The notes below the pieces were generated by a model. The model was given only the letters and a program-made list of their open reading frames with translations. It made no database searches and was not told the origin of the DNA. This document shows, in pieces, positions 1 to 64,000 of a stretch of 64,000 bases of DNA (its first letter is position 1; the number at the start of each line of letters is the position of its first letter). Source of the DNA: Methylophilales bacterium HTCC2181 (GTDB lineage Bacteria > Pseudomonadota > Gammaproteobacteria > Burkholderiales > Methylophilaceae); assembly GCA_000168995.1 (NCBI GenBank), contig AAUX01000001.1, positions 992,001 to 1,056,000 of the forward strand, read 5' to 3'. Made by a program: the position numbers and the translations under genes.

Positions 1-300
1 TAGATCGTCCGCGGCTGCCCACATAAAATAGGTTCCGGTGGCCTTTGTAAGAACATTGAGAAAGTTCAAGGCTACCCCCTTATTGGTCGGTTGTTTTTCA
101 TACCTTACTCTTGGGTCTTTTTTTGCATAGTCAAGACAGATTATTGGGGTGTTATCTGTAGACCCGTTATCAGAGATTAAAATTTCAATATTGGGGTAAG
201 TCTGACTCAAAATAGATTCCAGAGTCTCCGTAAGATATTTAGCACCATTGAATACAGGCACACCTACGCTAACCAACGGGACTAATTTAGTATCAATCAT
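1..300 (-). CDS. Family 2 glycosyltransferase, partial (C-terminus outside window)
   Basis: Only the first 100 codons are present; the gene runs off the left edge. The ATG at 300 overlaps the TGA of the flippase gene upstream (ATGA), so the two are translationally coupled. The visible part is the start of a GT-A fold: a first strand ending in VGVPVFNGA, then ISDNGSTDNT (the nucleotide-binding Asp segment of family 2 enzymes), and AAADDL at the edge, which fits the DxD-like metal/sugar-nucleotide site. It probably adds one sugar of the surface glycan on the cytoplasmic face of the membrane. Donor and acceptor cannot be told from this fragment. Confidence 0.85.
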   Translation of the reverse strand, partial: MIDTKLVPLVSVGVPVFNGAKYLTETLESILSQTYPNIEILISDNGSTDNTPIICLDYAKKDPRVRYEKQPTNKGVALNFLNVLTKATGTYFMWAAADDL

Positions 301-1805
301 TTTGTTTTAATTAAGGGTAAAAACATATTCAACATCAAAGGTCTGAGCGTCGAAGACATAAAGACTGCAAATGCTACAGAAATAAACCAAACTACAATAT
401 AAAATAACAGTTTCGTTAATTCGCTCTCTAGGTTCACGTAGACTGTTGCTCTAAAAAATATTACCACAGAGACAATGTATGCCATGGGCTTTAAAATATC
501 CTCCACATACCAAGTTCTTTTTTCTGTTCGCAAAAGTTTCTTAAACATAAAATGCATGCCCACACTAACGTACCCCAAATTTAACAAGACCCATATCCAT
601 GCAGCACCAACTCCACCATACATTGGGGTAAAAATATATATTGAAGGAAGTATAAAAATAACCCCCACAAGATTAACCCAAAGACCAAACCGAGTCCAAC
701 CATAAGCCAACTGAATCTGGTAAGGCATCCAAACTAAACAATTCAAAAAGCAACCAAGCACAAGAGGAAGCAATATGGGTGAAACATTAGAGGCCAATTC
801 TGCATCCCCCGTCCATAAGAAGACTATATCATTGCGAAAAAAAAGTAGGATTGCAGCAAAGGACCCTACTAGCAAGGAAACCATCTGCGACCCTTGGTGG
901 TAGAGTTTACATAAACCAACATCTTTTTTATTGGCGACAAGATCAACAAATTTTGGGTAATAAGCTTGGCTCATGGGTAATGCAAGTAGCAACGTAGATG
1001 AGGCAACGGTCCATGCTAAGGTGTAATGTCCATACACCTCCAGCGATAACAAGCCTGACAACAAGATCTTGTCAAATTGAGTCATCATAATTGCGAGTAA
1101 TGAGATGCCAGACATACCTATTGCAAACTTCCAAACTCGCCGTATGGATAAAAACGAGGCTACCGGATTCCCTTTTTTTTTTGGGAGATAGTAGTAGGTA
1201 AAAACCATTAGCATTAATAAGGAGATCATAGAGGCGGCCAGTTGCCACATAAAGAACGCTACAATTGAATTGTTTACCATGGAAAGTATCAATAAAGCCC
1301 CACCAAATCTTGTCAAAGAAGCGAGACCAGTAATCATATTTGCAGCTACCTGTTTTTCAATGCCAAGAAGTGATCGAAGATAAATCAGCTCTAAAGGTCT
1401 TAAGGCTATAATTGCTCCCATAAAGATGACAGCATTACTTATAGTATTGGATGATATATTTTCTGCTTTAAGCCAGTTGTAAGCAATAAAATCAGACGAT
1501 CCCCATACCAATAAAAATATAATAGTAGCCATAAAAAGTAGCACGTATTCGACGCTTCGCAATAAATTTTTTATCGATATTGAGGTATATTTTCCAGCCT
1601 TAAACCTTGCCATTTCACGGTTTAGTGTTTGTGAGAAACCCAGATCAAGAACAATCAAACACGCCTGCAGGGTTATGAATAATCCGATTAAGCCGTAAGC
1701 CTCCATGCCTAGATACTTAATATAAAATGGAAGAAATACAATACTCATCAGAGCCGTCCAGCCCTGCCCTAAAAAGTTGGCAACAACATTCTTTTTTAAT
1801 GACAT
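297..1805 (-). CDS. wzx: Wzx-type O-antigen/polysaccharide flippase
   Basis: 502 residues, hydrophobic throughout with about a dozen predicted membrane spans and short charged loops. The N-terminus (KKNVVANFLGQGWTALMSIV) and the later segment MSQAYYPKFVDLV resemble the MATE-like polysaccharide transporter family (Wzx/RfbX, MOP superfamily), which flips lipid-linked oligosaccharide units across the inner membrane. Length is normal for the family. It is followed with ATGA overlap by a glycosyltransferase and preceded after 33 nt by a CmcI-type gene. A second, ABC-type flippase lies at 23801-25567, so the locus encodes two export routes. Family assignment is firm; the substrate is unknown. Confidence 0.88.
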   Translation of the reverse strand: MSLKKNVVANFLGQGWTALMSIVFLPFYIKYLGMEAYGLIGLFITLQACLIVLDLGFSQTLNREMARFKAGKYTSISIKNLLRSVEYVLLFMATIIFLLVWGSSDFIAYNWLKAENISSNTISNAVIFMGAIIALRPLELIYLRSLLGIEKQVAANMITGLASLTRFGGALLILSMVNNSIVAFFMWQLAASMISLLMLMVFTYYYLPKKKGNPVASFLSIRRVWKFAIGMSGISLLAIMMTQFDKILLSGLLSLEVYGHYTLAWTVASSTLLLALPMSQAYYPKFVDLVANKKDVGLCKLYHQGSQMVSLLVGSFAAILLFFRNDIVFLWTGDAELASNVSPILLPLVLGCFLNCLVWMPYQIQLAYGWTRFGLWVNLVGVIFILPSIYIFTPMYGGVGAAWIWVLLNLGYVSVGMHFMFKKLLRTEKRTWYVEDILKPMAYIVSVVIFFRATVYVNLESELTKLLFYIVVWFISVAFAVFMSSTLRPLMLNMFLPLIKTK

Positions 1806-1838
1806 TAAATTAAATGCACTCTTACGTGTAAAGAATAC

Positions 1839-2606
1839 TTATCGAGTACGTTTAAGGTAACCATCTGGAGCAACGGTAATGAGCAGTTTATTTTGTATGC
1901 TTTTGTCTATTTCAAACTCTGAATGTGTTTTAAGGTATTCCCATACCGCTGTTTTTGGGTTGTCACCAGAGCCCCAAGGGCGATCTGGAAACATATCTGC
2001 AGGTATATCTTCTATAACAGTATCAAATACAACACAGTAACTACCTACGCTCGTCAGTGATGCATAGGCCTCCAACTCTGCTAAAACATGTTCATGAGTG
2101 TGATTAGAGTCAAGACTTATCAATATTTTCTTATAATTTTTCGAGTACTCGTGTACTTGTGAAATAATATCTTGCGCTATAGATGAACCTTGAATCATAT
2201 CTATTCGATTCGCCATCGGATGCGCTTCAATTGCAATACGGTTATGTTCTCGAATATCAATATCAATGCCTAAAACACGACGTTTTGGCATCTTTGGATC
2301 TAACATTTCGCTATTTTCAATTGCCTCACAATAATCTAACATTGCAAGTAATGATGCATTCATAATTAATGAACCACCATGTGCAATACCTGTTTCAATA
2401 ATAAGGTCTGGTTTAATATCCCAAATGAGTTCTTGCATGGCTGCCATATCTTGAGGATATTGAATAATTGGTCGTCCTAACCACGAGAAGTTGTAGGAAT
2501 AATTTTTAAAAGCACTATCAATGAGCCACTGAAGAGAATTTTTTTTTAGCTTAAGGTCTTTAGTTAATTCTTGAATATTTAATAACACATCACTTTTATT
2601 ACTCAT
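1839..2606 (-). CDS. CmcI/rhamnosyl O-methyltransferase family protein
   Basis: 255 residues. The cephalosporin-hydroxylase (CmcI) family signature is visible: DLIIETGIAHGGSLIMNAS (SAM-binding loop region), VLGIDIDIREHN (acidic residues after the second strand) and ISLDSNHTHEHVLAELEAY (metal-site DSNH type motif). Despite the family name these proteins act as SAM-dependent O-methyltransferases on sugars or small molecules; here a sugar methylation in glycan assembly is the likely role. A truncated close relative, fused to an rfbF start, is found at 23154-23789. The gene ends the CDP-sugar module and precedes wzx. Confidence 0.85.
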   Translation of the reverse strand: MSNKSDVLLNIQELTKDLKLKKNSLQWLIDSAFKNYSYNFSWLGRPIIQYPQDMAAMQELIWDIKPDLIIETGIAHGGSLIMNASLLAMLDYCEAIENSEMLDPKMPKRRVLGIDIDIREHNRIAIEAHPMANRIDMIQGSSIAQDIISQVHEYSKNYKKILISLDSNHTHEHVLAELEAYASLTSVGSYCVVFDTVIEDIPADMFPDRPWGSGDNPKTAVWEYLKTHSEFEIDKSIQNKLLITVAPDGYLKRTR

Positions 2607-2617
2607 TTCTGTAATCC

Positions 2618-3385
2618 TTATAATTTTTTAAGACATATTAAACGAACTGGCCCAAATTCACCACTAAATGGAAGTCCTGCAGCGTAACGATGATGATCGT
2701 TAAAGTAATCTATATTGAGGTTCTTTTCTGAGCAAATCTTAGAATAAATGACCCTACTAACAAGATAATATGTGCTGCTAATATTAACTTCTTCAACAAC
2801 AGAAAAATATCCGCTTATGAAATCCAACAATTCCTTTCTATTAAAAAAATTATTATGGTCTCTCATTCCAATCTCTGGTAAACCAAAATCTTTTCTGACT
2901 TGATTAAAATTCTCATGTCCATCAATGAAATTTTCAATCATAAGATAAAGTCCATTCTTATTAAGTGCTTTATGGATATTTTTAATTGCATCCCTCTGCA
3001 AGTCCCATGACGGAAGATTTATAAGGCATCGTGTTGTATAAATTAAATCAAAATACTGTGTTAATTTTTCACAAACATCTTGTTGCTCAAATTTTAAATT
3101 ATGAATACTCATTGTAGAAATCAAATCGTTAGCATTACTTATCATGTGAGATGAATAGTCGTAACCTGAAAATAAGGAGCTTAAATATTTTTGAGAAAGC
3201 TTTATAGTTGTTCTTCCATCACCACAACCCATATCAGCAACTGACCTTGGCTTATATTTATTGATTCTCTCTGACAATACGTTACATTCTATTTCTCTCA
3301 AATACACATCCTGAGTTGTTGATTGAGCGGTAGAGTCAGTTGATGCTCGATCGTCCCAGTACTTTTTTATTTCTTTAAAATTCAT
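2618..3385 (-). CDS. Class I SAM-dependent methyltransferase
   Basis: 255 residues with SAM motif I VADMGCGDGRTT near residue 50, a motif II-like acidic segment (FSGYDYS) and the post-motif region DLIYTTRCLINLP. This is the usual small-molecule methyltransferase fold (Methyltransf_11/25-like). It lies between the DegT aminotransferase (3 nt downstream of it) and the CmcI-type gene, so it probably methylates an amino or hydroxyl group of the CDP-linked sugar made by this module, or the assembled glycan. The exact acceptor cannot be inferred. The C-terminal third (YAAGLPFSGEFGPVRLI) shows no known motif. Confidence 0.78.
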   Translation of the reverse strand: MNFKEIKKYWDDRASTDSTAQSTTQDVYLREIECNVLSERINKYKPRSVADMGCGDGRTTIKLSQKYLSSLFSGYDYSSHMISNANDLISTMSIHNLKFEQQDVCEKLTQYFDLIYTTRCLINLPSWDLQRDAIKNIHKALNKNGLYLMIENFIDGHENFNQVRKDFGLPEIGMRDHNNFFNRKELLDFISGYFSVVEEVNISSTYYLVSRVIYSKICSEKNLNIDYFNDHHRYAAGLPFSGEFGPVRLICLKKL

Positions 3386-3388
3386 TTT

Positions 3389-4519
3389 TTATATACCCTT
3401 TTTATTTAAAATTTTTAAAATGACATTTATAACAGAGTCTTGCTGGAGCTCTGTTATTTCATGAAAACTTGGCAAATTTATTGCTCTATTAGCTATATTC
3501 CACGAATTTTTATTCTCATCCTTACTCTTGGTCTTAGTCTTAAATATAGGTAAATATGATAAAGGGTAAAAGAAGACCCGCGCATCAATATTTTCTTGGA
3601 GAAACATATCTTTTATCAACTCTCTTGTAATTCCTATCGTCTTATCAAACACAACAGTAGGCATCCAATATCCATTTATGGTATTAGCTTTTTCTATGTT
3701 CATTTTTAAACTATCGACATTCAAAAGTTTTATTTTGTAATATTCAAATACCTCTCTTTTTCTTTTCACTAGATCATCGATTCTTTCGACCTGCCCAAAT
3801 CCTATTGCTGCCTGAATATTTGACATCTTGTATTTAAATCCAATTTCATCAGGCCAAAACTGTTTTGTTTGATTTCTTGATCTTCCATGATTTGATAAAG
3901 TCAACACTTGCTCATAAAGTTTAACGTCATTAGTTATAAACATTCCACCCTCACCAGTCGTTAATGTTTTTGTTCCGTGAAATGAAAATGTACCAAACTT
4001 ACCCATAGTGCCTGCATGCTTACCATACCACTTCGATCCAATGGCTTCTGCAGCGTCCTCAATAATAGGGATACCATATTTTTCTCCTATGGCTAGCAAT
4101 ATATCCATTTCACATACATTGCCGTAGATATGAGTAGCAATAATTGCTTTCGTGTTTGGGGTTATTGCGGCCTCAACTTTATCTGGATCAATACACCATG
4201 TATCTTCTAGAATATCAACAAAAATAGGCTTAGCACCTAAGTAGGTAATTGGTGATGCTGTTGCAATCCAATTCGTATCGGCTAGTATCACTTCGTCATC
4301 TGGCTTAAGACCAATTGCAGATAAGCCCATATGAAGCGCACCCGTGCAGCTTGATGTGGCAATTGCATACTTAGCGCCAGTAAATGTTTTGAATTTGTTT
4401 TCAAATTTTTCTATATATTCATAACACTTCTCACCCCAACCATTTCTTGCGGCATCGGTTGCATAACTAACCTCTAAATCTGTTATTGATGGTTTTGTGT
4501 AATGTATTTTTGGCTTCAT
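3389..4519 (-). CDS. DegT/DnrJ/EryC1/StrS sugar aminotransferase
   Basis: 376 residues from ATG 4519, chosen because it overlaps the upstream TGA as ATGA; a longer open frame reaches 4564 but runs inside the upstream gene. Family motifs: TSSCTGALHMGL (PLP phosphate binding), IEDAAEAIGSKW, and SFHGTKTLTTGEGG with the Schiff-base lysine. The lysine separates it from the related RfbH-type 3-dehydrases, in which histidine replaces lysine. It should transfer an amino group to a keto-sugar nucleotide. With rfbF, rfbG, an epimerase and a C-methyltransferase next to it, the likely substrate is a CDP-4-keto-6-deoxyhexose derivative, giving an amino deoxy sugar. The position of amination is not predictable. 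Confidence 0.88.
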   Translation of the reverse strand: MKPKIHYTKPSITDLEVSYATDAARNGWGEKCYEYIEKFENKFKTFTGAKYAIATSSCTGALHMGLSAIGLKPDDEVILADTNWIATASPITYLGAKPIFVDILEDTWCIDPDKVEAAITPNTKAIIATHIYGNVCEMDILLAIGEKYGIPIIEDAAEAIGSKWYGKHAGTMGKFGTFSFHGTKTLTTGEGGMFITNDVKLYEQVLTLSNHGRSRNQTKQFWPDEIGFKYKMSNIQAAIGFGQVERIDDLVKRKREVFEYYKIKLLNVDSLKMNIEKANTINGYWMPTVVFDKTIGITRELIKDMFLQENIDARVFFYPLSYLPIFKTKTKSKDENKNSWNIANRAINLPSFHEITELQQDSVINVILKILNKKGI

Positions 4520-5742
4520 AAGACTTCTATCTGAGGGACTGCTGTGACAAATTTTCCGGACCATTCTCTTATATAATGCAATTGCTCAATGACTTCATGC
4601 TTTAAATTCCAAGGCAAGATGAGGATATAGTCAGGCTTTAGACTTGTAATTATACTTTCATTCAAGATTGGGACTCTGCTCCCAGGTAAGTATTTATTTT
4701 GTTTAGCTGGGTTTTTATCAACCACACAAGTTAACAAGTCTTCTTTAATACCTGCAAAGTTTAATAATGTATTCCCTTTAGCCGCAGCACCATAACCGAT
4801 GACTTTTTTACCCGATTCTTTTGCCTCAATGAGAAATTTTGTTAGGCCATATTTAACCTTATTCGCTTTTTCTTGGAAATCGGCATAAAAATCAGCATTG
4901 TCCAAACCCAAGGCCTGCTCTTTCTTAAGTAACGACACAAAACGATCATTAACAGCATGCGTACCCGTGTCTTTACGTTGTGCAAAAACACGAAGGCTAC
5001 CGCCATGTGTTGGCATTTCTTCTACATCAAACACACTTAAGCCATTGGCAGTGAATAGGGCATTAACTGCGATCAGTGACAAGTAAGAAAAATGTTCATG
5101 ATAAATCGTATCGAATTGATTTTTCTCTATTAAGTTTAACAAATGAGGGAATTCAAATGTTGCCACACCATTATCTTTTAACAAATGCGTAAAACCAGAG
5201 ACAAAATCATTAATATCTGGCACATGCGCCAAGACATTATTTGCAGTAGTTAAATCGGCTTGTTTGCCTTCTGCAACTAACCGCTTTGCTAACTCGACCC
5301 CAAAAAATTCCTCAACAATCTCAATGCCTTTTTCTCTGGCAGCATTAGCGGTACTTTTCGTTGGCTCTACACCTAGACATGGAATATTTTGCTCTTTTAC
5401 ATACTGCAATAAATAGCCATCGTTGGCTGCTACTTCTACCACCATGCTGGTTTCATTTAAATCAAAACGGGATGCCGTAGACGCCACATAGGCTTTTGCA
5501 TGCGACAGCCATGAACTAGAGAATGAGCTGAAATAAGCGTACTCTTCATCAAACAACTCTTCTGCGCCAGCAAAGTCTTCTGTTTGAACTAGCCAACAGG
5601 CCTCACACACTAGGACATTTAACGGGAACCACTTTTCTGGTGCTTTTAGCGTCTCATTTGTTAGGTAAGCATTGGAGGGTGGGGCGCTACCTAAGTCAAC
5701 CAACGGGAGTATTAGTTCACTTTGACAATGGCGACACTTCAT
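4516..5742 (-). CDS. NDP-sugar C-methyltransferase with N-terminal zinc-binding domain
   Basis: 408 residues in the three-part layout of NDP-hexose C-methyltransferases (TylC3/NovU type): an N-terminal zinc-binding segment with CRHC near residue 3 and CEAC near residue 46, a central SAM domain (VVEVAANDGYLLQYV), and a C-terminal domain with VIGYGAAAKGNTLLNF. The catalytic-region motif YHEHFSYLSL is present. Such enzymes put a methyl group on C3 of a 4-keto sugar nucleotide, making branched sugars. It overlaps the epimerase upstream (5739-5742) and the aminotransferase downstream. In context the substrate is probably CDP-linked. Family assignment is strong. Confidence 0.9.
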   Translation of the reverse strand: MKCRHCQSELILPLVDLGSAPPSNAYLTNETLKAPEKWFPLNVLVCEACWLVQTEDFAGAEELFDEEYAYFSSFSSSWLSHAKAYVASTASRFDLNETSMVVEVAANDGYLLQYVKEQNIPCLGVEPTKSTANAAREKGIEIVEEFFGVELAKRLVAEGKQADLTTANNVLAHVPDINDFVSGFTHLLKDNGVATFEFPHLLNLIEKNQFDTIYHEHFSYLSLIAVNALFTANGLSVFDVEEMPTHGGSLRVFAQRKDTGTHAVNDRFVSLLKKEQALGLDNADFYADFQEKANKVKYGLTKFLIEAKESGKKVIGYGAAAKGNTLLNFAGIKEDLLTCVVDKNPAKQNKYLPGSRVPILNESIITSLKPDYILILPWNLKHEVIEQLHYIREWSGKFVTAVPQIEVL

Positions 5743-6302
5743 ACCATAACCCCCTCAAAGTTGTTGTCTATCATAGGGTGTGCCCTATCTCTTTCTGATA
5801 TGTCAGTGATTGACAGTGGAAAGGTAATTGCAAGCCTAGAGTCATTCATGTTGAGCGCTGCTTCCGAACCTTTTTCATAGGGTTTCGAATGTAGATAAAG
5901 TAATTCACAGTTATCCGTTAATGATTGAAATCCATGGGCAAACCCTTCGGGAATCAGCATACTCCGCTGATTTTTTTCGCTTAACATCTCGCTATGCCAG
6001 TGTAAAAAAGTGGGTGAGCCCTTTCGTAAGTCCACCGCAACATCAAAGATCTCCCCCTTAACACAGCTCACTAATTTAATTTCAGTGTGCGGCATTAATT
6101 GATAATGCAAACCTCTCACCGTACCTTTTTGATATGTCAGTGTTTGGTTTATCTGGCTCACTGATTTATTAAAACCATGCCCCGCAAACTCTTTAGCACA
6201 GTAGACTCTACTTAAAAAACCACGCGAATCATTGACAGTCCTTCTTTGCACTATTTTAAGTCCTTCCAAAGGTGTATCGGTAAAATCGAATTGTTGAGTC
6301 AT
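5739..6302 (-). CDS. RmlC-like NDP-4-keto-sugar epimerase of the CDP-sugar module
   Basis: 187 residues, cupin fold of the dTDP-4-dehydrorhamnose 3,5-epimerase family. Visible: VNDSRGFLSRVYCAKEF, GTVRGLHYQ with the catalytic His, DVAVDLRKGSPTF with the partner Asp, and [12 protein letters not shown]. It is the second RmlC-type gene here (the other is 8184-8732, next to rmlA) and is more divergent. Placed between rfbG and the C-methyltransferase, it probably epimerises the CDP-linked 4-keto intermediate, so it is not called rmlC proper. It overlaps both neighbours by 4 nt, as in a tight operon. Confidence 0.85.
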   Translation of the reverse strand: MTQQFDFTDTPLEGLKIVQRRTVNDSRGFLSRVYCAKEFAGHGFNKSVSQINQTLTYQKGTVRGLHYQLMPHTEIKLVSCVKGEIFDVAVDLRKGSPTFLHWHSEMLSEKNQRSMLIPEGFAHGFQSLTDNCELLYLHSKPYEKGSEAALNMNDSRLAITFPLSITDISERDRAHPMIDNNFEGVMV

Positions 6303-7378
6303 GAAGGGCTCACTAATTTTTCATGGTCATTAATCTGAGTTAAGCTAAAGTGTTGCATATTATCACCATTACGCCAGGCCTTATGCCAGGCAATAATACC
6401 ATCGACTGTGTTATCTAATGTCCATCTCGGTTGCCATTTCAGCTTGTTATTAGCTTTCGTGCTATCCAATGTTAAATAGTGTGCCTCATGGGGCTGGGGT
6501 GATCCATCCATACTCCATTTAGCTTGAGGAAAGGCTTGGTTTAATTTTTTCACAATGAACTCCACCGTTTTAGCATCCTTAACTGAAGGACCAAAGTTCC
6601 ATGCCTCGGCAAATGGCTGCCCTTCTTTGAGTAACTTTTCTCCTAATTGCAAATAGCCTTTTAGGGGCTCCAGGACATGCTGCCATGGACGTATAGCAGA
6701 GGGTGACCGGATAACTAACTCTTGGCCGCTGTCAACTGCTTTTAAAAAGTCGGGAATTAGTCGGTCAACCGACCAGTCCCCACCCCCAATGACGTTCCCC
6801 GCCCTTGCTGATGCAATAGCCACACCTTTATCCGCTAAAAATGACTGCCTGTACGAATTGGTAATAAGCTCAGAGCATCCCTTGCTACTTGCGTATGGAT
6901 CATACCCACCCATTGAATCCCCTTCGACAAAAGGCTTTAAGGATCCATTATTCTCATAGCACTTATCGGTCGTCACATTAATTAGAGCCTTAACTGTCGA
7001 CATTTTTCGTACCGCTTCAAAAAGGTTGACGGTGCCCATCACATTTGTTGTATAGGTTTCTACAGGATCGATATAGGACTGTCGAACCAAGGGTTGCGCG
7101 GCAAGATGAAACACAATATCGGGCTGCACTGATTTGATTGTCGTCTGCAGCATGCCCGCATCGCGAATGTCCGCAACCGTATGACTGGCCAAAAGACTCT
7201 CAACATTTGCTGCAACAAAGAAGCTGGGTGTTGTAGATGGAGCCAATGCATAGCCGTGAACGTGAGCGCCTAGACTATTTAACCATAAAGCTAACCAACC
7301 ACCTTTAAAACCCGTGTGGCCCGTTATTAATACCGACTTATTTTTCCAGAAAGAATCAATCAAGGCCAATTTTTCCAT
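6299..7378 (-). CDS. rfbG: CDP-glucose 4,6-dehydratase
   Basis: 359 residues from ATG 7378 ([20 protein letters not shown], the usual start of RfbG); an in-frame ATG at 7399 would add seven residues with no family support. NAD-binding [10 protein letters not shown], the TTDKCYEN segment and the catalytic YDPYASSKG (Tyr-x3-Lys) identify an extended SDR 4,6-dehydratase. It converts CDP-glucose to CDP-4-dehydro-6-deoxyglucose. The start lies 19 nt inside the 3' end of rfbF, which makes its substrate, and the stop overlaps the epimerase gene. Confidence 0.93.
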
Positions 7379-8133
7379 GGAGCCTGTCCCGACACCCATA
7401 ACGCTTCAAGAAGATTTTTTTCTCGCAACGTATCCATAGGCTGCCAGAATCCTTTGTGCATATATGCTCCAAGCTCAGCCTCTTTGGCAAGCCTTTCAAG
7501 TGGCTCGCGCTCCCAGCTAGATTGGTCGCCCTCAATATAATCAATACACTTCGGAGACAAGACAAAAAATCCTCCATTGATCCAACCACCATCTCCTTTA
7601 GGCTTTTCAACAAACCGACTGACCAAATTATTTTGTATATCAACCGAGCCATAACGGCCTGGGGGCTGAACAGCCGTGATGGTAGCTAATTTTTTTTGTG
7701 ACCGATGAAAGTCAATCAATCCTGTTATGTCGACATTAGCCAACCCATCCCCATAGGTAAAACAAAAGGCTTCCTGGTCAGACACATAATCTTTAACTCG
7801 CTTGAGCCGGCCACCGGTTAGGGTGTCCTCGCCTGTGTCAACCAAGGTTACCTTCCATGGTTCTGCATTTTTTTGGTGGACATCCATGGTGTTATTTTTC
7901 ATGTCAAATGTGACGTCTGACATATGAAGAAAATAATTGGCGAAGTACTCTTTAACAAGATAACCCTTATAACCGCAACAAATGACAAAATCATTAATAC
8001 CGTTAGCAGAGTATATTTTCATTAAATGCCACAGCATAGGTCTTCCGCCTATTTCAATCATCGGCTTGGGTTTAAGGTGAGTCTCCTCAGAAATTCTTGT
8101 TCCCAACCCACCAGCTAATATAACTGCTTTCAT
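7360..8133 (-). CDS. rfbF: Glucose-1-phosphate cytidylyltransferase
   Basis: 257 residues. N-terminal nucleotidyltransferase signature [18 protein letters not shown] followed by [16 protein letters not shown], then [13 protein letters not shown] (metal-binding Asp) and [19 protein letters not shown]. It makes CDP-glucose from CTP and glucose-1-phosphate and starts the CDP-deoxysugar branch completed by rfbG, the epimerase, the C-methyltransferase and the aminotransferase downstream. A mutated copy of its first 26 codons survives at 23711-23789. The 50 nt between rmlC and rfbF marks the joint between the dTDP-rhamnose and CDP-sugar modules. Confidence 0.95.
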
Positions 8134-8183
8134 CTACAACCCCTTTTCCAATAAAACCATATACTAAAAATAACGAATATTTA

Positions 8184-8732
8184 TCACGAAAATAAATCTG
8201 CTTCTTTAAATAGTTTTCCCAATGAATCCTTAGCGGAAAAAAATAATCTATCTTTGTTGGGCCAATTAATATTTAAAACAGAATCATTCCATGCAATACA
8301 CCGCTCATCGATTGGTGAATAAAAATTAGTGGCTTTGTAATACACCAAAGCAGTATCCGATAGAGTCAAAAATCCATGGGCAAATCCCTCAGGAATCCAT
8401 ATTTGTTTTTTATTTTCTGCTGACAAGGTAGCGGAAACGTATCGACCAAATGTTGACGAAGACCTTCTAATATCAACAGCAACATCAAAAACTTCTCCTT
8501 GAAGGACTGATACCAATTTGCCTTGAGGAAAAGGTGATTTTTGATAATGTAAGCCACGCAAAACTCCGGAAATTGATTGAGAAATATTATCTTGCACGAA
8601 GATGGCATCTTCATCTACAAACTCGTTAAAATTTTTCTGATTAAAAGTCTCATAAAAAAGACCTCTCTCATCCTTAAAGATTTTAGGATCTAAAATTTTT
8701 ACCTCAGGTATTGATAGTGAAGTGACCTTCAT
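8184..8732 (-). CDS. rmlC: dTDP-4-dehydrorhamnose 3,5-epimerase
   Basis: 182 residues, standard RmlC length. Motifs: [22 protein letters not shown] (catalytic His), [15 protein letters not shown] (partner Asp), [16 protein letters not shown] and [11 protein letters not shown] with the tyrosine used for C5 epimerisation. Step three of dTDP-L-rhamnose synthesis. The start overlaps the rmlA stop by 4 nt. Together with rmlA it is separated from rmlB and rmlD by about 21 kb, whereas these four genes usually sit together; the scar next to rmlA explains this. Confidence 0.93.
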
Positions 8733-9604
8733 GGTTTATTAATTAATCTCAAAAGATACTGCCCGTATTCATTTTTTTTAAGGGGGGTTGCTAAAGCTTC
8801 TAGTTGTATACTATCTATCCAATTATTTCGAAAGGCTATTTCTTCAGGGCACGCTACTTTTAAGCCTTGTCTATTTTCAATTGTAGCAATAAATTGCCCA
8901 GCTTCCAGTAATGAGTCGTGAGTGCCTGTGTCAAGCCACGCATAGCCACGATCCATTCGCTCAACATATAATTGATTACCTTCTAGGTATTTTTTGTTTA
9001 GGTCGGTTATCTCTAGCTCCCCACGTTTAGAGGGATGCAACTGCTTGGCGAGCTCCACGGCCCGATTGTCATAAAAGTACAATCCAGTCACGGCGAAGTT
9101 AGATTTAGGGTTAATGGGCTTCTCCTCAAGCGATTTGACCTGGTTGTTTTGGTCAAATTCAGCCACACCATAACGCTCTGGATCTTTAACATGGTAGACA
9201 AAAATTGTTGCTCCCTGCTCTCTCTCTGAAGCAGAATGAAGAAGCGAGTTTATATCGTGGCCATAAAAGATATTATCACCCAGGATAAGAGCTGTGGCAT
9301 TGTCCCCAATAAATGTCTCGCCAATAATCAGTGCTTGGGCAAGGCCATCGGGGCTTGGTTGTTCTTTGTAGCTAAGGTCTATCCCCCACTGAGACCCATC
9401 TCCTAATAGCGATTCAAACATCGGTAAATCATGGGGCGTTGAGATAATAAGAATCTCTCGGATTCCGGCCAGCATAAGAGTGGTAAGAGGATAATAGATC
9501 ATTGGCTTGTCATAGACCGGAAGTAACTGTTTTGATGTCACATGGGTTACTGGGTAGAGCCTTGTGCCCGAGCCGCCTGCGAGGATGATGCCTTTACGCT
9601 TCAT
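8729..9604 (-). CDS. rmlA: Glucose-1-phosphate thymidylyltransferase
   Basis: 291 residues from ATG 9604 ([18 protein letters not shown]); an upstream in-frame start at 9628 is rejected because it lies inside the rmlD remnant, whose TGA overlaps this ATG. Motifs: [30 protein letters not shown] (metal Asp), VTGLYFYDN and [13 protein letters not shown]. It makes dTDP-glucose, the first step of dTDP-rhamnose. The upstream rmlD is only a 3' remnant; the intact rmlD lies at 30656-31555 and is followed by a fragment of another rmlA start. Confidence 0.95.
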
Positions 9605-9853
9605 AGTTTTCTTAATTCCGTTTTCCAATCATCAAATTTTAGCATAAAGGCAGTCTTGATTAATGAATTATCAAGCACGCTACTTTTTGGACGCTTGGCA
9701 TTAGTGGGATACTGATCTGTGCCTACCGAAAGAATATTATTTATATCGAAAGCTGGGGTAGTCTTGGTAATAATCTGCCAAGTAAACTCATACCATGAAC
9801 ACTACCCGTCCGGAACGAGGTGATAAATGCCTGTATTTTTAGAGCTTAATTTT
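9584..9853. repeat. Left copy of duplicated rmlD-3'/rmlA-5' junction
   Basis: This stretch matches 30700-30968 in the same orientation with scattered differences. Shared landmarks in plus-strand order are the rmlA start region (gatgatgcctttacgcttca here, gatcatgcctttccgcttca there), then the rmlD 3' coding region, ending near aaatgcctgtattttt. Similarity stops close to 9853. The two copies flank about 21 kb of polysaccharide genes, as expected if that block entered between rmlD and rmlA and left a copy of the junction on each side. The divergence between copies suggests an old event or a donor from another strain. Confidence 0.85.
9601..9853 (-). pseudogene. rmlD: Remnant of rmlD (C-terminal about 80 codons)
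   Basis: Read on the minus strand, the sequence translates as the end of RmlD: NTGIYHLVPDG, a TAG stop, then CSWYEFTWQIITKTTPAF, GTDQYPTNAKRPKSS and VLDNSLIKTAF, ending in TGA at 9601. It parallels the C-terminus of the intact RmlD at 30656-31555. The 5' two thirds are missing and an internal stop (where the intact gene has Gln after LVPDG) breaks the frame. Its natural stop overlaps the rmlA ATG (ATGA), showing the ancestral order rmlD-rmlA. The rest of the 9605-9950 interval, from about 9854, shows no gene. Confidence 0.88.
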
Positions 9854-9950
9854 TTGTCTAATAAATCTATGTCACATATTCTTTTTAAGTTTTAAGTTGA
9901 TGGCGTAAAAGACAGATTACCTTAAAAAGGTACACATTAAAGCTTATCGA

Positions 9951-10676
9951 CTAAAATTTTTTTAGTAATAAGCGTAAACCTTTAATACATAATTGAGCTA
10001 TAAATACGGAAAATAGTGGAAGAGTTGAGAGTCCATGTGACCGGTGTATTCGTAAAACCTCAGTTTTTGTGCCAAAAAAATCATTACCAGAAAGTCCCCC
10101 GAGAGAAAATTCTCCGGCAACAAACTTACAGGTCTTAATACTCTCATTGCCTATTATTAGCTTTAGCATAAAATCGTAATCAGCTGCAATTTGATATTTA
10201 TTTGAGTAATAACCATAAGTTTTATGAATATTTTTCATGAATAACGAACTAACTGAGTGACCAAAAATACTTGTACGGTATCCAGCAATACAAAAGGGTA
10301 GCTTTGATAGTCTCATAATTTTTCTGTTACAAACAAATGGGGCGGTTATAACGGAGCTATGCCCATCAATTTCTTTTTCAAATTTACCAATTGCATCAAC
10401 CTCAAACCAATCATCTGATCCTATAACAATATAATAATCACATTTTGAAAGACGTATACCTCTATTTATTGCATCGTATACACCAAAATCTGATCTAGTG
10501 CTTATACGTAAATTTAAATCCGTTATTTTATGTAATATTTCTAGTGTGTTATCTTTTGACTCTCCATCAACCACAATCCATTCAAAATCTTTAAATGATT
10601 GTGATCGTAGGCTATCAATTAGTCTTTGAATGGTCTTCGCACTATTCAGGGTGGCTGTAATGATACTTATTTTCAT
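9951..10676 (-). CDS. Family 2 glycosyltransferase (WcaA-like)
   Basis: 241 residues, GT-A fold. MKISIITATLNSAKTIQRLI, EWIVVDGESKDNTLEIL and YIVIGSDDWFEVDA give the typical N-terminal nucleotide-binding part with the acidic DD pair; IAADYDFMLKLI matches the later conserved D-x-D/E-x2 region of colanic-acid WcaA-like enzymes. Cytoplasmic, membrane-associated sugar transfer in glycan assembly. It is the last intact gene of the inserted block, directly before the rmlD remnant, and starts 2 nt after the neighbouring glycosyltransferase ends. Confidence 0.85.
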   Translation of the reverse strand: MKISIITATLNSAKTIQRLIDSLRSQSFKDFEWIVVDGESKDNTLEILHKITDLNLRISTRSDFGVYDAINRGIRLSKCDYYIVIGSDDWFEVDAIGKFEKEIDGHSSVITAPFVCNRKIMRLSKLPFCIAGYRTSIFGHSVSSLFMKNIHKTYGYYSNKYQIAADYDFMLKLIIGNESIKTCKFVAGEFSLGGLSGNDFFGTKTEVLRIHRSHGLSTLPLFSVFIAQLCIKGLRLLLKKF

Positions 10677-10678
10677 TA

Positions 10679-11860
10679 TTATTTAGCTTGGTAAAGGTGG
10701 CAAGGATTGTAGATTAACTCAAGAATGATATCTTGATATGCACATCCATAATTTTTCAATCTTTGGTTATTATTTTCTAGAGTATATTTAGAAGATAGAT
10801 GCACCTCGGTTATTTTTTTATCACTCTTAAACTCTCTTAACTTTTTCGCCAAGCATGATGCGCTTGAAGGTGGGAAAAAACTTGCTTTGCCATCTGCCTG
10901 CTCTCGATGTACATTTATATCAGATAAAATTAAAGCAACTCCAAGTGACTTCGCTTCTTCGACAGTTGAACTCCAGCCCTCAAATAAAGATGGGTTTATT
11001 ACTGCCATTGAGTTTATCATAAGGGATACAACATCTGAATACGGTACTATGCCCAAACTTACAAAATTACTTGAAATTCCATATTCATTAACCTGGCTTA
11101 CTAGGTTAGAAAAGTAACATAAATCACGATAGTCTTGTTCAGAACCGCTGGCTAAAACAAGGACATCTGGCCATTCATTCTTTAAATCGTTTATCGCATC
11201 AATCATCAAACTATGGTTCTTATGTTTCCAAAATTGGTTAGGTAAATAAAAGTAAGGTCTATTAAAACCATATTTTGCTTTAAGAGTTTCTAAGCTTGGT
11301 AAATCAATTGTAGATGGAGCGCATACGAAATTTAAAACTCGTACCTTTTTAATGTAGTGCGGAGCAAAGTGTGAAAAATCTTTATAGGCATCCTGACTGC
11401 TAACAATAACTGAGTCACAAAATTTCGCTATCTTTGTAAACTGCTTATCTCGTACATTCAATTCTAAATTTGAAAACATACTGGGCAAATGCACATGTTG
11501 AAAATCAGGAATCCACCCAATGGTTTTTATTCGCTTAGACTTATCTGGCAGTGTGTGAGAAAGTACTTGTACATCATTTTTTATTAACAGCCTATTGAGC
11601 AAGATATTTCTTCCAAGCAGCTTCCATAATATTTTATTTAAAAACCAAGCCAAACTATATCTATCAAGAATTGAAGTGCGAATTACTTGAAAATCAGGAA
11701 GTCCAGATAAAATTTTATCGGAAGTTTTTTGCCCCAAAAGGATAACGGGCTCTATTTTTCTGTCTGGAATATACGAAATAGCAAATAATAAGTTTCTATA
11801 ATAATTAAGACCGCCAATCCAACGAGCGTCAATTACAAAACCAACCTTAATTAATTGCAT
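10679..11860 (-). CDS. Family 1 (GT-B) glycosyltransferase
   Basis: 393 residues from ATG 11860 (MQLIKVGFVIDARWIGGLNY), which limits the overlap with the upstream epimerase gene to 14 nt; the open frame extends to 11893. N-terminal domain has the glycine-rich acceptor-side segment WIGGLNYYRN; the C-terminal domain has YLPNQFWKHKNHSL, then INPSLFEGWSSTVEEAKSLG, the E-x7-E type motif of GT4-like retaining enzymes. It likely transfers a hexose or deoxyhexose from a nucleotide donor. Donor unknown. Confidence 0.83.
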   Translation of the reverse strand: MQLIKVGFVIDARWIGGLNYYRNLLFAISYIPDRKIEPVILLGQKTSDKILSGLPDFQVIRTSILDRYSLAWFLNKILWKLLGRNILLNRLLIKNDVQVLSHTLPDKSKRIKTIGWIPDFQHVHLPSMFSNLELNVRDKQFTKIAKFCDSVIVSSQDAYKDFSHFAPHYIKKVRVLNFVCAPSTIDLPSLETLKAKYGFNRPYFYLPNQFWKHKNHSLMIDAINDLKNEWPDVLVLASGSEQDYRDLCYFSNLVSQVNEYGISSNFVSLGIVPYSDVVSLMINSMAVINPSLFEGWSSTVEEAKSLGVALILSDINVHREQADGKASFFPPSSASCLAKKLREFKSDKKITEVHLSSKYTLENNNQRLKNYGCAYQDIILELIYNPCHLYQAK

Positions 11861-12776
11861 GATGTTTAAACCATTCAGCATATTCAAGCACACCCTGATG
11901 CCATTTGATCTTCGGATCCCAAGCTAATACCTGGCTTGTTTTTGTTACATCAGCAACATACCCAATTGGGTCGCCCTGTCTTGCGGAACCAGTAAAGATC
12001 GCGGATTCTTTACTATCTAAAGCAGTAAAGAGTAATTTTAATATATCTGTTATTGGTGTTCCTAAACCGGTTGCGCCGTTATATAAATTAAAATTACTAG
12101 ATGAGGTAGTTAGTAAACATGCTACTAGTTTTGCCACATCGGTAACATGTATCCAATCACGCAATTCATTACCTGTCCCAAAAAATTTATACTCACCACC
12201 CATTATTTTGTTGCACGCATCCCATAGCAATTGTTTTTTTAATCCTGGGCCATAGACAGAAAATAATCGAAGAACAGTAACATTTAAACCAAAATGATCG
12301 ACATATGATTTACACAATTCCTCAGCTATTTTTTTATGAACACCATACGGCGAAATAGGGTTAATGGAGTCACCTTCAGCCATAGGCAATTTTTCAACCT
12401 CACCATAAACACCGGCGCTGGATATTGTTATGACCTTAGCAGTAGATGCATATAATCTCACATATTCCAAAACGTTTAGTGTTGTATTTAAATTGCGTTC
12501 GAAATCATCAAGTGGATTTTGAATTGACAAACCTACTGATCCGCTTCCAGCGCAGTGAATTATTGAGTCAGGAACGACCTCGCAAGCACGTAACCCATCA
12601 ACAGTAATATCTGATGAGCGCCACTCAGAAATCCCCCATAATTTTTGTTCATCAACTGAGGACCATTTACCATGCCCTATTCCTATAACTTTTAAACCTT
12701 GACGAGATAGATGACGGGCAACATTACGACCTATAAAGCCATGAGCACCAGTGACTAAAACAGATTGAATTTTCAT
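11847..12776 (-). CDS. NAD-dependent sugar epimerase/dehydratase (extended SDR)
   Basis: 309 residues. SVLVTGAHGFIGRNVARHL is the Rossmann glycine motif; ITISSAGVYGE contains the active-site Ser region; ISPYGVHKKIAEEL contains Tyr-x3-Lys; RDWIHVTDVAKL is the usual substrate-side motif. Resembles UDP-glucose 4-epimerase and GDP-6-deoxy-4-keto-mannose reductase relatives; the exact reaction (epimerase or reductase) cannot be decided. Start overlaps the preceding methyltransferase stop by 4 nt. Confidence 0.82.
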   Translation of the reverse strand: MKIQSVLVTGAHGFIGRNVARHLSRQGLKVIGIGHGKWSSVDEQKLWGISEWRSSDITVDGLRACEVVPDSIIHCAGSGSVGLSIQNPLDDFERNLNTTLNVLEYVRLYASTAKVITISSAGVYGEVEKLPMAEGDSINPISPYGVHKKIAEELCKSYVDHFGLNVTVLRLFSVYGPGLKKQLLWDACNKIMGGEYKFFGTGNELRDWIHVTDVAKLVACLLTTSSSNFNLYNGATGLGTPITDILKLLFTALDSKESAIFTGSARQGDPIGYVADVTKTSQVLAWDPKIKWHQGVLEYAEWFKHHAIN

Positions 12777-13588
12777 TTTTTTTGTCCAACAAAACTATAT
12801 AAACGCCCAGGCGCATTAGACAAGGCGCCATAAAAAAATAATAGAGAGTCAGGAATTATTGAACTGTAAATTTTTAGCCTATTAGCTAATTTTTTCTTTA
12901 TATCCTTCTTGGTATTGGGGTATAGATTAATATTTGACTGCATTGGATTAAGAACGAAACGTAAATTCATACCACTTTCAAGAATTGCATTTTTATACTC
13001 TTTCAATAAGTATGCATTTTCACCACCATATAAATTATGTAATGGGTGATTTTCTAAAAAAGCATTAAGGTCTTCTTGTTTTGAAATTACATGTTCACGT
13101 GTAAATATGAACATCCCTTTTGATTTTAATACCCTTGATGCCTCCTTGCAAAGTTGCTTTAAATCGTTCGCATGATGTAATACTGCTCTCCCGTATACTA
13201 AGTCAAACGTTGAATCAGCGAAGGGTAATTTTTCTCCCCAAGTTTGATTTACTTTAATACTAAGTTGGCTTTCGTCTGCAAGTTTTTTTATGGCACCAGC
13301 ACCCACTAAATTACTTCTGTCTGGCTCAAGTGCATGAACCTGCCATCCATCCTTTGCAAATGCGTAGGCAGAAATACCTCTACCAGAACCAATGTCAAGT
13401 ACATGCCCTGCCGCAGGAAGATACTCTTTTAATGCATTCCACTCAGAGCTATTGTAAAACCGTTCTGCAGCACCAAGCAATGGGTCATCATAGAAACAAG
13501 CTTTTACTAAATCTTCTTTATTCGGTTGCGATTTAAGCCATTTAACAGCATCTTCCCATGAACTTCGGCTATTATCTGAAACCGTCAT
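12773..13588 (-). CDS. Class I SAM-dependent methyltransferase
   Basis: 271 residues. SAM motif I GHVLDIGSGRGISAYAF, acidic motif II VHALEPDRSN, and FDLVYGRAVLHHANDLKQL typical of UbiE/Methyltransf_11 proteins. Probably methylates a sugar or a glycan end. The C-terminal region (LYGGENAYLLKEYKNAI onwards) is typical of methyltransferases found in surface glycan clusters and may bind the acceptor. It overlaps the acetyltransferase gene upstream and the epimerase gene downstream by 4 nt each. Confidence 0.8.
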   Translation of the reverse strand: MTVSDNSRSSWEDAVKWLKSQPNKEDLVKACFYDDPLLGAAERFYNSSEWNALKEYLPAAGHVLDIGSGRGISAYAFAKDGWQVHALEPDRSNLVGAGAIKKLADESQLSIKVNQTWGEKLPFADSTFDLVYGRAVLHHANDLKQLCKEASRVLKSKGMFIFTREHVISKQEDLNAFLENHPLHNLYGGENAYLLKEYKNAILESGMNLRFVLNPMQSNINLYPNTKKDIKKKLANRLKIYSSIIPDSLLFFYGALSNAPGRLYSFVGQKK

Positions 13589-14154
13589 CTTTCATCCATA
13601 GTCAATTCTCTAATTATTCGTGCAGGATTTCCACCTACTATAGTAAAAGGGGGTACGTCTTTTGTAACAACACTTCCAGCTGCGATTATTGCACCTTCGC
13701 CGATAAAAACGCCAGCTAAAATAATTGACATAGAACCAATCCAAACATCATCGGAGATGATAACGGCTTTCTCATTAAGGTTAATATGTTTTGGATGTTG
13801 GCCAGAAACTATTTGTGTAAATTGTTTATGACGCTGTGCTGAGTTAAATGGATGGGTCGAATTATCGAAAATGTTAACGCAATGCGAAATTAGAACTCGA
13901 TGACCAATTTTTATTTTTAGAGCTGACCATATTCTAGATTGCTCACCAACAAAACAATTATCCCCAATAGAAATTTCTCCCCCATGAGCAAAATTTAATA
14001 ACTCACCTTTAATATGAGTATTTTCACCGATCGCAATTTTTTCTCTTAAATTCATATTATTTATAATTATCCCAGTGTCATGAACCTTGCTAGAATCTGA
14101 AATTATGCATGCTCGTTTTACCTTAATTCTTTTTATTAATTTAGAGAGAATCAT
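13585..14154 (-). CDS. Left-handed beta-helix acyltransferase (WbbJ-like)
   Basis: 189 residues with repeated hexapeptides from about residue 40: IAIGENTHIKGELLNF, ISIGDNCFVGEQ, IKIGHRVLISHCV, and the C-terminal hairpin VWIGSMSIILAGVFIGEGAI and VVTKDVPPFTIVGGNPARII. This is the LbetaH O-acetyltransferase type, in which FDNSTHP supplies the catalytic His region. It would transfer an acetyl or similar group from acyl-CoA to a sugar. It overlaps the methyltransferase genes on both sides by 4 nt. Confidence 0.87.
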   Translation of the reverse strand: MILSKLIKRIKVKRACIISDSSKVHDTGIIINNMNLREKIAIGENTHIKGELLNFAHGGEISIGDNCFVGEQSRIWSALKIKIGHRVLISHCVNIFDNSTHPFNSAQRHKQFTQIVSGQHPKHINLNEKAVIISDDVWIGSMSIILAGVFIGEGAIIAAGSVVTKDVPPFTIVGGNPARIIRELTMDER

Positions 14155-15029
14155 TTAACTAATTCCAAACAAACAATAGCGCGTGATGCTGCAGCAAAAT
14201 CTGAATCGTAATCAGATTGGGTGTGTATATCAAAATATGTAGCATCTTTGGACTCTTCGCGTGTTGATATTTCCCATCCATCACTTACATATTTGTAGTG
14301 AAAAATAGTGTGTGTGCTTGGCTTAAATATTTCAATAATTTCATCTAACATAGGGCCATCAAAAATCTGAAACCATTTTCTATTTTGATATTTTCCGTAA
14401 GGAAAACTTAAATACAGCACACCTCCAGGCTTTAACATGCGATGATATTCTCTGATTGCTTGTAGGTAGGTGTTTGCATGATTTTCATTTTTAGACTCAT
14501 CAGTTGTATACAGCATCGTGTTATCCAAACCAATATGCTCAATAGTAGATAAACTCGCAATCCAGTCAAAATAGTTATCTCTGAAACAAGAATTTCTGAG
14601 GTCTTCAAAAACATATGATACTCCCGCCTCCCAAAAGCTTTTTGATTCTGGAGCGAGTGTTGATATAAATACTTTCTTGGATTGCAGCTTTGAGTGTGAC
14701 AATATAAAATCGACATTTAATACTGACCCAGCATCGAGTATTTTTCCATCTCCAGAGGGTAGTCTAGAAAAAAACCAAGGGTATTCCACTGCCCTTTCAT
14801 CAAGACGGTATCCAAAACCCTTAGGTAAGAAAAAGGGATCGAAGTCTTGACTAGAAAGTAGGTTTTTTATGGCAAGCACCTTATAGTGACTATAGCCAAT
14901 AGCCCATGGTTTCATGCCGCACATAACAAAGTAAAAGCTTTGAAGCTTACAGTAAAAACTTTTAATTAATCTCATACTAAAAAAGTTAAAGTCTTTTAGC
15001 ATGTGGTAAAAAATTTTAATAATCTTCAT
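14151..15029 (-). CDS. Methyltransferase-like protein of the glycan cluster
   Basis: 292 residues from ATG 15029, preceded at 5 nt by GAGGGG; a GTG at 15035 lies within that ribosome site. A modified SAM motif I, DGKILDAGSVLNVDFIL, is followed by DWIASLSTIEHIGLDNT and YHRMLKPGGVLYLSFPYG, the classic post-I and post-III segments of class I methyltransferases. The glycine-poor motif I (DAGSVLN instead of DxGxGxG) leaves SAM binding less certain. The basic, aromatic N-terminus (KIIKIFYHMLKDFNFFSMR) may attach to the membrane. Confidence 0.7.
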   Translation of the reverse strand: MKIIKIFYHMLKDFNFFSMRLIKSFYCKLQSFYFVMCGMKPWAIGYSHYKVLAIKNLLSSQDFDPFFLPKGFGYRLDERAVEYPWFFSRLPSGDGKILDAGSVLNVDFILSHSKLQSKKVFISTLAPESKSFWEAGVSYVFEDLRNSCFRDNYFDWIASLSTIEHIGLDNTMLYTTDESKNENHANTYLQAIREYHRMLKPGGVLYLSFPYGKYQNRKWFQIFDGPMLDEIIEIFKPSTHTIFHYKYVSDGWEISTREESKDATYFDIHTQSDYDSDFAAASRAIVCLELVK

Positions 15030-15046
15030 TATCACCCCTCGGGAAC

Positions 15047-15985
15047 CTACGGTTTATAGTTGTGGTAAATGGTTTTTATCATAAATATAAGATAACTTTT
15101 TATTCTTTGCCACATTGTATGTTTTGCAAAAATTTTGAAAAGATTCAGATTAATGATATACCATGAACCACATAACCTGATTTTTTTTGGAAATATTATT
15201 GTATTGATTTTAAAGTTACTTACATTAGCAAATGAATCTAAATTACTGTTTGTCCTACCATGTATGCCACTCCCATCAAATCCATTATTAATTACCAATG
15301 TTTCCCTTGGATACAGAGTAAGTGCATCACTTATGAACGCAGTTAAGTAAAAGCGAATGGCCCAGGAATCGACTCTTCCAGCACGCTGATCTTCCATCAT
15401 TGAAAAGTAATCACATGCACCATTTAAATTAAAACGATCTCGAAGCAAAGGATCGTTTTTGAGCTGTTCATAGCCAGTAGCGTTGATATCAAGTAAATCC
15501 CAAGATCTCTTCCAAGTAGCCCAACCCCATGATGAGGTAAGTGGTAAAAATAACGCGTCTTCTTTAATATTTATAGTTAATGGAAACATGTAACCAGCAA
15601 TCTGTATCACTTTTACTTCCTCTTCATATTTGCATAGACTTGCATTCATGTACTTAAGGAAATAAGGCGAGACGAGTAAGTCATCTTCCATGACAATCAC
15701 ACGACCATACTTGTTAATTACTTTTGTTACACCATCAATTATTGACTTAGATAGCCCCCAATTTTTTTCTCTCTCGATAATAGTAACTTTTTTGAAACCA
15801 TTAATTTTTTTAATATAACTTCTTACCTTTAAAACTTTTTCATCTATTTTATTATTCTTTGCATTATCTGCATATATAAATAGCTCACTTTCTGAAGCTA
15901 GTTCATTGTTTTGTAGTGCTTTAATAGTCTTTTGTGTATGCCGGGGCCGATTATAGACAAAAAGTACTATCGGAGATAAATTCAT
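15047..15985 (-). CDS. GNT-I-like/family 2-like glycosyltransferase
   Basis: 312 residues. The start PIVLFVYNRPRHTQKTI and the segment NWGLSKSIIDGVT then GRVIVMEDDLLVSPYFLKYMN (EDD metal-binding site near residue 97) match the GNT-I/sugar-transferase type GT-A proteins common in bacterial glycan clusters. TSSWGWATWKRSWDLLD is the second typical motif of this group. Likely a cytoplasmic glycosyltransferase. The start shares one base with the stop of the 499-residue protein upstream. Confidence 0.8.
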   Translation of the reverse strand: MNLSPIVLFVYNRPRHTQKTIKALQNNELASESELFIYADNAKNNKIDEKVLKVRSYIKKINGFKKVTIIEREKNWGLSKSIIDGVTKVINKYGRVIVMEDDLLVSPYFLKYMNASLCKYEEEVKVIQIAGYMFPLTINIKEDALFLPLTSSWGWATWKRSWDLLDINATGYEQLKNDPLLRDRFNLNGACDYFSMMEDQRAGRVDSWAIRFYLTAFISDALTLYPRETLVINNGFDGSGIHGRTNSNLDSFANVSNFKINTIIFPKKIRLCGSWYIINLNLFKIFAKHTMWQRIKSYLIFMIKTIYHNYKP

Positions 15986-17484
15986 TAAGTATTGGTTGAC
16001 CTTAAAATACTTTCAACTACTCTTTGTAAAGATTGACCATCATTGATCCCAAAAAAATGATTAGAAAAACTCTTCATTTTTTCTCGGGTTTCTAAGAATT
16101 TTTTAGGATTTTTCATAATATTGCTTATTATATCAAAGGTAGCATTCTCACCATCGGCAATAATTGCTGCTCCATACTCTTCAGGAAATGGAAACATGGA
16201 GTGTTGCTCTCTCATTTTCATTATAATGGGAATAACATTGCAGGCTGCTGCTTCAGATAGTGTTGTGGAGTAGAACCCAACAGCACACACAACTTCATTC
16301 ATGACTTCAGTTAAGGTGTATTCAGTTGCAGGCATTAGCTTCACAAGCTCAGGGTGTTGCAATGAAAGAAGGTCGAACACTGTAGAGCTGTCAACTGGGT
16401 GCTTGCGAACAATCACCTTTGCATCAGGAAGGTTTTTTAAAACTGTAGTACAAATATTTGTTAAAGCAGCATATTCCTGTTCAGAAATATGCTTACTGAT
16501 TGGCTGCGTAAATATTGCAATAGTAAAGTTGTTGGTTGATTGGCCACCCTTTTTCAAATCATTAAATAATGGCGTTCCTGTTACTTCGTAAACGGGTCTG
16601 GGAGAGTGCCTTTTGTAATGCTGCACAAAACCCTCTCCCCAACATAGCATTTTATCAAAGGACATGCCTCTATACCCACAGTGCATAACTCCACCTCTTC
16701 CACTTTGCATTCGAACTGTTGGAATTGATAGTTTTTTAGCTGCTTGTGATGAAATCTCATCTTGCATAGAAGTGCCTTCAGCGAACACCAACACTGAGGG
16801 TTGGCTATAACTCAAAGTAGCAAGCATGTTTGTATAAGCCTGTAGTATGTTTGCATAAATAAAAAATAGTGGGTGAAATATCGGAATGTGTATACTAAGC
16901 AAGCTTAAACTGCCTGACATTAACTTCTGTGGAGAAGCACCAACCGTCAATATAGATTCATTTAAAGCATTAGAATCATTTGAAAAAATGATCTTTTGAT
17001 GTTCTTTAAAAGCTGTGATGGTCTCTTTAAAAAATATAAGAAATCGTGGGTTGATTACAAAAAAACCTATTGACTTTTTATCTTCATTCCATAAATGTCT
17101 CTCCTTGCTAAGCATTAAGCTTCTCATTGCCATGAAGCAAACTTTCAAATAAGCAACAACACCTCTTAATATCAAATTTACCTCACTCTTAAAACCGTTA
17201 AGGATTTCAATTTCTTTATACAAATCTAGCAATGCCTGATTTTTATTTTGAGCAGCCCAATCTCTTGAAGCTGCAATCAATGGTAATAGAGCTGATGGTT
17301 GATTAATTGCACTGAAGTAAAAATAGCGTGCAAAAGCTGCTCTAAAATTCACTTCCTCATACATAAATAGGTTTGAATATTTTTTTTCTTGCCAATCTAG
17401 TAGTGACTCTATTAATTCCGTTAATAGTATCTCATCTACAATTAAAACTGGCGATTTTAAGAAATTTGAGAATAAACCAAACAT
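15985..17484 (-). CDS. Putative GT-B-fold glycosyltransferase next to CMP-sugar synthetase
   Basis: 499 residues, not confidently placed in a family. The N-terminal half is helical without a recognised motif. The C-terminal half looks like a GT-B C-domain: MLCWGEGFVQHYKRHSP, FTIAIFTQPISK, KVIVRKHPVDSS (the RKHP motif of capsule-type and polysialyl-like transferases) and VGFYSTTLSEAAACNVIPII. It lies 67 nt downstream of the CMP-sugar synthetase gene, so it is the best local candidate to transfer the CMP-activated acidic sugar. That role is an inference from position and the RKHP/ST-rich C-domain. Confidence 0.6.
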   Translation of the reverse strand: MFGLFSNFLKSPVLIVDEILLTELIESLLDWQEKKYSNLFMYEEVNFRAAFARYFYFSAINQPSALLPLIAASRDWAAQNKNQALLDLYKEIEILNGFKSEVNLILRGVVAYLKVCFMAMRSLMLSKERHLWNEDKKSIGFFVINPRFLIFFKETITAFKEHQKIIFSNDSNALNESILTVGASPQKLMSGSLSLLSIHIPIFHPLFFIYANILQAYTNMLATLSYSQPSVLVFAEGTSMQDEISSQAAKKLSIPTVRMQSGRGGVMHCGYRGMSFDKMLCWGEGFVQHYKRHSPRPVYEVTGTPLFNDLKKGGQSTNNFTIAIFTQPISKHISEQEYAALTNICTTVLKNLPDAKVIVRKHPVDSSTVFDLLSLQHPELVKLMPATEYTLTEVMNEVVCAVGFYSTTLSEAAACNVIPIIMKMREQHSMFPFPEEYGAAIIADGENATFDIISNIMKNPKKFLETREKMKSFSNHFFGINDGQSLQRVVESILRSTNT

Positions 17485-17551
17485 TATAAAGAGATTTTAT
17501 TTAGATCATTCATTTTTTTATGTATAAACTTGAGTTCAAAATTAACTACGT

Positions 17552-18259
17552 CTATATTTGTACGCTTGCTTTAGCTAAAGCAGTAGCAGTTATAAAATCT
17601 ATCTCATTATCAATATCAACAGAGTCTTTTTGACTCATTAAATATGGCAGTGCATTATGATATAACGTATTAGTTTCACGGCTTTCAAGGCTTTCTATAC
17701 TTCGTACATACAAGGCACCATTGGGATGAAATGCCTTTTTTTGGTCCTGGCTCCTAGTGATTCCTGTTACCAGAGGAGAAGAGTCAAAAGCTTGCTTCCA
17801 GCCATTATTTTCATCCAAATAAAACGCAAAGGAAACTGGAAAGTTATACTCAGAAGCTGAGAAAACAGGTTTAGCTCTTTTCTCAAAAAGTGCAATTGCC
17901 TCAGCTACATGTTGCGAGTTTCGAAAAGGTACTGTTGGCAAACCCATTACAAAGTTACCTTCCCTGCACTTAAAAATATTGTTATAATTTTGTTTAAGAT
18001 AGTCAAACACTTTAACTTTATCCCCAGCTTGCTCGGGTGTTCTAAAGTCTAAAACGAGTTTATTTGACTTAATATATTGTTGAGCAATATCCCAATAATC
18101 CATTGAATCTGTTGAGAAAACTACTTTTTTAATTTTTTTATTTTTTACAAAAGCTTCCAATGTCCATACAACAAGCGGCTTACCAGCTAACATTTTTATA
18201 TTTTTACCTGGTAAGCGCTTAGACCCTGAACGTGCAGGTACAAATGCAATATAACTCAC
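17552..18259 (-). CDS. CMP-nonulosonate/acylneuraminate-type cytidylyltransferase
   Basis: 235 residues. The N-terminal motif FVPARSGSKRLPGKNIKMLAG is the CTP-binding signature of CMP-NeuAc/CMP-Leg/CMP-Pse synthetases; VVFSTDSMDYWDIA and the later AEAIALFEKRAKPVFSA follow the family pattern, and DIDNEIDFITATALA resembles the metal-binding end. It should activate a 2-keto-3-deoxy sugar acid with CMP. It overlaps the aldolase-like gene by 4 nt and forms a set with the NeuB fusion gene. Which acid it uses is open. Confidence 0.87.
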   Translation of the reverse strand: MSYIAFVPARSGSKRLPGKNIKMLAGKPLVVWTLEAFVKNKKIKKVVFSTDSMDYWDIAQQYIKSNKLVLDFRTPEQAGDKVKVFDYLKQNYNNIFKCREGNFVMGLPTVPFRNSQHVAEAIALFEKRAKPVFSASEYNFPVSFAFYLDENNGWKQAFDSSPLVTGITRSQDQKKAFHPNGALYVRSIESLESRETNTLYHNALPYLMSQKDSVDIDNEIDFITATALAKASVQI

Positions 18260-19203
18260 GAGCCGAAGAACTCGTTGATGGCTTTTTCGGTTTTCTTAAA
18301 CACCTCTTCTACTTCCTTGTACTCAGTGTCATTTATCGACTTTAAGGGCATGCGGTCACGTCTGTGCATAAAGCCTGCTGCTTGCAGTAATGCTTTATTA
18401 GTTCTATGCCAGCCATACTTAGCTGCACATTCATTAAAGAATGGTGCTTCTAACTTCTCTAAAATAAAGTTTATTTTTTCTTTATCATCTTTTAGGCAAG
18501 CTTCCCAGAATGTTTCACCAATACGTGCATCTAGCATAGATATACCATTCAGATATGATTTGGCACCATATGGCAAATACTGGATTAAGCTCGCTTTTTT
18601 ACCCGCAATAACAACGCGGATTCTTGGTTCTAGTTCTAATGCAAGGCAAGTTGTCTCAAAATCTTTGGCATCCTCTTTAAGCGCGACTATTTCTGGAATT
18701 TGAGGTAATTTTTTAAATAAAGAATATGGCCAGTTCATCTGCTTACCATCATAACCTGACAAAAAAGGCATTTCGTGCACAAGTATTGGCATTTTAGTTG
18801 ACGTGCCAACCTCTGAATAATGGTCTAAAATTTGCTCATCATTGAAGTATTTCTCTCTGACCAATAAAGACACCAAGTCTGCACCATGCTCTTTTGCATG
18901 TTTCGCAAACTCAATCGTTTCCTTTGTGGAGCAGTGAATTGGATCACCAACTACTACAAGGTTCTGCTGATCAAGTTTCTTGACAGTTTGTATACAAAAA
19001 GCATTCAAATCCCTGATTTCTTGATGAGTTAACTGAGAGTATCGAGAGTTATATGCCATCGCGTAAAACTTACGAGCACCTTGTTGATATAATGTACATA
19101 AGTACTTATTTATCGATTCATAATCAATATTTTCATTCTCATCAAATGGTGTAAATATAGTGTAAACACAACCTTCAAGACGTTGCTTTATATCATCATA
19201 CAT
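18256..19203 (-). CDS. Divergent DapA/N-acetylneuraminate-lyase family protein
   Basis: 315 residues with the (beta/alpha)8 layout of the DHDPS/NAL family: VYTIFTPFDENENIDYES at the start, DPIHCSTKETIEFAKHAKE mid-protein and EIVALKEDAKDFE with the presumed Schiff-base lysine at about residue 176. Two usual active-site elements are altered: the GTTGE pyruvate-binding loop is replaced by AYNSRYSQLT (about residues 50-59), and the tyrosine of the usual YNVP segment by VHEMP (about 142-146). It therefore may not be a standard pyruvate aldolase. The gene lies between the CMP-synthetase and the GMD-like dehydratase. Confidence 0.82.
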   Translation of the reverse strand: MYDDIKQRLEGCVYTIFTPFDENENIDYESINKYLCTLYQQGARKFYAMAYNSRYSQLTHQEIRDLNAFCIQTVKKLDQQNLVVVGDPIHCSTKETIEFAKHAKEHGADLVSLLVREKYFNDEQILDHYSEVGTSTKMPILVHEMPFLSGYDGKQMNWPYSLFKKLPQIPEIVALKEDAKDFETTCLALELEPRIRVVIAGKKASLIQYLPYGAKSYLNGISMLDARIGETFWEACLKDDKEKINFILEKLEAPFFNECAAKYGWHRTNKALLQAAGFMHRRDRMPLKSINDTEYKEVEEVFKKTEKAINEFFGS

Positions 19204-20236
19204 TTGTAATTCCTTTTTCCCATCTTTCTATATCAACCTTAGTCATCTCAGTAATAATTTTCTCTATTGGTCTTGACCCAAGCCAGCCTGTTGTTTTTTT
19301 TAATTTACTTGAGTCACCTAATCTAGCGGAAGTATCAAACGGTCTAAAGTAACTTTCAGACAAATAAGCAATTTTTTGCCCCGTACGGCTATCGACGCAT
19401 ACCTCAGAAATTCCCTCTCCCTCAAAAGAAGGGCTAAAACCCGCATATTCTGCTGACATCTTCAAGAAGCTTCTTACAGATGTTAGTTTGCCTGTAGCAA
19501 AAACAAAATCATCCGATTTGCTGGAACTCAATGTGAGAATCATCGCTTTTGTAAAGTCTTCTGCAGACCCCCAGTCTCTGCAAGAATCGAAGGAACCTAA
19601 TTCAAAAGGTTCACCTCCTTGGGTAGCCAACCTTGCCATATTGTAAGTAATTTTGCGTGTAACAAAGCTTCTTGTCCTCAATGGTCCTTCATGATTGAAT
19701 AAAATGCCTATGCTCGCAAACAAACCGTATCGATCTCTATACATTTTAACTAAATGTTGCGCTGCCATTTTAGAGATGGCATATGGGTTTGAAGGGAGAA
19801 GCGAGCTTTCCTCGTTCAATAATACATCCTTCTCAGTATTGCCAAAAACTTCTGAGCTAGAAGCAAAGAAAATTCGTGTATCTTTTGACACAATTCTGAT
19901 CGCTTCAAGAATATTCAAAGTACCATTAATATTTGCTTTAATTGTTGTTAACGGGTGTAAAAATGAATCAGCAACATAACTCTCCCCAGCTACGTGAAAA
20001 ATATAATCAGGTTTTATTTCTTGAATTGTTTCAATTAAGTGATTCGGTTCATCAATATTTATATTAACGAGCTTTATTTTATTTAATATATCTAGATGCT
20101 CTAAACGCCATGTTTTATTGCTAGATCCACGCCTAAAACCCCCATAAACAGTAAAATCCTGATTAAGCAAATGTGCGGCAATGTGAGCGCCATCTTGTCC
20201 AGTAACCCCTAGAATAAGCGCAGTTTTATTTTTCAT
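19196..20236 (-). CDS. GDP-mannose 4,6-dehydratase-like nucleotide-sugar dehydratase
   Basis: 346 residues. LILGVTGQDGAHIAAHLL, FFASSSEVFGNTE, NPYAISKMAAQHL (Tyr-x3-Lys), GILFNHEGPLRTRSFVTRKI and CRDWGSAEDFTKAM follow Gmd closely, yet it differs clearly from the canonical Gmd at 26532-27614. The conserved core suggests a 4,6-dehydratase acting on a GDP- (or related) sugar. Linked by 8-11 nt overlaps to the aldolase-like gene and to the NeuB fusion, it may make the 4-keto-6-deoxy precursor of the CMP-activated acid, as GDP-linked precursors do in the Campylobacter legionaminate pathway. Confidence 0.83.
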   Translation of the reverse strand: MKNKTALILGVTGQDGAHIAAHLLNQDFTVYGGFRRGSSNKTWRLEHLDILNKIKLVNINIDEPNHLIETIQEIKPDYIFHVAGESYVADSFLHPLTTIKANINGTLNILEAIRIVSKDTRIFFASSSEVFGNTEKDVLLNEESSLLPSNPYAISKMAAQHLVKMYRDRYGLFASIGILFNHEGPLRTRSFVTRKITYNMARLATQGGEPFELGSFDSCRDWGSAEDFTKAMILTLSSSKSDDFVFATGKLTSVRSFLKMSAEYAGFSPSFEGEGISEVCVDSRTGQKIAYLSESYFRPFDTSARLGDSSKLKKTTGWLGSRPIEKIITEMTKVDIERWEKGITNV

Positions 20237-22073
20237 TATTAAATAATCTTTCTAAATTTGAAATTGCTTTGCTGAAACCAGCACCACCATCAAGGTGTCC
20301 TTGCCAAACCTCGATTACCTTCATACAATCAAAATCAAATGCTTTTTTTAATGTCTTCATATTTTTAGCATCACCTTCTCCAAATTGCAAACCTTCGCCA
20401 TCGATACCTGCTGCATCGGCTATATGCAAATGTTCTATACGAGGGCTTAGTAAGTCAACTATGTTTGGAGCATCGAAATCAAACAAGCTATCTCCCATGC
20501 ATAAATGACATATATCCATACATATGGGTAGTTCGTGTTGATCAATATAAGCAACATCTTTTAACTCATTCATCACATCTAATTTAACAGAGCCTCCAAA
20601 GTACCAAGCAATCGGGGGTAACCATTGAGGTAGGATTAATATACCTTGATTTCGAAAGCTAGATAGTAAATTCGTGTATTCTTCATAAAATTCAGCAACA
20701 CTCTTATGCACAACAGAAAAGCTTCCGACAATTGGAACTTGCATCCCTATTTTGTCTTGTAATAACTTCGCGAAATCAACTGTACGTTGCAATATATCAA
20801 GGCTACCTTGAGCCTGACTCTTATCGTCAGAAAAAGGATCCATCAACTTTGTAGAGCTTATATAATCAGGTAAGTGTATGCTGTATCTGTTGTTGCTTTT
20901 AAAAGTATTTCTATTAAAACCGTTCAGCACTTCCTTAAAAGAAAGATGAAACTCATAAGCTCCTATCGGAAATTTATTTTCGAAATCATTTAAATCGTGC
21001 AATCTAACTGGGATAGATATTTTATTTTCACGTGCGAATGATAATGCACTATCAGACACTTGTTCAGACTTAAGGAATACTGACTCACTTATGACTTCGC
21101 CAACACCAATATTCTTTAAAGCAGGTTTACCCAAATACTTTACCATATCAGCTCGCCCAAACCCGACTCTAGGTGACCGAAATGATAAATCTTGGAAACT
21201 GACTATATCTCCCTTCAGAATATTACCTTTTGCATAATATGAACGGCCTAGGTTTTGGAAGTTAAGCATTTCGCCTTGATTAGGCACTCTGTTAAAATTT
21301 CCCGTCATTAATAATTGCATGTTTTCAGAGAAAGTGGCTATTTTTGCGAACTCTTCTGGAGTTGAACTTGTTGTATGGTCTAAACCATCTGCATTCTTAT
21401 CAAATGTGATATGCCTTTCAATAACAGTAGCCCCCATACTCATTGCAATTAAACATACCTCCCAGTCTTCATCATGACTAGAGTAGCCATAAGGACGCTG
21501 CCATTTTTCACGCATGTGGCTAAGGTAACCAAGATGCGCATTTGATAAAGAAACGGGATAATTAGACACGCAATGAAGGGCAATCCAGTTATTTTTATCC
21601 AATGCCATAAATGCATCATCAATCTGATCCTCATGATGACAGCCAAGTGAAACATAAACAGGCTTATCAAAACCAAGCATTTTGTTAATGAGTGGGGCAT
21701 TGTTTAATTCCACTGAAGGCGATTTAAAGAAATCAAAATGGTGAATACCATCCCCGAAATCTGCAATATCTGCTTCATCAAAAAAACTTATGCCTGCTTC
21801 AATATCAAGAGAATGTGCATCATCAACAAGTCTTAAAATCACTTCAGGAGATAGATAGTTTTTTGTAATTTCTTTAAGTAACATTTCATCGCCAATTTGT
21901 TTTGCACCATCGGCATAAGCATTATCAAGATTTCGGTATTGAAATTTAATGCCATTAACTTTTGCTTGAGCTGCTGCCTTTATTAATTCTAGCGCTATTG
22001 AAAAATCTCCGCCGTGATTAATACCAATCTCAGCAATGATAAAAATTGGCTTACTATTAATATTTTGATTCAT
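20226..22073 (-). CDS. NeuB-type sugar-acid synthase fused to a TIM-barrel isomerase domain
   Basis: 615 residues, against about 340-350 for ordinary NeuB. Residues 8-265 are a NeuB barrel: FIIAEIGINHGGDF, NGIKFQY, HCVSNYPVSL, GYSSHDED and VIERHITFDK, with His200 and His221 at the usual metal positions. About 277-337 is a SAF/antifreeze-like domain (AKGNILKGDIVSFQDL, GVGEVISESV). About 350-615 looks like a xylose-isomerase/AP-endonuclease-2 barrel: ICMDICHLCMGD, IEHLHIADAAGIDGEG and VIEVWQGHLDGG carry candidate metal ligands. It should condense PEP with a hexose-type sugar; the extra barrel could isomerise or epimerise that sugar. The role of the fused domain is inferred. Confidence 0.85.
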   Translation of the reverse strand: MNQNINSKPIFIIAEIGINHGGDFSIALELIKAAAQAKVNGIKFQYRNLDNAYADGAKQIGDEMLLKEITKNYLSPEVILRLVDDAHSLDIEAGISFFDEADIADFGDGIHHFDFFKSPSVELNNAPLINKMLGFDKPVYVSLGCHHEDQIDDAFMALDKNNWIALHCVSNYPVSLSNAHLGYLSHMREKWQRPYGYSSHDEDWEVCLIAMSMGATVIERHITFDKNADGLDHTTSSTPEEFAKIATFSENMQLLMTGNFNRVPNQGEMLNFQNLGRSYYAKGNILKGDIVSFQDLSFRSPRVGFGRADMVKYLGKPALKNIGVGEVISESVFLKSEQVSDSALSFARENKISIPVRLHDLNDFENKFPIGAYEFHLSFKEVLNGFNRNTFKSNNRYSIHLPDYISSTKLMDPFSDDKSQAQGSLDILQRTVDFAKLLQDKIGMQVPIVGSFSVVHKSVAEFYEEYTNLLSSFRNQGILILPQWLPPIAWYFGGSVKLDVMNELKDVAYIDQHELPICMDICHLCMGDSLFDFDAPNIVDLLSPRIEHLHIADAAGIDGEGLQFGEGDAKNMKTLKKAFDFDCMKVIEVWQGHLDGGAGFSKAISNLERLFNNEK

Positions 22074-23137
22074 TTGTTGAAAGCTTTAATGGATTCTTGA
22101 TACTTCAACAAAAATGGATAGAGTCCAACAACAAATAAATTAAACTCAGAATTTGTCATTAATTTACATTCAACCTCTACTCGAATTCCACTTATATTTT
22201 TATTTTCATAATTGTAATTTTCTTTTTTTGAAATTAATACTAACTTTAAGATCTTACGAATAATGCGCCTTAAAAAACTTGGTTTTATATTCTCTTGTGA
22301 ACTAATTTCATTCTTTATCGCCCTCAAAAGCATTATTTTTACCTCATCTGGCTTGAATCTAAAGCATGTAGATAAACTTTTTGAAAGTAATAATAAAAAA
22401 CTACGATGCGTTTCACTTTCTTGAATATAACAAGTATGCCATGTTTCAATATTTTGAATTTTCATGGAAGCTTTTTCCTCTGAAAGCGCATTATTACGCA
22501 AGAATAAAGGTAACGTTGATACTAATACGCGTCCATTTTTATGCATAAATACATTGAAAGCTCTTTCAAATAATGTCACATTTTGACCCTGGAATTGTTC
22601 CCAATCAATATTACTCAATGGATCTATAATCTGCTTAAACAACGATGCCCTATGCAACCCCCAAATCATTTGATGATATGGATTGAGGCATTGTTCTAAA
22701 TTTGGCTTCTCTTCAATACAATATTTTGAGTGATCAACAAATTTAATATAATTTCTAGGTCGTATAATAGACATATTATCTTGTTTCACCAGTGATAAAT
22801 TTTGTGATACCGTAGACGAGATAAATTCTGTTGAGTTTTGCAGTTGCGCCTTTAAATTGTAAAGTGACTCAAGATTCAATACCTCACCGTCGGGATGAAT
22901 CAAAATAAACTCTGACGAAATCTTTTTAGAGAAGATGCGCAGCTTCTCAGGCATCTTTAAATTTGGACAATGATAATATTTTATTGGATATTTATTAGAT
23001 AAACCCCATAAATTTTGAGAAGAATCAGCCACAACAATTTCAAAAAAATTATTTGCTAATGTATCAAGAATTATTTTTAAATTATCATGAGCATTATGAG
23101 TAACTATTAAAACCCCAATTAAATTTGAAAAGTCCAT
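22070..23137 (-). CDS. Glycosyltransferase, family 2-like (TIGR00180-like)
   Basis: 355 residues. Starts with GVLIVTHNAHDNLKIIL, then FEIVVADSSQN and FILIHPDGEVL (acidic site), as in family 2 transferases, and NPYHQMIWGLHRASLF matches the conserved middle segment of the TIGR00180 group of glycosyltransferases found in nonulosonate clusters. The C-terminal 100 residues are lysine-rich with no known motif. Overlap of 4 nt with the NeuB fusion gene ties it to that module. Confidence 0.7.
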   Translation of the reverse strand: MDFSNLIGVLIVTHNAHDNLKIILDTLANNFFEIVVADSSQNLWGLSNKYPIKYYHCPNLKMPEKLRIFSKKISSEFILIHPDGEVLNLESLYNLKAQLQNSTEFISSTVSQNLSLVKQDNMSIIRPRNYIKFVDHSKYCIEEKPNLEQCLNPYHQMIWGLHRASLFKQIIDPLSNIDWEQFQGQNVTLFERAFNVFMHKNGRVLVSTLPLFLRNNALSEEKASMKIQNIETWHTCYIQESETHRSFLLLLSKSLSTCFRFKPDEVKIMLLRAIKNEISSQENIKPSFLRRIIRKILKLVLISKKENYNYENKNISGIRVEVECKLMTNSEFNLFVVGLYPFLLKYQESIKAFNK

Positions 23138-23153
23138 AAATATTCTTACCTAC

Positions 23154-23789
23154 CTAATAAATTCGTTTTAAATAACCATCAGGTGCAACACCAATCAACA
23201 ACTTGCTATCGAATGATTTATCAATTTCAAACTCAGAATGGTTTTTTAAAAACTCTTTAACAGCAGTTTTTGGGTTATTCCCTGGGCCCCAAGGGCGATC
23301 ACCTGACTGTTCCTTCATCATATCTTCTATAATAGTATCAAATACAACACAATAACTATTAACACTGGTTAATGAGGCATAAGCTTCAAGCTCTGCTAAA
23401 ACATGATCATGTGTATGGTTTGAATCTAAACTAATTAATATACAACTATAGTTTTGAGCGTATTCATTAACTTTAGCAATAATTTCAGATGCAATAGAAG
23501 ATCCTTGGAGCATGTCAATACGATTCCCCATGGGGGGTGCCTCAATTGCTTTGAGATTGTGTTCACGTATGTCTATATCAATCCCTAACACTCTCCGCTT
23601 AGGCCTTTTAGGGTCAAGCAATTCACCAGTTGCCAGAGCATCACAATAATCTAGCATTGAAAGAAAAGAGGCATTCATAATGAGAGATCCACCATGAGCG
23701 ATGCCTGTTTCAATCATCGGTTTCGGCTTCACTTGTGTTTATTCTGAAATTCGAGTCTCTAATCCACCAGCTAAAATAATTGCTTTCAT
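23154..23789 (-). pseudogene. Chimeric pseudogene: rfbF start joined to cmcI-type end
   Basis: From ATG 23789 the frame reads MKAIILAGGLETRISE, a TAA stop, then TQVKPKPMIE, which is the N-terminus of RfbF with GTR's preceding Gly changed to Glu and codon 17 changed from Glu to stop. Without a frame change it then becomes TGIAHGGSLIMNAS and follows the CmcI-type protein at 1839-2606 to its end (VAPDGYLKR). The first about 80 residues of that protein and the remaining about 230 of RfbF are gone. The join lies where both parents encode IE-x-G. A GTG at 23732 could still start a 192-residue product, but half of the SAM-side fold would be missing. Confidence 0.9.
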
Positions 23790-23800
23790 TTTTTTTCACC

Positions 23801-25567
23801 TTATATTTCATCTATTATCTTTCCATTTCTTAATGTATAGATATTGTCGCATTTATCTAATGTTTTCAATCTATGTGCAACTGTTATTATTGTTTTTTGA
23901 CCATGCAGTGCAAAAATTGCATCCATTAAATCAGCCTCTGTTTTAATATCCAAGTTGCTTGTTGCCTCATCTAAAACCAAAACCTCTGGCTTGTGGTAAA
24001 GTGCGCGAGCAATTCCAATCCGCTGACGTTGTCCGCCTGAAATCCTAACGCCTCGCTCTCCTACAATTGTGTTCAGACCTTCCGGTAAATCATTAATAAA
24101 ATTTTCCAATTGTGCTAAAGAGATTGCCTTTTGAATTGAGGTGTGATTAATATCATCATCATTAATACCAAAGGCAATATTTCGACGCAGTGTGTCATCA
24201 ATAAGGAAAATTTCTTGCGGTACGTACCCTATTTGATTCTGCCAACCTCTTAAGTTTTCACTTATATCAACACCATCTAAATGTAAATTTCCACTAGTAG
24301 GCGATAAAACTCCTAAAATTATATCTATGAGTGTACTTTTACCTGAGCCACTTTCCCCTACAAAGCCAATAAAGTCCCCTTTATTAATCCTAAGAGAGAT
24401 TGAGTTTAATGCTTTGGAGTCAGCATTGGGGTAGCTATAGCTTAAATTCTTAATTTGAAAGTTATTTTTAAATTTCATTTTATCAACATTTCCAGATTTA
24501 ATAAGTTGGGGTTCGTTAAGACTTAACTCCTCACTTAGTAAATTTAATGTTGGTAACCCAAATCTCAGTTGCTGAATTGCAGTGATAATACGATTAGCTG
24601 AGGGTATTAAGCGAAATGCTACTAAAGCATACAAAGACAAGGTTGGTAACATCATTGATATTGGTATTTGCTGAAGTACCATGCTTCCCACTAACAAAAA
24701 TAAACTTATTAAAGTAAGGAGCTCTAACCAAAGCCTTGGCATTTGATTAATAAATAGTTGCCGCTGGTTACATTCCATACTTTTGTTTGTATGAATTGTA
24801 TATTTATCAATAAAATCATGCTCTCGACCATATAATTTTGTCTCTTTAACTCCTCCCAAGCCTTGGTATAGTTGCTGAATCCTTAAACCCTCATGAATGA
24901 TTCGTTGTTTTGCCCAATGTAAAGTACGGTTTTTTGTAAATCTATGAAACTGTGTTGCAAAAAAAATTAAGGTGCTTAACATTACTGTGGTGCCTATTGG
25001 CTCTACAAATAACAACAATACAGAAAATCCTAGGAGAATAAGCATTTCTGTCAATAAATAAAGACATGGAGTCACCACCGAGTTTATAAATACAGATACC
25101 TCACCCTGAATATTTCTTATAAGCTGCCCTGAATTTTTTTGAAGATGATATTGATATGGTTGTTTTAAATAATTTGAAAATAACTTTATAGCTATCTCGG
25201 ACTGCAATCCAAATATTAATTTAGATTGCTTCCAGGCTAGCAATGCCAGGAAGCTATTTTTAATAATATAAGCGAAAACTAAGGCTAGCATTAAACTCAT
25301 AATCAAGGTTTCTACGGATGGATTATTTAGTCGCTGAATTAGCTCACCTAATACTGGGTATGAAGTATAAATATCTTTTTGGGTCAATAATGCAATTACA
25401 GGAATTATAAGACCAATACCAATCATTTCAAGCAACACCCCAAAAATTACCATAATCCATAGCTTAATTAATGACCTCTTTTTAGATTCAGGGATCAAAA
25501 ACCAAATATTTTTGAAAAAACTGAAAGTTCTTTTTAGTTTTTTATCTTTTAATAATTGTGAAGACAT
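23801..25567 (-). CDS. ABC transporter, fused permease-ATPase (PglK/MsbA-like glycan flippase)
   Basis: 588 residues. Six membrane spans in the first about 330 residues (e.g. LWIMVIFGVLLEMIGIGLII), then an ATPase domain with Walker A GESGSGKSTL, signature VRISGGQRQRIGIARAL, Walker B VLVLDEATSNLD and the switch His in TVAHRL. This half-transporter type dimerises; PglK-like members flip lipid-linked oligosaccharides, MsbA flips lipid A. Its place directly after fcl and before the chimeric pseudogene suggests a glycan role. It begins one base inside the fcl stop region. Confidence 0.88.
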   Translation of the reverse strand: MSSQLLKDKKLKRTFSFFKNIWFLIPESKKRSLIKLWIMVIFGVLLEMIGIGLIIPVIALLTQKDIYTSYPVLGELIQRLNNPSVETLIMSLMLALVFAYIIKNSFLALLAWKQSKLIFGLQSEIAIKLFSNYLKQPYQYHLQKNSGQLIRNIQGEVSVFINSVVTPCLYLLTEMLILLGFSVLLLFVEPIGTTVMLSTLIFFATQFHRFTKNRTLHWAKQRIIHEGLRIQQLYQGLGGVKETKLYGREHDFIDKYTIHTNKSMECNQRQLFINQMPRLWLELLTLISLFLLVGSMVLQQIPISMMLPTLSLYALVAFRLIPSANRIITAIQQLRFGLPTLNLLSEELSLNEPQLIKSGNVDKMKFKNNFQIKNLSYSYPNADSKALNSISLRINKGDFIGFVGESGSGKSTLIDIILGVLSPTSGNLHLDGVDISENLRGWQNQIGYVPQEIFLIDDTLRRNIAFGINDDDINHTSIQKAISLAQLENFINDLPEGLNTIVGERGVRISGGQRQRIGIARALYHKPEVLVLDEATSNLDIKTEADLMDAIFALHGQKTIITVAHRLKTLDKCDNIYTLRNGKIIDEI

Positions 25568-26526
25568 TATTTATTTTTATTTTTGAGAAAATCCTGATAA
25601 GCCATCTTAATTCCATCTGTAAGTGATACTTTTGGCGACCATCCTAGTTGATTAATAGTGGTGGAATCCATTATTTTTCTGGGTGTCCCATTCGGTCGAT
25701 TGACATCAAAATCAATTTCACCCTTGAACCCTATAATTTTTTGAATAGTAAGAGCCAAGTCTTTTATTGTTAAATCTTCTCCATATCCAACATTTATCAA
25801 AGGGGGTGAAGCTTTAAGGAGATTTTCAAATCTAACAGATGGTAATTGAGCAATATAGACACACGCTTCAGCTAAATCCTCGCTGTACAAAAACTCCCTC
25901 CGGGGCGAGCCAGTGCCCCATATAACAACTCTTGGGTGATTATTGGTCTTTGCCTCATGAAATTTCCGTATTAATGCAGGCATAACATGATTATCTTCGA
26001 TATCATAATTATCGCCAGGTCCATATAAATTGGTTGGCATTACCGCAATATTCTGAGTGCCGTATTGCCGATTATAGCTCCCACACATTTCAACGCCTGC
26101 AATCTTTGCCAAAGCATAAGCTTTATTTGTTAATTCCAATGGTCCAGTAAGAAGATATTCCTCTTTAATTGGCTGGGGGCAATCTCGTGGATATATACAA
26201 CTTGAACCTAAAAATATTACCCGTTTTACACCGTTAACATATGACTCATGAATAACATTTGTTTGAATGGCTAAATTAGAAAAAATAAATTCGGCTGGAT
26301 ATGTTTTATTGGCATGAATACCTCCAACTTTTGCGGCAGCTAAAAATACATATTCAGGCTTTTCTTTTTTAAAGAAGGTTTGCACCGCCAACTGATTCGT
26401 TAAATCTAGTTCTGCATGTGTTCGGGCAAGAATATTTGTATAGCCTTGCTTTCTTAATTGTCTAGTAAGAGCTCCCCCTACAAGACCGCGATGCCCTGCT
26501 ACATATATTTTAGCATTTTTATCCAT
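25567..26526 (-). CDS. fcl: GDP-L-fucose synthase
   Basis: 319 residues. IYVAGHRGLVGGALTRQL is the Rossmann start typical of Fcl/WcaG, LGSSCIYPRDCPQPIKEE holds the active-site Ser/Cys, NKAYALAKIAGVEMC the Tyr-x3-Lys, and MPTNLYGPGDNYD the family-specific segment. It converts GDP-4-keto-6-deoxymannose to GDP-L-fucose by epimerisation and NADPH reduction. It lies 5 nt downstream of gmd, whose product it uses. Confidence 0.95.
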   Translation of the reverse strand: MDKNAKIYVAGHRGLVGGALTRQLRKQGYTNILARTHAELDLTNQLAVQTFFKKEKPEYVFLAAAKVGGIHANKTYPAEFIFSNLAIQTNVIHESYVNGVKRVIFLGSSCIYPRDCPQPIKEEYLLTGPLELTNKAYALAKIAGVEMCGSYNRQYGTQNIAVMPTNLYGPGDNYDIEDNHVMPALIRKFHEAKTNNHPRVVIWGTGSPRREFLYSEDLAEACVYIAQLPSVRFENLLKASPPLINVGYGEDLTIKDLALTIQKIIGFKGEIDFDVNRPNGTPRKIMDSTTINQLGWSPKVSLTDGIKMAYQDFLKNKNK

Positions 26527-26531
26527 TAAAT

Positions 26532-27614
26532 TTATTCATAATAATTCATTGCTTTAAAGCCATGTTCTTTTATTAATTCATCGCGTTGTGCAGACTTGTA
26601 ATCTTCTCTCACCATTTCAGCAACTAATTCACTAAACGTAATTTTAGGTGTCCATCCCAATTTTTTCTTAGCTTTGCTAGGATCACCGAGTAAAGTCTCA
26701 ACTTCTGTTGGCCTAAAGTACTTCTCATCAACTTTAACAATACACTTATCATCCGCGTACCCTTTTTCATCTGCGCCATTACCCTGCCAAGAGATATCCA
26801 TCTCGAGTTCTTTTGCCGCCGCGTTGACAAAATCACGGACACTGTATTGCACACCAGTTGCGATAACATAATCCTCTGGTTTCTCTTGTTGGAGCATCAT
26901 CCATTGCATTTCCACATAATCCTTAGCATGACCCCAATCACGTAAAGCATCCAAATTGCCAAGATACAACGTTTCTTGCAACCCTAATTTTATCTGTGCT
27001 AATGCTCTTGTAATCTTTCTAGTAACAAATGTCTCACCTCGTAGTGGACTTTCGTGATTAAATAAAATACCGTTGCAAGCATAAATACCATAAGCCTCTC
27101 GATAGTTAACGACAATCCAATATGCATATAATTTGGCTACGGCGTAAGGGCTACGTGGATAGAATGGTGTTTTTTCTGTTTGTGGCATTTCTTGGACTAA
27201 ACCGTAGAGCTCTGATGTTGAAGCTTGATAAAACTTCGTTTTTTTCTCGAGTCCTAAAAATCGAATGGCCTCAAGTAACCTCAAGGTACCCAAACCGTCT
27301 ACATCGGCTGTATACTCTGGAGACTCAAAACTCACAGCGACATGACTCATCGCAGCTAAATTGTATACTTCGTCAGGCTGAACGTGTTTAATAATTCGAG
27401 ACAAATTCGACGAATCGGTTAAATCTCCATAATGCAATATAAAATTCCTATTATCTACATGTGGGTCTTGATAAAGGTGGTCGATACGTTCGGTATTTAA
27501 TGAAGAGGAACGACGCTTGATACCATGAACAACATAGTCTTTCTTTAACAAAAACTCTGCTAAATAAGCACCATCTTGTCCAGTAATTCCTGTTATTAAA
27601 GCTACTTTACTCAT
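26532..27614 (-). CDS. gmd: GDP-mannose 4,6-dehydratase
   Basis: 360 residues from ATG 27614; AAGGA is 8 nt upstream, whereas the earlier in-frame start at 27620 is a TTG. Motifs: [73 protein letters not shown], and the C-terminal [20 protein letters not shown]. Canonical Gmd making GDP-4-keto-6-deoxymannose. With manC upstream and fcl downstream it completes GDP-fucose formation. The 166 nt before it contain no gene and may hold an internal promoter. Confidence 0.96.
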
Positions 27615-27780
27615 CTTCAATTTCCTTATGGTTTTCTTAAGCGTGTCATTATGATCTTATAAAGAGCCGGAATAAATTAAACTAAAAAAAGGCTCAACTA
27701 TTTAATTAACGACATCGCCTTTTATTCTCCTCAATCTAACTAATTATTCAATAAGATTAGTGGTTTAAACTCATCCTCTT

Positions 27781-29211
27781 CTATCTTCCATAATTATCCT
27801 CCAATCTCTCAATATCATCCTCACCAAGGTAGTCTCCTGATTGAACCTCAATGATCTGCGTAATTTTATTTGTTTGGTTCGATATACGATGAATTTGGTT
27901 TTTTTTTATATAGATAGATTCATTTTCTTTTAATGTATAAACTTTATCATCTCTAGTGATGGTCGCCATACCTTTTATCACAACCCAATGCTCAGATCTT
28001 CGTTGGTGTTTTTGCAGGCTAATAGATTTTTTTGGATTGATCTGAATGCGCTTGACCTTAAAATTCTCCCCTTCATCAATCGTATCAAACCAGCCCCAAG
28101 GACGATTGACTTTGGTGTGCTCAATAAGTAAGTTCGTATGATTTTTTTCTAATATCATTACGAACTCTTTTATAGATTGTGCATTGTCTTTATTTGCGAC
28201 TAGCACACTGTCGTTTGTCTCAACTACGATTAAGTTATCAACTCCTATAAGACTTAAGTTTTTCCTAGTCGCAATTGCGATGGTATTCTTGCTATTTAAG
28301 CTGACTACATCCCCTTCGAAGATATTACCCTCCTTATCTTTTGATTTAATTTCATCCAGCGCGCTAAAAGATCCCAGATCTGACCAACCGGCATTTAATA
28401 AAACAAGTTTCATATTAATGCCAAGAGTTTTAGTTTGCTCCATAACAGCATAATCTATAGAATCTGATGGTGAGTTTTTGAAACAATTTTCATCAGGCCT
28501 CACAAACCACTGATCGCTTGACTTAAGCTGCCAAGACTTTTCTACAGAATCAGAGATTTGTTTATTGCTCTGGGCAATAGCGTTGATCCAGGTATTTGAT
28601 TGTAGGATAAATATGCCGCCATTCCAGGCATGCTGAGATTTCGCAACCATGATTTTTGCAGTTTCAATATCAGGCTTTTCTTTAAAGGCAAGAACATCTT
28701 TAACAGCTTCTTTACCTTGATATTCAATATATCCAAATCCTGTATCGGGTCTTGAAGGCTGAATACCCAAAGTCACAATAGTTTTATTTTTAACAGCATG
28801 GATGGCAGTGTGCATTGCGAGAATAAAGCTTGAATTGTCTTTTACAAAATGATCTGCAGGTGTTACTACAAGAATAGATTTAGGATTTTTTTCAATAGCA
28901 GCTAGAGCGGCAAGAGAAAGCGCCGGTGCAGTATTCCTGGGCTCAGATTCTAATAGAATTCTAATCGAAACTTTGGACTTAAGTTCATCGAGTTGCTCAA
29001 GGACTAAGAAACGATGGCTTTCATTGGTAACAATTAAAATTTCTTCTATCTGAATCTTTTCACTTTCTAATTCAATAGCTCGTAAGACACTTTGTTGAAA
29101 CAAGGTGGTATCCCCTACCAATTTTAAAAATTGTTTAGGGTAATGCTGACGCGATAAAGGCCAAAGTCGAGTACCAGATCCACCGCAGAGAATTACAGGA
29201 GTGATTTTCAT
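27781..29211 (-). CDS. manC: Mannose-1-phosphate guanylyltransferase/mannose-6-phosphate isomerase
   Basis: 476 residues, the usual two-domain type II PMI/GMP. N-terminal transferase: ILCGGSGTRLWPLSRQHYPK, VVTPADHFVKDN and FKEKPD followed by WNGGIFIL. C-terminal cupin isomerase from about 350: VNRPWGWFDTIDEGENFKVK, LQKHQRRSEHWVV with metal-binding His residues, and IYIKKNQIHRISN. It makes GDP-mannose from mannose-1-phosphate for gmd and fcl; the hexomutase at 51446-52828 could supply mannose-1-phosphate. Confidence 0.94.
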   Translation of the reverse strand: MKITPVILCGGSGTRLWPLSRQHYPKQFLKLVGDTTLFQQSVLRAIELESEKIQIEEILIVTNESHRFLVLEQLDELKSKVSIRILLESEPRNTAPALSLAALAAIEKNPKSILVVTPADHFVKDNSSFILAMHTAIHAVKNKTIVTLGIQPSRPDTGFGYIEYQGKEAVKDVLAFKEKPDIETAKIMVAKSQHAWNGGIFILQSNTWINAIAQSNKQISDSVEKSWQLKSSDQWFVRPDENCFKNSPSDSIDYAVMEQTKTLGINMKLVLLNAGWSDLGSFSALDEIKSKDKEGNIFEGDVVSLNSKNTIAIATRKNLSLIGVDNLIVVETNDSVLVANKDNAQSIKEFVMILEKNHTNLLIEHTKVNRPWGWFDTIDEGENFKVKRIQINPKKSISLQKHQRRSEHWVVIKGMATITRDDKVYTLKENESIYIKKNQIHRISNQTNKITQIIEVQSGDYLGEDDIERLEDNYGR

Positions 29212-29356
29212 ATGATGTTCTTAATGTTAAGATCTTTGTTCAAAGCGATAAATTCTCCATTGATTCTTCCAGCTCAGCAATTGAACTAAGAATAACTCTA
29301 TGCTCTAAAATATGTTTTTTAATTAATTTTTTAATTAATTTTTTATATATTTTAAA

Positions 29357-30532
29357 TTAGTCTATATTAAAAATATCCCTTGTAAAAACTTTATGGGAAA
29401 TAGAGCTTAGTTCGTCGGTTGATCTATTTGCTAGAATAATTTCAGATTTTTTTGAAAATGATTTGAAATCATTTAACACTTCATGCCCATCAAAAGTTTC
29501 ACCTTCTATCAATGGCTCATAAATAATTATCTTAATTCCTTTTATTGCAATATCTTTTATGACCTCTTGTACACTTGAATCCCTAAAATTATCTGATCCC
29601 TCTTTCATTACAAGACGATATACACCAACAACCTTTGGCTTCATTTTGACTACTGTATTAGCTATAAATTTTTTTCTTAAATTATTTGAATCAATAATTG
29701 CCCGCATGAGTTTTTGAGGAGTATTTTTATAATTTGCTAATAATTGCTTGGTATCTTTCGGCAGACAATAACCACCATAACCAAAGGATGGATTATTATA
29801 TCCAGAACCAATTCTTGGGTCGAGACTTAATGAGTTTATAATTTTTTTTGTTTTTAATTTTTTTGTTTGAGCAAATGAATCTAGCTCATTAAAAAATGCA
29901 ACTCGCATCGCCAAATAAGTATTTGAAAAAAGTTTGGCTGATTCCGCTTCGGCTGCACTCATTTTTAATACATCAATATTCTTTTTCTTTGCCCCTTTTT
30001 TAAATAGCAGCTCAATAAGCTTAGATTTATTGCCAGAACCTCCTACAAGAATCCGAGATGGATTAAAATTATCATATAATGCCTTACCCTCTCTAAGAAA
30101 TTCAGGGACAAAATAAATATTATTCGTTTGGTGTATTTCAGCCATTTCGTCAGTAAATCCCACAGGAACGGTTGACCTTATAATAATTATTATATTTGGA
30201 TTTTCATCAACAGCAATTTGGATAGTTTTTTCAACTGAATCAGTATTAAAAGAATTAGTTTCTTCATCATAGTTTGTTGGTGTTGCTATAAGAACAAAAT
30301 CTGAATTTTTATAAATACCGGAGCATAGAGTTTTTACATTAAGGTCTAATGATTTATTTTTTAGACAAGTTTCCATATCTTTATCTTTAAAGGGAGGCAA
30401 CCCTTTGTTGATAAGATTTACTTTATCAATATTAATATCAACTCCAGTCACAGTGTTATTTAGTGCTAATAAAATACTATTACTTAAGCCCACATAACCT
30501 AGCCCAACAACTACGATTTTATTTTTTTTCAT
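29357..30532 (-). CDS. ugd: UDP-glucose 6-dehydrogenase
   Basis: 391 residues, the short Ugd form. VVVGLGYVGLSNSILLA binds NAD, IIIRSTVPVGFTDE and YVPEFLREGKALYDN are family motifs, and NPSFGYGGYCLPKDTKQL carries the catalytic Cys. It oxidises UDP-glucose to UDP-glucuronate for an acidic glycan or as a precursor of other uronates. No UDP-sugar epimerase clearly specific to it is beside it. It is more AT-rich than the rml genes; 145 nt of AT-rich spacer with repeated ttttttaattaa lies downstream. Confidence 0.93.
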   Translation of the reverse strand: MKKNKIVVVGLGYVGLSNSILLALNNTVTGVDINIDKVNLINKGLPPFKDKDMETCLKNKSLDLNVKTLCSGIYKNSDFVLIATPTNYDEETNSFNTDSVEKTIQIAVDENPNIIIIIRSTVPVGFTDEMAEIHQTNNIYFVPEFLREGKALYDNFNPSRILVGGSGNKSKLIELLFKKGAKKKNIDVLKMSAAEAESAKLFSNTYLAMRVAFFNELDSFAQTKKLKTKKIINSLSLDPRIGSGYNNPSFGYGGYCLPKDTKQLLANYKNTPQKLMRAIIDSNNLRKKFIANTVVKMKPKVVGVYRLVMKEGSDNFRDSSVQEVIKDIAIKGIKIIIYEPLIEGETFDGHEVLNDFKSFSKKSEIILANRSTDELSSISHKVFTRDIFNID

Positions 30533-30655
30533 ATAATTTAAAGTAATATTTAATTAACTAACTGGAAGTCGTAATTGTGCTAGATGTAATTAATTGAAGC
30601 CCGTTGAAAGGGTTATAATTTGTTTTCAATTTTTATTAAAGCCCAGAATCTATTT

Positions 30656-31555
30656 TTAATAAACAGTGTAATCTGTTGCTGTTTCTTTTTTTGTTGTTCG
30701 ATCATGCCTTTCCGCTTCATAGTCTTTTAACTCCATTGTCCATGTATCAAATTTTATCATAAAGACAGCCTTGATTTTTGAATTATCAAGGACGCTACTT
30801 CTTGGACGCTTTGCTCTAGTGGGGTACTGATCTGTGTTTATTGGTAAAAGATTTTTTAAATTAAACGTTGGAGTAGTCTTGGTAATAATCTGCCGTGCAA
30901 ACTCACACCATGAGGACTGCCCGTCTGGAACAAGGTGATAAATGCCTGTATTTTTTGAGTTTAATTGTTTCATTATGTTTTGGGTGTGCTTTGCAATAAA
31001 AAAGTTTGAGGTGGGCACACCAAATTGGTCCGATACCACCCTTATCTCATCAGGTTTTTCGCTCAGCCTCTTCATAGTGAGATAAAAATTATGGCCTCTG
31101 TCAGAGTAAACCCAGCTGGTCCTGAAGATATAAAATTTTCCCCCGACATTCTGAATAGCTTCCTCCCCTGCCCACTTTGAAGCCCCATACACCCCTAATG
31201 GGTTCGTCGGATCATCCTCTTTATATGCCCCCTTTTTTTCCCCATCAAACACATAGTCCGTGGAAAAATGAATGAACGGGATATCATATTCTCGGGCTTT
31301 TTCTGCCATGACCTTTGGTGCGTCCCGGTTAATTAGAAAAGCCAATTTCGGCTCGTCTTCAGCCTGATCGACCTTGGTATAGGCGCCAGGATTAATGATC
31401 AAGTCGGGTTGGTGGTGGTCGATCGCTTTTCGAATCTGATCTGGCTCAGTCAGGTCACAGTCTTTGCGGGTGAGTCCAACCAATTCATGATCGTTAAGTT
31501 GTTGCATGAGTGCGTGGCCGACCTGCCCGTTAATACCCGTGATTAGGATCTTCAT
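30656..31555 (-). CDS. rmlD: dTDP-4-dehydrorhamnose reductase with frameshifted C-terminal tail
   Basis: 299 residues. ILITGINGQVGHALMQQL, HFSTDYVFDGEKKG, VYGASKWAGEEAI (Tyr-x3-Lys) and IFRTSWVYSD identify RmlD, last enzyme of dTDP-rhamnose synthesis. The rmlD remnant at 9601-9853 ends TELRKL then TGA; here one base fewer before TATGAAGCG shifts the frame, so the protein reads on through a fragment of an rmlA start (30700-30720) for about 23 extra residues (from KDYEAERHD). The catalytic core is intact and probably active. Overlaps rmlB by 4 nt. Confidence 0.93.
   Translation of the reverse strand: MKILITGINGQVGHALMQQLNDHELVGLTRKDCDLTEPDQIRKAIDHHQPDLIINPGAYTKVDQAEDEPKLAFLINRDAPKVMAEKAREYDIPFIHFSTDYVFDGEKKGAYKEDDPTNPLGVYGASKWAGEEAIQNVGGKFYIFRTSWVYSDRGHNFYLTMKRLSEKPDEIRVVSDQFGVPTSNFFIAKHTQNIMKQLNSKNTGIYHLVPDGQSSWCEFARQIITKTTPTFNLKNLLPINTDQYPTRAKRPRSSVLDNSKIKAVFMIKFDTWTMELKDYEAERHDRTTKKETATDYTVY
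30700..30968. repeat. Right copy of duplicated rmlD-3'/rmlA-5' junction
   Basis: Direct counterpart of 9584-9853. It lies within the 3' part of the intact rmlD and includes seven codons of a lost rmlA start (MKRKGMI in the rmlA frame), after which similarity to rmlA ends near 30700. Beyond that point, towards lower coordinates, ugd begins after a short non-coding stretch. The rmlA fragment beside rmlD shows that rmlA once followed rmlD here. Confidence 0.85.
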
Positions 31556-32610
31556 GAATAGTTTTTTGTGAGCCAGTTCTGGTACTCACCCGACTGCACG
31601 TTAGCCACCCAGTCCTGGTGATCGAGATACCACTGCACCGTTTTACGGATGCCGGTCTCAAAGGTCTCTTCTGGCTTCCAACCGAGCTCTTTGCTAATCT
31701 TGGTTGCGTCAATCGCGTAACGTTGGTCATGACCGGGCCTATCTTTAACGAAAGTGATTTGTTCACGATACGACTTGCCATCCTCGCGAGGCTTCAATTC
31801 GTCGAGTAAGTCGCACAGAGTGTTCACGACTTCAAGGTTGGTCTTCTCATTCCATCCACCGATGTTGTAGGTCTCACCAATGACACCCTTCTCTAAAACG
31901 GTAGTAATCCCCTTACAGTGATCCACGACGTACAGCCAGTCACGGATTTGTTGTCCATCGCCGTAGATCGGCAAATCCTTACCATTAAGTGCATTGAGGA
32001 CGCATAAAGGAATGAGTTTTTCTGGAAAGTGATAGGGCCCATAGTTATTCGAGCAGTTGGTGGTTAACACAGGTAATCCATAAGTATGGTTCCATGCGCG
32101 AACAAGATGGTCGGAGGCTGCCTTCGATGCACTGTAGGGGCTGTTCGGTTCATACCTTTTTTCTTCTTTAAATGCCCGATCATTGGTACTTAGTGTCCCG
32201 TAGACTTCATCGGTTGAGACATGAAGAAAACGGAACTGCTTTTGTCCTACTTCACTTAAAGTATTAAAAAAGGATCGGGCCTCCTCTAACAAACGATAGG
32301 TTCCCAAAATATTAGTTTGCATAAAATCATCGGGGCCGTGAATCGATCGATCCACATGACTTTCTGCCGCAAAATTAATGATTACTCTGGGTTGATGTTG
32401 ATGTAAAAGTTTGGCTACAAGCCTGGAGTCACCAATATCCCCTTGGGCAAATTCATAATTTGCATTAGCCTCAACGGACTTAAGATTCTCAAGATTCCCC
32501 GCGTAGGTCAATTTATCGAGCGCGATGACTTTTTCTTCAGAGTGTGTCAGCCAATTTAGAACAAAATTAGAGCCAATAAAGCCGGCGGCACCGGTAACAA
32601 CAATGGTCAT
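31552..32610 (-). CDS. rmlB: dTDP-glucose 4,6-dehydratase
   Basis: 352 residues. VVTGAAGFIGSNFVLNWL binds NAD; HVSTDEVYGTL supplies the catalytic Asp-Glu pair, NSPYSASKAASDHLV the Tyr-x3-Lys, and NCSNNYGPYHFPEKLIPL is characteristic of RmlB. It forms dTDP-4-keto-6-deoxyglucose for rmlC and rmlD. It overlaps gmhA upstream and rmlD downstream by 4 nt each. Base composition is visibly less AT-rich than in the genes between the two junction repeats, fitting an older resident operon. Confidence 0.96.
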   Translation of the reverse strand: MTIVVTGAAGFIGSNFVLNWLTHSEEKVIALDKLTYAGNLENLKSVEANANYEFAQGDIGDSRLVAKLLHQHQPRVIINFAAESHVDRSIHGPDDFMQTNILGTYRLLEEARSFFNTLSEVGQKQFRFLHVSTDEVYGTLSTNDRAFKEEKRYEPNSPYSASKAASDHLVRAWNHTYGLPVLTTNCSNNYGPYHFPEKLIPLCVLNALNGKDLPIYGDGQQIRDWLYVVDHCKGITTVLEKGVIGETYNIGGWNEKTNLEVVNTLCDLLDELKPREDGKSYREQITFVKDRPGHDQRYAIDATKISKELGWKPEETFETGIRKTVQWYLDHQDWVANVQSGEYQNWLTKNYS

Positions 32611-33179
32611 ACGTTTAGTCCTAAGCCTTCCTCAATCAGTTCACACAGAATGTGGCCGATGGTGATATGCATCTCCTGAATGCGTGCGGTGGATTCAGAT
32701 GGAATAACGATGGCATGGTCTGCTATCTCTAACGCTTGACCACCCCCTTTTCCCAAAAATCCTACGGTATGCATTTTTTTGTTTTTTGCTGCATTTAAAG
32801 CGAGGTTCACATTGGCACTTTGACCCGAGGTGGATATACCAACCAGGATGTCACCTTCCTCCCCCAATGCCTCAACCTGCCGAGAGAAAATGTGTTCGTA
32901 TCCGTAGTCGTTTACGATGCAGGTCATGACAGCCGAATCCGCATTCAACGAGATCGACTTTAGAGGCTTTCTATCCCCCTTGAACCGACCAATCAATTCA
33001 CCTGCTAGGTGTTGCGCATCGGATGCACTCCCCCCGTTACCACACCAAAAAATAGTCTTCCCATTTTTTAATGCATTAATCATTATTATGGCAATCTGCT
33101 CAATAGCATTATCTAGAGTTTGGAGTTGCGATGATACCTCTTGGTGCTCAGCCAGGTTTCGTTCAATGGTTTTTTTCAT
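32607..33179 (-). CDS. gmhA: D-sedoheptulose 7-phosphate isomerase
   Basis: 190 residues, SIS-domain protein of GmhA length. FWCGNGGSASDAQHLAGELIGRF (two SIS substrate-binding segments with the catalytic Glu), GISTSGQSANVNLAL and the terminal EMHITIGHILCELIEE with the catalytic His match GmhA/phosphoheptose isomerases; DiaA-type paralogues are a less likely alternative. It makes heptose phosphate for LPS core or a heptose-containing glycan. First gene of the long minus-strand polysaccharide locus. Confidence 0.85.
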   Translation of the reverse strand: MKKTIERNLAEHQEVSSQLQTLDNAIEQIAIIMINALKNGKTIFWCGNGGSASDAQHLAGELIGRFKGDRKPLKSISLNADSAVMTCIVNDYGYEHIFSRQVEALGEEGDILVGISTSGQSANVNLALNAAKNKKMHTVGFLGKGGGQALEIADHAIVIPSESTARIQEMHITIGHILCELIEEGLGLNV

Positions 33180-33185
33180 ATGATG

Positions 33186-33191
33186 ATTATA
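33186..33191 (-). promoter_or_regulatory. Possible -10 element for the polysaccharide locus
   Basis: A perfect TATAAT on the minus strand, 6 nt before the gmhA ATG and just after the terminator at 33221-33236. No good -35 hexamer is seen 16-18 nt upstream. If used, the mRNA would have almost no leader. Offered as a candidate only; chance occurrence in AT-rich DNA is possible. Confidence 0.3.
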
Positions 33192-33213
33192 ATCGGAAAC
33201 AGTGGGATACCAT

Positions 33214-33242
33214 AAAAAAAACCGGCGAACGCCGGTTTTTTC
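33214..33242. terminator. Rho-independent terminator (bidirectional)
   Basis: Stem ACCGGC/GCCGGT with GAAC loop (33221-33236), flanked by A and T runs on both sides. On the minus strand it follows the DUF465 gene by 2 nt and isolates it from gmhA. Confidence 0.9.
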
Positions 33243-33243
33243 A

Positions 33244-33399
33244 TTAAGCCGCTTTTTCTTCTTTTTCTAGCAGCTGTTTAATGCGTAATTTTTCTTTTTT
33301 GTAGCGTCTCACCCGTAAATCGGGGACATAGTTTTGATAGCTAGTTTGGATAATACCTTCGAGTTCTTGGTGCCTACTTTTCAGTGCTTTCAAGTCCAT
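33244..33399 (-). CDS. DUF465 (YdcH) family small protein
   Basis: 51 residues from ATG 33399 (MDLKALKSRHQELEGII), preceded by GAGGG at 6 nt; the open frame continues to 33465 without support. A short helical hairpin rich in Lys/Glu with VRRYKKEKLRIKQLLEKEE, typical of DUF465 proteins, whose function is not well known. Ends 2 nt before a strong terminator, so it is probably transcribed alone or with the small membrane gene upstream. Confidence 0.85.
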   Translation of the reverse strand: MDLKALKSRHQELEGIIQTSYQNYVPDLRVRRYKKEKLRIKQLLEKEEKAA

Positions 33400-33491
33400 A
33401 TTTACCCTCTCAATTAAAATTAAAATGATATTAAACTTACACCTACGATTTAACTCTATACCCATACGAAAAAAATTTCTAGTTCTTTTTT

Positions 33492-33668
33492 TTAAAAGCC
33501 TTTAGATTTAAAAAAGAAGTAAAAAAGAGTCCCTAAAAAAACAATAGGAATCGCTAGTAAAAGAGATTCTTTTGGGGTCTTAAGGATACTTTCGATAGAA
33601 TGACGGTAGAAAAAGACTATCATCATGAAAGCAAACATTAAACCTAGTATCTGAAAACCGGAATTCAT
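33492..33668 (-). CDS. Small two-span membrane protein, unknown
   Basis: 58 codons, starting at ATG 33668 (a second ATG directly upstream at 33671). The product starts [20 protein letters not shown], has a short polar loop [15 protein letters not shown], and a second hydrophobic segment [18 protein letters not shown], ending SKGF. The two-helix hairpin, proper charge placement and the position between tdh and the DUF465 gene argue that it is real; there is no clear ribosome site. It resembles small inner-membrane proteins but no family is recognised. Confidence 0.6.
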
Positions 33669-33709
33669 CATATAATTATAGATTAACCTTTGACCATTTT
33701 GAGGATTTT

Positions 33710-34744
33710 ATGAAAGCGTTAGTAAAGAGGCATGCTAAAGAGGGATTATGGCTGGAAGATATGCCGGAACCTGAGGTTGGCAACAACGATGTGTTGGTAA
33801 AGATTGAGAAGACCGCTATTTGTGGTACGGACATCCATATCTACAACTGGGACGAGTGGGCACAAAAAACCATACCCGTACCTATGATCACTGGACATGA
33901 ATATGCTGGAGAAATTGTTGAGCTTGGCTCCAACGTGAACGACCTTAAAGTGGGAGATATTGTCTCGGGTGAGGGGCATATTACCTGCGGACGTTGCCGG
34001 AATTGCTTGGCTGGAAGAATTCATTTATGCCCCAACACTATTGGGGTGGGGGTAAATCGTACCGGAGCATTTGCTGAGTACCTTTCTGTGCCTGCTAAGA
34101 ATATTTTTAAACCAAGCCGAGAAATATCGACCGACCTCCTTGCCATCTTTGATCCCTATGGTAATGCGGTGCATACCGCCCTATCCTTTAATATGGTGGG
34201 CGAGGATGTGCTGATTACTGGGGCTGGTCCTATTGGAATGATGGCGGCAATGGTGGCGAATCATGCGGGTGCACGAAACATTGTGATCACGGATATTAAT
34301 GCCTATCGTCTGGATATGATTAAAAAGATTCTACCTAAAGTGATCACCATAGATGTGACAAAGAATAAGATCACCAAAGAGCTGATGCATTCCTTAGGAA
34401 TTTTTGAGGGGTTTGATGTCGGGCTGGAGATGTCAGGCTCACCCAAGGCATTCGGTGACATGCTGGATAATATGATTAACGGTGGGCATATTGCGATGCT
34501 CGCGATCATGCCTGCAGGTTCAGGTATTGATTGGGATATGGTGGTATTTAAGGGCCTCACAATTAAAGGTATCTACGGTCGTGAAATATTTGAGACGTGG
34601 TACAAAGGATCCATGATGGTCCAAAGTGGGTTACCTTTAGAAAAAATGATCACCCATCGTTATAGCTATGAAGATTTTCAGGAAGGCTTTGATGTCATGC
34701 GTTCAGGCAAGTCAGGTAAAGTCATTCTTAATTGGCAACCATAA
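33710..34744 (+). CDS. tdh: L-threonine 3-dehydrogenase
   Basis: 344 residues, zinc alcohol dehydrogenase family. [20 protein letters not shown] with the catalytic Cys and the threonine-specific region, [12 protein letters not shown] (catalytic zinc), [19 protein letters not shown] (structural zinc cysteines) and [15 protein letters not shown] (NAD) are all present. It oxidises threonine to 2-amino-3-ketobutyrate, which kbl, 15 nt downstream, cleaves to glycine and acetyl-CoA. First gene of the plus-strand pair, divergent from the small membrane gene. Confidence 0.96.
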
Positions 34745-34759
34745 AGGACATAAACATTA

Positions 34760-35953
34760 ATGAGTTTTAAATCGACAAGACAGGAGTTAGCCAAAGATCT
34801 AGAGGCTATTAAAGCAAACGGGTTATGGAAAACCGAACGCCATATCAATTCCGATCAAAAAAGTGCCATTACCTTAGCGGACGGTTCTGAAGTGATTAAT
34901 ATGTGTGCCAATAATTATCTTGGTTTAGCGAATAACCCCCAAGTAATTGAGTCTGCCAAACAAGGATTAGATCGATGGGGTTTTGGTTTGGCCTCCGTAC
35001 GATTTATTTGTGGCACCCAGACTATTCATAAGACCCTTGAAGAAAAAGTCAGTCAGTTCTTAGGTATGGAAGACACGATACTTTATGCCGCATGCTTTGA
35101 TGCGAATGGGGGGTTATTTGAGTCCATCCTTAACAATGAGGATGCGGTGATATCTGACGAATTAAACCATGCCTCCATAATCGACGGAGTCAGACTATGT
35201 AAGGCTGTCCGCTACCGTTATAAAAATAATGACATGGAAGATTTGCGGGCTAAACTAGTGGAGGCTAAGGAAAATGGAGCTCGAAGGATCCTTATAACCA
35301 CCGACGGAGTGTTCTCTATGGATGGTACGATCGCTCAGCTTGATAAAATTTGTGATTTAGCGGATGAGTTTGATGCCATGGTGCATCATGATGATTGTCA
35401 CGCTACCGGATTTATTGGCAAGACTGGCCGTGGTGTTCACGAGTATTGTGGTGTAATGGATAGAGTAGACATCATTACCAGTACCTTTGGTAAAGCACTT
35501 GGTGGAGCATCGGGTGGATTTACTTCGGGAAGAAAAGAAATTATTGACATGTTAAGGCAGCGCTCACGTCCCTACCTCTTCTCCAATACGGTAGCACCCA
35601 GTATCTGTGCGGCTACGCTTGAGGTGATCAATATGCTATCGGAATCAACGGCACTGCGCGACAAGCTAGAGGCAAACACCCACTACTTTAGAAGGGGTAT
35701 GAAAGATGCGGGCTTCGATATCGACGAAGGTGACCACCCTATCGTCCCTGTTATGCTAGGGGATGCCAACCTAGCTCAGAATATGAGCAGGAAATTATTA
35801 GAAGAAGGTATCTATGCGATCGGCTTCTTCTTCCCGGTGGTACCAAAAGATAAAGCAAGGATCAGAACTCAGATTTCGGCAGCCCATAGTAAGGATGACC
35901 TGGATAAAGCTATCCGTGCCTTTGCCAAAGTGAGGGACGAACTGCAAAACTAA
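34760..35953 (+). CDS. kbl: Glycine C-acetyltransferase (2-amino-3-ketobutyrate CoA ligase)
   Basis: 397 residues, alpha-oxoamine synthase family of PLP enzymes. [51 protein letters not shown] and [16 protein letters not shown] (Schiff-base Lys) identify Kbl. It acts after Tdh to give glycine and acetyl-CoA. Shares an operon with tdh; the following gene is convergent with only 6 nt between stops. Confidence 0.96.
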
Positions 35954-35959
35954 GTAGAT

Positions 35960-36478
35960 TTACTTTTCTAAAGGGATGATCTGAATGCTTGGTTTGACCT
36001 GTTCAAAAAGGTCATTCAAGTAAGCTAGGGTGTCCTCAGGAAAATCAATAAACTCAAAATATGTGTTCACTATGGGGCAGATAGGATTTTCATTGCTGCT
36101 GTGAATAAAGTCTGCATCCACGCTAACTACCTTATCTTCATCATCTACCATAAAAATGTTTTGCTGAGACCATACCTCACCATCCTTGCTGCGGATATCC
36201 ATGCCGATAAAAGCTGTCTGATCTTCCTCTACAAAAGCTGAAGCTCTTGCAACGGCAGTTGCATGATACTTTTCTGCTAAAAAATTCACAAAATAGGTTT
36301 CCAGCTCCTCATTAATACCCTTACCACCATTAACCTCGGGGAACATACCTGTGAATAACAGATATTGCTGCTGCTCATCACAAAAAGAGATGACTTTATT
36401 GACCGCTTTGTGCTCCAAAACGAGATTCCTATATTTATTCGGAAATGTTGATTTTAAATACTCAAAACCTTTGTCCAC
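35960..36478 (-). CDS. Hypothetical protein, unknown
   Basis: 172 residues, acidic, no signal peptide and no membrane span. Not assigned to a family. Sequence such as LLFTGMFPEVNGGKGINEEL and AFIGMDIRSKDGEVWSQQN suggests a compact alpha/beta cytoplasmic domain. It is 3 nt downstream of a small membrane protein gene and may be co-transcribed with that and the DUF2721 gene. Convergent with kbl. Confidence 0.6.
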   Translation of the reverse strand: MDKGFEYLKSTFPNKYRNLVLEHKAVNKVISFCDEQQQYLLFTGMFPEVNGGKGINEELETYFVNFLAEKYHATAVARASAFVEEDQTAFIGMDIRSKDGEVWSQQNIFMVDDEDKVVSVDADFIHSSNENPICPIVNTYFEFIDFPEDTLAYLNDLFEQVKPSIQIIPLEK

Positions 36479-36481
36479 AAT

Positions 36482-36676
36482 CTACCCTTTCTTTAATTCA
36501 TTATTTAATTGATCGATTTTAGCATTGATCTTATAAAGCTCGTCGATAATGTACTTAGTGCTATGTGCTTTTTGTTTCACCGATCCCAAATGTTGCGCAA
36601 TCATAAAATAGATACAGACCAAAATAAGAACATTGGTAACATAACCAGATCCTAACCACTGATATAACCACTCCAT
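36482..36676 (-). CDS. Small single-span membrane protein, unknown
   Basis: 64 residues: one N-terminal hydrophobic segment (YVTNVLILVCIYFMIAQHLG) followed by a polar, probably coiled helix (YIIDELYKINAKIDQLNNELKKG). No family recognised. AAGGAAAA lies upstream of the start. Sits between the DUF2721 gene (27 nt) and the 172-residue protein (3 nt). Confidence 0.62.
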   Translation of the reverse strand: MEWLYQWLGSGYVTNVLILVCIYFMIAQHLGSVKQKAHSTKYIIDELYKINAKIDQLNNELKKG

Positions 36677-36703
36677 AAATTTTCCTTGTTAAATGTTGAA
36701 AGT

Positions 36704-37126
36704 TTATGACTCGTAATTGTTAATGACGCCCTTGGATAGATGTACCTCTCTCAAGAAGCATAGAAGGCCAACAATTAAACCTGCCATAGCCGCGATAAAT
36801 AAACCGGCTAGATAGGTATCCAAATCAACAAATACTTCCGTAGCAATAAAAATCATAGCAATCAATAAAGAGATCAATAAGGCTGATATGGTGGTGAATG
36901 CAATAGCCCAATGCGTCCATTTAGCACGGCATTTTAATAAGGCTAATTCCGTCACCGATTTTTTAGCAATAGAAAGCTTTTTAACTTCTCTGAGTACGCG
37001 ATGTCGATCGACTATTCTTGATAGTCGGTTGGCCATAACCGAAAGGATGGCACCTAGTCCGGTTAAAAGAAAAGCAGGTGCTACCGCCATCTGAATGACA
37101 GCAGAAATCTCAACGAAATCTTCCAT
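36704..37126 (-). CDS. DUF2721 family membrane protein
   Basis: 140 residues with three hydrophobic segments: AVIQMAVAPAFLLTGLGAIL, WAIAFTTISALLISLLIAMI and AGLFIAAMAGLIVGLLCF. The stretch MANRLSRIVDRHRVLREV after the first span is the hallmark of DUF2721 proteins. Function is unknown in the family. Probably the first gene of a three-gene minus-strand unit. Confidence 0.82.
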   Translation of the reverse strand: MEDFVEISAVIQMAVAPAFLLTGLGAILSVMANRLSRIVDRHRVLREVKKLSIAKKSVTELALLKCRAKWTHWAIAFTTISALLISLLIAMIFIATEVFVDLDTYLAGLFIAAMAGLIVGLLCFLREVHLSKGVINNYES

Positions 37127-37287
37127 ATTTAAATTCCGATATTAATAAAGTAACTACACATAGCTAGTATAATATGAAATATATGGAATATATGGAATAA
37201 ACCTTTAAGCGCAGATTTTAAATAGGTTCTGGCATTATGGGTTTAAAGACATCGTAACTATAAAAAATAATTATAAGGCAAATTAAA

Positions 37288-38043
37288 TTGACTAAAATTT
37301 TTAAAAAGATTTTTTGGTGTTTTGGAATTTATCTAAGCTCAAAAAAGAGTTATGAAAAACTTATTGTAGAAAGCAAGCAAGCAAATGAGATTCTGCAGTT
37401 AACCCTTAAAATACATAATATCAATGAAAACTACGCCAAAGCACAGTTGGGGCAAGACCTCATTGCATTGCTAGTGAATAAGTTTAAATATAATGGTTAT
37501 TTTGTAGAGTTTGGGGCAACAAATGGATGTGACCTAAGCAATAGCTATTTACTCGAAAAAAAATTTAACTGGTCAGGTATACTTGCTGAACCAATGCCGC
37601 GATGGCACAAAGAATTATCCAAGAATAGAAAAAATAGCTTAGTCGACAGAAGATGTGTATGGAGTCTGAGCGGTGAAATTCTGGACTTTTTGGATGTTGA
37701 GGATGGCGAGCTATCAACCATAGCAAGATATGCAAATAGCGATAATCACGCCAATGAACGAAAAAAATCAAAAAAAATTAAAGTAAAAACTATTTCTCTA
37801 TTAGATTTACTAAAATTTCATGACGCCCCAAAAGTTATTGATTATTTGTCGGTTGATACCGAAGGGAGTGAGCTTGAAATATTGTCTAATTTTCCATTTA
37901 ATGAATATAGGTTTAATTTTATTAGCATAGAACATAATTATGGACCTAATCGATATTTGCTAATAGACTTAATGAAAAAAAATGGCTACAAACAAATACT
38001 TAAGGGATTAAGTAAATGGGATGATTGGTTTGTGGCTAGCTAG
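37288..38043 (+). CDS. FkbM family methyltransferase
   Basis: 251 residues. GQDLIALLVNKFKYNGYFVEFGATNG is the SAM-binding start of the FkbM domain, LEKKFNWSGILAEPMPRWHKEL follows, and VIDYLSVDTEGSELEILSNF is the conserved end motif. FkbM enzymes are O-methyltransferases, common in glycan loci. Here it stands alone with a glycosyltransferase on the plus strand, outside the main locus, in AT-rich DNA flanked by 160-190 nt of non-coding sequence on both sides. Confidence 0.87.
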   Translation: MTKIFKKIFWCFGIYLSSKKSYEKLIVESKQANEILQLTLKIHNINENYAKAQLGQDLIALLVNKFKYNGYFVEFGATNGCDLSNSYLLEKKFNWSGILAEPMPRWHKELSKNRKNSLVDRRCVWSLSGEILDFLDVEDGELSTIARYANSDNHANERKKSKKIKVKTISLLDLLKFHDAPKVIDYLSVDTEGSELEILSNFPFNEYRFNFISIEHNYGPNRYLLIDLMKKNGYKQILKGLSKWDDWFVAS

Positions 38044-38232
38044 AATTTTTTGTAGTGAATGATTAGTGCATAGAAACTCAATTTTAAAAACTATGTTTTA
38101 GCTCTTATCATTTCATAAGTTGCTAACAGCGAAATATTGCATTACGGGTGCTAGAAAAAAAAGGTAAATTGTTATGCGAAAAAGATTTATATGCACTCAC
38201 AATTTTATACATAAAATATTAGCGAAAAACTT

Positions 38233-39408
38233 ATGTTAGTTGTTGTTGAAAAACTCCTGGACCAAATAAACGGGCATCATCAAACCCAAATCAAAGCGAT
38301 AGAAAATCTAGCAGGCAACCCTGTTGATACGATTATTACTTCAAAATCAAACATGGTGCTACAAAATATCTCAAACGTAGAGAAGGTTTTGTCCACTCGA
38401 GAAGATCGTAAGAATCAACCTTGTGCAGCAATAAACAATGACGTTTATGCTCTTGAAAAGATATTTGAAGAGAGAAATGGTTCTGGCAAATTATTTGTAA
38501 TAATACCAACCACGGACGAACATGATTTCCGGGTGTGCCTTAAGCTGCTTAAAAGAAATCCTAATATAGCAACTTTTTCACTTAGGGTTTTGGTATACCA
38601 TAAGATCGATAATCTATCGGATGATGAGCGTGCAGACCTTGCAAAACTCATTAATACTGAATCAATAGTCCTCTTAACCGAAACGGTGTCATTAGCAAAG
38701 CTACTAAAAGATAAATATAATTTACCAGCTATTAATTCGTTTTTACTCCCTTGCACAATAAGTGCAAATAAATCAGTTAATTCTCCCAAGGAAAGAGAGG
38801 CGGTACAAGCTCAAAACCATTTAAAAATAGGGTATCTCGGTGGATTTAGGAGGGAAAAAGGTGCATCAAAGCTCCCGGAGATACTAACGGGACTAAAAAA
38901 TCTGGTTAACCAATCAGATTCTAAATTTTCGATCGAATTCATAATGCAAAAAGCAAAGTACAAATCAAGATTTAAGTTAGCTATCTTTAACTTTAAGCTA
39001 ATGCGAAGCCTTCGAAACAAGGTCAAACCTGACCGAGAAATAAAGCTTACGATTCTTGATGAGGAGCTATCACCATCTCTATTTATTAATTCAGTTGAAT
39101 CAGTGGATTTATTGTTGATCCCATATGATGTAGAAAAATACCGCGCCAGAGGATCTGGAATAATCATTGATGGTGTACTTGCAGAAAAACCAATTGTATA
39201 TACAGAAGGGATAGGGATGAATGAATTTCTTAATTTCGGTAATGCAGAAGCAGCGACACAATTATCTGATTTTTCACCAAATATTATGAAAATTTTACTT
39301 AACCTTCAAACTTATCGCAATAATGCAAAGCTGGCTCGAAATGCACTATGCGCGCAAATACAGAAAACCTCAAACTTTCTAAAGGCCATGCAATGTAGGC
39401 CAGATTAA
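38233..39408 (+). CDS. Putative GT-B glycosyltransferase
   Basis: 391 residues. The N-terminal half holds VVVEKLLDQINGHH and LFVIIPTTDEHDFRVCLKLL; the C-terminal half has LKIGYLGGFRREKGASKLPEIL, the usual second-domain start of GT4-like enzymes, and SVDLLLIPYDVEKYRARGSGIIIDGVLAEKPIV with the E-x7-E-like region altered (GSGIIIDGVLAEKP). Likely partner of the FkbM gene in a small glycan modification. The first strand is short and no clear ribosome site precedes the ATG, so the true start may differ. Confidence 0.68.
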   Translation: MLVVVEKLLDQINGHHQTQIKAIENLAGNPVDTIITSKSNMVLQNISNVEKVLSTREDRKNQPCAAINNDVYALEKIFEERNGSGKLFVIIPTTDEHDFRVCLKLLKRNPNIATFSLRVLVYHKIDNLSDDERADLAKLINTESIVLLTETVSLAKLLKDKYNLPAINSFLLPCTISANKSVNSPKEREAVQAQNHLKIGYLGGFRREKGASKLPEILTGLKNLVNQSDSKFSIEFIMQKAKYKSRFKLAIFNFKLMRSLRNKVKPDREIKLTILDEELSPSLFINSVESVDLLLIPYDVEKYRARGSGIIIDGVLAEKPIVYTEGIGMNEFLNFGNAEAATQLSDFSPNIMKILLNLQTYRNNAKLARNALCAQIQKTSNFLKAMQCRPD

Positions 39409-39497
39409 CTCTTAGTATTTTATAAGGGTATATATTTTCCAAAGCAAACCTGCCACACTACTTGTTATTTTTATCTAATAAATTAAGGAAATAGAGT

Positions 39498-39866
39498 ATG
39501 GTTTTCATAAGATGGTTTTTAGGTAAGTGTATTCTTCTTATCAATGCATTAACACTTCCTAAGCCAATGCTAAGGATTAAGGCTGATCAAGATAAGGTTG
39601 ACAAAAAAACACAGTTTTTCACCCTCTACCAATTTGAGGCCTGTCCTTTTTGTGTAAAGGTTCGAAGGTTTATCCGAAAAAATAGCCTTAAAATAGATCT
39701 AAAAGATGCAAAAAATAATATGGCCAACAAATCGGAATTGGTCAATAACGGGGGTAAGCATAAGGTGCCCTGCCTCAAGATAGAAAAACTCAATGAAAAA
39801 ACAATGTGGCTTTACGAGTCGGACGCAATCATTGCATTTTTAGCAAAAGAAACAGAGCTTTCCTGA
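39498..39866 (+). CDS. Glutaredoxin-domain protein with N-terminal membrane anchor
   Basis: 122 residues. An N-terminal hydrophobic stretch (FIRWFLGKCILLINALTLP) is followed by a thioredoxin fold: QFFTLYQFEACPFCVKVRRF with the CPFC redox pair, KHKVPCLKI with the cis-Pro, and LYESDAIIAFLAKE. It resembles the glutathione-S-transferase/glutaredoxin N-terminal type used for disulfide or glutathione chemistry. GGAAATAG lies upstream. Convergent with selO. Confidence 0.85.
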   Translation: MVFIRWFLGKCILLINALTLPKPMLRIKADQDKVDKKTQFFTLYQFEACPFCVKVRRFIRKNSLKIDLKDAKNNMANKSELVNNGGKHKVPCLKIEKLNEKTMWLYESDAIIAFLAKETELS

Positions 39867-39912
39867 AACTTTAACTCACAAGCAAGTTTCATCTCATCGC
39901 AATAGGGTGATT

Positions 39913-41367
39913 TTACGTTCCGCAAAAGGTTTGGTAATGCGGATCAGGCAATAATGCTGGGTTTCGGTATCTCGCATTAGAAGGTGTTTCATCAAACGGA
40001 TGCTGTAGAGCTTCATGCAAAGCTAAAAAAGGTGTCAAGTCACCATCCTCTGCCGAGCTCAATACTTCCTCTACATGGTGGTTGTTTGGGATGATCGCTG
40101 GATTACTTTTACGCATAAGATCAATGGAGGCGTCTAACGAACCCTTATCTTTCCTCCTTCTTTTATGCCAAAGTGTCTGCCATTCTTGAAACGAGGGAAG
40201 TTGATAGCTGTCATTTTCAGGAAGAATTTCTTGGCTTAAATCACGAAATGTTCGAGTGTAGTCAGCTCTTGCGCTTTGCATCCATTCTAAGAGGTTTTGC
40301 GCAAGCGAAAAATCGCCTGCCTCCTCATCCAATAAACCCAACTTACGACGCATACCTGATATCCATGCCTGATTAAAGATGTCACCAAAGCTTGCAATGG
40401 CTTCCTCTGCCAGCGTTATAGCACTTTTTGTATCCTCATCTAACAGGGGTAACAAGCTATCAGCCAGCCTTGCAAGATTCCATTGGGCGGCATGCGCTTG
40501 GCTGCCATACTTATAACGTCCTTGGGTATCAATCGAGCTGAATACCGCATCCATAGAGAAAATATCCATAAATGCACACGGGCCGTAATCAATGGTTTCA
40601 CCACTGATTGTCATGTTATCGGTATTCATGACCCCATGAATAAACCCTACATGCATCCAAGAGGCGACCAGTTTTGCTTGCCTTTCAATCACCGCATTAA
40701 GTAAACCGAGGTAAGGATTCTCCAGGTCGGTCAATTCAGGGTAATGCCTCGCTATAGCATAATCAGCCAATTTTTTTAGTTCTTCGCGGCCCATCATTCT
40801 ATTGGCATACTCAAATGTACCTACCCGTATATGGCTTGAAGCAATCCGCGTTAGAATGGCTCCATCTAACTGAGATGAACGCATCACCCCATCACCTGTA
40901 GAAACTACTGCTAAACTTCGAGTGGAAGGAATGTTGAGTGCATGCATAGACTCACTAATAAGGTATTCACGGAGCATGGGGCCAAGAGCAGCTCTACCGT
41001 CTCCCCCTCGTGAGTAAGGAGTTGGTCCCGAACCTTTCAGCTGGATATCAAAGCGCCTACCATCAGGAGTAATTTGCTCTCCTAATAAGTGTGCCCGTCC
41101 ATCACCAAGGATGGAAAAATGACCGAACTGATGACCCGCATAAGCTTGGGCAATATGATCCCCACCTTCAATTAATTTATTGCCCGAAAAAAGTTGTGCG
41201 AGCATATCCTCATCATCACTTAAAGTAATACCCATTGATTTAGCAAGCTCGGTGTTGAACAACAGAAGCTTTGGTCTACTAACCGTTGTTGGATTGAGTC
41301 TGGTAAAAAATTGTTCAGGCAGTTCGGTATAACTATATTCTAAATGCCAACTGTTAAAAGAATCCAT
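39913..41367 (-). CDS. selO: Protein adenylyltransferase SelO (YdiU)
   Basis: 484 residues. Pseudokinase-fold motifs: QAYAGHQFGHFSILGDGRAHLLGE, FDIQLKGSGPTPYSRGGDGRA, GFIHGVMNTDNMTISGETIDYGPCAF. The C-terminus YRNPALLPDPHYQTFCGT has the cysteine at the place of selenocysteine in animal SelO. The family transfers AMP to protein hydroxyls and is linked to redox homeostasis. It neighbours a glutaredoxin gene on the opposite strand. Length fits the family. Confidence 0.93.
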   Translation of the reverse strand: MDSFNSWHLEYSYTELPEQFFTRLNPTTVSRPKLLLFNTELAKSMGITLSDDEDMLAQLFSGNKLIEGGDHIAQAYAGHQFGHFSILGDGRAHLLGEQITPDGRRFDIQLKGSGPTPYSRGGDGRAALGPMLREYLISESMHALNIPSTRSLAVVSTGDGVMRSSQLDGAILTRIASSHIRVGTFEYANRMMGREELKKLADYAIARHYPELTDLENPYLGLLNAVIERQAKLVASWMHVGFIHGVMNTDNMTISGETIDYGPCAFMDIFSMDAVFSSIDTQGRYKYGSQAHAAQWNLARLADSLLPLLDEDTKSAITLAEEAIASFGDIFNQAWISGMRRKLGLLDEEAGDFSLAQNLLEWMQSARADYTRTFRDLSQEILPENDSYQLPSFQEWQTLWHKRRRKDKGSLDASIDLMRKSNPAIIPNNHHVEEVLSSAEDGDLTPFLALHEALQHPFDETPSNARYRNPALLPDPHYQTFCGT

Positions 41368-41475
41368 AGATGATATTTCAAATTTAAAAATTAACTATAA
41401 CAAAGCGGTAGGTTTTGGTGTTCTCAATTTTTTTGAGTTATCTGAACATCGCTATGAAAGGGGGAATCCCTCAAC

Positions 41476-41760
41476 CTATTCTTGTTTTTTGGTTTTAATG
41501 ACCTCAAAGAAAATTTCGCCCTTTTTAATCATACCAAGTTCGTCCCGAGCCCTTTCCTCTATCGCGTCGGTGCCATCTTTTAGATCGTTAACTTCGGCGA
41601 GTAACGCATCATTTTCTTTCTCTAATTGCAGATTAATGGCTTTTTGGGATTCGTATTGCTGATGAAGGTCAAAAACGTTAATCCAGCCTCCCCGATCAAA
41701 CCATAATGGGTATTGAATCAAAACAATTAAAATCCAAAATATGTAGTTTAAAAATCTCAA
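41476..41760 (-). CDS. ftsB: Cell division protein FtsB
   Basis: 94 residues: one N-terminal span (LNYIFWILIVLIQYPLWF), then a coiled coil (QQYESQKAINLQLEKENDAL) and the FtsB end segment IEERARDELGMIKKGEIFF. Bitopic inner-membrane divisome component forming a complex with FtsL and FtsQ. It follows eno with no gap, the usual proteobacterial eno-ftsB order. Confidence 0.92.
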   Translation of the reverse strand: MRFLNYIFWILIVLIQYPLWFDRGGWINVFDLHQQYESQKAINLQLEKENDALLAEVNDLKDGTDAIEERARDELGMIKKGEIFFEVIKTKKQE

Positions 41761-43062
<1,302 letters not shown>

Positions 43063-43890
43063 CTAAAATAGATTTTTTGACTTGACGGTATGGTCAAGTT
43101 CTTTTAAGACCTCTAATAAGGCTTGCATTTGATTAAGCGGAACTGCGTTTGGTCCGTCTGACAGCGCCTCACTCGGGTTAGGGTGAGTTTCCATAAAGAT
43201 TCCCGCTATACCACTAGAAACTGCAGCTCTTGCAAGCAAAGGCACAAATTCACTTTGTCCGCCACTTCTGTCTCCCTGTCCCCCGGGTTGCTGAACAGAA
43301 TGAGTGGCATCAAAAACTACCGGGCAATCAGTGTCCCTCATAATCGCCAGACTTCGCATATCTGAAACCAGGGTGTTGTATCCAAAAGATACGCCACGCT
43401 CACACACCATAATATTGTCTATCCCACCATTAGCCTCTTTCGCTTTATTAACGACCTGCCTCATATCTTGGGGAGCTAAAAACTGACCTTTCTTGATGTT
43501 AACAGGCTTTCCTGACTTAGCCACAGCACTAATAAAATCGGTTTGTCGGCATAAAAAGGCTGGGGTTTGTAAGACATCTACTACACTCGCAACCTCTTCT
43601 ACTTGCTCCGCTGTGTGAATATCCGTTAAAACCGGAACGCCAATTTGGCTTTTAACTTCCTGCAGAATACGCAAACCTTCCTCCACACCAAATCCCCTAA
43701 AAGTTTTATTGGAGCTTCTGTTAGCCTTGTCAAATGAAGATTTAAATATAAACGGAATACCAAGCTGGTCTGTCATTTCTTTTAATTGCCCCGCCACATC
43801 AATCGTCATAGATTCTGACTCAATGACACAGGGGCCGGCGATTAAGAACAGGGGTTCAGTTAAACCAACATTAAAATGGCACAGCTTCAT
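43063..43890 (-). CDS. kdsA: 3-deoxy-D-manno-octulosonate 8-phosphate synthase
   Basis: 275 residues. [64 protein letters not shown] and [16 protein letters not shown] are the standard KdsA motifs. It condenses PEP with arabinose-5-phosphate to Kdo-8-phosphate for the LPS inner core. Stop is 13 nt from the eno start; upstream pyrG ends 2 nt before the start, so pyrG-kdsA-eno-ftsB is one unit. Confidence 0.97.
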
Positions 43891-43892
43891 AA

Positions 43893-45539
<1,647 letters not shown>

Positions 45540-45602
45540 TTAAAAAAATTGCTGACGGATAAATATTTTACGTTAAAGCAATTGTTAGGACAATCAATAC
45601 TT

Positions 45603-46262
45603 TTATTCTTTTTCCCAGTGGCCATAGGATCTAAATCGATTGAGCACTTCATCCATTTCTTTGTCTGATAATACCTTCGGTTCACCCACTATTCTGGCTT
45701 GCAGGTACATATGGGATAGGTGCTCCACCTCCTCCGCTATATCACATGCTTCTTGTAAATTTTTACCTACTGTTACAACGCCATGGTTTGCCAATAAGCA
45801 GGCTTTTTGCTTGCCGAGAGCTTTGATGATGTTATCTGAAAGCTGTTGCGTTCCAAACATGGCGTAATCTGCACAGTGGATATATTTGCCTCCGGCAACC
45901 GCAATCATATAATGAAACGGAGGGATTTTTTTACCCAGTACGCTGAGTGCACATGCATGAACAGAGTGCGTATGAACGATTGCTTGCACCTCGGGACGGT
46001 GGACGTAAATATCCCGATGGAAACGCCATTCGCTCGAAGGGAGTAATTCGTTGCTTTGTTGTTGGTCAGGGTTTCCATCCATGCCCAGCATAACAATCTG
46101 GTTTTCCTTTAAGTCGTCATTGCTTATTCCGCTGGGCGTTATCAAAAAACCGTTGCCTTCACGGATGCTACAATTGCCTGTAGCGCCATGATTCAGTGAC
46201 AATCGATTGAGCTTCATCGCTATATCGCACAATGATAACCTTGACTTGACGGGTGAACTCAT
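45603..46262 (-). CDS. mtnB: Methylthioribulose-1-phosphate dehydratase-type class II aldolase
   Basis: 219 residues, class II aldolase/adducin fold. GATGNCSIREGNGFLITPSG, EWRFHRDIYVHRPEVQAIVHTHSVHACALS (zinc His residues), and LLANHGVVTVGKNLQEAC are present. It overlaps mtnA by 4 nt, which makes the MtnB role in the methionine salvage pathway (dehydration of 5-methylthioribulose-1-phosphate) the best reading, although fuculose-phosphate aldolase-like sugar metabolism is a possible alternative. The later salvage genes are not in the window. Confidence 0.82.
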   Translation of the reverse strand: MSSPVKSRLSLCDIAMKLNRLSLNHGATGNCSIREGNGFLITPSGISNDDLKENQIVMLGMDGNPDQQQSNELLPSSEWRFHRDIYVHRPEVQAIVHTHSVHACALSVLGKKIPPFHYMIAVAGGKYIHCADYAMFGTQQLSDNIIKALGKQKACLLANHGVVTVGKNLQEACDIAEEVEHLSHMYLQARIVGEPKVLSDKEMDEVLNRFRSYGHWEKE

Positions 46263-47317
46263 AATAATAAACCCCTTAATTGAGAAGGATCAAAAACGCC
46301 GTCTTCACAGATTAACTTACTAATATATTCCGGAGGAGTGATATCGAATGCTGGGTTGTATCCCTTAGCTTCTCCGATTCTAACTTCAGTTAAATGCCCC
46401 TCTTTATTTATTCCAGAAATACGAAATAACTCACGCTCATCCCGGTTTTCAATCTCAAAGGTCTGATTGGCAAAAGTAAAATCTTTATCCAGTGTGCTTT
46501 TTGGTGCAGCGACGTAGAAAGGCACTTTATGCACTTTGGCTGGGAGGGCCTTAAGGTACGTGCCAATTTTATTGCAAACCGATCCATCTATCCCCACCCT
46601 GTCCGCACCTACTAAGACACAATCCACTTTTCCTTGCTGCATAAGCAATCCTCCGGCATTGTCGGAAATCACGGTATGGGGGATACCTGCTTTCTCCAGT
46701 TCCCATGCAGTAAGGCTCATACCTTGATTTCTAGGTCTCGTTTCATCTACCCATACATGGATAGCTAAGCCCTTGGCTTTCGCTTCATAAATAGGGCTTA
46801 ATGCGGTACCAAAATCGATAGTCGCCAGCCAACCAGCATTGCAATGAGTTAAGACATTAATGATGGGCTTATCGATTGGTTCCAAAAGAGTGAGCCCAGC
46901 CAACCCAATGCGTCGGTTAATCGATACATCTTCGTCAGCCATAGATTGCACTAAATCCCAGGCCTTATCTTTGCGCTGGTGTTCGGGTGTTGCTAGCAAT
47001 GCATGGCATAACCGAGTGACTGCCCAGGCTAGGTTGATTGCGGTTGGTCGGGTTGCCAATAAAGATAGTTTTGCCCGCTCAATCGCATTATCAGAGACAT
47101 TGTCATTGCAAGCTAATGCTATGCCAAAGGCGGCGCTTACGCCAATGAGCGGTGCACCCCTTACCTGCATCGTAGTAATGGCAATTTCCATCTCATGTAA
47201 AGACGCTATACGGATTAAATGGAAGTCGAAGGGTAGCCTAGTTTGATCAATGATAATCACTGAGGATTGGTCGAGAGATGCCTCTATTGTCCTGTAATGT
47301 TTCCCATCTACTATCAT
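46259..47317 (-). CDS. mtnA: S-methyl-5-thioribose-1-phosphate isomerase
   Basis: 352 residues, eIF2B-like isomerase. MQVRGAPLIGVSAAFGIAL, NVLTHCNAGWLATIDFGTAL (catalytic Cys), HVWVDETRPRNQG and CVLVGADRVGIDGSVCNKIGTY (catalytic Asp region) are the MtnA motifs. Converts methylthioribose-1-phosphate to the ribulose form for MtnB. Probable first gene of the mtnA-mtnB pair. Its upstream region (47318-47533) contains DnaA-box-like 9-mers. Confidence 0.95.
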   Translation of the reverse strand: MIVDGKHYRTIEASLDQSSVIIIDQTRLPFDFHLIRIASLHEMEIAITTMQVRGAPLIGVSAAFGIALACNDNVSDNAIERAKLSLLATRPTAINLAWAVTRLCHALLATPEHQRKDKAWDLVQSMADEDVSINRRIGLAGLTLLEPIDKPIINVLTHCNAGWLATIDFGTALSPIYEAKAKGLAIHVWVDETRPRNQGMSLTAWELEKAGIPHTVISDNAGGLLMQQGKVDCVLVGADRVGIDGSVCNKIGTYLKALPAKVHKVPFYVAAPKSTLDKDFTFANQTFEIENRDERELFRISGINKEGHLTEVRIGEAKGYNPAFDITPPEYISKLICEDGVFDPSQLRGLLL

Positions 47318-47361
47318 AATTATATGCTCGTTAAAATTGTATCAAAACAGTCCACAATAAC

Positions 47362-47545
47362 TGTGGATAACATTGTGCATAAAACTTAAAAAAAAAGCCA
47401 AACCCTGAATTTATAAGGGATTTATTTAATCGCTTAAAATTTCATCGTTAAAAAAATCTTTTAAAATCAATAGCTTATTCTATGTCATTGAGATCATTGA
47501 ATTTTTTAACCCTAGTTAATGTAAGCTCTCAAGTCATGTGCATAA
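47362..47545. promoter_or_regulatory. Cluster of three DnaA-box-like sites
   Basis: On the minus strand TTATCCACA (47362-47370) is a perfect DnaA box and TTATGCACA occurs twice (47374-47382 and 47537-47545), each matching TTATNCACA; the third overlaps the end of tatD. Between the pairs lies AT-rich DNA (47383-47510) that could melt easily. No gene is seen in 47318-47533. This may bind DnaA (regulatory site, titration site or origin-like element); dnaA itself is not nearby. Confidence 0.5.
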
Positions 47546-48313
47546 CTTAACTAGTTTGGGTAGTGCCTGCCATGTGTTAGCCCTTATAATATCAGCTAAT
47601 TCTAAGGAATTTAACCCCCTTAAATCGGCAAAAAACTGGGCGATACGGACAACCTCGCTCGGTTGGTTATAGGCCTTACCTTGTAACCAAAAAGGAGGCA
47701 TATCAGGAGCGTCGGTTTCCAGCACAATCGAGTTTATTGGCAGGGATTTTGCTAAATCTTGAAGATGGGTTGCTCGGGGGTTTGTCATCGCCCCTCCAAA
47801 GCCGAGTTTAAATCCTCGTTCGATCAATTGTTCTGCCTGCTGAAAACTACCATTAAAAGCATGCGCAATCCCTCCCCTCACCTCGACCCTTCTCAGGTGT
47901 TTCAAAATAAGATCAATAGCGGAACGTACATGCATAATAACCGGCAAATCAAACTCACTCGCTATCCGTAATTGCTCAGAGAAGTAATATTCCTGTACAT
48001 CGATATTATTTTTACTGACAAACAAATCCAGCCCTGTTTCGCCAATAGCAACAGGGTTATGCTGCCTGACTTTCTGGGTCAATACCTCCAGATCCTCCGG
48101 ATTCATTGTTTTTACGAATAACGGGTGCACACCGAGAGCATAACAACACTCTGGATAGGCCTCAGAGAGACTGATAACGGTATCGATGTTATGTACATCC
48201 ACCGAAGGAATAACGATAGCATCCACCCCCTGTTTTCTGGATTCGTGCATAACTGAGTGGATATGGGTTTGTAATGGATGGAAGTCAAGGTGGCAATGGG
48301 TATCAATCCACAT
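47534..48313 (-). CDS. tatD: TatD family metal-dependent DNase
   Basis: 259 residues, TIM-barrel metallohydrolase. WIDTHCHLDFHPL at the start, AIGETGLDLF, LPVIMHVRSA, GGIAHAFNGSFQQAEQLIERGF and IVLETDAPDMPPFW give the metal-binding residues of TatD/YcfH-type proteins. Probable 3'-5' DNase or related phosphodiesterase in the cytoplasm. Directly adjoins ribD (no gap), so probably the last gene of glyA-nrdR-ribD-tatD. Confidence 0.9.
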   Translation of the reverse strand: MWIDTHCHLDFHPLQTHIHSVMHESRKQGVDAIVIPSVDVHNIDTVISLSEAYPECCYALGVHPLFVKTMNPEDLEVLTQKVRQHNPVAIGETGLDLFVSKNNIDVQEYYFSEQLRIASEFDLPVIMHVRSAIDLILKHLRRVEVRGGIAHAFNGSFQQAEQLIERGFKLGFGGAMTNPRATHLQDLAKSLPINSIVLETDAPDMPPFWLQGKAYNQPSEVVRIAQFFADLRGLNSLELADIIRANTWQALPKLVKLCT

Positions 48314-49405
48314 TTAAGCTTTTATCACCTGCATAATCATCCTAAGATCCTCGCCAAATTGACGAATATCTATTTGTTTTAATCTAATCTTTTGCTCCAT
48401 CGAAGTCATGATGGGATGATGGAATAAGGGGTTAGCATTGCCTCCCATAATAATCGGGGCCTGATAAATGATGAGCTCATCAACCAAACCAAGTTCTAAT
48501 AACTGTCCGTTGAGGGTGGGTCCGCTTTCGACTAAAACCTCATTAAATGCCAAAGAAGCCAACTGCTGCATAAGCACTTCAAGGTCTATACGATTGTCTT
48601 TGCTGGTAATGGGGATTAAACGCACACCCTGAGCTTCGAGCTGACTCGCTTTGTTGTGGGGATCATTGCAAAACATCAGTATAATATTTTTCTGCTTGAG
48701 TATCTGGGCCTCAGGGTCAATCGACAGGTGGGTATCCGCAATAACCCTAAACGGTTGATCGCTCTCGTCAAGATTCCGTACATTTAACCGGGGATTGTCT
48801 TTATGGATAGTTCCGACGCCAGTGAGAATGGCACAAGCCCTTGCCCTCCATTGCTGCACATCTTGTCTGGAAGCTTCCGACGTGATCCATTGACTATCCC
48901 CGTTAGCCAGTGCCGTTCTTCCATCTATTGAGGATGCAATTTTTGATCGGACATAGGGAAGATTTTTCGTCATTCTAGAAAAAAAACCGGTGTTTAACGC
49001 TTCTGCTTGCAGCCTTAATACATCCTCCACCACTTCGATGCCATGACTTCTTAATACCGCCAATCCTTTGCCATTCACTAGAGGATTAGGGTCTGAGGAG
49101 GCCACAACCACCTTTGTTACGCCACTGGACAGGATAAGATCAACACATGGTGGCGTTTTGCCAACGTGCCCACACGGCTCAAGGGTAATGTATAAGGTTG
49201 ATCCTTTAGCACCCGCCCCTGCTTCTTTTAAGGCTAATACTTCCGCGTGATCTTTGCCGGCCTTGGCATGAAAACCGCTACCTATAACCACACTATCTTT
49301 CACCGCTATGGCACCCACCACAGGATTGGGTTGCGTTTTACCCAGCCCTTGTTTTGCTAAACTGATGGCTAGCGCCATAAATTCAGTATGTAAATCGTGA
49401 CTCAT
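48314..49405 (-). CDS. ribD: Bifunctional riboflavin biosynthesis deaminase/reductase
   Basis: 363 residues. N-terminal cytidine-deaminase-like zinc domain: NPVVGAIAVKD, KDHAEVLALKEAG, LEPCGHVGKTPPCVD. C-terminal reductase: RSKIASSIDGRTALANGDSQWIT, RACAILTGVGTIHKDNP and EVLVESGPTLNGQLL. Performs steps two and three of riboflavin synthesis. It starts 9 nt after nrdR ends; this grouping is common in Proteobacteria. Confidence 0.95.
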   Translation of the reverse strand: MSHDLHTEFMALAISLAKQGLGKTQPNPVVGAIAVKDSVVIGSGFHAKAGKDHAEVLALKEAGAGAKGSTLYITLEPCGHVGKTPPCVDLILSSGVTKVVVASSDPNPLVNGKGLAVLRSHGIEVVEDVLRLQAEALNTGFFSRMTKNLPYVRSKIASSIDGRTALANGDSQWITSEASRQDVQQWRARACAILTGVGTIHKDNPRLNVRNLDESDQPFRVIADTHLSIDPEAQILKQKNIILMFCNDPHNKASQLEAQGVRLIPITSKDNRIDLEVLMQQLASLAFNEVLVESGPTLNGQLLELGLVDELIIYQAPIIMGGNANPLFHHPIMTSMEQKIRLKQIDIRQFGEDLRMIMQVIKA

Positions 49406-49414
49406 GGAATTAAT

Positions 49415-49861
49415 CTAATCCAAGTCTTTTATAGCGTTATTAAAATCCGCTATGTCGGTAAAGCTTCGATAAACTGAGGCAAATCTGATGTAAGCGACTT
49501 TATCTAATTTTTTTAATTCCTGCATGACATCCTCCCCTAAATCACGGGAATAAATCTCTCGCTCTCCATTGGCCAAAATCTTTATCACTATTCTTTCTAC
49601 CGCTTGGTCAATGAACTCTACCGGGACCGGTCTTTTATGAAGTGCTCGAGTCAGTGAGTGTAATAATTTCTCTCGATGAAACTCTTCTCTTTTTCCGTCT
49701 TGCTTCACCACTTGCGGTAAGGTTAGCTCGATATGCTCATAAGTCGTAAAGCGTTTCTCACAGGCAACGCAACGCCTTCTTCTTCTAATAGAATTTCCCT
49801 GCTCATTCACTCGCGAGTCAATGACTTGGGTATCGTCGGTTATGCAAAAAGGACATTTCAT
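49415..49861 (-). CDS. nrdR: Transcriptional repressor NrdR
   Basis: 148 residues. N-terminal zinc ribbon [17 protein letters not shown] and [21 protein letters not shown]-terminal ATP-cone ([20 protein letters not shown]). Represses ribonucleotide reductase genes in response to ATP/dATP. It lies 6 nt downstream of glyA. Length and motifs are canonical. Confidence 0.97.
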
Positions 49862-49867
49862 ATCGGC

Positions 49868-51115
49868 CTACTTCTCATACACGGGGAAACGCGAGGTTAG
49901 CGCAACAACCTGTTCTTTTACCTTAGCGATACTTCCCTCGTTCGTCGGGTCATCCAAGATATCCGCTATAAAGTTTGCGACCATGGTGGCTTCGGTTTCA
50001 ACAAAGCCTCTCGTAGTGATGGCAGGCGTTCCTAACCTTACCCCCGACGTTACAAACGGACTTTCAGGGTCATTAGGAATAGAGTTTTTATTCACCGTAA
50101 TATGTGCCTTGCTTAACAAGATATCCGCCGCCTTTCCCGTCAGATTTTTTGGCCTTAGGTCCACCAAAAATACATGCGATTCGGTTCTTCCGGATATGAT
50201 GCGGTAGCCTCTTGTTTGCAGTTGACTTGCCATCGCTTGGGCATTTTTAATGACCTGCGCCTGGTAGTCCTGAAACTCCGGTTTTAATGCCTCTAAAAAT
50301 GCAGTCGCTTTTCCAGCAATCACATGCATCAGAGGGCCCCCTTGGATTCCAGGAAAAACAAAAGAGTTAATAATTTTTTCAAATTCGGGCTTAGCAATAA
50401 TAAACCCCCCACGTGGACCCCTTAAGGACTTATGCGTAGTGGACGTAACAAAATCTGCGTAAGGAACCGGATTGGGGTAGACTTTTCCTGCAATGAGGCC
50501 GGAGTAATGCGCCATATCCACCATAAAATACGCTCCCACTTTTTTCGCGATTTCTGACATCCTCTCCCAGTCAAACCTTAAGGCATAGGCAGATGCGCCC
50601 CCAATAATTAATTTAGGCTTACTTTCAATAGCCAGTTTTTCCATTTCGTCGTAATCAATTTCCTCGTCTTCGTTTAGACCATAAGGAACAACGTTGAATA
50701 ACTTACCGGATAAATTAGCGGGCGAGCCATGGGTTAAGTGTCCTCCGTGACCAAGGTTCATACCCATAATGGTGTCGCCGGGTTTTAATACTGCAAAATA
50801 GACCGCTTGGTTGGCTTGGCTTCCTGAGTGAGGTTGGACATTGACATACTCTGCTCCGTACAATTGTTTTAAACGATCGATACATAACTGCTCCACCTGA
50901 TCCACGTATTCGCATCCACCATAAAACCTTTTAGCTATGTAGCCTTCCGCATATTTATTAGTTAATTGCGAGCCTTGGGCTTCCATCACCGCTGGACTGG
51001 TATAGTTTTCTGAGGCAATTAATTCTATGTGTGCTTCCTGACGCATCGTCTCACTAACAATGTGGTCCCACAAATCAGGATCCGATTTTTTTAATGGTAA
51101 TGATTTACTAAACAT
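49868..51115 (-). CDS. glyA: Serine hydroxymethyltransferase
   Basis: 415 residues. [67 protein letters not shown] and [16 protein letters not shown] with the PLP lysine. Interconverts serine and glycine with one-carbon transfer to tetrahydrofolate; relevant to C1 metabolism in a methylotroph and links to glycine made by tdh-kbl. Divergent from iscX across a 143-nt AT-rich intergenic region that should hold promoters for both. Confidence 0.97.
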
Positions 51116-51258
51116 AAAGTCTCGCTTTAAAGAGTTGCAATTGTAAGGGTGTAATAAGGTATTATTTTAACATGTTAAAAAACGCAATTTCTCATGTTTT
51201 ATGTATATTAAGAAGACAAAGGGAAGAATATTAAATTCAAAAAAAAGGTTACGAGATT

Positions 51259-51453
51259 ATGAATTGGACAGATACCCAAACAATTGCAGAAAATTTATAT
51301 GACATTCATCCGGACATAGACCCAAAAACGATTCGTTTTACCGATTTATTGCAATGGATCTTAGCTCTGGATGGGTTTGAGGGGGACCCCGAAAAGTGCG
51401 GAGAAAGGATTTTAGAGGCTATACAGCTAGCTTGGATTGAGGAGTATGAGTAA
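51259..51453 (+). CDS. iscX: Fe-S assembly protein IscX
   Basis: 64 residues, standard length. NWTDTQTIAENLYDIHPDID and RFTDLLQWILALDGFEGDPE, ending AIQLAWIEE, identify IscX (YfhJ), a small acidic partner of IscS that modulates Fe-S cluster assembly. It is separated here from the isc operon. Its TAA overlaps the start of the hexomutase gene. Confidence 0.95.
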   Translation: MNWTDTQTIAENLYDIHPDIDPKTIRFTDLLQWILALDGFEGDPEKCGERILEAIQLAWIEEYE

Positions 51454-52828
51454 GTCTGGTATTGAAAAAAATATTTTTAAAGCTTACGACATTAGAGGTA
51501 TTGTCGGGGAATCCCTTGATGCCTTTTCGGTAGAGCTTATCGGCCGCTCTATCGGTAGTGAGGCGGTATCCCAAAAGCAACAGACGATTTGTGTCGGTTA
51601 CGACGGGCGACTGTCTAGCCCGGAATTATGCGAAGCCCTCATTAAGGGCTTGCTCTCAACCGGTATTAAGGTGATTGACATTGGTTTGGTTACCACCCCT
51701 ATGCTGTACTTTAGTACCCACTTTCTAGAAACCCATTCGGGTGTCATGATTACCGGGAGTCATAACCCCCCTAATTACAACGGCTTTAAAATGATGATTG
51801 CAGGTGAGACTATTTCCTCGGATCAAATTCAGTCGCTGTATGAGCGAATTATCAATCAACGGTTTTTAACCGGTTTGGGTAGCTCTACCCAAACAAACAT
51901 TCAAGACCACTATTTAGCAGCTATTTACCAGGACATCAACATCCATCGGCCCATAAAAATCACCATTGATTGTGGTAATGGAGCGGGTGGTATTTGTGCC
52001 GAAGAGCTTTTTCGGGGCTTGGGGGCGGAGGTGAAAGCATTGTATTGTGATGTCGATGGGAACTTTCCCAACCACCATCCCGACCCCTCTAATCCAGATA
52101 ACTTAATCGACCTCCAACATAATCTAGCCACCACTGATAGCGAGTTAGGGTTAGCATTTGATGGGGATGCAGATCGGCTAGGTGTTGTCACAAAGTCCGG
52201 TGAAATCATCTATCCTGATCGACAGTTATTGTTATTTGCGGAATCGGTATTAAAAAATCACCCCGGTGCTACCGTTATTTTTGATGTGAAGTCGACCAAG
52301 CATCTTTTTCAGTGGATAAGGGATAAGGGGGGGGTTCCTCTTATATGGAAAACCGGTCATTCCCTCATTAAGAAAAAAATGAAGGAAAGTAACGCCATCC
52401 TAGCAGGAGAAATGAGTGGCCATACATTCTTTAATGACAAATGGTATGGTTTCGATGATGGGTTATATGCAGGGGCAAGAATGCTTGAGATCTTGAGTCA
52501 GTTTGATGACCCTTCAGCCGTCCTAGAATCATTGCCAAAAAGCGTCAGCACCCCCGAATTAAATATCCAGCTGGATGAGGGTCAGCAACATCAGATCATC
52601 CAAGCCTTACAAGAGGAAGCAATTTTTGTCGACGCCATTAATGTTATCAAGATCGATGGATTAAGGGTGGAGTATGAAAGCGGCTTTGGTTTAATGCGAG
52701 CATCGAATACAACGCCCGTTATTGTTCTTAGGTTTGAGGCTGAAAGTGCGGCAGAATTAGCCACCATACAAAAAGATTTTAAAGTATGCCTTGAAAAATA
52801 TATAGAGAAAGATAGAATTCCTTTCTGA
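51446..52828 (+). CDS. Phosphomannomutase/phosphoglucomutase
   Basis: 460 residues from ATG 51446, which overlaps the iscX stop. AlgC-type alpha-D-phosphohexomutase: FKAYDIRGIVGESLD, VMITGSHNPPNYNGFKM with the phosphoserine, LAFDGDADRLGVV (metal loop), AGEMSGHTFFNDKWYGFDDG (sugar-binding loop) and YESGFGLMRASNTTPVIVLR (phosphate-binding loop). It should supply mannose-1-phosphate to manC and glucose-1-phosphate to rmlA, rfbF and UDP-glucose formation, so it serves the polysaccharide locus. Confidence 0.93.
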   Translation: MSKSGIEKNIFKAYDIRGIVGESLDAFSVELIGRSIGSEAVSQKQQTICVGYDGRLSSPELCEALIKGLLSTGIKVIDIGLVTTPMLYFSTHFLETHSGVMITGSHNPPNYNGFKMMIAGETISSDQIQSLYERIINQRFLTGLGSSTQTNIQDHYLAAIYQDINIHRPIKITIDCGNGAGGICAEELFRGLGAEVKALYCDVDGNFPNHHPDPSNPDNLIDLQHNLATTDSELGLAFDGDADRLGVVTKSGEIIYPDRQLLLFAESVLKNHPGATVIFDVKSTKHLFQWIRDKGGVPLIWKTGHSLIKKKMKESNAILAGEMSGHTFFNDKWYGFDDGLYAGARMLEILSQFDDPSAVLESLPKSVSTPELNIQLDEGQQHQIIQALQEEAIFVDAINVIKIDGLRVEYESGFGLMRASNTTPVIVLRFEAESAAELATIQKDFKVCLEKYIEKDRIPF

Positions 52829-52829
52829 T

Positions 52830-53252
52830 ATGAAAATTTCTCAATTTTTACTAATGCTCACCATACCTCTCACAACCTCTGTGATGGCTGTCGAGCGGAG
52901 CCCTTCAACCGACAATGCCACGGCTTATATTATTAGCCCAGTCAACGGTGAAACAGTTTCCAACCCCGTAACAGTTATTTTTGGCTTAAAAAATATGGGT
53001 GTTGCTCCCGCTGGGATCAAAAAACCACATACCGGCCATCACCATTTGCTTATTAATGCAGGCCAGATACCAAAAATTAATCAACCCATTCCAAGCGATG
53101 ACCACCATCAGCATTTTGGTAAAGGGCAAACAGAGGTGTCTTTGACATTGCCTCTGGGCAAAAATACCCTACAACTGATGCTAGGGGATCATTTTCACAT
53201 CCCGCACAACCCACCGGTCATATCAAAAAAAATTACAATTATGGTTGAGTAG
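52830..53252 (+). CDS. DUF4399 periplasmic protein
   Basis: 140 residues with a signal peptide (FLLMLTIPLTTSVMAVE). The mature part is a small beta domain with VSNPVTVIFGLKNMGVAPAG, HTGHHHLLINAG, DDHHQHFGKGQTEVSLTLP and LGDHFHIPHNPPV, the His-rich DUF4399 pattern. The histidines suggest metal binding, but function is unknown. Starts 1 nt after the hexomutase stop and overlaps the convergent adhesin-like gene by 14 nt. Confidence 0.85.
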   Translation: MKISQFLLMLTIPLTTSVMAVERSPSTDNATAYIISPVNGETVSNPVTVIFGLKNMGVAPAGIKKPHTGHHHLLINAGQIPKINQPIPSDDHHQHFGKGQTEVSLTLPLGKNTLQLMLGDHFHIPHNPPVISKKITIMVE

Positions 53253-53646
53253 CCATTGCCTCTTGACAGGCAATACCATGGTATTCGGAGTTGACCGTAT
53301 TAGCTTTGATGTTTTCCCACTCTAATGCTGAGCTCTTACTAAATAGTGATTTTCCTGTGGCGTCTTCAGATGCATATAACGCGTAACCCATAATTCGCAT
53401 TGCATTGTTATTGCAGTCAAACTGAATCAAGCTTTTAATCGATTGGTATTGAAGGTTCATTGTTGTCTCGGCCATACCGTACGTTTCCATCACCCACATG
53501 CGGGTTTTTCCTTCAATCAAACGAAAATCTGCTAACTGAACATAAAAGCGTTTTTTTTGCTGCATGTCATCATGCATTAGCACCCAATTTTGAGCGGCGG
53601 CATGAATGGGAACGGTTAAACAGAGCAAGAGAGGGAAAATTTTCAT
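53239..53646 (-). CDS. Surface-adhesin protein E-like periplasmic/outer-surface protein
   Basis: 135 residues from ATG 53646 with signal peptide FPLLLCLTVPIHAAAQ. An upstream in-frame start (53703) would pass through a terminator stem and is rejected. The mature sequence WVLMHDDMQQKKRFYVQLAD and RMWVMETYG, then IKSLIQFDCNNNAMRIMGYA with a Cys paired to a later Cys (HGIACQE), follows the pattern of the surface-adhesin E domain. Role unknown. No strong ribosome site. Confidence 0.7.
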   Translation of the reverse strand: MKIFPLLLCLTVPIHAAAQNWVLMHDDMQQKKRFYVQLADFRLIEGKTRMWVMETYGMAETTMNLQYQSIKSLIQFDCNNNAMRIMGYALYASEDATGKSLFSKSSALEWENIKANTVNSEYHGIACQEAMATQP

Positions 53647-53670
53647 AATTTCATTATATAACAGACATAA

Positions 53671-53700
53671 AAAAAGCCTGGCATTAATGCCAGGCTTTTT
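53671..53700. terminator. Rho-independent terminator after pqqA copy 1
   Basis: Perfect palindromic stem around GCCTGGCAT/ATGCCAGGC with A and T runs (works on both strands). It follows the first-listed pqqA by 17 nt and separates it from the adhesin-like gene. Confidence 0.9.
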
Positions 53701-53717
53701 CATTAGAACAAATAAAA

Positions 53718-53789
53718 TTACTTGTTCATTACGTACATGGTTACTTCAAAACCAAAACGCATTTCAGTTGCTGATGGTGTTGTCCACAT
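53718..53789 (-). CDS. pqqA: PQQ precursor peptide PqqA (copy 1)
   Basis: 23 residues, MWTTPSATEMRFGFEVTMYV then MNK. The GFEVTMY core holds the Glu and Tyr that are joined and excised to form pyrroloquinoline quinone. AAGGAGAAATATT precedes the ATG. No pqqB, C, D or E is adjacent. It differs from copy 2 by one residue (Ser6 versus Gln6). Too short for ordinary gene finders. Confidence 0.95.
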   Translation of the reverse strand: MWTTPSATEMRFGFEVTMYVMNK

Positions 53790-53899
53790 AATATTTCTCC
53801 TTAAAGAAAAGTTAATAATTAAGACTTGGCTGAACATATAGGGCAAGTACATTGCCACATATGAAACGGCCAATCAGTAATTTCTGTATACATGATCAA

Positions 53900-53971
53900 T
53901 TACTTGTTCATTACATACATAGTTACTTCAAAACCAAAACGCATTTCAGTCGCTTGAGGTGTTGTCCACAT
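53900..53971 (-). CDS. pqqA: PQQ precursor peptide PqqA (copy 2)
   Basis: 23 residues, MWTTPQATEMRFGFEVTMYV then MNK, with the same Glu-x3-Tyr core and an AAGGAGAAATACT ribosome site. It precedes copy 1 by 110 nt in transcription order. Coding identity plus similar flanking (gttgtccaca... ttctcctt) shows a tandem duplication. The pair sits between two terminators, forming its own short transcript. Confidence 0.95.
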   Translation of the reverse strand: MWTTPQATEMRFGFEVTMYVMNK

Positions 53972-54033
53972 AGTATTTCTCCTTGTTTATGGTTAATAAG
54001 ATCATTAAACATAAACCAGATCATTGAAGATAC

Positions 54034-54061
54034 ATTTTAATAACCCAAATGTAAGGTTCAA
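54034..54061 (-). promoter_or_regulatory. Candidate promoter of the pqqA pair
   Basis: Minus-strand TTGAAC (54056-54061), 16-nt spacer, TAAAAT (54034-54039), about 60 nt before pqqA copy 2. A reasonable sigma-70-type match placed just after the terminator at 54166-54201. Confidence 0.45.
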
Positions 54062-54165
54062 CTTGAGATTTACAAAAACTATATTAGACCTTTGCGAATT
54101 AATGTATATGAAGATCTACATGAAGATTTGCTAAGTAAAATCATGAGATCCCCCGTAAGTATAGG

Positions 54166-54201
54166 CCATAAAAAAGGGCCTACTTAGGCCCTTTTTTATG
54201 G
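54166..54201. terminator. Rho-independent terminator after the repeat lipoprotein gene
   Basis: Stem GGGCCT/AGGCCC with ACTT loop (54176-54191), extended by A and T runs and outer CCATA/TATGG pairs. Lies 12 nt after the lipoprotein stop on the minus strand. Confidence 0.9.
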
Positions 54202-54213
54202 CATAAATCCCTC

Positions 54214-54510
54214 TTAGTCTAGGCCAAGATCCACAACGTCATCAGCATCAGGTGATGCATTAAATGGGCCGTTTCCACCAATCAGCAATGCATCGGTTGG
54301 GTGAAATGCCTTTTCAGTTGATCCGGTAAGGTCTGGGCCCTCGTCTTCTGGGAACAGATCAACCATATCGGTTTCATCTGGTGAAGGATTAAATCCTCCA
54401 TTACCACCAATCAGCAATGCATCTGTTGGGTGGAATTCTTTTTCTGGTTCAGGCTGAACACAACCAGCCAATAAAAATGCTCCGAGTACGCCTACTAACA
54501 AATGTTTCAT
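54214..54510 (-). CDS. Lipoprotein with two tandem 30-residue repeats
   Basis: 98 residues. Signal peptide II with lipobox LLAGC (Cys17). The mature part is two near-identical units, EKEFHPTDALLIGGNGGFNP plus SPDETDMVDL, and EKAFHPTDALLIGGNGPFNA plus SPDADDVVDL, joined by an acidic linker (FPEDEGPDLTGST). Very acidic, with repeated Asp that could bind calcium or a similar cation. No known family recognised. Ribosome site AGGAGAG lies upstream. Located between pqqA and a Sel1 gene. Confidence 0.8.
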   Translation of the reverse strand: MKHLLVGVLGAFLLAGCVQPEPEKEFHPTDALLIGGNGGFNPSPDETDMVDLFPEDEGPDLTGSTEKAFHPTDALLIGGNGPFNASPDADDVVDLGLD

Positions 54511-54649
54511 TTAATCTCTCCTGTAAAATTAAAGGTAACTTCTTATAGATAGTGCCGTCATTTTAACCATTGAAGTTAACCTCATGGCTCAAACAATTAA
54601 TTTATTATTAGTTCATTAACCAATTTTGTCAAGATTTGAGGGGTAGGAA

Positions 54650-55249
54650 TTATTTCTCATACTCTTTTAAGAAAACCGTCGCTAAATTAAAGCCTAATTC
54701 ACTGGATTTGAGAATCAACTCATAGGCACGTTTTTTTTCTTCAGGAACGATGTAGCCATAATAATAAAGCAGACCTAGGGAGAAGTTGGCGCGAGGATGA
54801 TGATTACCCGCAGCCTGCTTAAGCCATGGCCAAGCCTCCGCTTTACTAACCCCCTTGTCATTAGCATACAGCTTCCACATCAAATATTGCGCCTCAATAT
54901 CTCCCTGGTTGCCCTTCTTTCTCAAGGCATTAAGATCATTTTTTGCGACCTTAGTTATGGGTCCATAGATATTAATAAATAATCTATTGTCAGGATTAAC
55001 GGCCAGCAACTCCTTATGTATGGGGCTGGCTTCTCGTGCTATTTTCTTGAGGTAATGAGTGGCTTGCTGATGATCTTGAAGCGCGGCTATAAAAAGCCAG
55101 TTAGAGGGTTGATTGCTATGACTGCTTATTTCTCGCATGCCTTGCTCAAACTGTGAGGGGGGATGGCCGTCCTGTGCCATTTGTAATACATCTCCCGCAA
55201 ATGCACTATGAATGAGGGTTAGTGAAAGACAGATGAGGATTCTAAACAT
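54650..55249 (-). CDS. Sel1-repeat (TPR-like) periplasmic protein
   Basis: 199 residues with a signal peptide (ILICLSLTLIHSAFAGD). The repeats KGNQGDIEAQYLMWKLYAND and AGNHHPRANFSLGLLYYYGY with following KRAYELILKSSELG are Sel1-type units, which act as protein-interaction scaffolds. Only two to three repeats are clear. Neighbours do not fix its partner. Confidence 0.78.
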   Translation of the reverse strand: MFRILICLSLTLIHSAFAGDVLQMAQDGHPPSQFEQGMREISSHSNQPSNWLFIAALQDHQQATHYLKKIAREASPIHKELLAVNPDNRLFINIYGPITKVAKNDLNALRKKGNQGDIEAQYLMWKLYANDKGVSKAEAWPWLKQAAGNHHPRANFSLGLLYYYGYIVPEEKKRAYELILKSSELGFNLATVFLKEYEK

Positions 55250-55323
55250 AATAGTTACATAGACTTTTAAGGTAATTTGTATTAAGTTAACACTATAGAT
55301 TTTATTTAGGTTAAATTGTTTCT

Positions 55324-56073
55324 ATGATTTTGCGTATTTTTTTCTTATTGTTGATGTTCAGTCCTTTCACGGCTTCGGCGGAAGCTAATCCGGAATTGTG
55401 GCCCTATGTCAAAGAAAGACTCTTTCAAGACCGCGTCATTAATGAGGCGGATTTTTTAACTATCTCCGGTCCAAGAAGGGCCTCAAGTGGAGCTCAGGTA
55501 CCCGTAACGATAAAGCTCGACACCCCCAAAAACATCGAGATGAAGAACGTATTCTTAATTATTGATGCCAACCCTACCCAGCTAGCTGCAACCTACCAGC
55601 TATCCAAACATTCTCAAGAGCTCGATCTCTCGACAAGAATCCGGATGGAAACAGACTCTTTTGTTCGTGTTGTAGGTGAAGACGGCAACGGTAAACTCTA
55701 TATGAGCGCCATTCCCATAAGGGCATCAGGCGGCTGCAGCGGATATATGGACGTGCACGACCCAGAGCTCACAACCGATCTTGGAAAAATTCTTGCCAAA
55801 ACTAAGGACCGTTTCCTTACCACAAGAATTAAACATCCAAACTTTACCGGACTTCAAAAGGATCTCGATTCGGGGGGGTATATTCCCAGATGGATAGTAG
55901 AGGAAATTATTTATGTGAGTAATGAAGAGGTGCTGTTGGTCGCAAAAAACAGGATATCCATGAGCCAGGACCCTTATCTCAAGTTTAAGATTAATTCAGG
56001 TACAAAAGAATCCATTAATATTATGGTAAGAGACACCAAGGGGAATGGATTTACTAAAGACGTTAGTATCTAG
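55324..56073 (+). CDS. SoxYZ-like carrier protein of the quinoprotein-dehydrogenase type
   Basis: 249 residues with a signal peptide (FFLLLMFSPFTASAEA). The N-terminal half is SoxY-like and includes the SGGCSGYMD cysteine motif at about residue 138 (SoxY carries a GGCGG swinging arm), the C-terminal half is SoxZ-like (YIPRWIVEEIIYVSNEEVLL). This fused form is known next to PQQ-dependent dehydrogenase genes in methylotrophs. Nearby pqqA agrees with that link, but no xoxF or mxaF gene is in the window. Carrier substrate unknown. Confidence 0.82.
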   Translation: MILRIFFLLLMFSPFTASAEANPELWPYVKERLFQDRVINEADFLTISGPRRASSGAQVPVTIKLDTPKNIEMKNVFLIIDANPTQLAATYQLSKHSQELDLSTRIRMETDSFVRVVGEDGNGKLYMSAIPIRASGGCSGYMDVHDPELTTDLGKILAKTKDRFLTTRIKHPNFTGLQKDLDSGGYIPRWIVEEIIYVSNEEVLLVAKNRISMSQDPYLKFKINSGTKESINIMVRDTKGNGFTKDVSI

Positions 56074-56081
56074 TCCAGTAT

Positions 56082-56450
56082 CTACCTACTCAATCGCAAA
56101 TTTGACCGTATCTCATGATAAAGATTTCCTAGTACCGGAAAGATTCCAATAAATAAAAATATCAAAAAAATATACAGATTTTTTAGCATGCTAGGGCCAT
56201 AACTTTGCACCAATGATGTTAATTCAATGATGCGTTTCTGATTCGCGTTTAGGTCTTTTAAGTCACTTTGTTTCAAGACATCAAACCCACAGTCTGTGCT
56301 TAATGTTTCACAGTAAGTAATTTGTGTGTGGAGCTCCTTGGTAAAGATCTGATGGGAAAAATATTCGTTAATCGTTAAGAAGATGCACAGGAAAAATCCT
56401 ATGCTAAAAAATAACCAAAAAAAAGGTTTCTGCGACTCTCTAAATAACAA
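56082..56450 (-). CDS. Two-span membrane protein, unknown
   Basis: 122 residues, two hydrophobic segments (FFWLFFSIGFFLCIFLTI near the start and LKNLYIFLIFLFIGIFPVLG near the end) with a periplasmic-size loop containing two cysteines (ITYCETLSTDCGFDVLKQSD) that may form a disulfide. No family recognised. Convergent with the SoxYZ-like gene (8 nt apart). Confidence 0.6.
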   Translation of the reverse strand: MLFRESQKPFFWLFFSIGFFLCIFLTINEYFSHQIFTKELHTQITYCETLSTDCGFDVLKQSDLKDLNANQKRIIELTSLVQSYGPSMLKNLYIFLIFLFIGIFPVLGNLYHEIRSNLRLSR

Positions 56451-56475
56451 ACTGATAACTCCTTAGTGTGAACAG

Positions 56476-57219
56476 TTACGTGATAATAAATTTTAAGCCG
56501 GCAAGGATGAGCACGCATCCCAAAACTTTTTTCAAACCACCAACATTAAGGTGCTTAATCCCTAGCTGCGTACCGATAATAACACCCAAGAGCGCTGCAC
56601 AAGAAAATAACAATACAGTGGTTGGCAACTCTTGGATAGATGCCATATTACCCATTAAACCCGACAATGAATTAAAAAAGATAAAAGCGGAGGCGGTTCC
56701 TGACGCTTCTTTAATGGAGGTCCATCCAAAAAAGACAATTAACGGGGAGAGAAAAATACCTCCACCGGTCCCTGTTAATCCTGACAACAATCCTATCACC
56801 GCCCCAAGCATGAGTGCTACTACCCAATTAATTTCTGCTTTACTTGGTTTGAGCTGATCAAGAATGTTAAAGATAAATTGAAAGCCCGCAACAAACAACA
56901 TACATCCCACTAAGGGCCGATATATGCTTGCCGTTAACTCAAGGTATCCCCCTAAAAAAGCTGCTGGGACAGAGCCTATCGCTACTGGTAAGAACACCTT
57001 AAAATTAAAGAATTTGTGCCGTATAAATCGAAAGCTCCCGACTGATGAGACGATGATATTAAGAATTAAGCCTATGGGTTTTATGATATTTATGGGGGTT
57101 CCCATCAACGACATAATGGCGATATATGATGACGCCCCGCCATGCCCAACCGATGAGTACAGTATGGCACCCAAAAAAATGAAGACTGCAGTTACGTAAT
57201 CATTAATTAAGAGGTCCAT
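56476..57219 (-). CDS. TauE/SafE (TSUP) family permease
   Basis: 247 residues from ATG 57219, preceded by TAGGA; an ATG at 57237 lies inside the upstream gene. Eight hydrophobic segments and the repeated family motif: SVGHGGASSYIAIM near the start and GLTGTGGGIFLSPLIVF in the second half. The family moves sulfite, sulfoacetate or other small organic anions. Substrate is unknown; proximity to the SoxYZ-like carrier hints at sulfur compounds, but the genes are on opposite strands. Confidence 0.87.
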   Translation of the reverse strand: MDLLINDYVTAVFIFLGAILYSSVGHGGASSYIAIMSLMGTPINIIKPIGLILNIIVSSVGSFRFIRHKFFNFKVFLPVAIGSVPAAFLGGYLELTASIYRPLVGCMLFVAGFQFIFNILDQLKPSKAEINWVVALMLGAVIGLLSGLTGTGGGIFLSPLIVFFGWTSIKEASGTASAFIFFNSLSGLMGNMASIQELPTTVLLFSCAALLGVIIGTQLGIKHLNVGGLKKVLGCVLILAGLKFIIT

Positions 57220-57224
57220 TATTC

Positions 57225-57731
57225 CTAGCGAAAACAACTTCTAACGTCATCACTATTCCCAATAGTAAACTTTCCCATACTCTTTGCATTATCCATTAGG
57301 TAATGAAAGTACACCGTAAACGTCCCAGTCGTAACAATATCGTCAAATAGCTCCTGCGGAATCAGCTCATTCCTCCGCATGGTTTTTTGCGTTGTGTTGC
57401 TGACAAATTGCTGACTTTCCGTCTCTATGGCTATGGCGTTAAACCAGTTCCAAAACGTAATCGAATAAAAAGGGGTCTTTAAATTCTTGTGGCCCTCATG
57501 GTGCGAGCTGTAGTGTTTGTTGAGATCAAACACGTGCTTTCCTTTGCTGTAAAAAAGTATCTCAAAGGCTTTTTTATTCTTTTTTTCATCAAAATTTTTT
57601 CTACATTCTGCGGTTAACTGAAGAAACGATGGGTCAATTTCAGAAAAATAATTTGTCCTCGCAAAGTCACCAAATGCATCCGCTTGAGCAGAAAGCACAT
57701 GAACTAGTAATAATAAAATGATCTTATGCAT
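57225..57731 (-). CDS. Secreted hypothetical protein
   Basis: 168 residues with a signal peptide (IILLLLVHVLSAQADAF). Mature part: FLQLTAECRKNFDEKKNKKA, SITFWNWFNAIAIETESQQF, and a C-terminal DDVRSCFR, so two cysteines may pair. No family recognised. It ends 5 nt before the TSUP start and may be co-transcribed with it. Confidence 0.6.
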   Translation of the reverse strand: MHKIILLLLVHVLSAQADAFGDFARTNYFSEIDPSFLQLTAECRKNFDEKKNKKAFEILFYSKGKHVFDLNKHYSSHHEGHKNLKTPFYSITFWNWFNAIAIETESQQFVSNTTQKTMRRNELIPQELFDDIVTTGTFTVYFHYLMDNAKSMGKFTIGNSDDVRSCFR

Positions 57732-57753
57732 AAGGTATATTTAATGCCGAAGG

Positions 57754-58482
57754 TTAAAAGTGTTCGTCGGCCCCCAAAAATCGCCAGGAGCCAGAAGGGA
57801 TATTTCCTAGCCGCACATTTCCTATGCGCACCCGCTTAAGAGCTGTTACCTTCACCCCGACTAATTGGCACATTTTACGAATTTGACGGTTACGCCCCTC
57901 GATCAATGTAAAGCTTAATTGGGCATCATTTTGCCACAGCACTTTTGCTGGTTTTAACTCATACCCATCAAGCGTTAAGCCATGATTCAGTAAAGAAAGC
58001 GCCTCATCGGTCAATGTGCCTTCAATGCGAACCAAGTACTCTTTTTCCACAATCACATTCTCGCCAATAATCTGTTTGGCAATCCGACCGTCTTGCGTTA
58101 ACACCAATAACCCAGATGAATCAATGTCTAACCTCCCTGCAGGAGCGAGACCATCGGTATTAAAGGTAGGTCTTCTTGTATCATTGGTTTGATAAAATTT
58201 ATCTGGCGTCACTAAGGAGGCGGCAGGAGTAAACTCTTTGTCATCATCAAGATGAGAAATGAAGCCGACCGGTTTATTTAAGATGATGGTGGCTTTAGCC
58301 GATTGTGCAATTTGAGCCCTATCCTTTAATTCGACTTTTTGTGTCCTGCAAGCCTTAGTTCCGAGCTCACTGACCGTTTTTCCATCAAGCAGAACTAAAC
58401 CAAGCTCAATAAATTTATCGGCCTCTCTTCTAGAACATAGGCCCTGCTCAGATAATATTTTGGATATGCGTACTTTTTCCAT
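57754..58482 (-). CDS. rluF: RluF-type 23S rRNA pseudouridine synthase
   Basis: 242 residues. N-terminal S4 domain (RISKILSEQGLCSRREADKF), then the RsuA-family catalytic segment APAGRLDIDSSGLLVLTQDG with the active Asp, ATIILNKPVGF, and LIEGRNRQIRKMCQLVG. Among paralogues RluF fits length and S4 placement best, RluB/RluE or RsuA less so. Starts 7 nt after exoX ends. Confidence 0.82.
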   Translation of the reverse strand: MEKVRISKILSEQGLCSRREADKFIELGLVLLDGKTVSELGTKACRTQKVELKDRAQIAQSAKATIILNKPVGFISHLDDDKEFTPAASLVTPDKFYQTNDTRRPTFNTDGLAPAGRLDIDSSGLLVLTQDGRIAKQIIGENVIVEKEYLVRIEGTLTDEALSLLNHGLTLDGYELKPAKVLWQNDAQLSFTLIEGRNRQIRKMCQLVGVKVTALKRVRIGNVRLGNIPSGSWRFLGADEHF

Positions 58483-58489
58483 GTCGTTC

Positions 58490-59152
58490 CTAAGATCCTC
58501 CTAGGAGAGAACGCTTAAGGTATGGGTCAATGTTATCTTGATTTAACAACCACCGCTTGTAGTCCATCGGTATCTCGGCGATCGGCTCACCTTTATGTTT
58601 ACCAAAGGGCATGACCGAAGGTATTCTTGCCTCCTCACTTAGGGTCCAGAGTTGCTCCATAGACGTGACCTTAAGGGTCAGGCATAATTGCTTTAGGATA
58701 GACGCACAAATCATCACGTCTGCTTCGGCAGAGTGAGCATTTTTTAGTATGCTTTTGGCATTATTTCGATCAAGGTAGTAGACCAGAGCGCTTTGCGAAT
58801 AAGCATCAATGTTTGGCCAAACTTTGCGAGCCAAGGCTAAGGTACAGATTCTTTTCAAGCTCGGCTGACTCACCACATTCCAATCGTAATCAATATTGTG
58901 TCCGATTAGGTACTCACACGGAGTGGGGAGTGCAAACGAGCTGGCGGGAGGGCAGTCAACCAACTCTTCATCATAAATATGATGGGTAGCCAATGCCCCC
59001 AACTCGATAGGTTTTCCTGGATTAAATCGTTCACAAAAGCTTGTTCCTAACTCAAAGTTGGCAATATCACGGATCTCTATCCATGCTGCCTCAATCAATA
59101 CAGGATCATTTCTACCGGTCGTTTCTGTATCGAAAATTAATGCTTGTGTCAT
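58490..59152 (-). CDS. exoX: Exodeoxyribonuclease X-like 3'-5' exonuclease
   Basis: 220 residues, the E. coli ExoX length. DEDD motifs: ALIFDTETTGRNDPVLIEAA (Exo I), YLIGHNIDYDWNVV (Exo II) and NAHSAEADVMICASIL (Exo III with His). The C-terminal segment VMPFGKHKGEPIAEIPMDYK then RWLLNQDN is the DUF3820-like tail of ExoX. Role in DNA repair. Next to glnE, 30 nt away. Confidence 0.88.
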   Translation of the reverse strand: MTQALIFDTETTGRNDPVLIEAAWIEIRDIANFELGTSFCERFNPGKPIELGALATHHIYDEELVDCPPASSFALPTPCEYLIGHNIDYDWNVVSQPSLKRICTLALARKVWPNIDAYSQSALVYYLDRNNAKSILKNAHSAEADVMICASILKQLCLTLKVTSMEQLWTLSEEARIPSVMPFGKHKGEPIAEIPMDYKRWLLNQDNIDPYLKRSLLGGS

Positions 59153-59182
59153 CGCTCTATCCTTTCAAATATTCTCGGCTGC

Positions 59183-61861
59183 TTATGGTTTAGCAAATTC
59201 TTGCCATACTGCTTGAACTGCTTTTTGATGAAGCTCAACAGATCTCAGCTCAACTTTACCAGGGTTTTTAGGATTTAGCCCCTGCTGATGTTGTTTTGTG
59301 CGATATATTTTATAGGCAGAGATAAGGCTTGAAGCATCCTTTGCCGCTAGTAAATTCAGCTCTGATAATTTCTTTATCAATGCAATATTCCCGACATTCT
59401 CACAAAGTTCACCATATTGATGGCTATACCCTAAAACATAAAATTGCGTTAAGAATTCAATGTCGACCAACCCTCCACGACTAAGTTTTAAATCAAACAG
59501 ATCTCCGATGGGCTTTTTCTCACGATCTATCCTTTCTCTCATTTCAATGATATCGGTTTTAAGCCGCAGAATATCCCTTTTTTCCTGCAGGATGGACTGC
59601 CTGAGATGATTGAATTTTCGCTTAAGGGTTTTGTTTTCTGAAACAAATCTTGCTCTTGTAAGGGCTTGGTGTTCCCATATTAATGATCGATTAAGTTGGT
59701 ACTCACTGTAGGCGTCCCAACCCGAAATCAATAAACCACTCCCCCCGTCAGGCCTTAATCGTAAATCGATGTCGTACAGTATCCCCGAGGCGGTATAGGA
59801 AGTAACCCAGCTATTGAAGCGCTGCACTAATTTTATGTATTTATCCCTGTCCTTCGATTTTTTCTCATCAAAAACAAACACCAGGTCTAAATCAGATAGG
59901 TAGCTCATTTCTTTACCGCCAAATTTTCCGTAGGCAATGATGCCTAAGGCAGGAAAGGGTAGTTTTGGATAAAGGGTTTCCCAAACACAGCGCAGTGCTT
60001 GTTGCGTAATAAGGTCGGCTACGTCTGCCAGAGCATCTGAAACGCGTTCAACAGGATAAATCTGCATCAACTCCTGTACCGCCAATTTAAAGATCGTGGA
60101 GTTTTTAAAGTCACGTAATAAATTCATCTGTAGCTCGGTGTCCCCCTGGCTCCTATTGAGCTGATTGGTTAATTTTTTACTGGGTTCAGCCAAATCAAAG
60201 GGCTTGGTAAATTCCGAGCTATCCATTAGGTCATCAATCATCGCGGGAAATTTAACAATATTCTGAATAAACTCTTGGTCAAAACTGGCAATTTTAATTA
60301 ATAGCTTCAAAGCAGCTATGTTCTCATTTAACAAAGCCAAGTAACTCGAGCGGTGTGCGATGCTATCAAGCGCATTAAGCATATGCACCAAGGTTTTATC
60401 AGGGTTGTCTATTAAGGTAACCTCATGTAATACGACGGGGATAAGCGTGTTGAGCTTTTCTTTTGTGCTGGCAGGGAAGGTGGGGTAATGTCCCATCAAT
60501 TTCAAATTTTTCATAAAATGATAGGTATCTAACGATTTTTTATATCCTAAATTGTCTAGGCAATGAACGGCAAAATCTTCCGTCACCTCGAGATTCCACA
60601 GATCCTTTAGGTCTTCTTGCATAGGGGACAAAGGTTGTGAGTCTTGGCTGAACATCTCATCAAAAATCTGTTCCACTCTGTCTTGGTGATGGTGTATGTT
60701 TTTTTCAAGCACTGTCCAACTTTTACAGTTCATAGCCCCTGCTAACAACGCTTTTTCCTCTATTTTTTCCGGCAGTTTGTGTGTTTGCGAATCGTCGACA
60801 TACTGTAACCGGTGCTCTAGATGCCTAAAAAATATGTAGCTATCATGTAAGGTTTTCGCAGTTTTGTTCGGTATGAGCTCATGATTTTTCAGTTGCGTTA
60901 AGGCCTCCATAAATCCCCTGCACCGCAATGATCTGTCTTTACCCCCCCGCACTAACTGAAAAGATTGAACAATAAACTCAAGTGTTCTAATACCTCCTCT
61001 TCCTACCTTGATATCGCCTGCATTGATTTTTTTTTGCATATCCTGACCAATCTTTTTTTTAATATTTCTGAGAGATGTAAAGATATTAAAGTCCAGATAT
61101 TTTCTATAGACAAAGGGCTCAATTAACGAATTAATCCATACAGCGGGGCCAAGAACCACCCTACTCTTTAGCCAAGCATACCTTTCCCAGTCTAGTCCGT
61201 GGGTCACTAAGTAATCTTCAAACGACTCTAAGGGGGTAACCAACAGCCCTTGCGATCCAAAGGGCCTTAATCTCATGTCCACCCTAAAGACAATACCCTC
61301 CTCGGTATAGTCGTTCAGTGAGGTGATGATAAGCTTCCCGAGCTTGTTAAAAAAATCGTGGTTGCTGATTGGGTCTTTGCCTGTGGTCAGGCCATCATCC
61401 TCATAGAAGAACACCAAATCAATATCAGACGAGGGGTTCAGCTCATGGCCACCCATCTTTCCCATCGCCACGATAATAAGCCTCTGAATCTCCCCATGAC
61501 TATTGGCTGGGCACCCATGCACGGTCGTAAGTGCGTCCCAATGAAATTTTTCCGCCTCACGTAAAGCTGTCTCGGCAAGTATGGTGTGGGTATTAAATGT
61601 CTCGGTAATGTCACTCAAACCATTCAAATCACGAATAAGACTTAAAGCGAAGAAGTGGTGCCGCATCAACCTGAGGTTGGTGTTTAAGCTGTTAGTGTCG
61701 CTTAAAGAAAAATCTTTTGCGTACCTGAGGATATCGTCTGTGTGGACTGGACTAAGTATTAATTGCTTTATGGTCTTGCATAGCTCAGGCTTGGCATCAA
61801 ATAACGACGCCAGGTATCTTGAGTGTGTTACCGCTAGGTTTATTGCTGAGGTAGTATTCAA
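59183..61861 (-). CDS. glnE: Bifunctional glutamine synthetase adenylyltransferase/deadenylylase
   Basis: 892 residues, slightly shorter than E. coli GlnE (about 946). Two nucleotidyltransferase domains: the N-terminal deadenylylase with MGGHELNPSSDIDLVFFYED (Asp pair near 146/148) and the C-terminal adenylylase with GGKEMSYLSDLDLVFVFDE. The linking helical part contains VGRGGIRTLEFIVQSFQLV and RGGLVDIEFLTQFYVL, both typical. Controls glutamine synthetase in response to nitrogen status through PII. Confidence 0.96.
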   Translation of the reverse strand: MNTTSAINLAVTHSRYLASLFDAKPELCKTIKQLILSPVHTDDILRYAKDFSLSDTNSLNTNLRLMRHHFFALSLIRDLNGLSDITETFNTHTILAETALREAEKFHWDALTTVHGCPANSHGEIQRLIIVAMGKMGGHELNPSSDIDLVFFYEDDGLTTGKDPISNHDFFNKLGKLIITSLNDYTEEGIVFRVDMRLRPFGSQGLLVTPLESFEDYLVTHGLDWERYAWLKSRVVLGPAVWINSLIEPFVYRKYLDFNIFTSLRNIKKKIGQDMQKKINAGDIKVGRGGIRTLEFIVQSFQLVRGGKDRSLRCRGFMEALTQLKNHELIPNKTAKTLHDSYIFFRHLEHRLQYVDDSQTHKLPEKIEEKALLAGAMNCKSWTVLEKNIHHHQDRVEQIFDEMFSQDSQPLSPMQEDLKDLWNLEVTEDFAVHCLDNLGYKKSLDTYHFMKNLKLMGHYPTFPASTKEKLNTLIPVVLHEVTLIDNPDKTLVHMLNALDSIAHRSSYLALLNENIAALKLLIKIASFDQEFIQNIVKFPAMIDDLMDSSEFTKPFDLAEPSKKLTNQLNRSQGDTELQMNLLRDFKNSTIFKLAVQELMQIYPVERVSDALADVADLITQQALRCVWETLYPKLPFPALGIIAYGKFGGKEMSYLSDLDLVFVFDEKKSKDRDKYIKLVQRFNSWVTSYTASGILYDIDLRLRPDGGSGLLISGWDAYSEYQLNRSLIWEHQALTRARFVSENKTLKRKFNHLRQSILQEKRDILRLKTDIIEMRERIDREKKPIGDLFDLKLSRGGLVDIEFLTQFYVLGYSHQYGELCENVGNIALIKKLSELNLLAAKDASSLISAYKIYRTKQHQQGLNPKNPGKVELRSVELHQKAVQAVWQEFAKP

Positions 61862-62170
61862 TTGTTAAATGCTTTTGTAATTAGGGTAAAGGGTGCTTTT
61901 ATTTTTCATCAAACTAGTTTACCCCAGATAGTAAAGTGGGCAAATCACCATAAGCCTCTGTAGAAAAAATTTCAAAGAAACAGCCCTCTGGAATCCGTTG
62001 TATGATGGGTGGGGCTCGATACCCTCCCCTTTAATCTTGCATGGAGGAACTAGTAAGTTTTGGAAATTGGGGGGGTTTTATCTGTCTCGAGAGCCTAGCA
62101 GTTTAACAATCAATGGGTTAGTGATGGGTATTGTTGATGCAAAAAAAACATCCATACAAAGTGATTTAAT
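61862..62170. other. Intergenic interval without a supported gene
   Basis: No intact gene seen between glnE and the tRNA fragment. On the minus strand 61914-62030 is open for 39 codons and ends in a protein-like EIFSTEAYGDLPTLLSGVN, possibly the end of a decayed gene, but it has no start and no family match is recognised. Confidence 0.5.
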
Positions 62171-62222
62171 TGGTCGGGACGGTGAGATTCGAACTCACGA
62201 CCCCATGCACCCCATGCAAGTG
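62171..62222 (-). tRNA. 3' fragment of a tRNA-Pro(GGG) gene (attachment-site-like)
   Basis: On the minus strand the 52 nt run from CACTTGCATGGGGTGCA, the anticodon arm with GGG in the loop, through GTTCGAATC (T loop) to CCGTCCCGACCA, i.e. the 3' two thirds of tRNA-Pro including CCA. The acceptor 5' strand and D arm are missing and the preceding DNA is unrelated AT-rich sequence. The anticodon stem has a mismatch (GCATG where GCAAG would pair). It is not a functional tRNA; such fragments are left where an element integrates into a tRNA gene. The full gene would lie beyond the right edge. Confidence 0.85.
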
Positions 62223-62306
62223 AATCTAATTATTATCAAATACCAATCTAAATCAATATAATATTTTTTACTTATAATTGGTTTACGTGCTGATGAAGAT
62301 AAACAA

Positions 62307-63449
62307 TTAAATTTTATGGGGTGACCTTATTGTATATTCGTTTTTTTCGAGCTTATAAGGACTCTTGTTCGCAAAATGTCCTTTTCCACCATTAGCAAAA
62401 TCAATATCTTTCTCAATTGCAATCCATTTTCTGTTATTTTTTTCTGCGACAAAGCCAGTTACAGATGAGCCTGCAAAGGGGTCTAAAATTAAGTCATTTT
62501 CATTAGTTAAAAAGCGAATAAAATAATCAGGTATTGCATAAGGGAATCTTGCTGGATGGATTTTAAGTCCATATTTTTTGCAGTAATCAAAATAAGGTCC
62601 ACATGATGCTGCATTTGATGCGACTATTAAGTTAGGGGGTATTGAGCCTCCATGGTTGATGCTAAAGTGTGATTTGGAGAGCTTATGTCCTGATGGACGT
62701 GTTCCTTTGTTATAAAAACCATTAGATAAAACCGAAAGCATTGATTCAGAGTATGAGGTTAATATTTTTTTATTATTAGCTTTGGGGTTTGGTGTTTTTG
62801 AAAGCCACCATATGCAATTTACTGCGTCTTTTACTCGAACTCTTTTAACGGTGACCCATTCGGCTGGGGAAGGTAATTTACTAGGATTCCACCAGTAATG
62901 TTCTTGGCATAGATAGAATCCATATTCCTCGCAAAGCATTTGAAGTAATTTAAAATGATATAAAGATCTCGCGGGAATGCCTTTAGACCAAACACCCTGA
63001 ATATCAATAACTAGACTTCCATCATCAGCGAGTACTTGATTAAATGACTCTGCAAAGGATCTAAACCAATCACAGTAATTTTCAGAATTTTCGTTACCAT
63101 ACGATTTTTTACTTAATAAGCCAAAAGGAGGCGACGTTACAATTAAGTTAACACTTTTTTTGTTTTCAGCCTTTGCCATCCACTTCAATGAATCACCACA
63201 AATTATTTTTCCGAGGTCTGTTTTATGAATCGTTTTAAGTCTGGGTGATGGCTCCTGTTTTCTTATAGTTTTTTTTGGATTTAAATTATTGTGCAAAGAC
63301 AGAAGATAGTCTTTAATGTTAGTAAATCCTGCTATTTTTGCATCAATTAATAATTTAGAATATTCTTGATTGGAAAAGGAAATATTTCCGGTTTGCGTAT
63401 CTTTTGTTTTAGATTTCAATTCGATCCCTTTTAAACCATAAATTATCAT
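62307..63449 (-). CDS. N4-cytosine/N6-adenine-type DNA methyltransferase
   Basis: 380 residues from ATG 63449; a TTG at 63419 with AAAGGG 6 nt upstream would cut the overlap with the upstream gene from 41 to 11 nt and is possible. Beta-class layout: catalytic LIVTSPPFGLLSKKS (about residue 105) precedes the SAM motif LILDPFAGSSVTGFVAEK (about 323). TSPP rather than DPPY leans towards N4-cytosine. ERHYWW-like QEHYWWNPSKLPSPAEWVTV is also typical of restriction-modification methylases. It lies just inside the tRNA fragment and probably belongs to an island-borne restriction-modification system. Confidence 0.85.
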   Translation of the reverse strand: MIIYGLKGIELKSKTKDTQTGNISFSNQEYSKLLIDAKIAGFTNIKDYLLSLHNNLNPKKTIRKQEPSPRLKTIHKTDLGKIICGDSLKWMAKAENKKSVNLIVTSPPFGLLSKKSYGNENSENYCDWFRSFAESFNQVLADDGSLVIDIQGVWSKGIPARSLYHFKLLQMLCEEYGFYLCQEHYWWNPSKLPSPAEWVTVKRVRVKDAVNCIWWLSKTPNPKANNKKILTSYSESMLSVLSNGFYNKGTRPSGHKLSKSHFSINHGGSIPPNLIVASNAASCGPYFDYCKKYGLKIHPARFPYAIPDYFIRFLTNENDLILDPFAGSSVTGFVAEKNNRKWIAIEKDIDFANGGKGHFANKSPYKLEKNEYTIRSPHKI

Positions 63450-64000
63450 GCTCATCGTATTTAAACTCCATATCAGCAAGCTGTGAAATTAATTGGCCCA
63501 TTTGAGGTTTTCTTTTAATAAGCTGTTCAACTTGTAATTCTATATTTTTCCGTGAAATACCAAATTTACTAATATTAATCACTACTTTTTTAAGAGCATT
63601 AAATGATGAGATCTTGTTACGGACAACATAATCCTGTGTTAAGAAAAGTCCATGATCTCCGTCATCTTTGCCCACCCTTAAACGAGGAATAAGGTAAGCA
63701 CTTCTTTCAAGGATTGAAAATAATAAATTGATATTACCAATAAATTGCTTTAAGTCATTATCATCTCGAATTAGCATAGTAATTTCTTCTATGCCTAAAC
63801 CTCTTTTGTATTCCATTGAATTACGAACTTCGGATCTAGACAACAAAGCTTTTACTTTGTTGATGATAATCATTAGTTTCTCAACATTAAGTTTGGCATG
63901 TGTATCTATTAGCATCCATTTAACTTTTGGCAAATTATACTTTCTAACAAGACTTTTTCTCTTCCGCCCCTTTTTATCAATGCTAACTTTTTCTATTTTT
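63409..64000 (-). CDS. Unknown lysine-rich protein, partial (N-terminus outside window)
   Basis: The frame is open from the right edge (KIEKVSIDKKGRKRKS...) to 63409, at least 197 codons, so the start lies outside. TTG 63933 is not needed as a start. Content: VEKLMIIINKVKALLSRSEV, KRGLGIEEITMLIRDDNDLK and RLRVGKDDGDHGLFLTQDY. No restriction-enzyme motif is clear to me. Its overlap with the DNA methyltransferase gene suggests a partner function (endonuclease, specificity or control), which remains a guess. Confidence 0.6.
   Translation of the reverse strand, partial: KIEKVSIDKKGRKRKSLVRKYNLPKVKWMLIDTHAKLNVEKLMIIINKVKALLSRSEVRNSMEYKRGLGIEEITMLIRDDNDLKQFIGNINLLFSILERSAYLIPRLRVGKDDGDHGLFLTQDYVVRNKISSFNALKKVVINISKFGISRKNIELQVEQLIKRKPQMGQLISQLADMEFKYDEHDNLWFKRDRIEI

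Follow-up and report, generated by a model that had tools for sequence, protein, structure and literature searches.

The window analysed here, 64,000 nucleotides of contig AAUX01000001.1 of Methylophilales bacterium HTCC2181, contains five adjacent genes on the minus strand (15985-22073), which the list of open reading frames and Pfam matches place where the first-pass annotation had put them. From the fusion gene onward, neighbouring genes overlap by 11, 8 and 4 bases, and a 67-base gap then precedes the gene for the GT-B protein, which is adjoined by a gene for a GT-A protein. The sources of evidence are in parentheses.

20226-22073, minus strand: NeuB-SAF-TIM-barrel fusion synthase, 615 aa (ORF, Pfam, relatives, tree)
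20229-21071, minus strand: C-terminal xylose-isomerase-like barrel of the fusion, residues 335-615 (AlphaFold2, PDB neighbours, MJ1311 alignment, conservation)
19196-20236, minus strand: GMD-like NDP-sugar 4,6-dehydratase, 346 aa (Pfam, curated models, alignment, tree)
18256-19203, minus strand: DapA/N-acetylneuraminate-lyase-family protein, 315 aa (Pfam, alignment)
17552-18259, minus strand: putative CMP-sugar (ulosonate) synthetase, 235 aa, PseF-like but far under the PseF cut-off (Pfam, curated models, tree)
15985-17484, minus strand: GT-B-fold protein with a VRKHP motif, 499 aa (curated models, Foldseek, HMM counts)
15047-15985, minus strand: GT-A protein (Glycos_transf_2), adjoining the GT-B gene (Pfam, neighbourhoods)

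The curated families of Pfam and NCBIfam, taken alone, yield superfamily names only. A phage or plasmid origin was rejected: among records with 80% cover of the query there was none from a phage and one from a plasmid, of Ensifer canadensis, and the three proteins searched against PHROGs had no match. A search of the open literature found no description of the cassette.

Pfam confirms the three-part architecture of the fusion, with matches to NeuB (residues 30-255, 153 bits, about 21309-21986), SAF (residues 277-331, 21 bits, exactly at the cut-off, 21081-21245) and AP_endonuc_2 (residues 411-607, 40 bits, 20253-20843). The fusion is not a peculiarity of this window but belongs to a widespread family; a scan with the barrel as query gave at least 540 relatives, and in 80/80 loci kept the barrel is fused to NeuB. 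The search for the same two-domain protein and its partners, proposed at first pass, revealed a conserved unit with a nearly constant GMD-like gene. The fusion tree has two deep clades, and the fusion of the window is in clade I, where a GMD-like gene stands directly behind the fusion at 20 of the 22 loci, the window included; the dehydratase of the window groups with 16 others, 17 in all, in a single clade with support 96/99. The DapA-like gene recurs in order with the fusion, yet it is an optional member of the set, present in 8/22 clade-I loci (three of the other 14 end at a contig edge too early to tell). The order fusion, GMD-like, DapA-like, CMP-sugar synthetase is found in seven other loci, of alpha- and gammaproteobacteria (L050, L051, L055, L056, L058, L059 and L060), and because of this recurrence we regard the four-gene block as more than chance. 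CMP-synthetases were found in only 56 of 88 fetched loci and 14/22 of clade I, some loci ending at contig edges; the HMMs for the synthetase and GT-B counts were built from the same loci on which they were run. Neighbour counts are lower bounds, since ORF picking was greedy and antisense ORFs masked some genes, such as the L059 dehydratase, found again by tblastn. The fusions of L082, L085 and L117, masked at first and recovered later, are absent from the neighbour counts, the fusion tree, and the NeuB and barrel residue counts.

In clade II, many fusions lie beside HddA-, HddC- and GmhA-like genes, and some loci, e.g. L043, have the fusion and a CMP-synthetase with no adjacent kinase, SIS, GMD-like or DapA-like gene. 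Visual inspection of the fusions showed CBS-like sequence in L028, L042, L043 and L044. In the tree labels, an N-terminal CBS pair is assumed by proxy for proteins of 700 aa or longer, and some of these long ORFs may just start upstream; Pfam shows the CBS domain of the kinase in one member, L076.

The N-terminal part of the fusion has the NeuB and SAF domains of a NeuB-type synthase together with its PEP and metal residues: equivalents of E25, K53, Q55, K129, S132, Y186, H215, E234, H236 and D247 are kept in each of the 85 aligned fusions wherever the row has a letter. The position of Arg314 of the SAF lid, expected in a NeuB that uses an N-acetylated acceptor, is occupied by Ser in 77 fusions, Ala in 7, Gly in one and Arg in none of the 85. 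In the meningococcal enzyme, according to PMC6795526, the R314A variant has no activity and Arg314 reportedly positions the N-acetyl group. The position of meningococcal Asn184 has Ser in 82/85 fusions. Neither change is peculiar to fusions, since plain NeuB relatives share them: Arg314 is present in 14 and absent in 13 of 27, and Ser replaces Asn184 in 17/27. The residues of this active site support an acceptor that is not N-acetylated.

AlphaFold2 modelling of the C-terminal barrel, also suggested at first pass, gave a pLDDT of 94.8. The closest PDB folds are 3-epimerases and xylose isomerase, and 2-hydroxy-3-keto-glucal hydratase stands at rank 16. Isomerases and epimerases of the AP_endonuc_2 family bind metal by a Glu-Asp-His-Glu tetrad; the barrel has Gln-Asp-His-Glu instead, with Gln in 83/85 fusions where MJ1311 carries its first metal-binding Glu. 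The putative metal site would consist of Gln483, Asp520, His548 or His550, and Glu588. Thirteen of 15 barrel positions examined, which had been chosen for conservation in a smaller alignment, are invariant in all 85 fusions. As Gln replaces a metal-binding Glu, the chemistry of the barrel is not readable from known isomerases; it may substitute for the missing epimerase.

The GMD-like protein (GDP_Man_Dehyd, 315 bits) retains Ser127-Ser128-Glu129, Tyr152 and Lys156, i.e. both the Ser/Thr-x-Glu and the YxxxK elements that are catalytic in short-chain NDP-sugar 4,6-dehydratases. The Glu of GETFVTRK, conserved in aligned true GMDs, is lost, which makes GDP doubtful as the nucleotide and the GDP-linked precursor envisaged earlier uncertain.

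The DapA-like protein matches DHDPS in Pfam with 72 bits. Class I pyruvate aldolases of the DapA/NanA type rely on a Schiff-base Lys and a Tyr, and the alignment shows this pair here as putative Lys176 and Tyr119, kept in 11/11 aligned relatives. The background frequency of the protein is low (in the order, 2 of 398 further genomes at 1e-12; in the phylum sample, 0 of 397 further genomes at 1e-20). The 235-aa protein has the domain of CMP-ulosonate synthetases (CTP_transf_3, 74 bits against a cut-off of 22.6), and on sequence we predict that activity for it. The DapA-like gene co-varies with one synthetase clade: the eight synthetases beside DapA-like genes group together with support 100/100, in a tree that includes the L077 protein twice, and they are 52-66% identical to that of the window, versus 27-35% for near-full-length clade-I synthetases from loci without the DapA-like gene. 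In L077 and L130, DapA-like, plain NeuB and CMP-synthetase genes are grouped.

Both the conservation and the synteny of the cassette are evident from these comparisons. We think it probable that the conserved genes at 17552-22073 form a biosynthetic cassette whose product is a CMP-activated 2-keto-3-deoxy sugar acid, an ulosonic acid resembling sialic acid, built on an acceptor without a 2-acetamido group, with a surface-polysaccharide transferase most likely encoded at 15985-17484. For its substrates, product and barrel chemistry we infer the following scheme. The GMD-like enzyme, judging by its family and retained catalytic residues, would form an NDP-4-keto-6-deoxy sugar, the acceptor being probably 6-deoxy. 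The fused, probably metal-dependent barrel may isomerise or release the sugar to give a free aldose, which is the weakest step; the NeuB/SAF part would condense the aldose with PEP into a 3-deoxy-2-ulosonic acid, as the examined PEP and metal residues strongly suggest. The DapA-like enzyme could then bind the 2-keto group as a Schiff base and alter C4, either by dehydrating it or by a retro-aldol/aldol sequence that epimerises it; the PseF-like synthetase would, by its family, add CMP; and the GT-B protein would transfer the sugar. The GT-A gene adjoins the GT-B gene also in L050 and L051, and its product probably serves the same glycan, outside the biosynthetic core.

What speaks against such a cassette is that no core gene clearly releases the sugar from its nucleotide, and that at one clade-I locus, L061, the second gene past the fusion encodes a PF02350 protein, just above the cut-off at 31.6 bits. 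A simple account is further complicated by the 32/88 fetched loci that show no CMP-synthetase, by the LegC-like aminotransferase gene of the window and by the fold of the GT-B protein. A rather doubtful reading is that NeuB-barrel fusions are a separate, hydrolase-free class of synthases for non-acetamido ulosonic acids, in which the barrel would release the sugar by keto-assisted elimination and hydration, a role for which its fold neighbour, the 2-hydroxy-3-keto-glucal hydratase, offers a precedent; clade I would turn an NDP-4-keto-6-deoxyhexose into a 3,9-dideoxynonulosonic acid, with C4 changed by the DapA-like enzyme, and clade II would turn GDP-heptose into a ten-carbon dec-2-ulosonic acid. 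A literature search on dec-2-ulosonic acids found no paper. For the genome studied here the GDP-heptose route was set aside, with no match to an HddA-like kinase; a GmhA-like gene lies in the window at 32607-33179. It is unlikely, in our estimate, that the missing NDP-releasing enzyme is the GT-B protein, as a divergent relative of NeuC/PseG-type hydrolases. Of its 41 best Foldseek matches, which include many chains from shared entries, 39 carry the title UDP-GlcNAc 2-epimerase, MnaA or NeuC; its L130 homologue matches PF02350 weakly (21.9 bits versus 30.6), and a relative is encoded immediately behind the fusion and a GMD-fold gene in both L072 and L112. However, MurG and TagF are also among the structural matches, the top curated models, far under cut-off, are two carbohydrate/glycosyltransferase ones, and the gene occurs in only 10/22 clade-I loci; all ten have a CMP-synthetase match, which fits a CMP-sugar transferase. 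The protein, with VRKHP at residues 359-363, matches no Pfam family at 0.01, and its alignment found nothing in a PDB sequence search at 0.1; we treat it as a candidate CMP-ulosonate transferase, the alternative being a relative of NDP-sugar hydrolases/epimerases. It is very unlikely that the barrel has ceased to be an enzyme and serves NeuB as a structural or regulatory appendage: the Gln in place of a metal-binding Glu would agree with this, but the putative site keeps its Asp, His, Glu and Trp without exception in 85/85 fusions spanning both deep clades.

The five genes include no standard neuraminic, legionaminic or pseudaminic acid genes, as the first-pass annotation had noted, LegH and PseH acetyltransferases among them. 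Such an ordinary pathway, with its remaining genes at other places in the genome or in the 5% not assembled, is highly improbable, even though NeuB and CMP-synthetase are common to those routes. The N-acetylneuraminic acid pathway would need NeuC, and PF02350 has no match in the genome, rated 95% complete (the control was positive in 11/14). The scores fall far short of the cut-offs for NeuB (188/400), PseI (137/340) and PseF (119/206), and the Arg314 position is lost. A DegT aminotransferase gene does, however, lie in the window (3389-4564), 11 kb from the cassette in the same polysaccharide region. Its product, the only strong DegT protein of the genome, scores best with LegC (302 bits, cut-off 420; PseC 250, cut-off 424). 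No LegC or PseC equivalog lies in the cassette; the direct neighbours of the DegT gene look like a CDP-sugar (CDP-glucose) block, and six-gene neighbourhoods of seven DapA-like loci include no recognised DegT family, labels being given only to genes found in at least four loci. A second NeuB candidate, the 41-bit PF03102 match at G000:C3:753278, was rejected; the surrounding ORFs are unlike the window proteins compared, and from gene order we take it to be DAHP synthase. A Kdn-type route is also quite improbable: the barrel would convert a common ketose (phosphate) to mannose (phosphate), from which NeuB would make Kdn, leaving the GMD-like and DapA-like proteins only to trim the product or to serve another residue. 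The loss of the Arg that places N-acetyl and the 3-epimerase and xylose isomerase folds nearest to the barrel would suit it, as would clade II loci of the L043 kind, which suggest that central metabolism may supply the acceptor; yet the GMD-like gene, superfluous for Kdn, is nearly constant in the clade of the window.

Ulosonic acids, for example sialic acid, shape the contact of bacterial surfaces with hosts, phages and grazers. NeuB-type sequence serves for predicting which ulosonic acid an organism makes (PMC8053191). Since the NeuB fusions, a large family, differ in their acceptor pocket and in their partner genes, NeuB-based predictions may miss a product class, for instance in bacteria of fresh water and the sea. 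A DapA-like gene beside NeuB, with its own synthetase clade, represents a testable new modifying step. The four genes look like a conserved, uncharacterised route to an unusual acidic surface sugar.

Like NeuB (TIGR03569, PF03102 + PF08666), the fusion has a PEP-condensing barrel with the examined metal and PEP residues and a SAF lid, but it scores 188 bits against 400, has Ser at Arg314 and carries a second barrel. The latter shares the fold, DxxH, HxH and late Glu of D-tagatose 3-epimerase, UlaE and xylose isomerase (PF01261), and differs in the Gln at the first metal-binding Glu of MJ1311 and in its fusion to NeuB. The dehydratase has the fold, Ser-x-Glu, YxxxK and RDWG motifs of GDP-mannose 4,6-dehydratase (TIGR01472), whereas its 279.8 bits are below the equivalog cut-off of 415, it forms a separate clade and lacks the GETFVTRK Glu. 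The DapA-like protein belongs by fold, Schiff-base Lys and Tyr with the DapA/N-acetylneuraminate lyase superfamily (PF00701), but its best NCBIfam model gives 62 bits versus 278, and YNSRYS replaces the GTTGE-type motif. The Campylobacter CMP-legionaminic acid pathway, which reportedly runs through GDP-linked precursors (Schoenhofen, 2009), likewise combines an NDP-sugar 4,6-dehydratase, a NeuB-type synthase and a CMP-synthetase; the cassette differs from it in having no aminotransferase, and the genome in having no PF02350 hydrolysing epimerase.

The first-pass annotation had proposed a five-gene set around a NeuB-SAF-barrel fusion, and ORFs and Pfam searches confirm it in the window (G000:C3:992001-1056000 of a 1.3 Mb genome rated 95% complete):

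15985-22073, minus strand, five-gene cassette (ORFs)

The 615-aa protein consists of NeuB, SAF and AP_endonuc_2 domains, and the three genes after it encode GDP_Man_Dehyd, DHDPS and CTP_transf_3 domains, in that order; the 499-aa GT-B protein matched no Pfam family, and none of the five proteins reached an NCBIfam cut-off. The overlaps of 11, 8 and 4 bases between the first four genes make their expression as one transcript very likely; a gap of 67 bases precedes the fifth.

Full-length relatives of the fusion were found in none of 60 other genomes (30 of the same genus, many incomplete), 18 of which matched the NeuB half only. The barrel is present in 6 of 398 other genomes of the same order and in 4 of 397 other genomes of the phylum sample (threshold 1e-10). 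The suggested wider search for the fusion was fruitful: a barrel-only scan of an 84,980-species collection gave at least 540 relatives, and in all of the best 80 of these, the loci kept for analysis (80/80), barrel and NeuB lie in a single ORF. The 78 fusions placed in a tree (the window and 77 of the 80 kept loci) split into clade I, with 22 rows including the window, and clade II, with 56 (100 SH-aLRT on the separating branch). The lineages given for the rows name 13 phyla, some records being metagenome bins whose labels may be wrong; L070 and L071 are near-identical, yet differently named.

Aligned with the meningococcal synthase, whose numbering is used here, the fusions retain the equivalents of E25, K53, Q55, K129, S132, Y186, H215, E234, H236 and D247 wherever a row has a residue. 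At the Asn184 position 82 of 85 fusions have Ser, and at that of Arg314 none has Arg (Ser in 77, Ala in 7, Gly in 1). According to PMC6795526, Arg314 may position the N-acetyl group, and R314A is inactive. Because this residue is missing in all 85 fusions, we infer that their acceptor sugar is probably non-acetamido, with the caution that 13 plain NeuB relatives, which have no fused barrel, also lack it; Arg is found in 14 of these 27 relatives, and Ser at the Asn184 place in 17.

The gene directly after the fusion encodes a GMD-family dehydratase in 20 of the 22 clade-I loci, the window counted; the remaining two (L066, L068) have a more distant GMD-fold gene nearby. In the dehydratase tree, which leaves out L059, 17 sequences including the window's group in a single clade (96/99), separate from true GMDs, and L065 and L069 fall outside it with no firm placement. 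Catalytic Ser-Ser-Glu and YxxxK are retained in the window enzyme; the Glu of the GETFVTRK motif, which we take to be the guanine-reading residue, is lost there and in most clade-I dehydratases and retained in L065 and L069. The DapA-like protein is a rarer companion of the fusion in clade I than the GMD-like one: it is seen in the window and seven other loci (L050, L051, L055, L056, L058, L059, L060), all with the window's order of fusion, GMD-like, DapA-like and CMP-synthetase genes (identity to the window's proteins 61-76% for DapA-like proteins, 52-66% for synthetases). Among the 14 clade-I loci where the DapA-like gene is not seen, L052, L054 and L064 end within the dehydratase gene. Lys176 and Tyr119 of the DapA-like protein are retained in 11 of 11 aligned. 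Methylophilus L049, with the fusion closest to the window's (69-70%) among the best 80 of at least 540, has no DapA-like gene, and its synthetase is only 29% identical.

In the synthetase tree, the eight beside a DapA-like gene form one clade (100/100), joined by those of L077, L130 and L053 in a 12-row set (100/97; L077 counted twice). The L077 and L130 synthetases lie beside a plain NeuB and a more remote relative of the DapA-like gene (30% identity in L077, 24% in L130). Since synthetases beside DapA-like genes form their own clade, the two proteins co-vary, in keeping with a modifying step placed after condensation and before activation. The plain NeuB of L130 and L077, beside these two genes, has the motif AEMACAHNG and no Arg at position 314. 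A third distant DapA-like gene (28%) lies in L129, in a 20-kb stretch containing no NeuB-like ORF.

Clade II has other partners. Immediately before the fusion, 27 of 85 parsed loci have a member of a kinase family (the sampled one, L076, has an N-terminal CBS domain and GHMP kinase domains by Pfam); an HddC-like family stands two genes before it in 18 loci, and the next gene after it belongs to a SIS family in 10. Sampled family members match HddA, HddC, GmhA and GmhB models, the GmhB one alone passing its cut-off. The fusions that come right after the GHMP-kinase gene in loci such as L070, L087 and L100 are about 630 aa long. Longer ones, of about 750 aa, appear to bear a CBS pair of their own; regulatory CBS domains may swap between kinase and synthase.

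A thiamine-diphosphate enzyme family is found near fusions in 14 loci (L041 and 13 others, among them L062, L063, L067, L092 and L101), often with Gfo/Idh and PtmA-like dehydrogenases nearby; the L041 member is acetolactate synthase-like, below cut-off.

Of 88 loci, 56 have a CMP-synthetase match (14 of 22 in clade I, 42 of 66 in clade II). It is absent from the stretches covered, some of which end at contig ends, in 9 of 9 Pseudomonas and Stutzerimonas loci and 5 of 5 Prochlorococcus and Polynucleobacter loci. The product of the window cassette is likely CMP-activated; given 56 of 88, we limit this statement to the window.

The first-pass annotation also held that genes of the usual sialic-type routes are absent from the five-gene set; genome-wide, NeuC-type epimerases, HddA-like kinases and DegT aminotransferases were searched for. 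The NeuC-type PF02350 epimerase has no match in the whole genome (the control matched in 11 of 14 known genomes), nor has an HddA-like kinase; in clade I, a PF02350 protein barely above cut-off lies two genes after the L061 fusion. The one strong DegT aminotransferase of the genome is in the window itself (3389-4564), its best model being LegC, at 302 bits vs a cut-off of 420. Because it adjoins a C-methyltransferase gene, with glucose-1-phosphate cytidylyltransferase and CDP-glucose 4,6-dehydratase nearby (both above cut-offs), we read it as a member of a CDP-sugar block; it would count against the proposed absence only if it served both this block and the cassette. The block (3389-8133), which also has an RmlC-like epimerase, looks like a route to a CDP-linked, C-methylated amino sugar. 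The same polysaccharide region contains two RMNT_CmcI-family (rhamnosyl O-methyltransferase-like) genes (1839-2606, 23154-23732). The window also contains what look like dTDP-rhamnose (rmlA, rmlC, rmlB, rmlD) and GDP-fucose (manC, gmd, fcl) genes (8184-9628 and 25567-33179; gmd is above its cut-off, most others are named by domain or similarity only), and a GmhA-like isomerase gene (32607-33179).

The GT-B protein could be a transferase, the reading we favour, or a NeuC-like hydrolase, a real rival that would also provide the missing nucleotide-release step. The structure predicted for it from five sequences is of fair quality (pLDDT 79), and 39 of the first 41 structural matches are titled UDP-GlcNAc 2-epimerase, MnaA or NeuC; MurG and TagF rank lower. 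In L055 and L056 the synthetase is followed instead by a gene of a second family that has a comparable HP motif; L053 has one after its synthetase too, on the opposite strand. The two families are homologous across 230 columns (hhalign 98.8%). A joint model matches in 10 of 22 clade-I loci (more weakly in L060 and L061) and in 3 of 66 clade II loci; every one of the 10 also has a synthetase match.

There is good support for the cassette being a unit, and it is a real, conserved and apparently uncharacterised variant of ulosonic acid biosynthesis, with a putative product and barrel reaction. The claim of an undescribed pathway is provisional: neither the four-gene set nor the fusion is described in any title or abstract opening brought up by the searches of open-licence PMC text, a scope that excludes subscription journals. 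PMC8053191 left aside those of its synthases with lower conservation, which may represent specificities not yet known. The barrel, modelled as had been proposed, gave a confident structure (pLDDT 94.8, 56 sequences). Asp360, Glu374, His376, His400, Trp490, Asp520, His523, His548, His550, Glu560, Glu588, Trp590 and His593 are invariant in 85 fusions, and Asp553 is retained in 78. The barrel is probably an enzyme, with a chemistry not deducible from known isomerases. Among solved structures its fold is nearest to those of MJ1311, UlaE 3-epimerase and xylose isomerase, with TM scores (normalised by query length) of 0.60-0.66 over the first nine ranks, and the Glu of MJ1311 aligns with Gln483, a position that is Gln in 83 and Glu in 2 of the 85 fusions.
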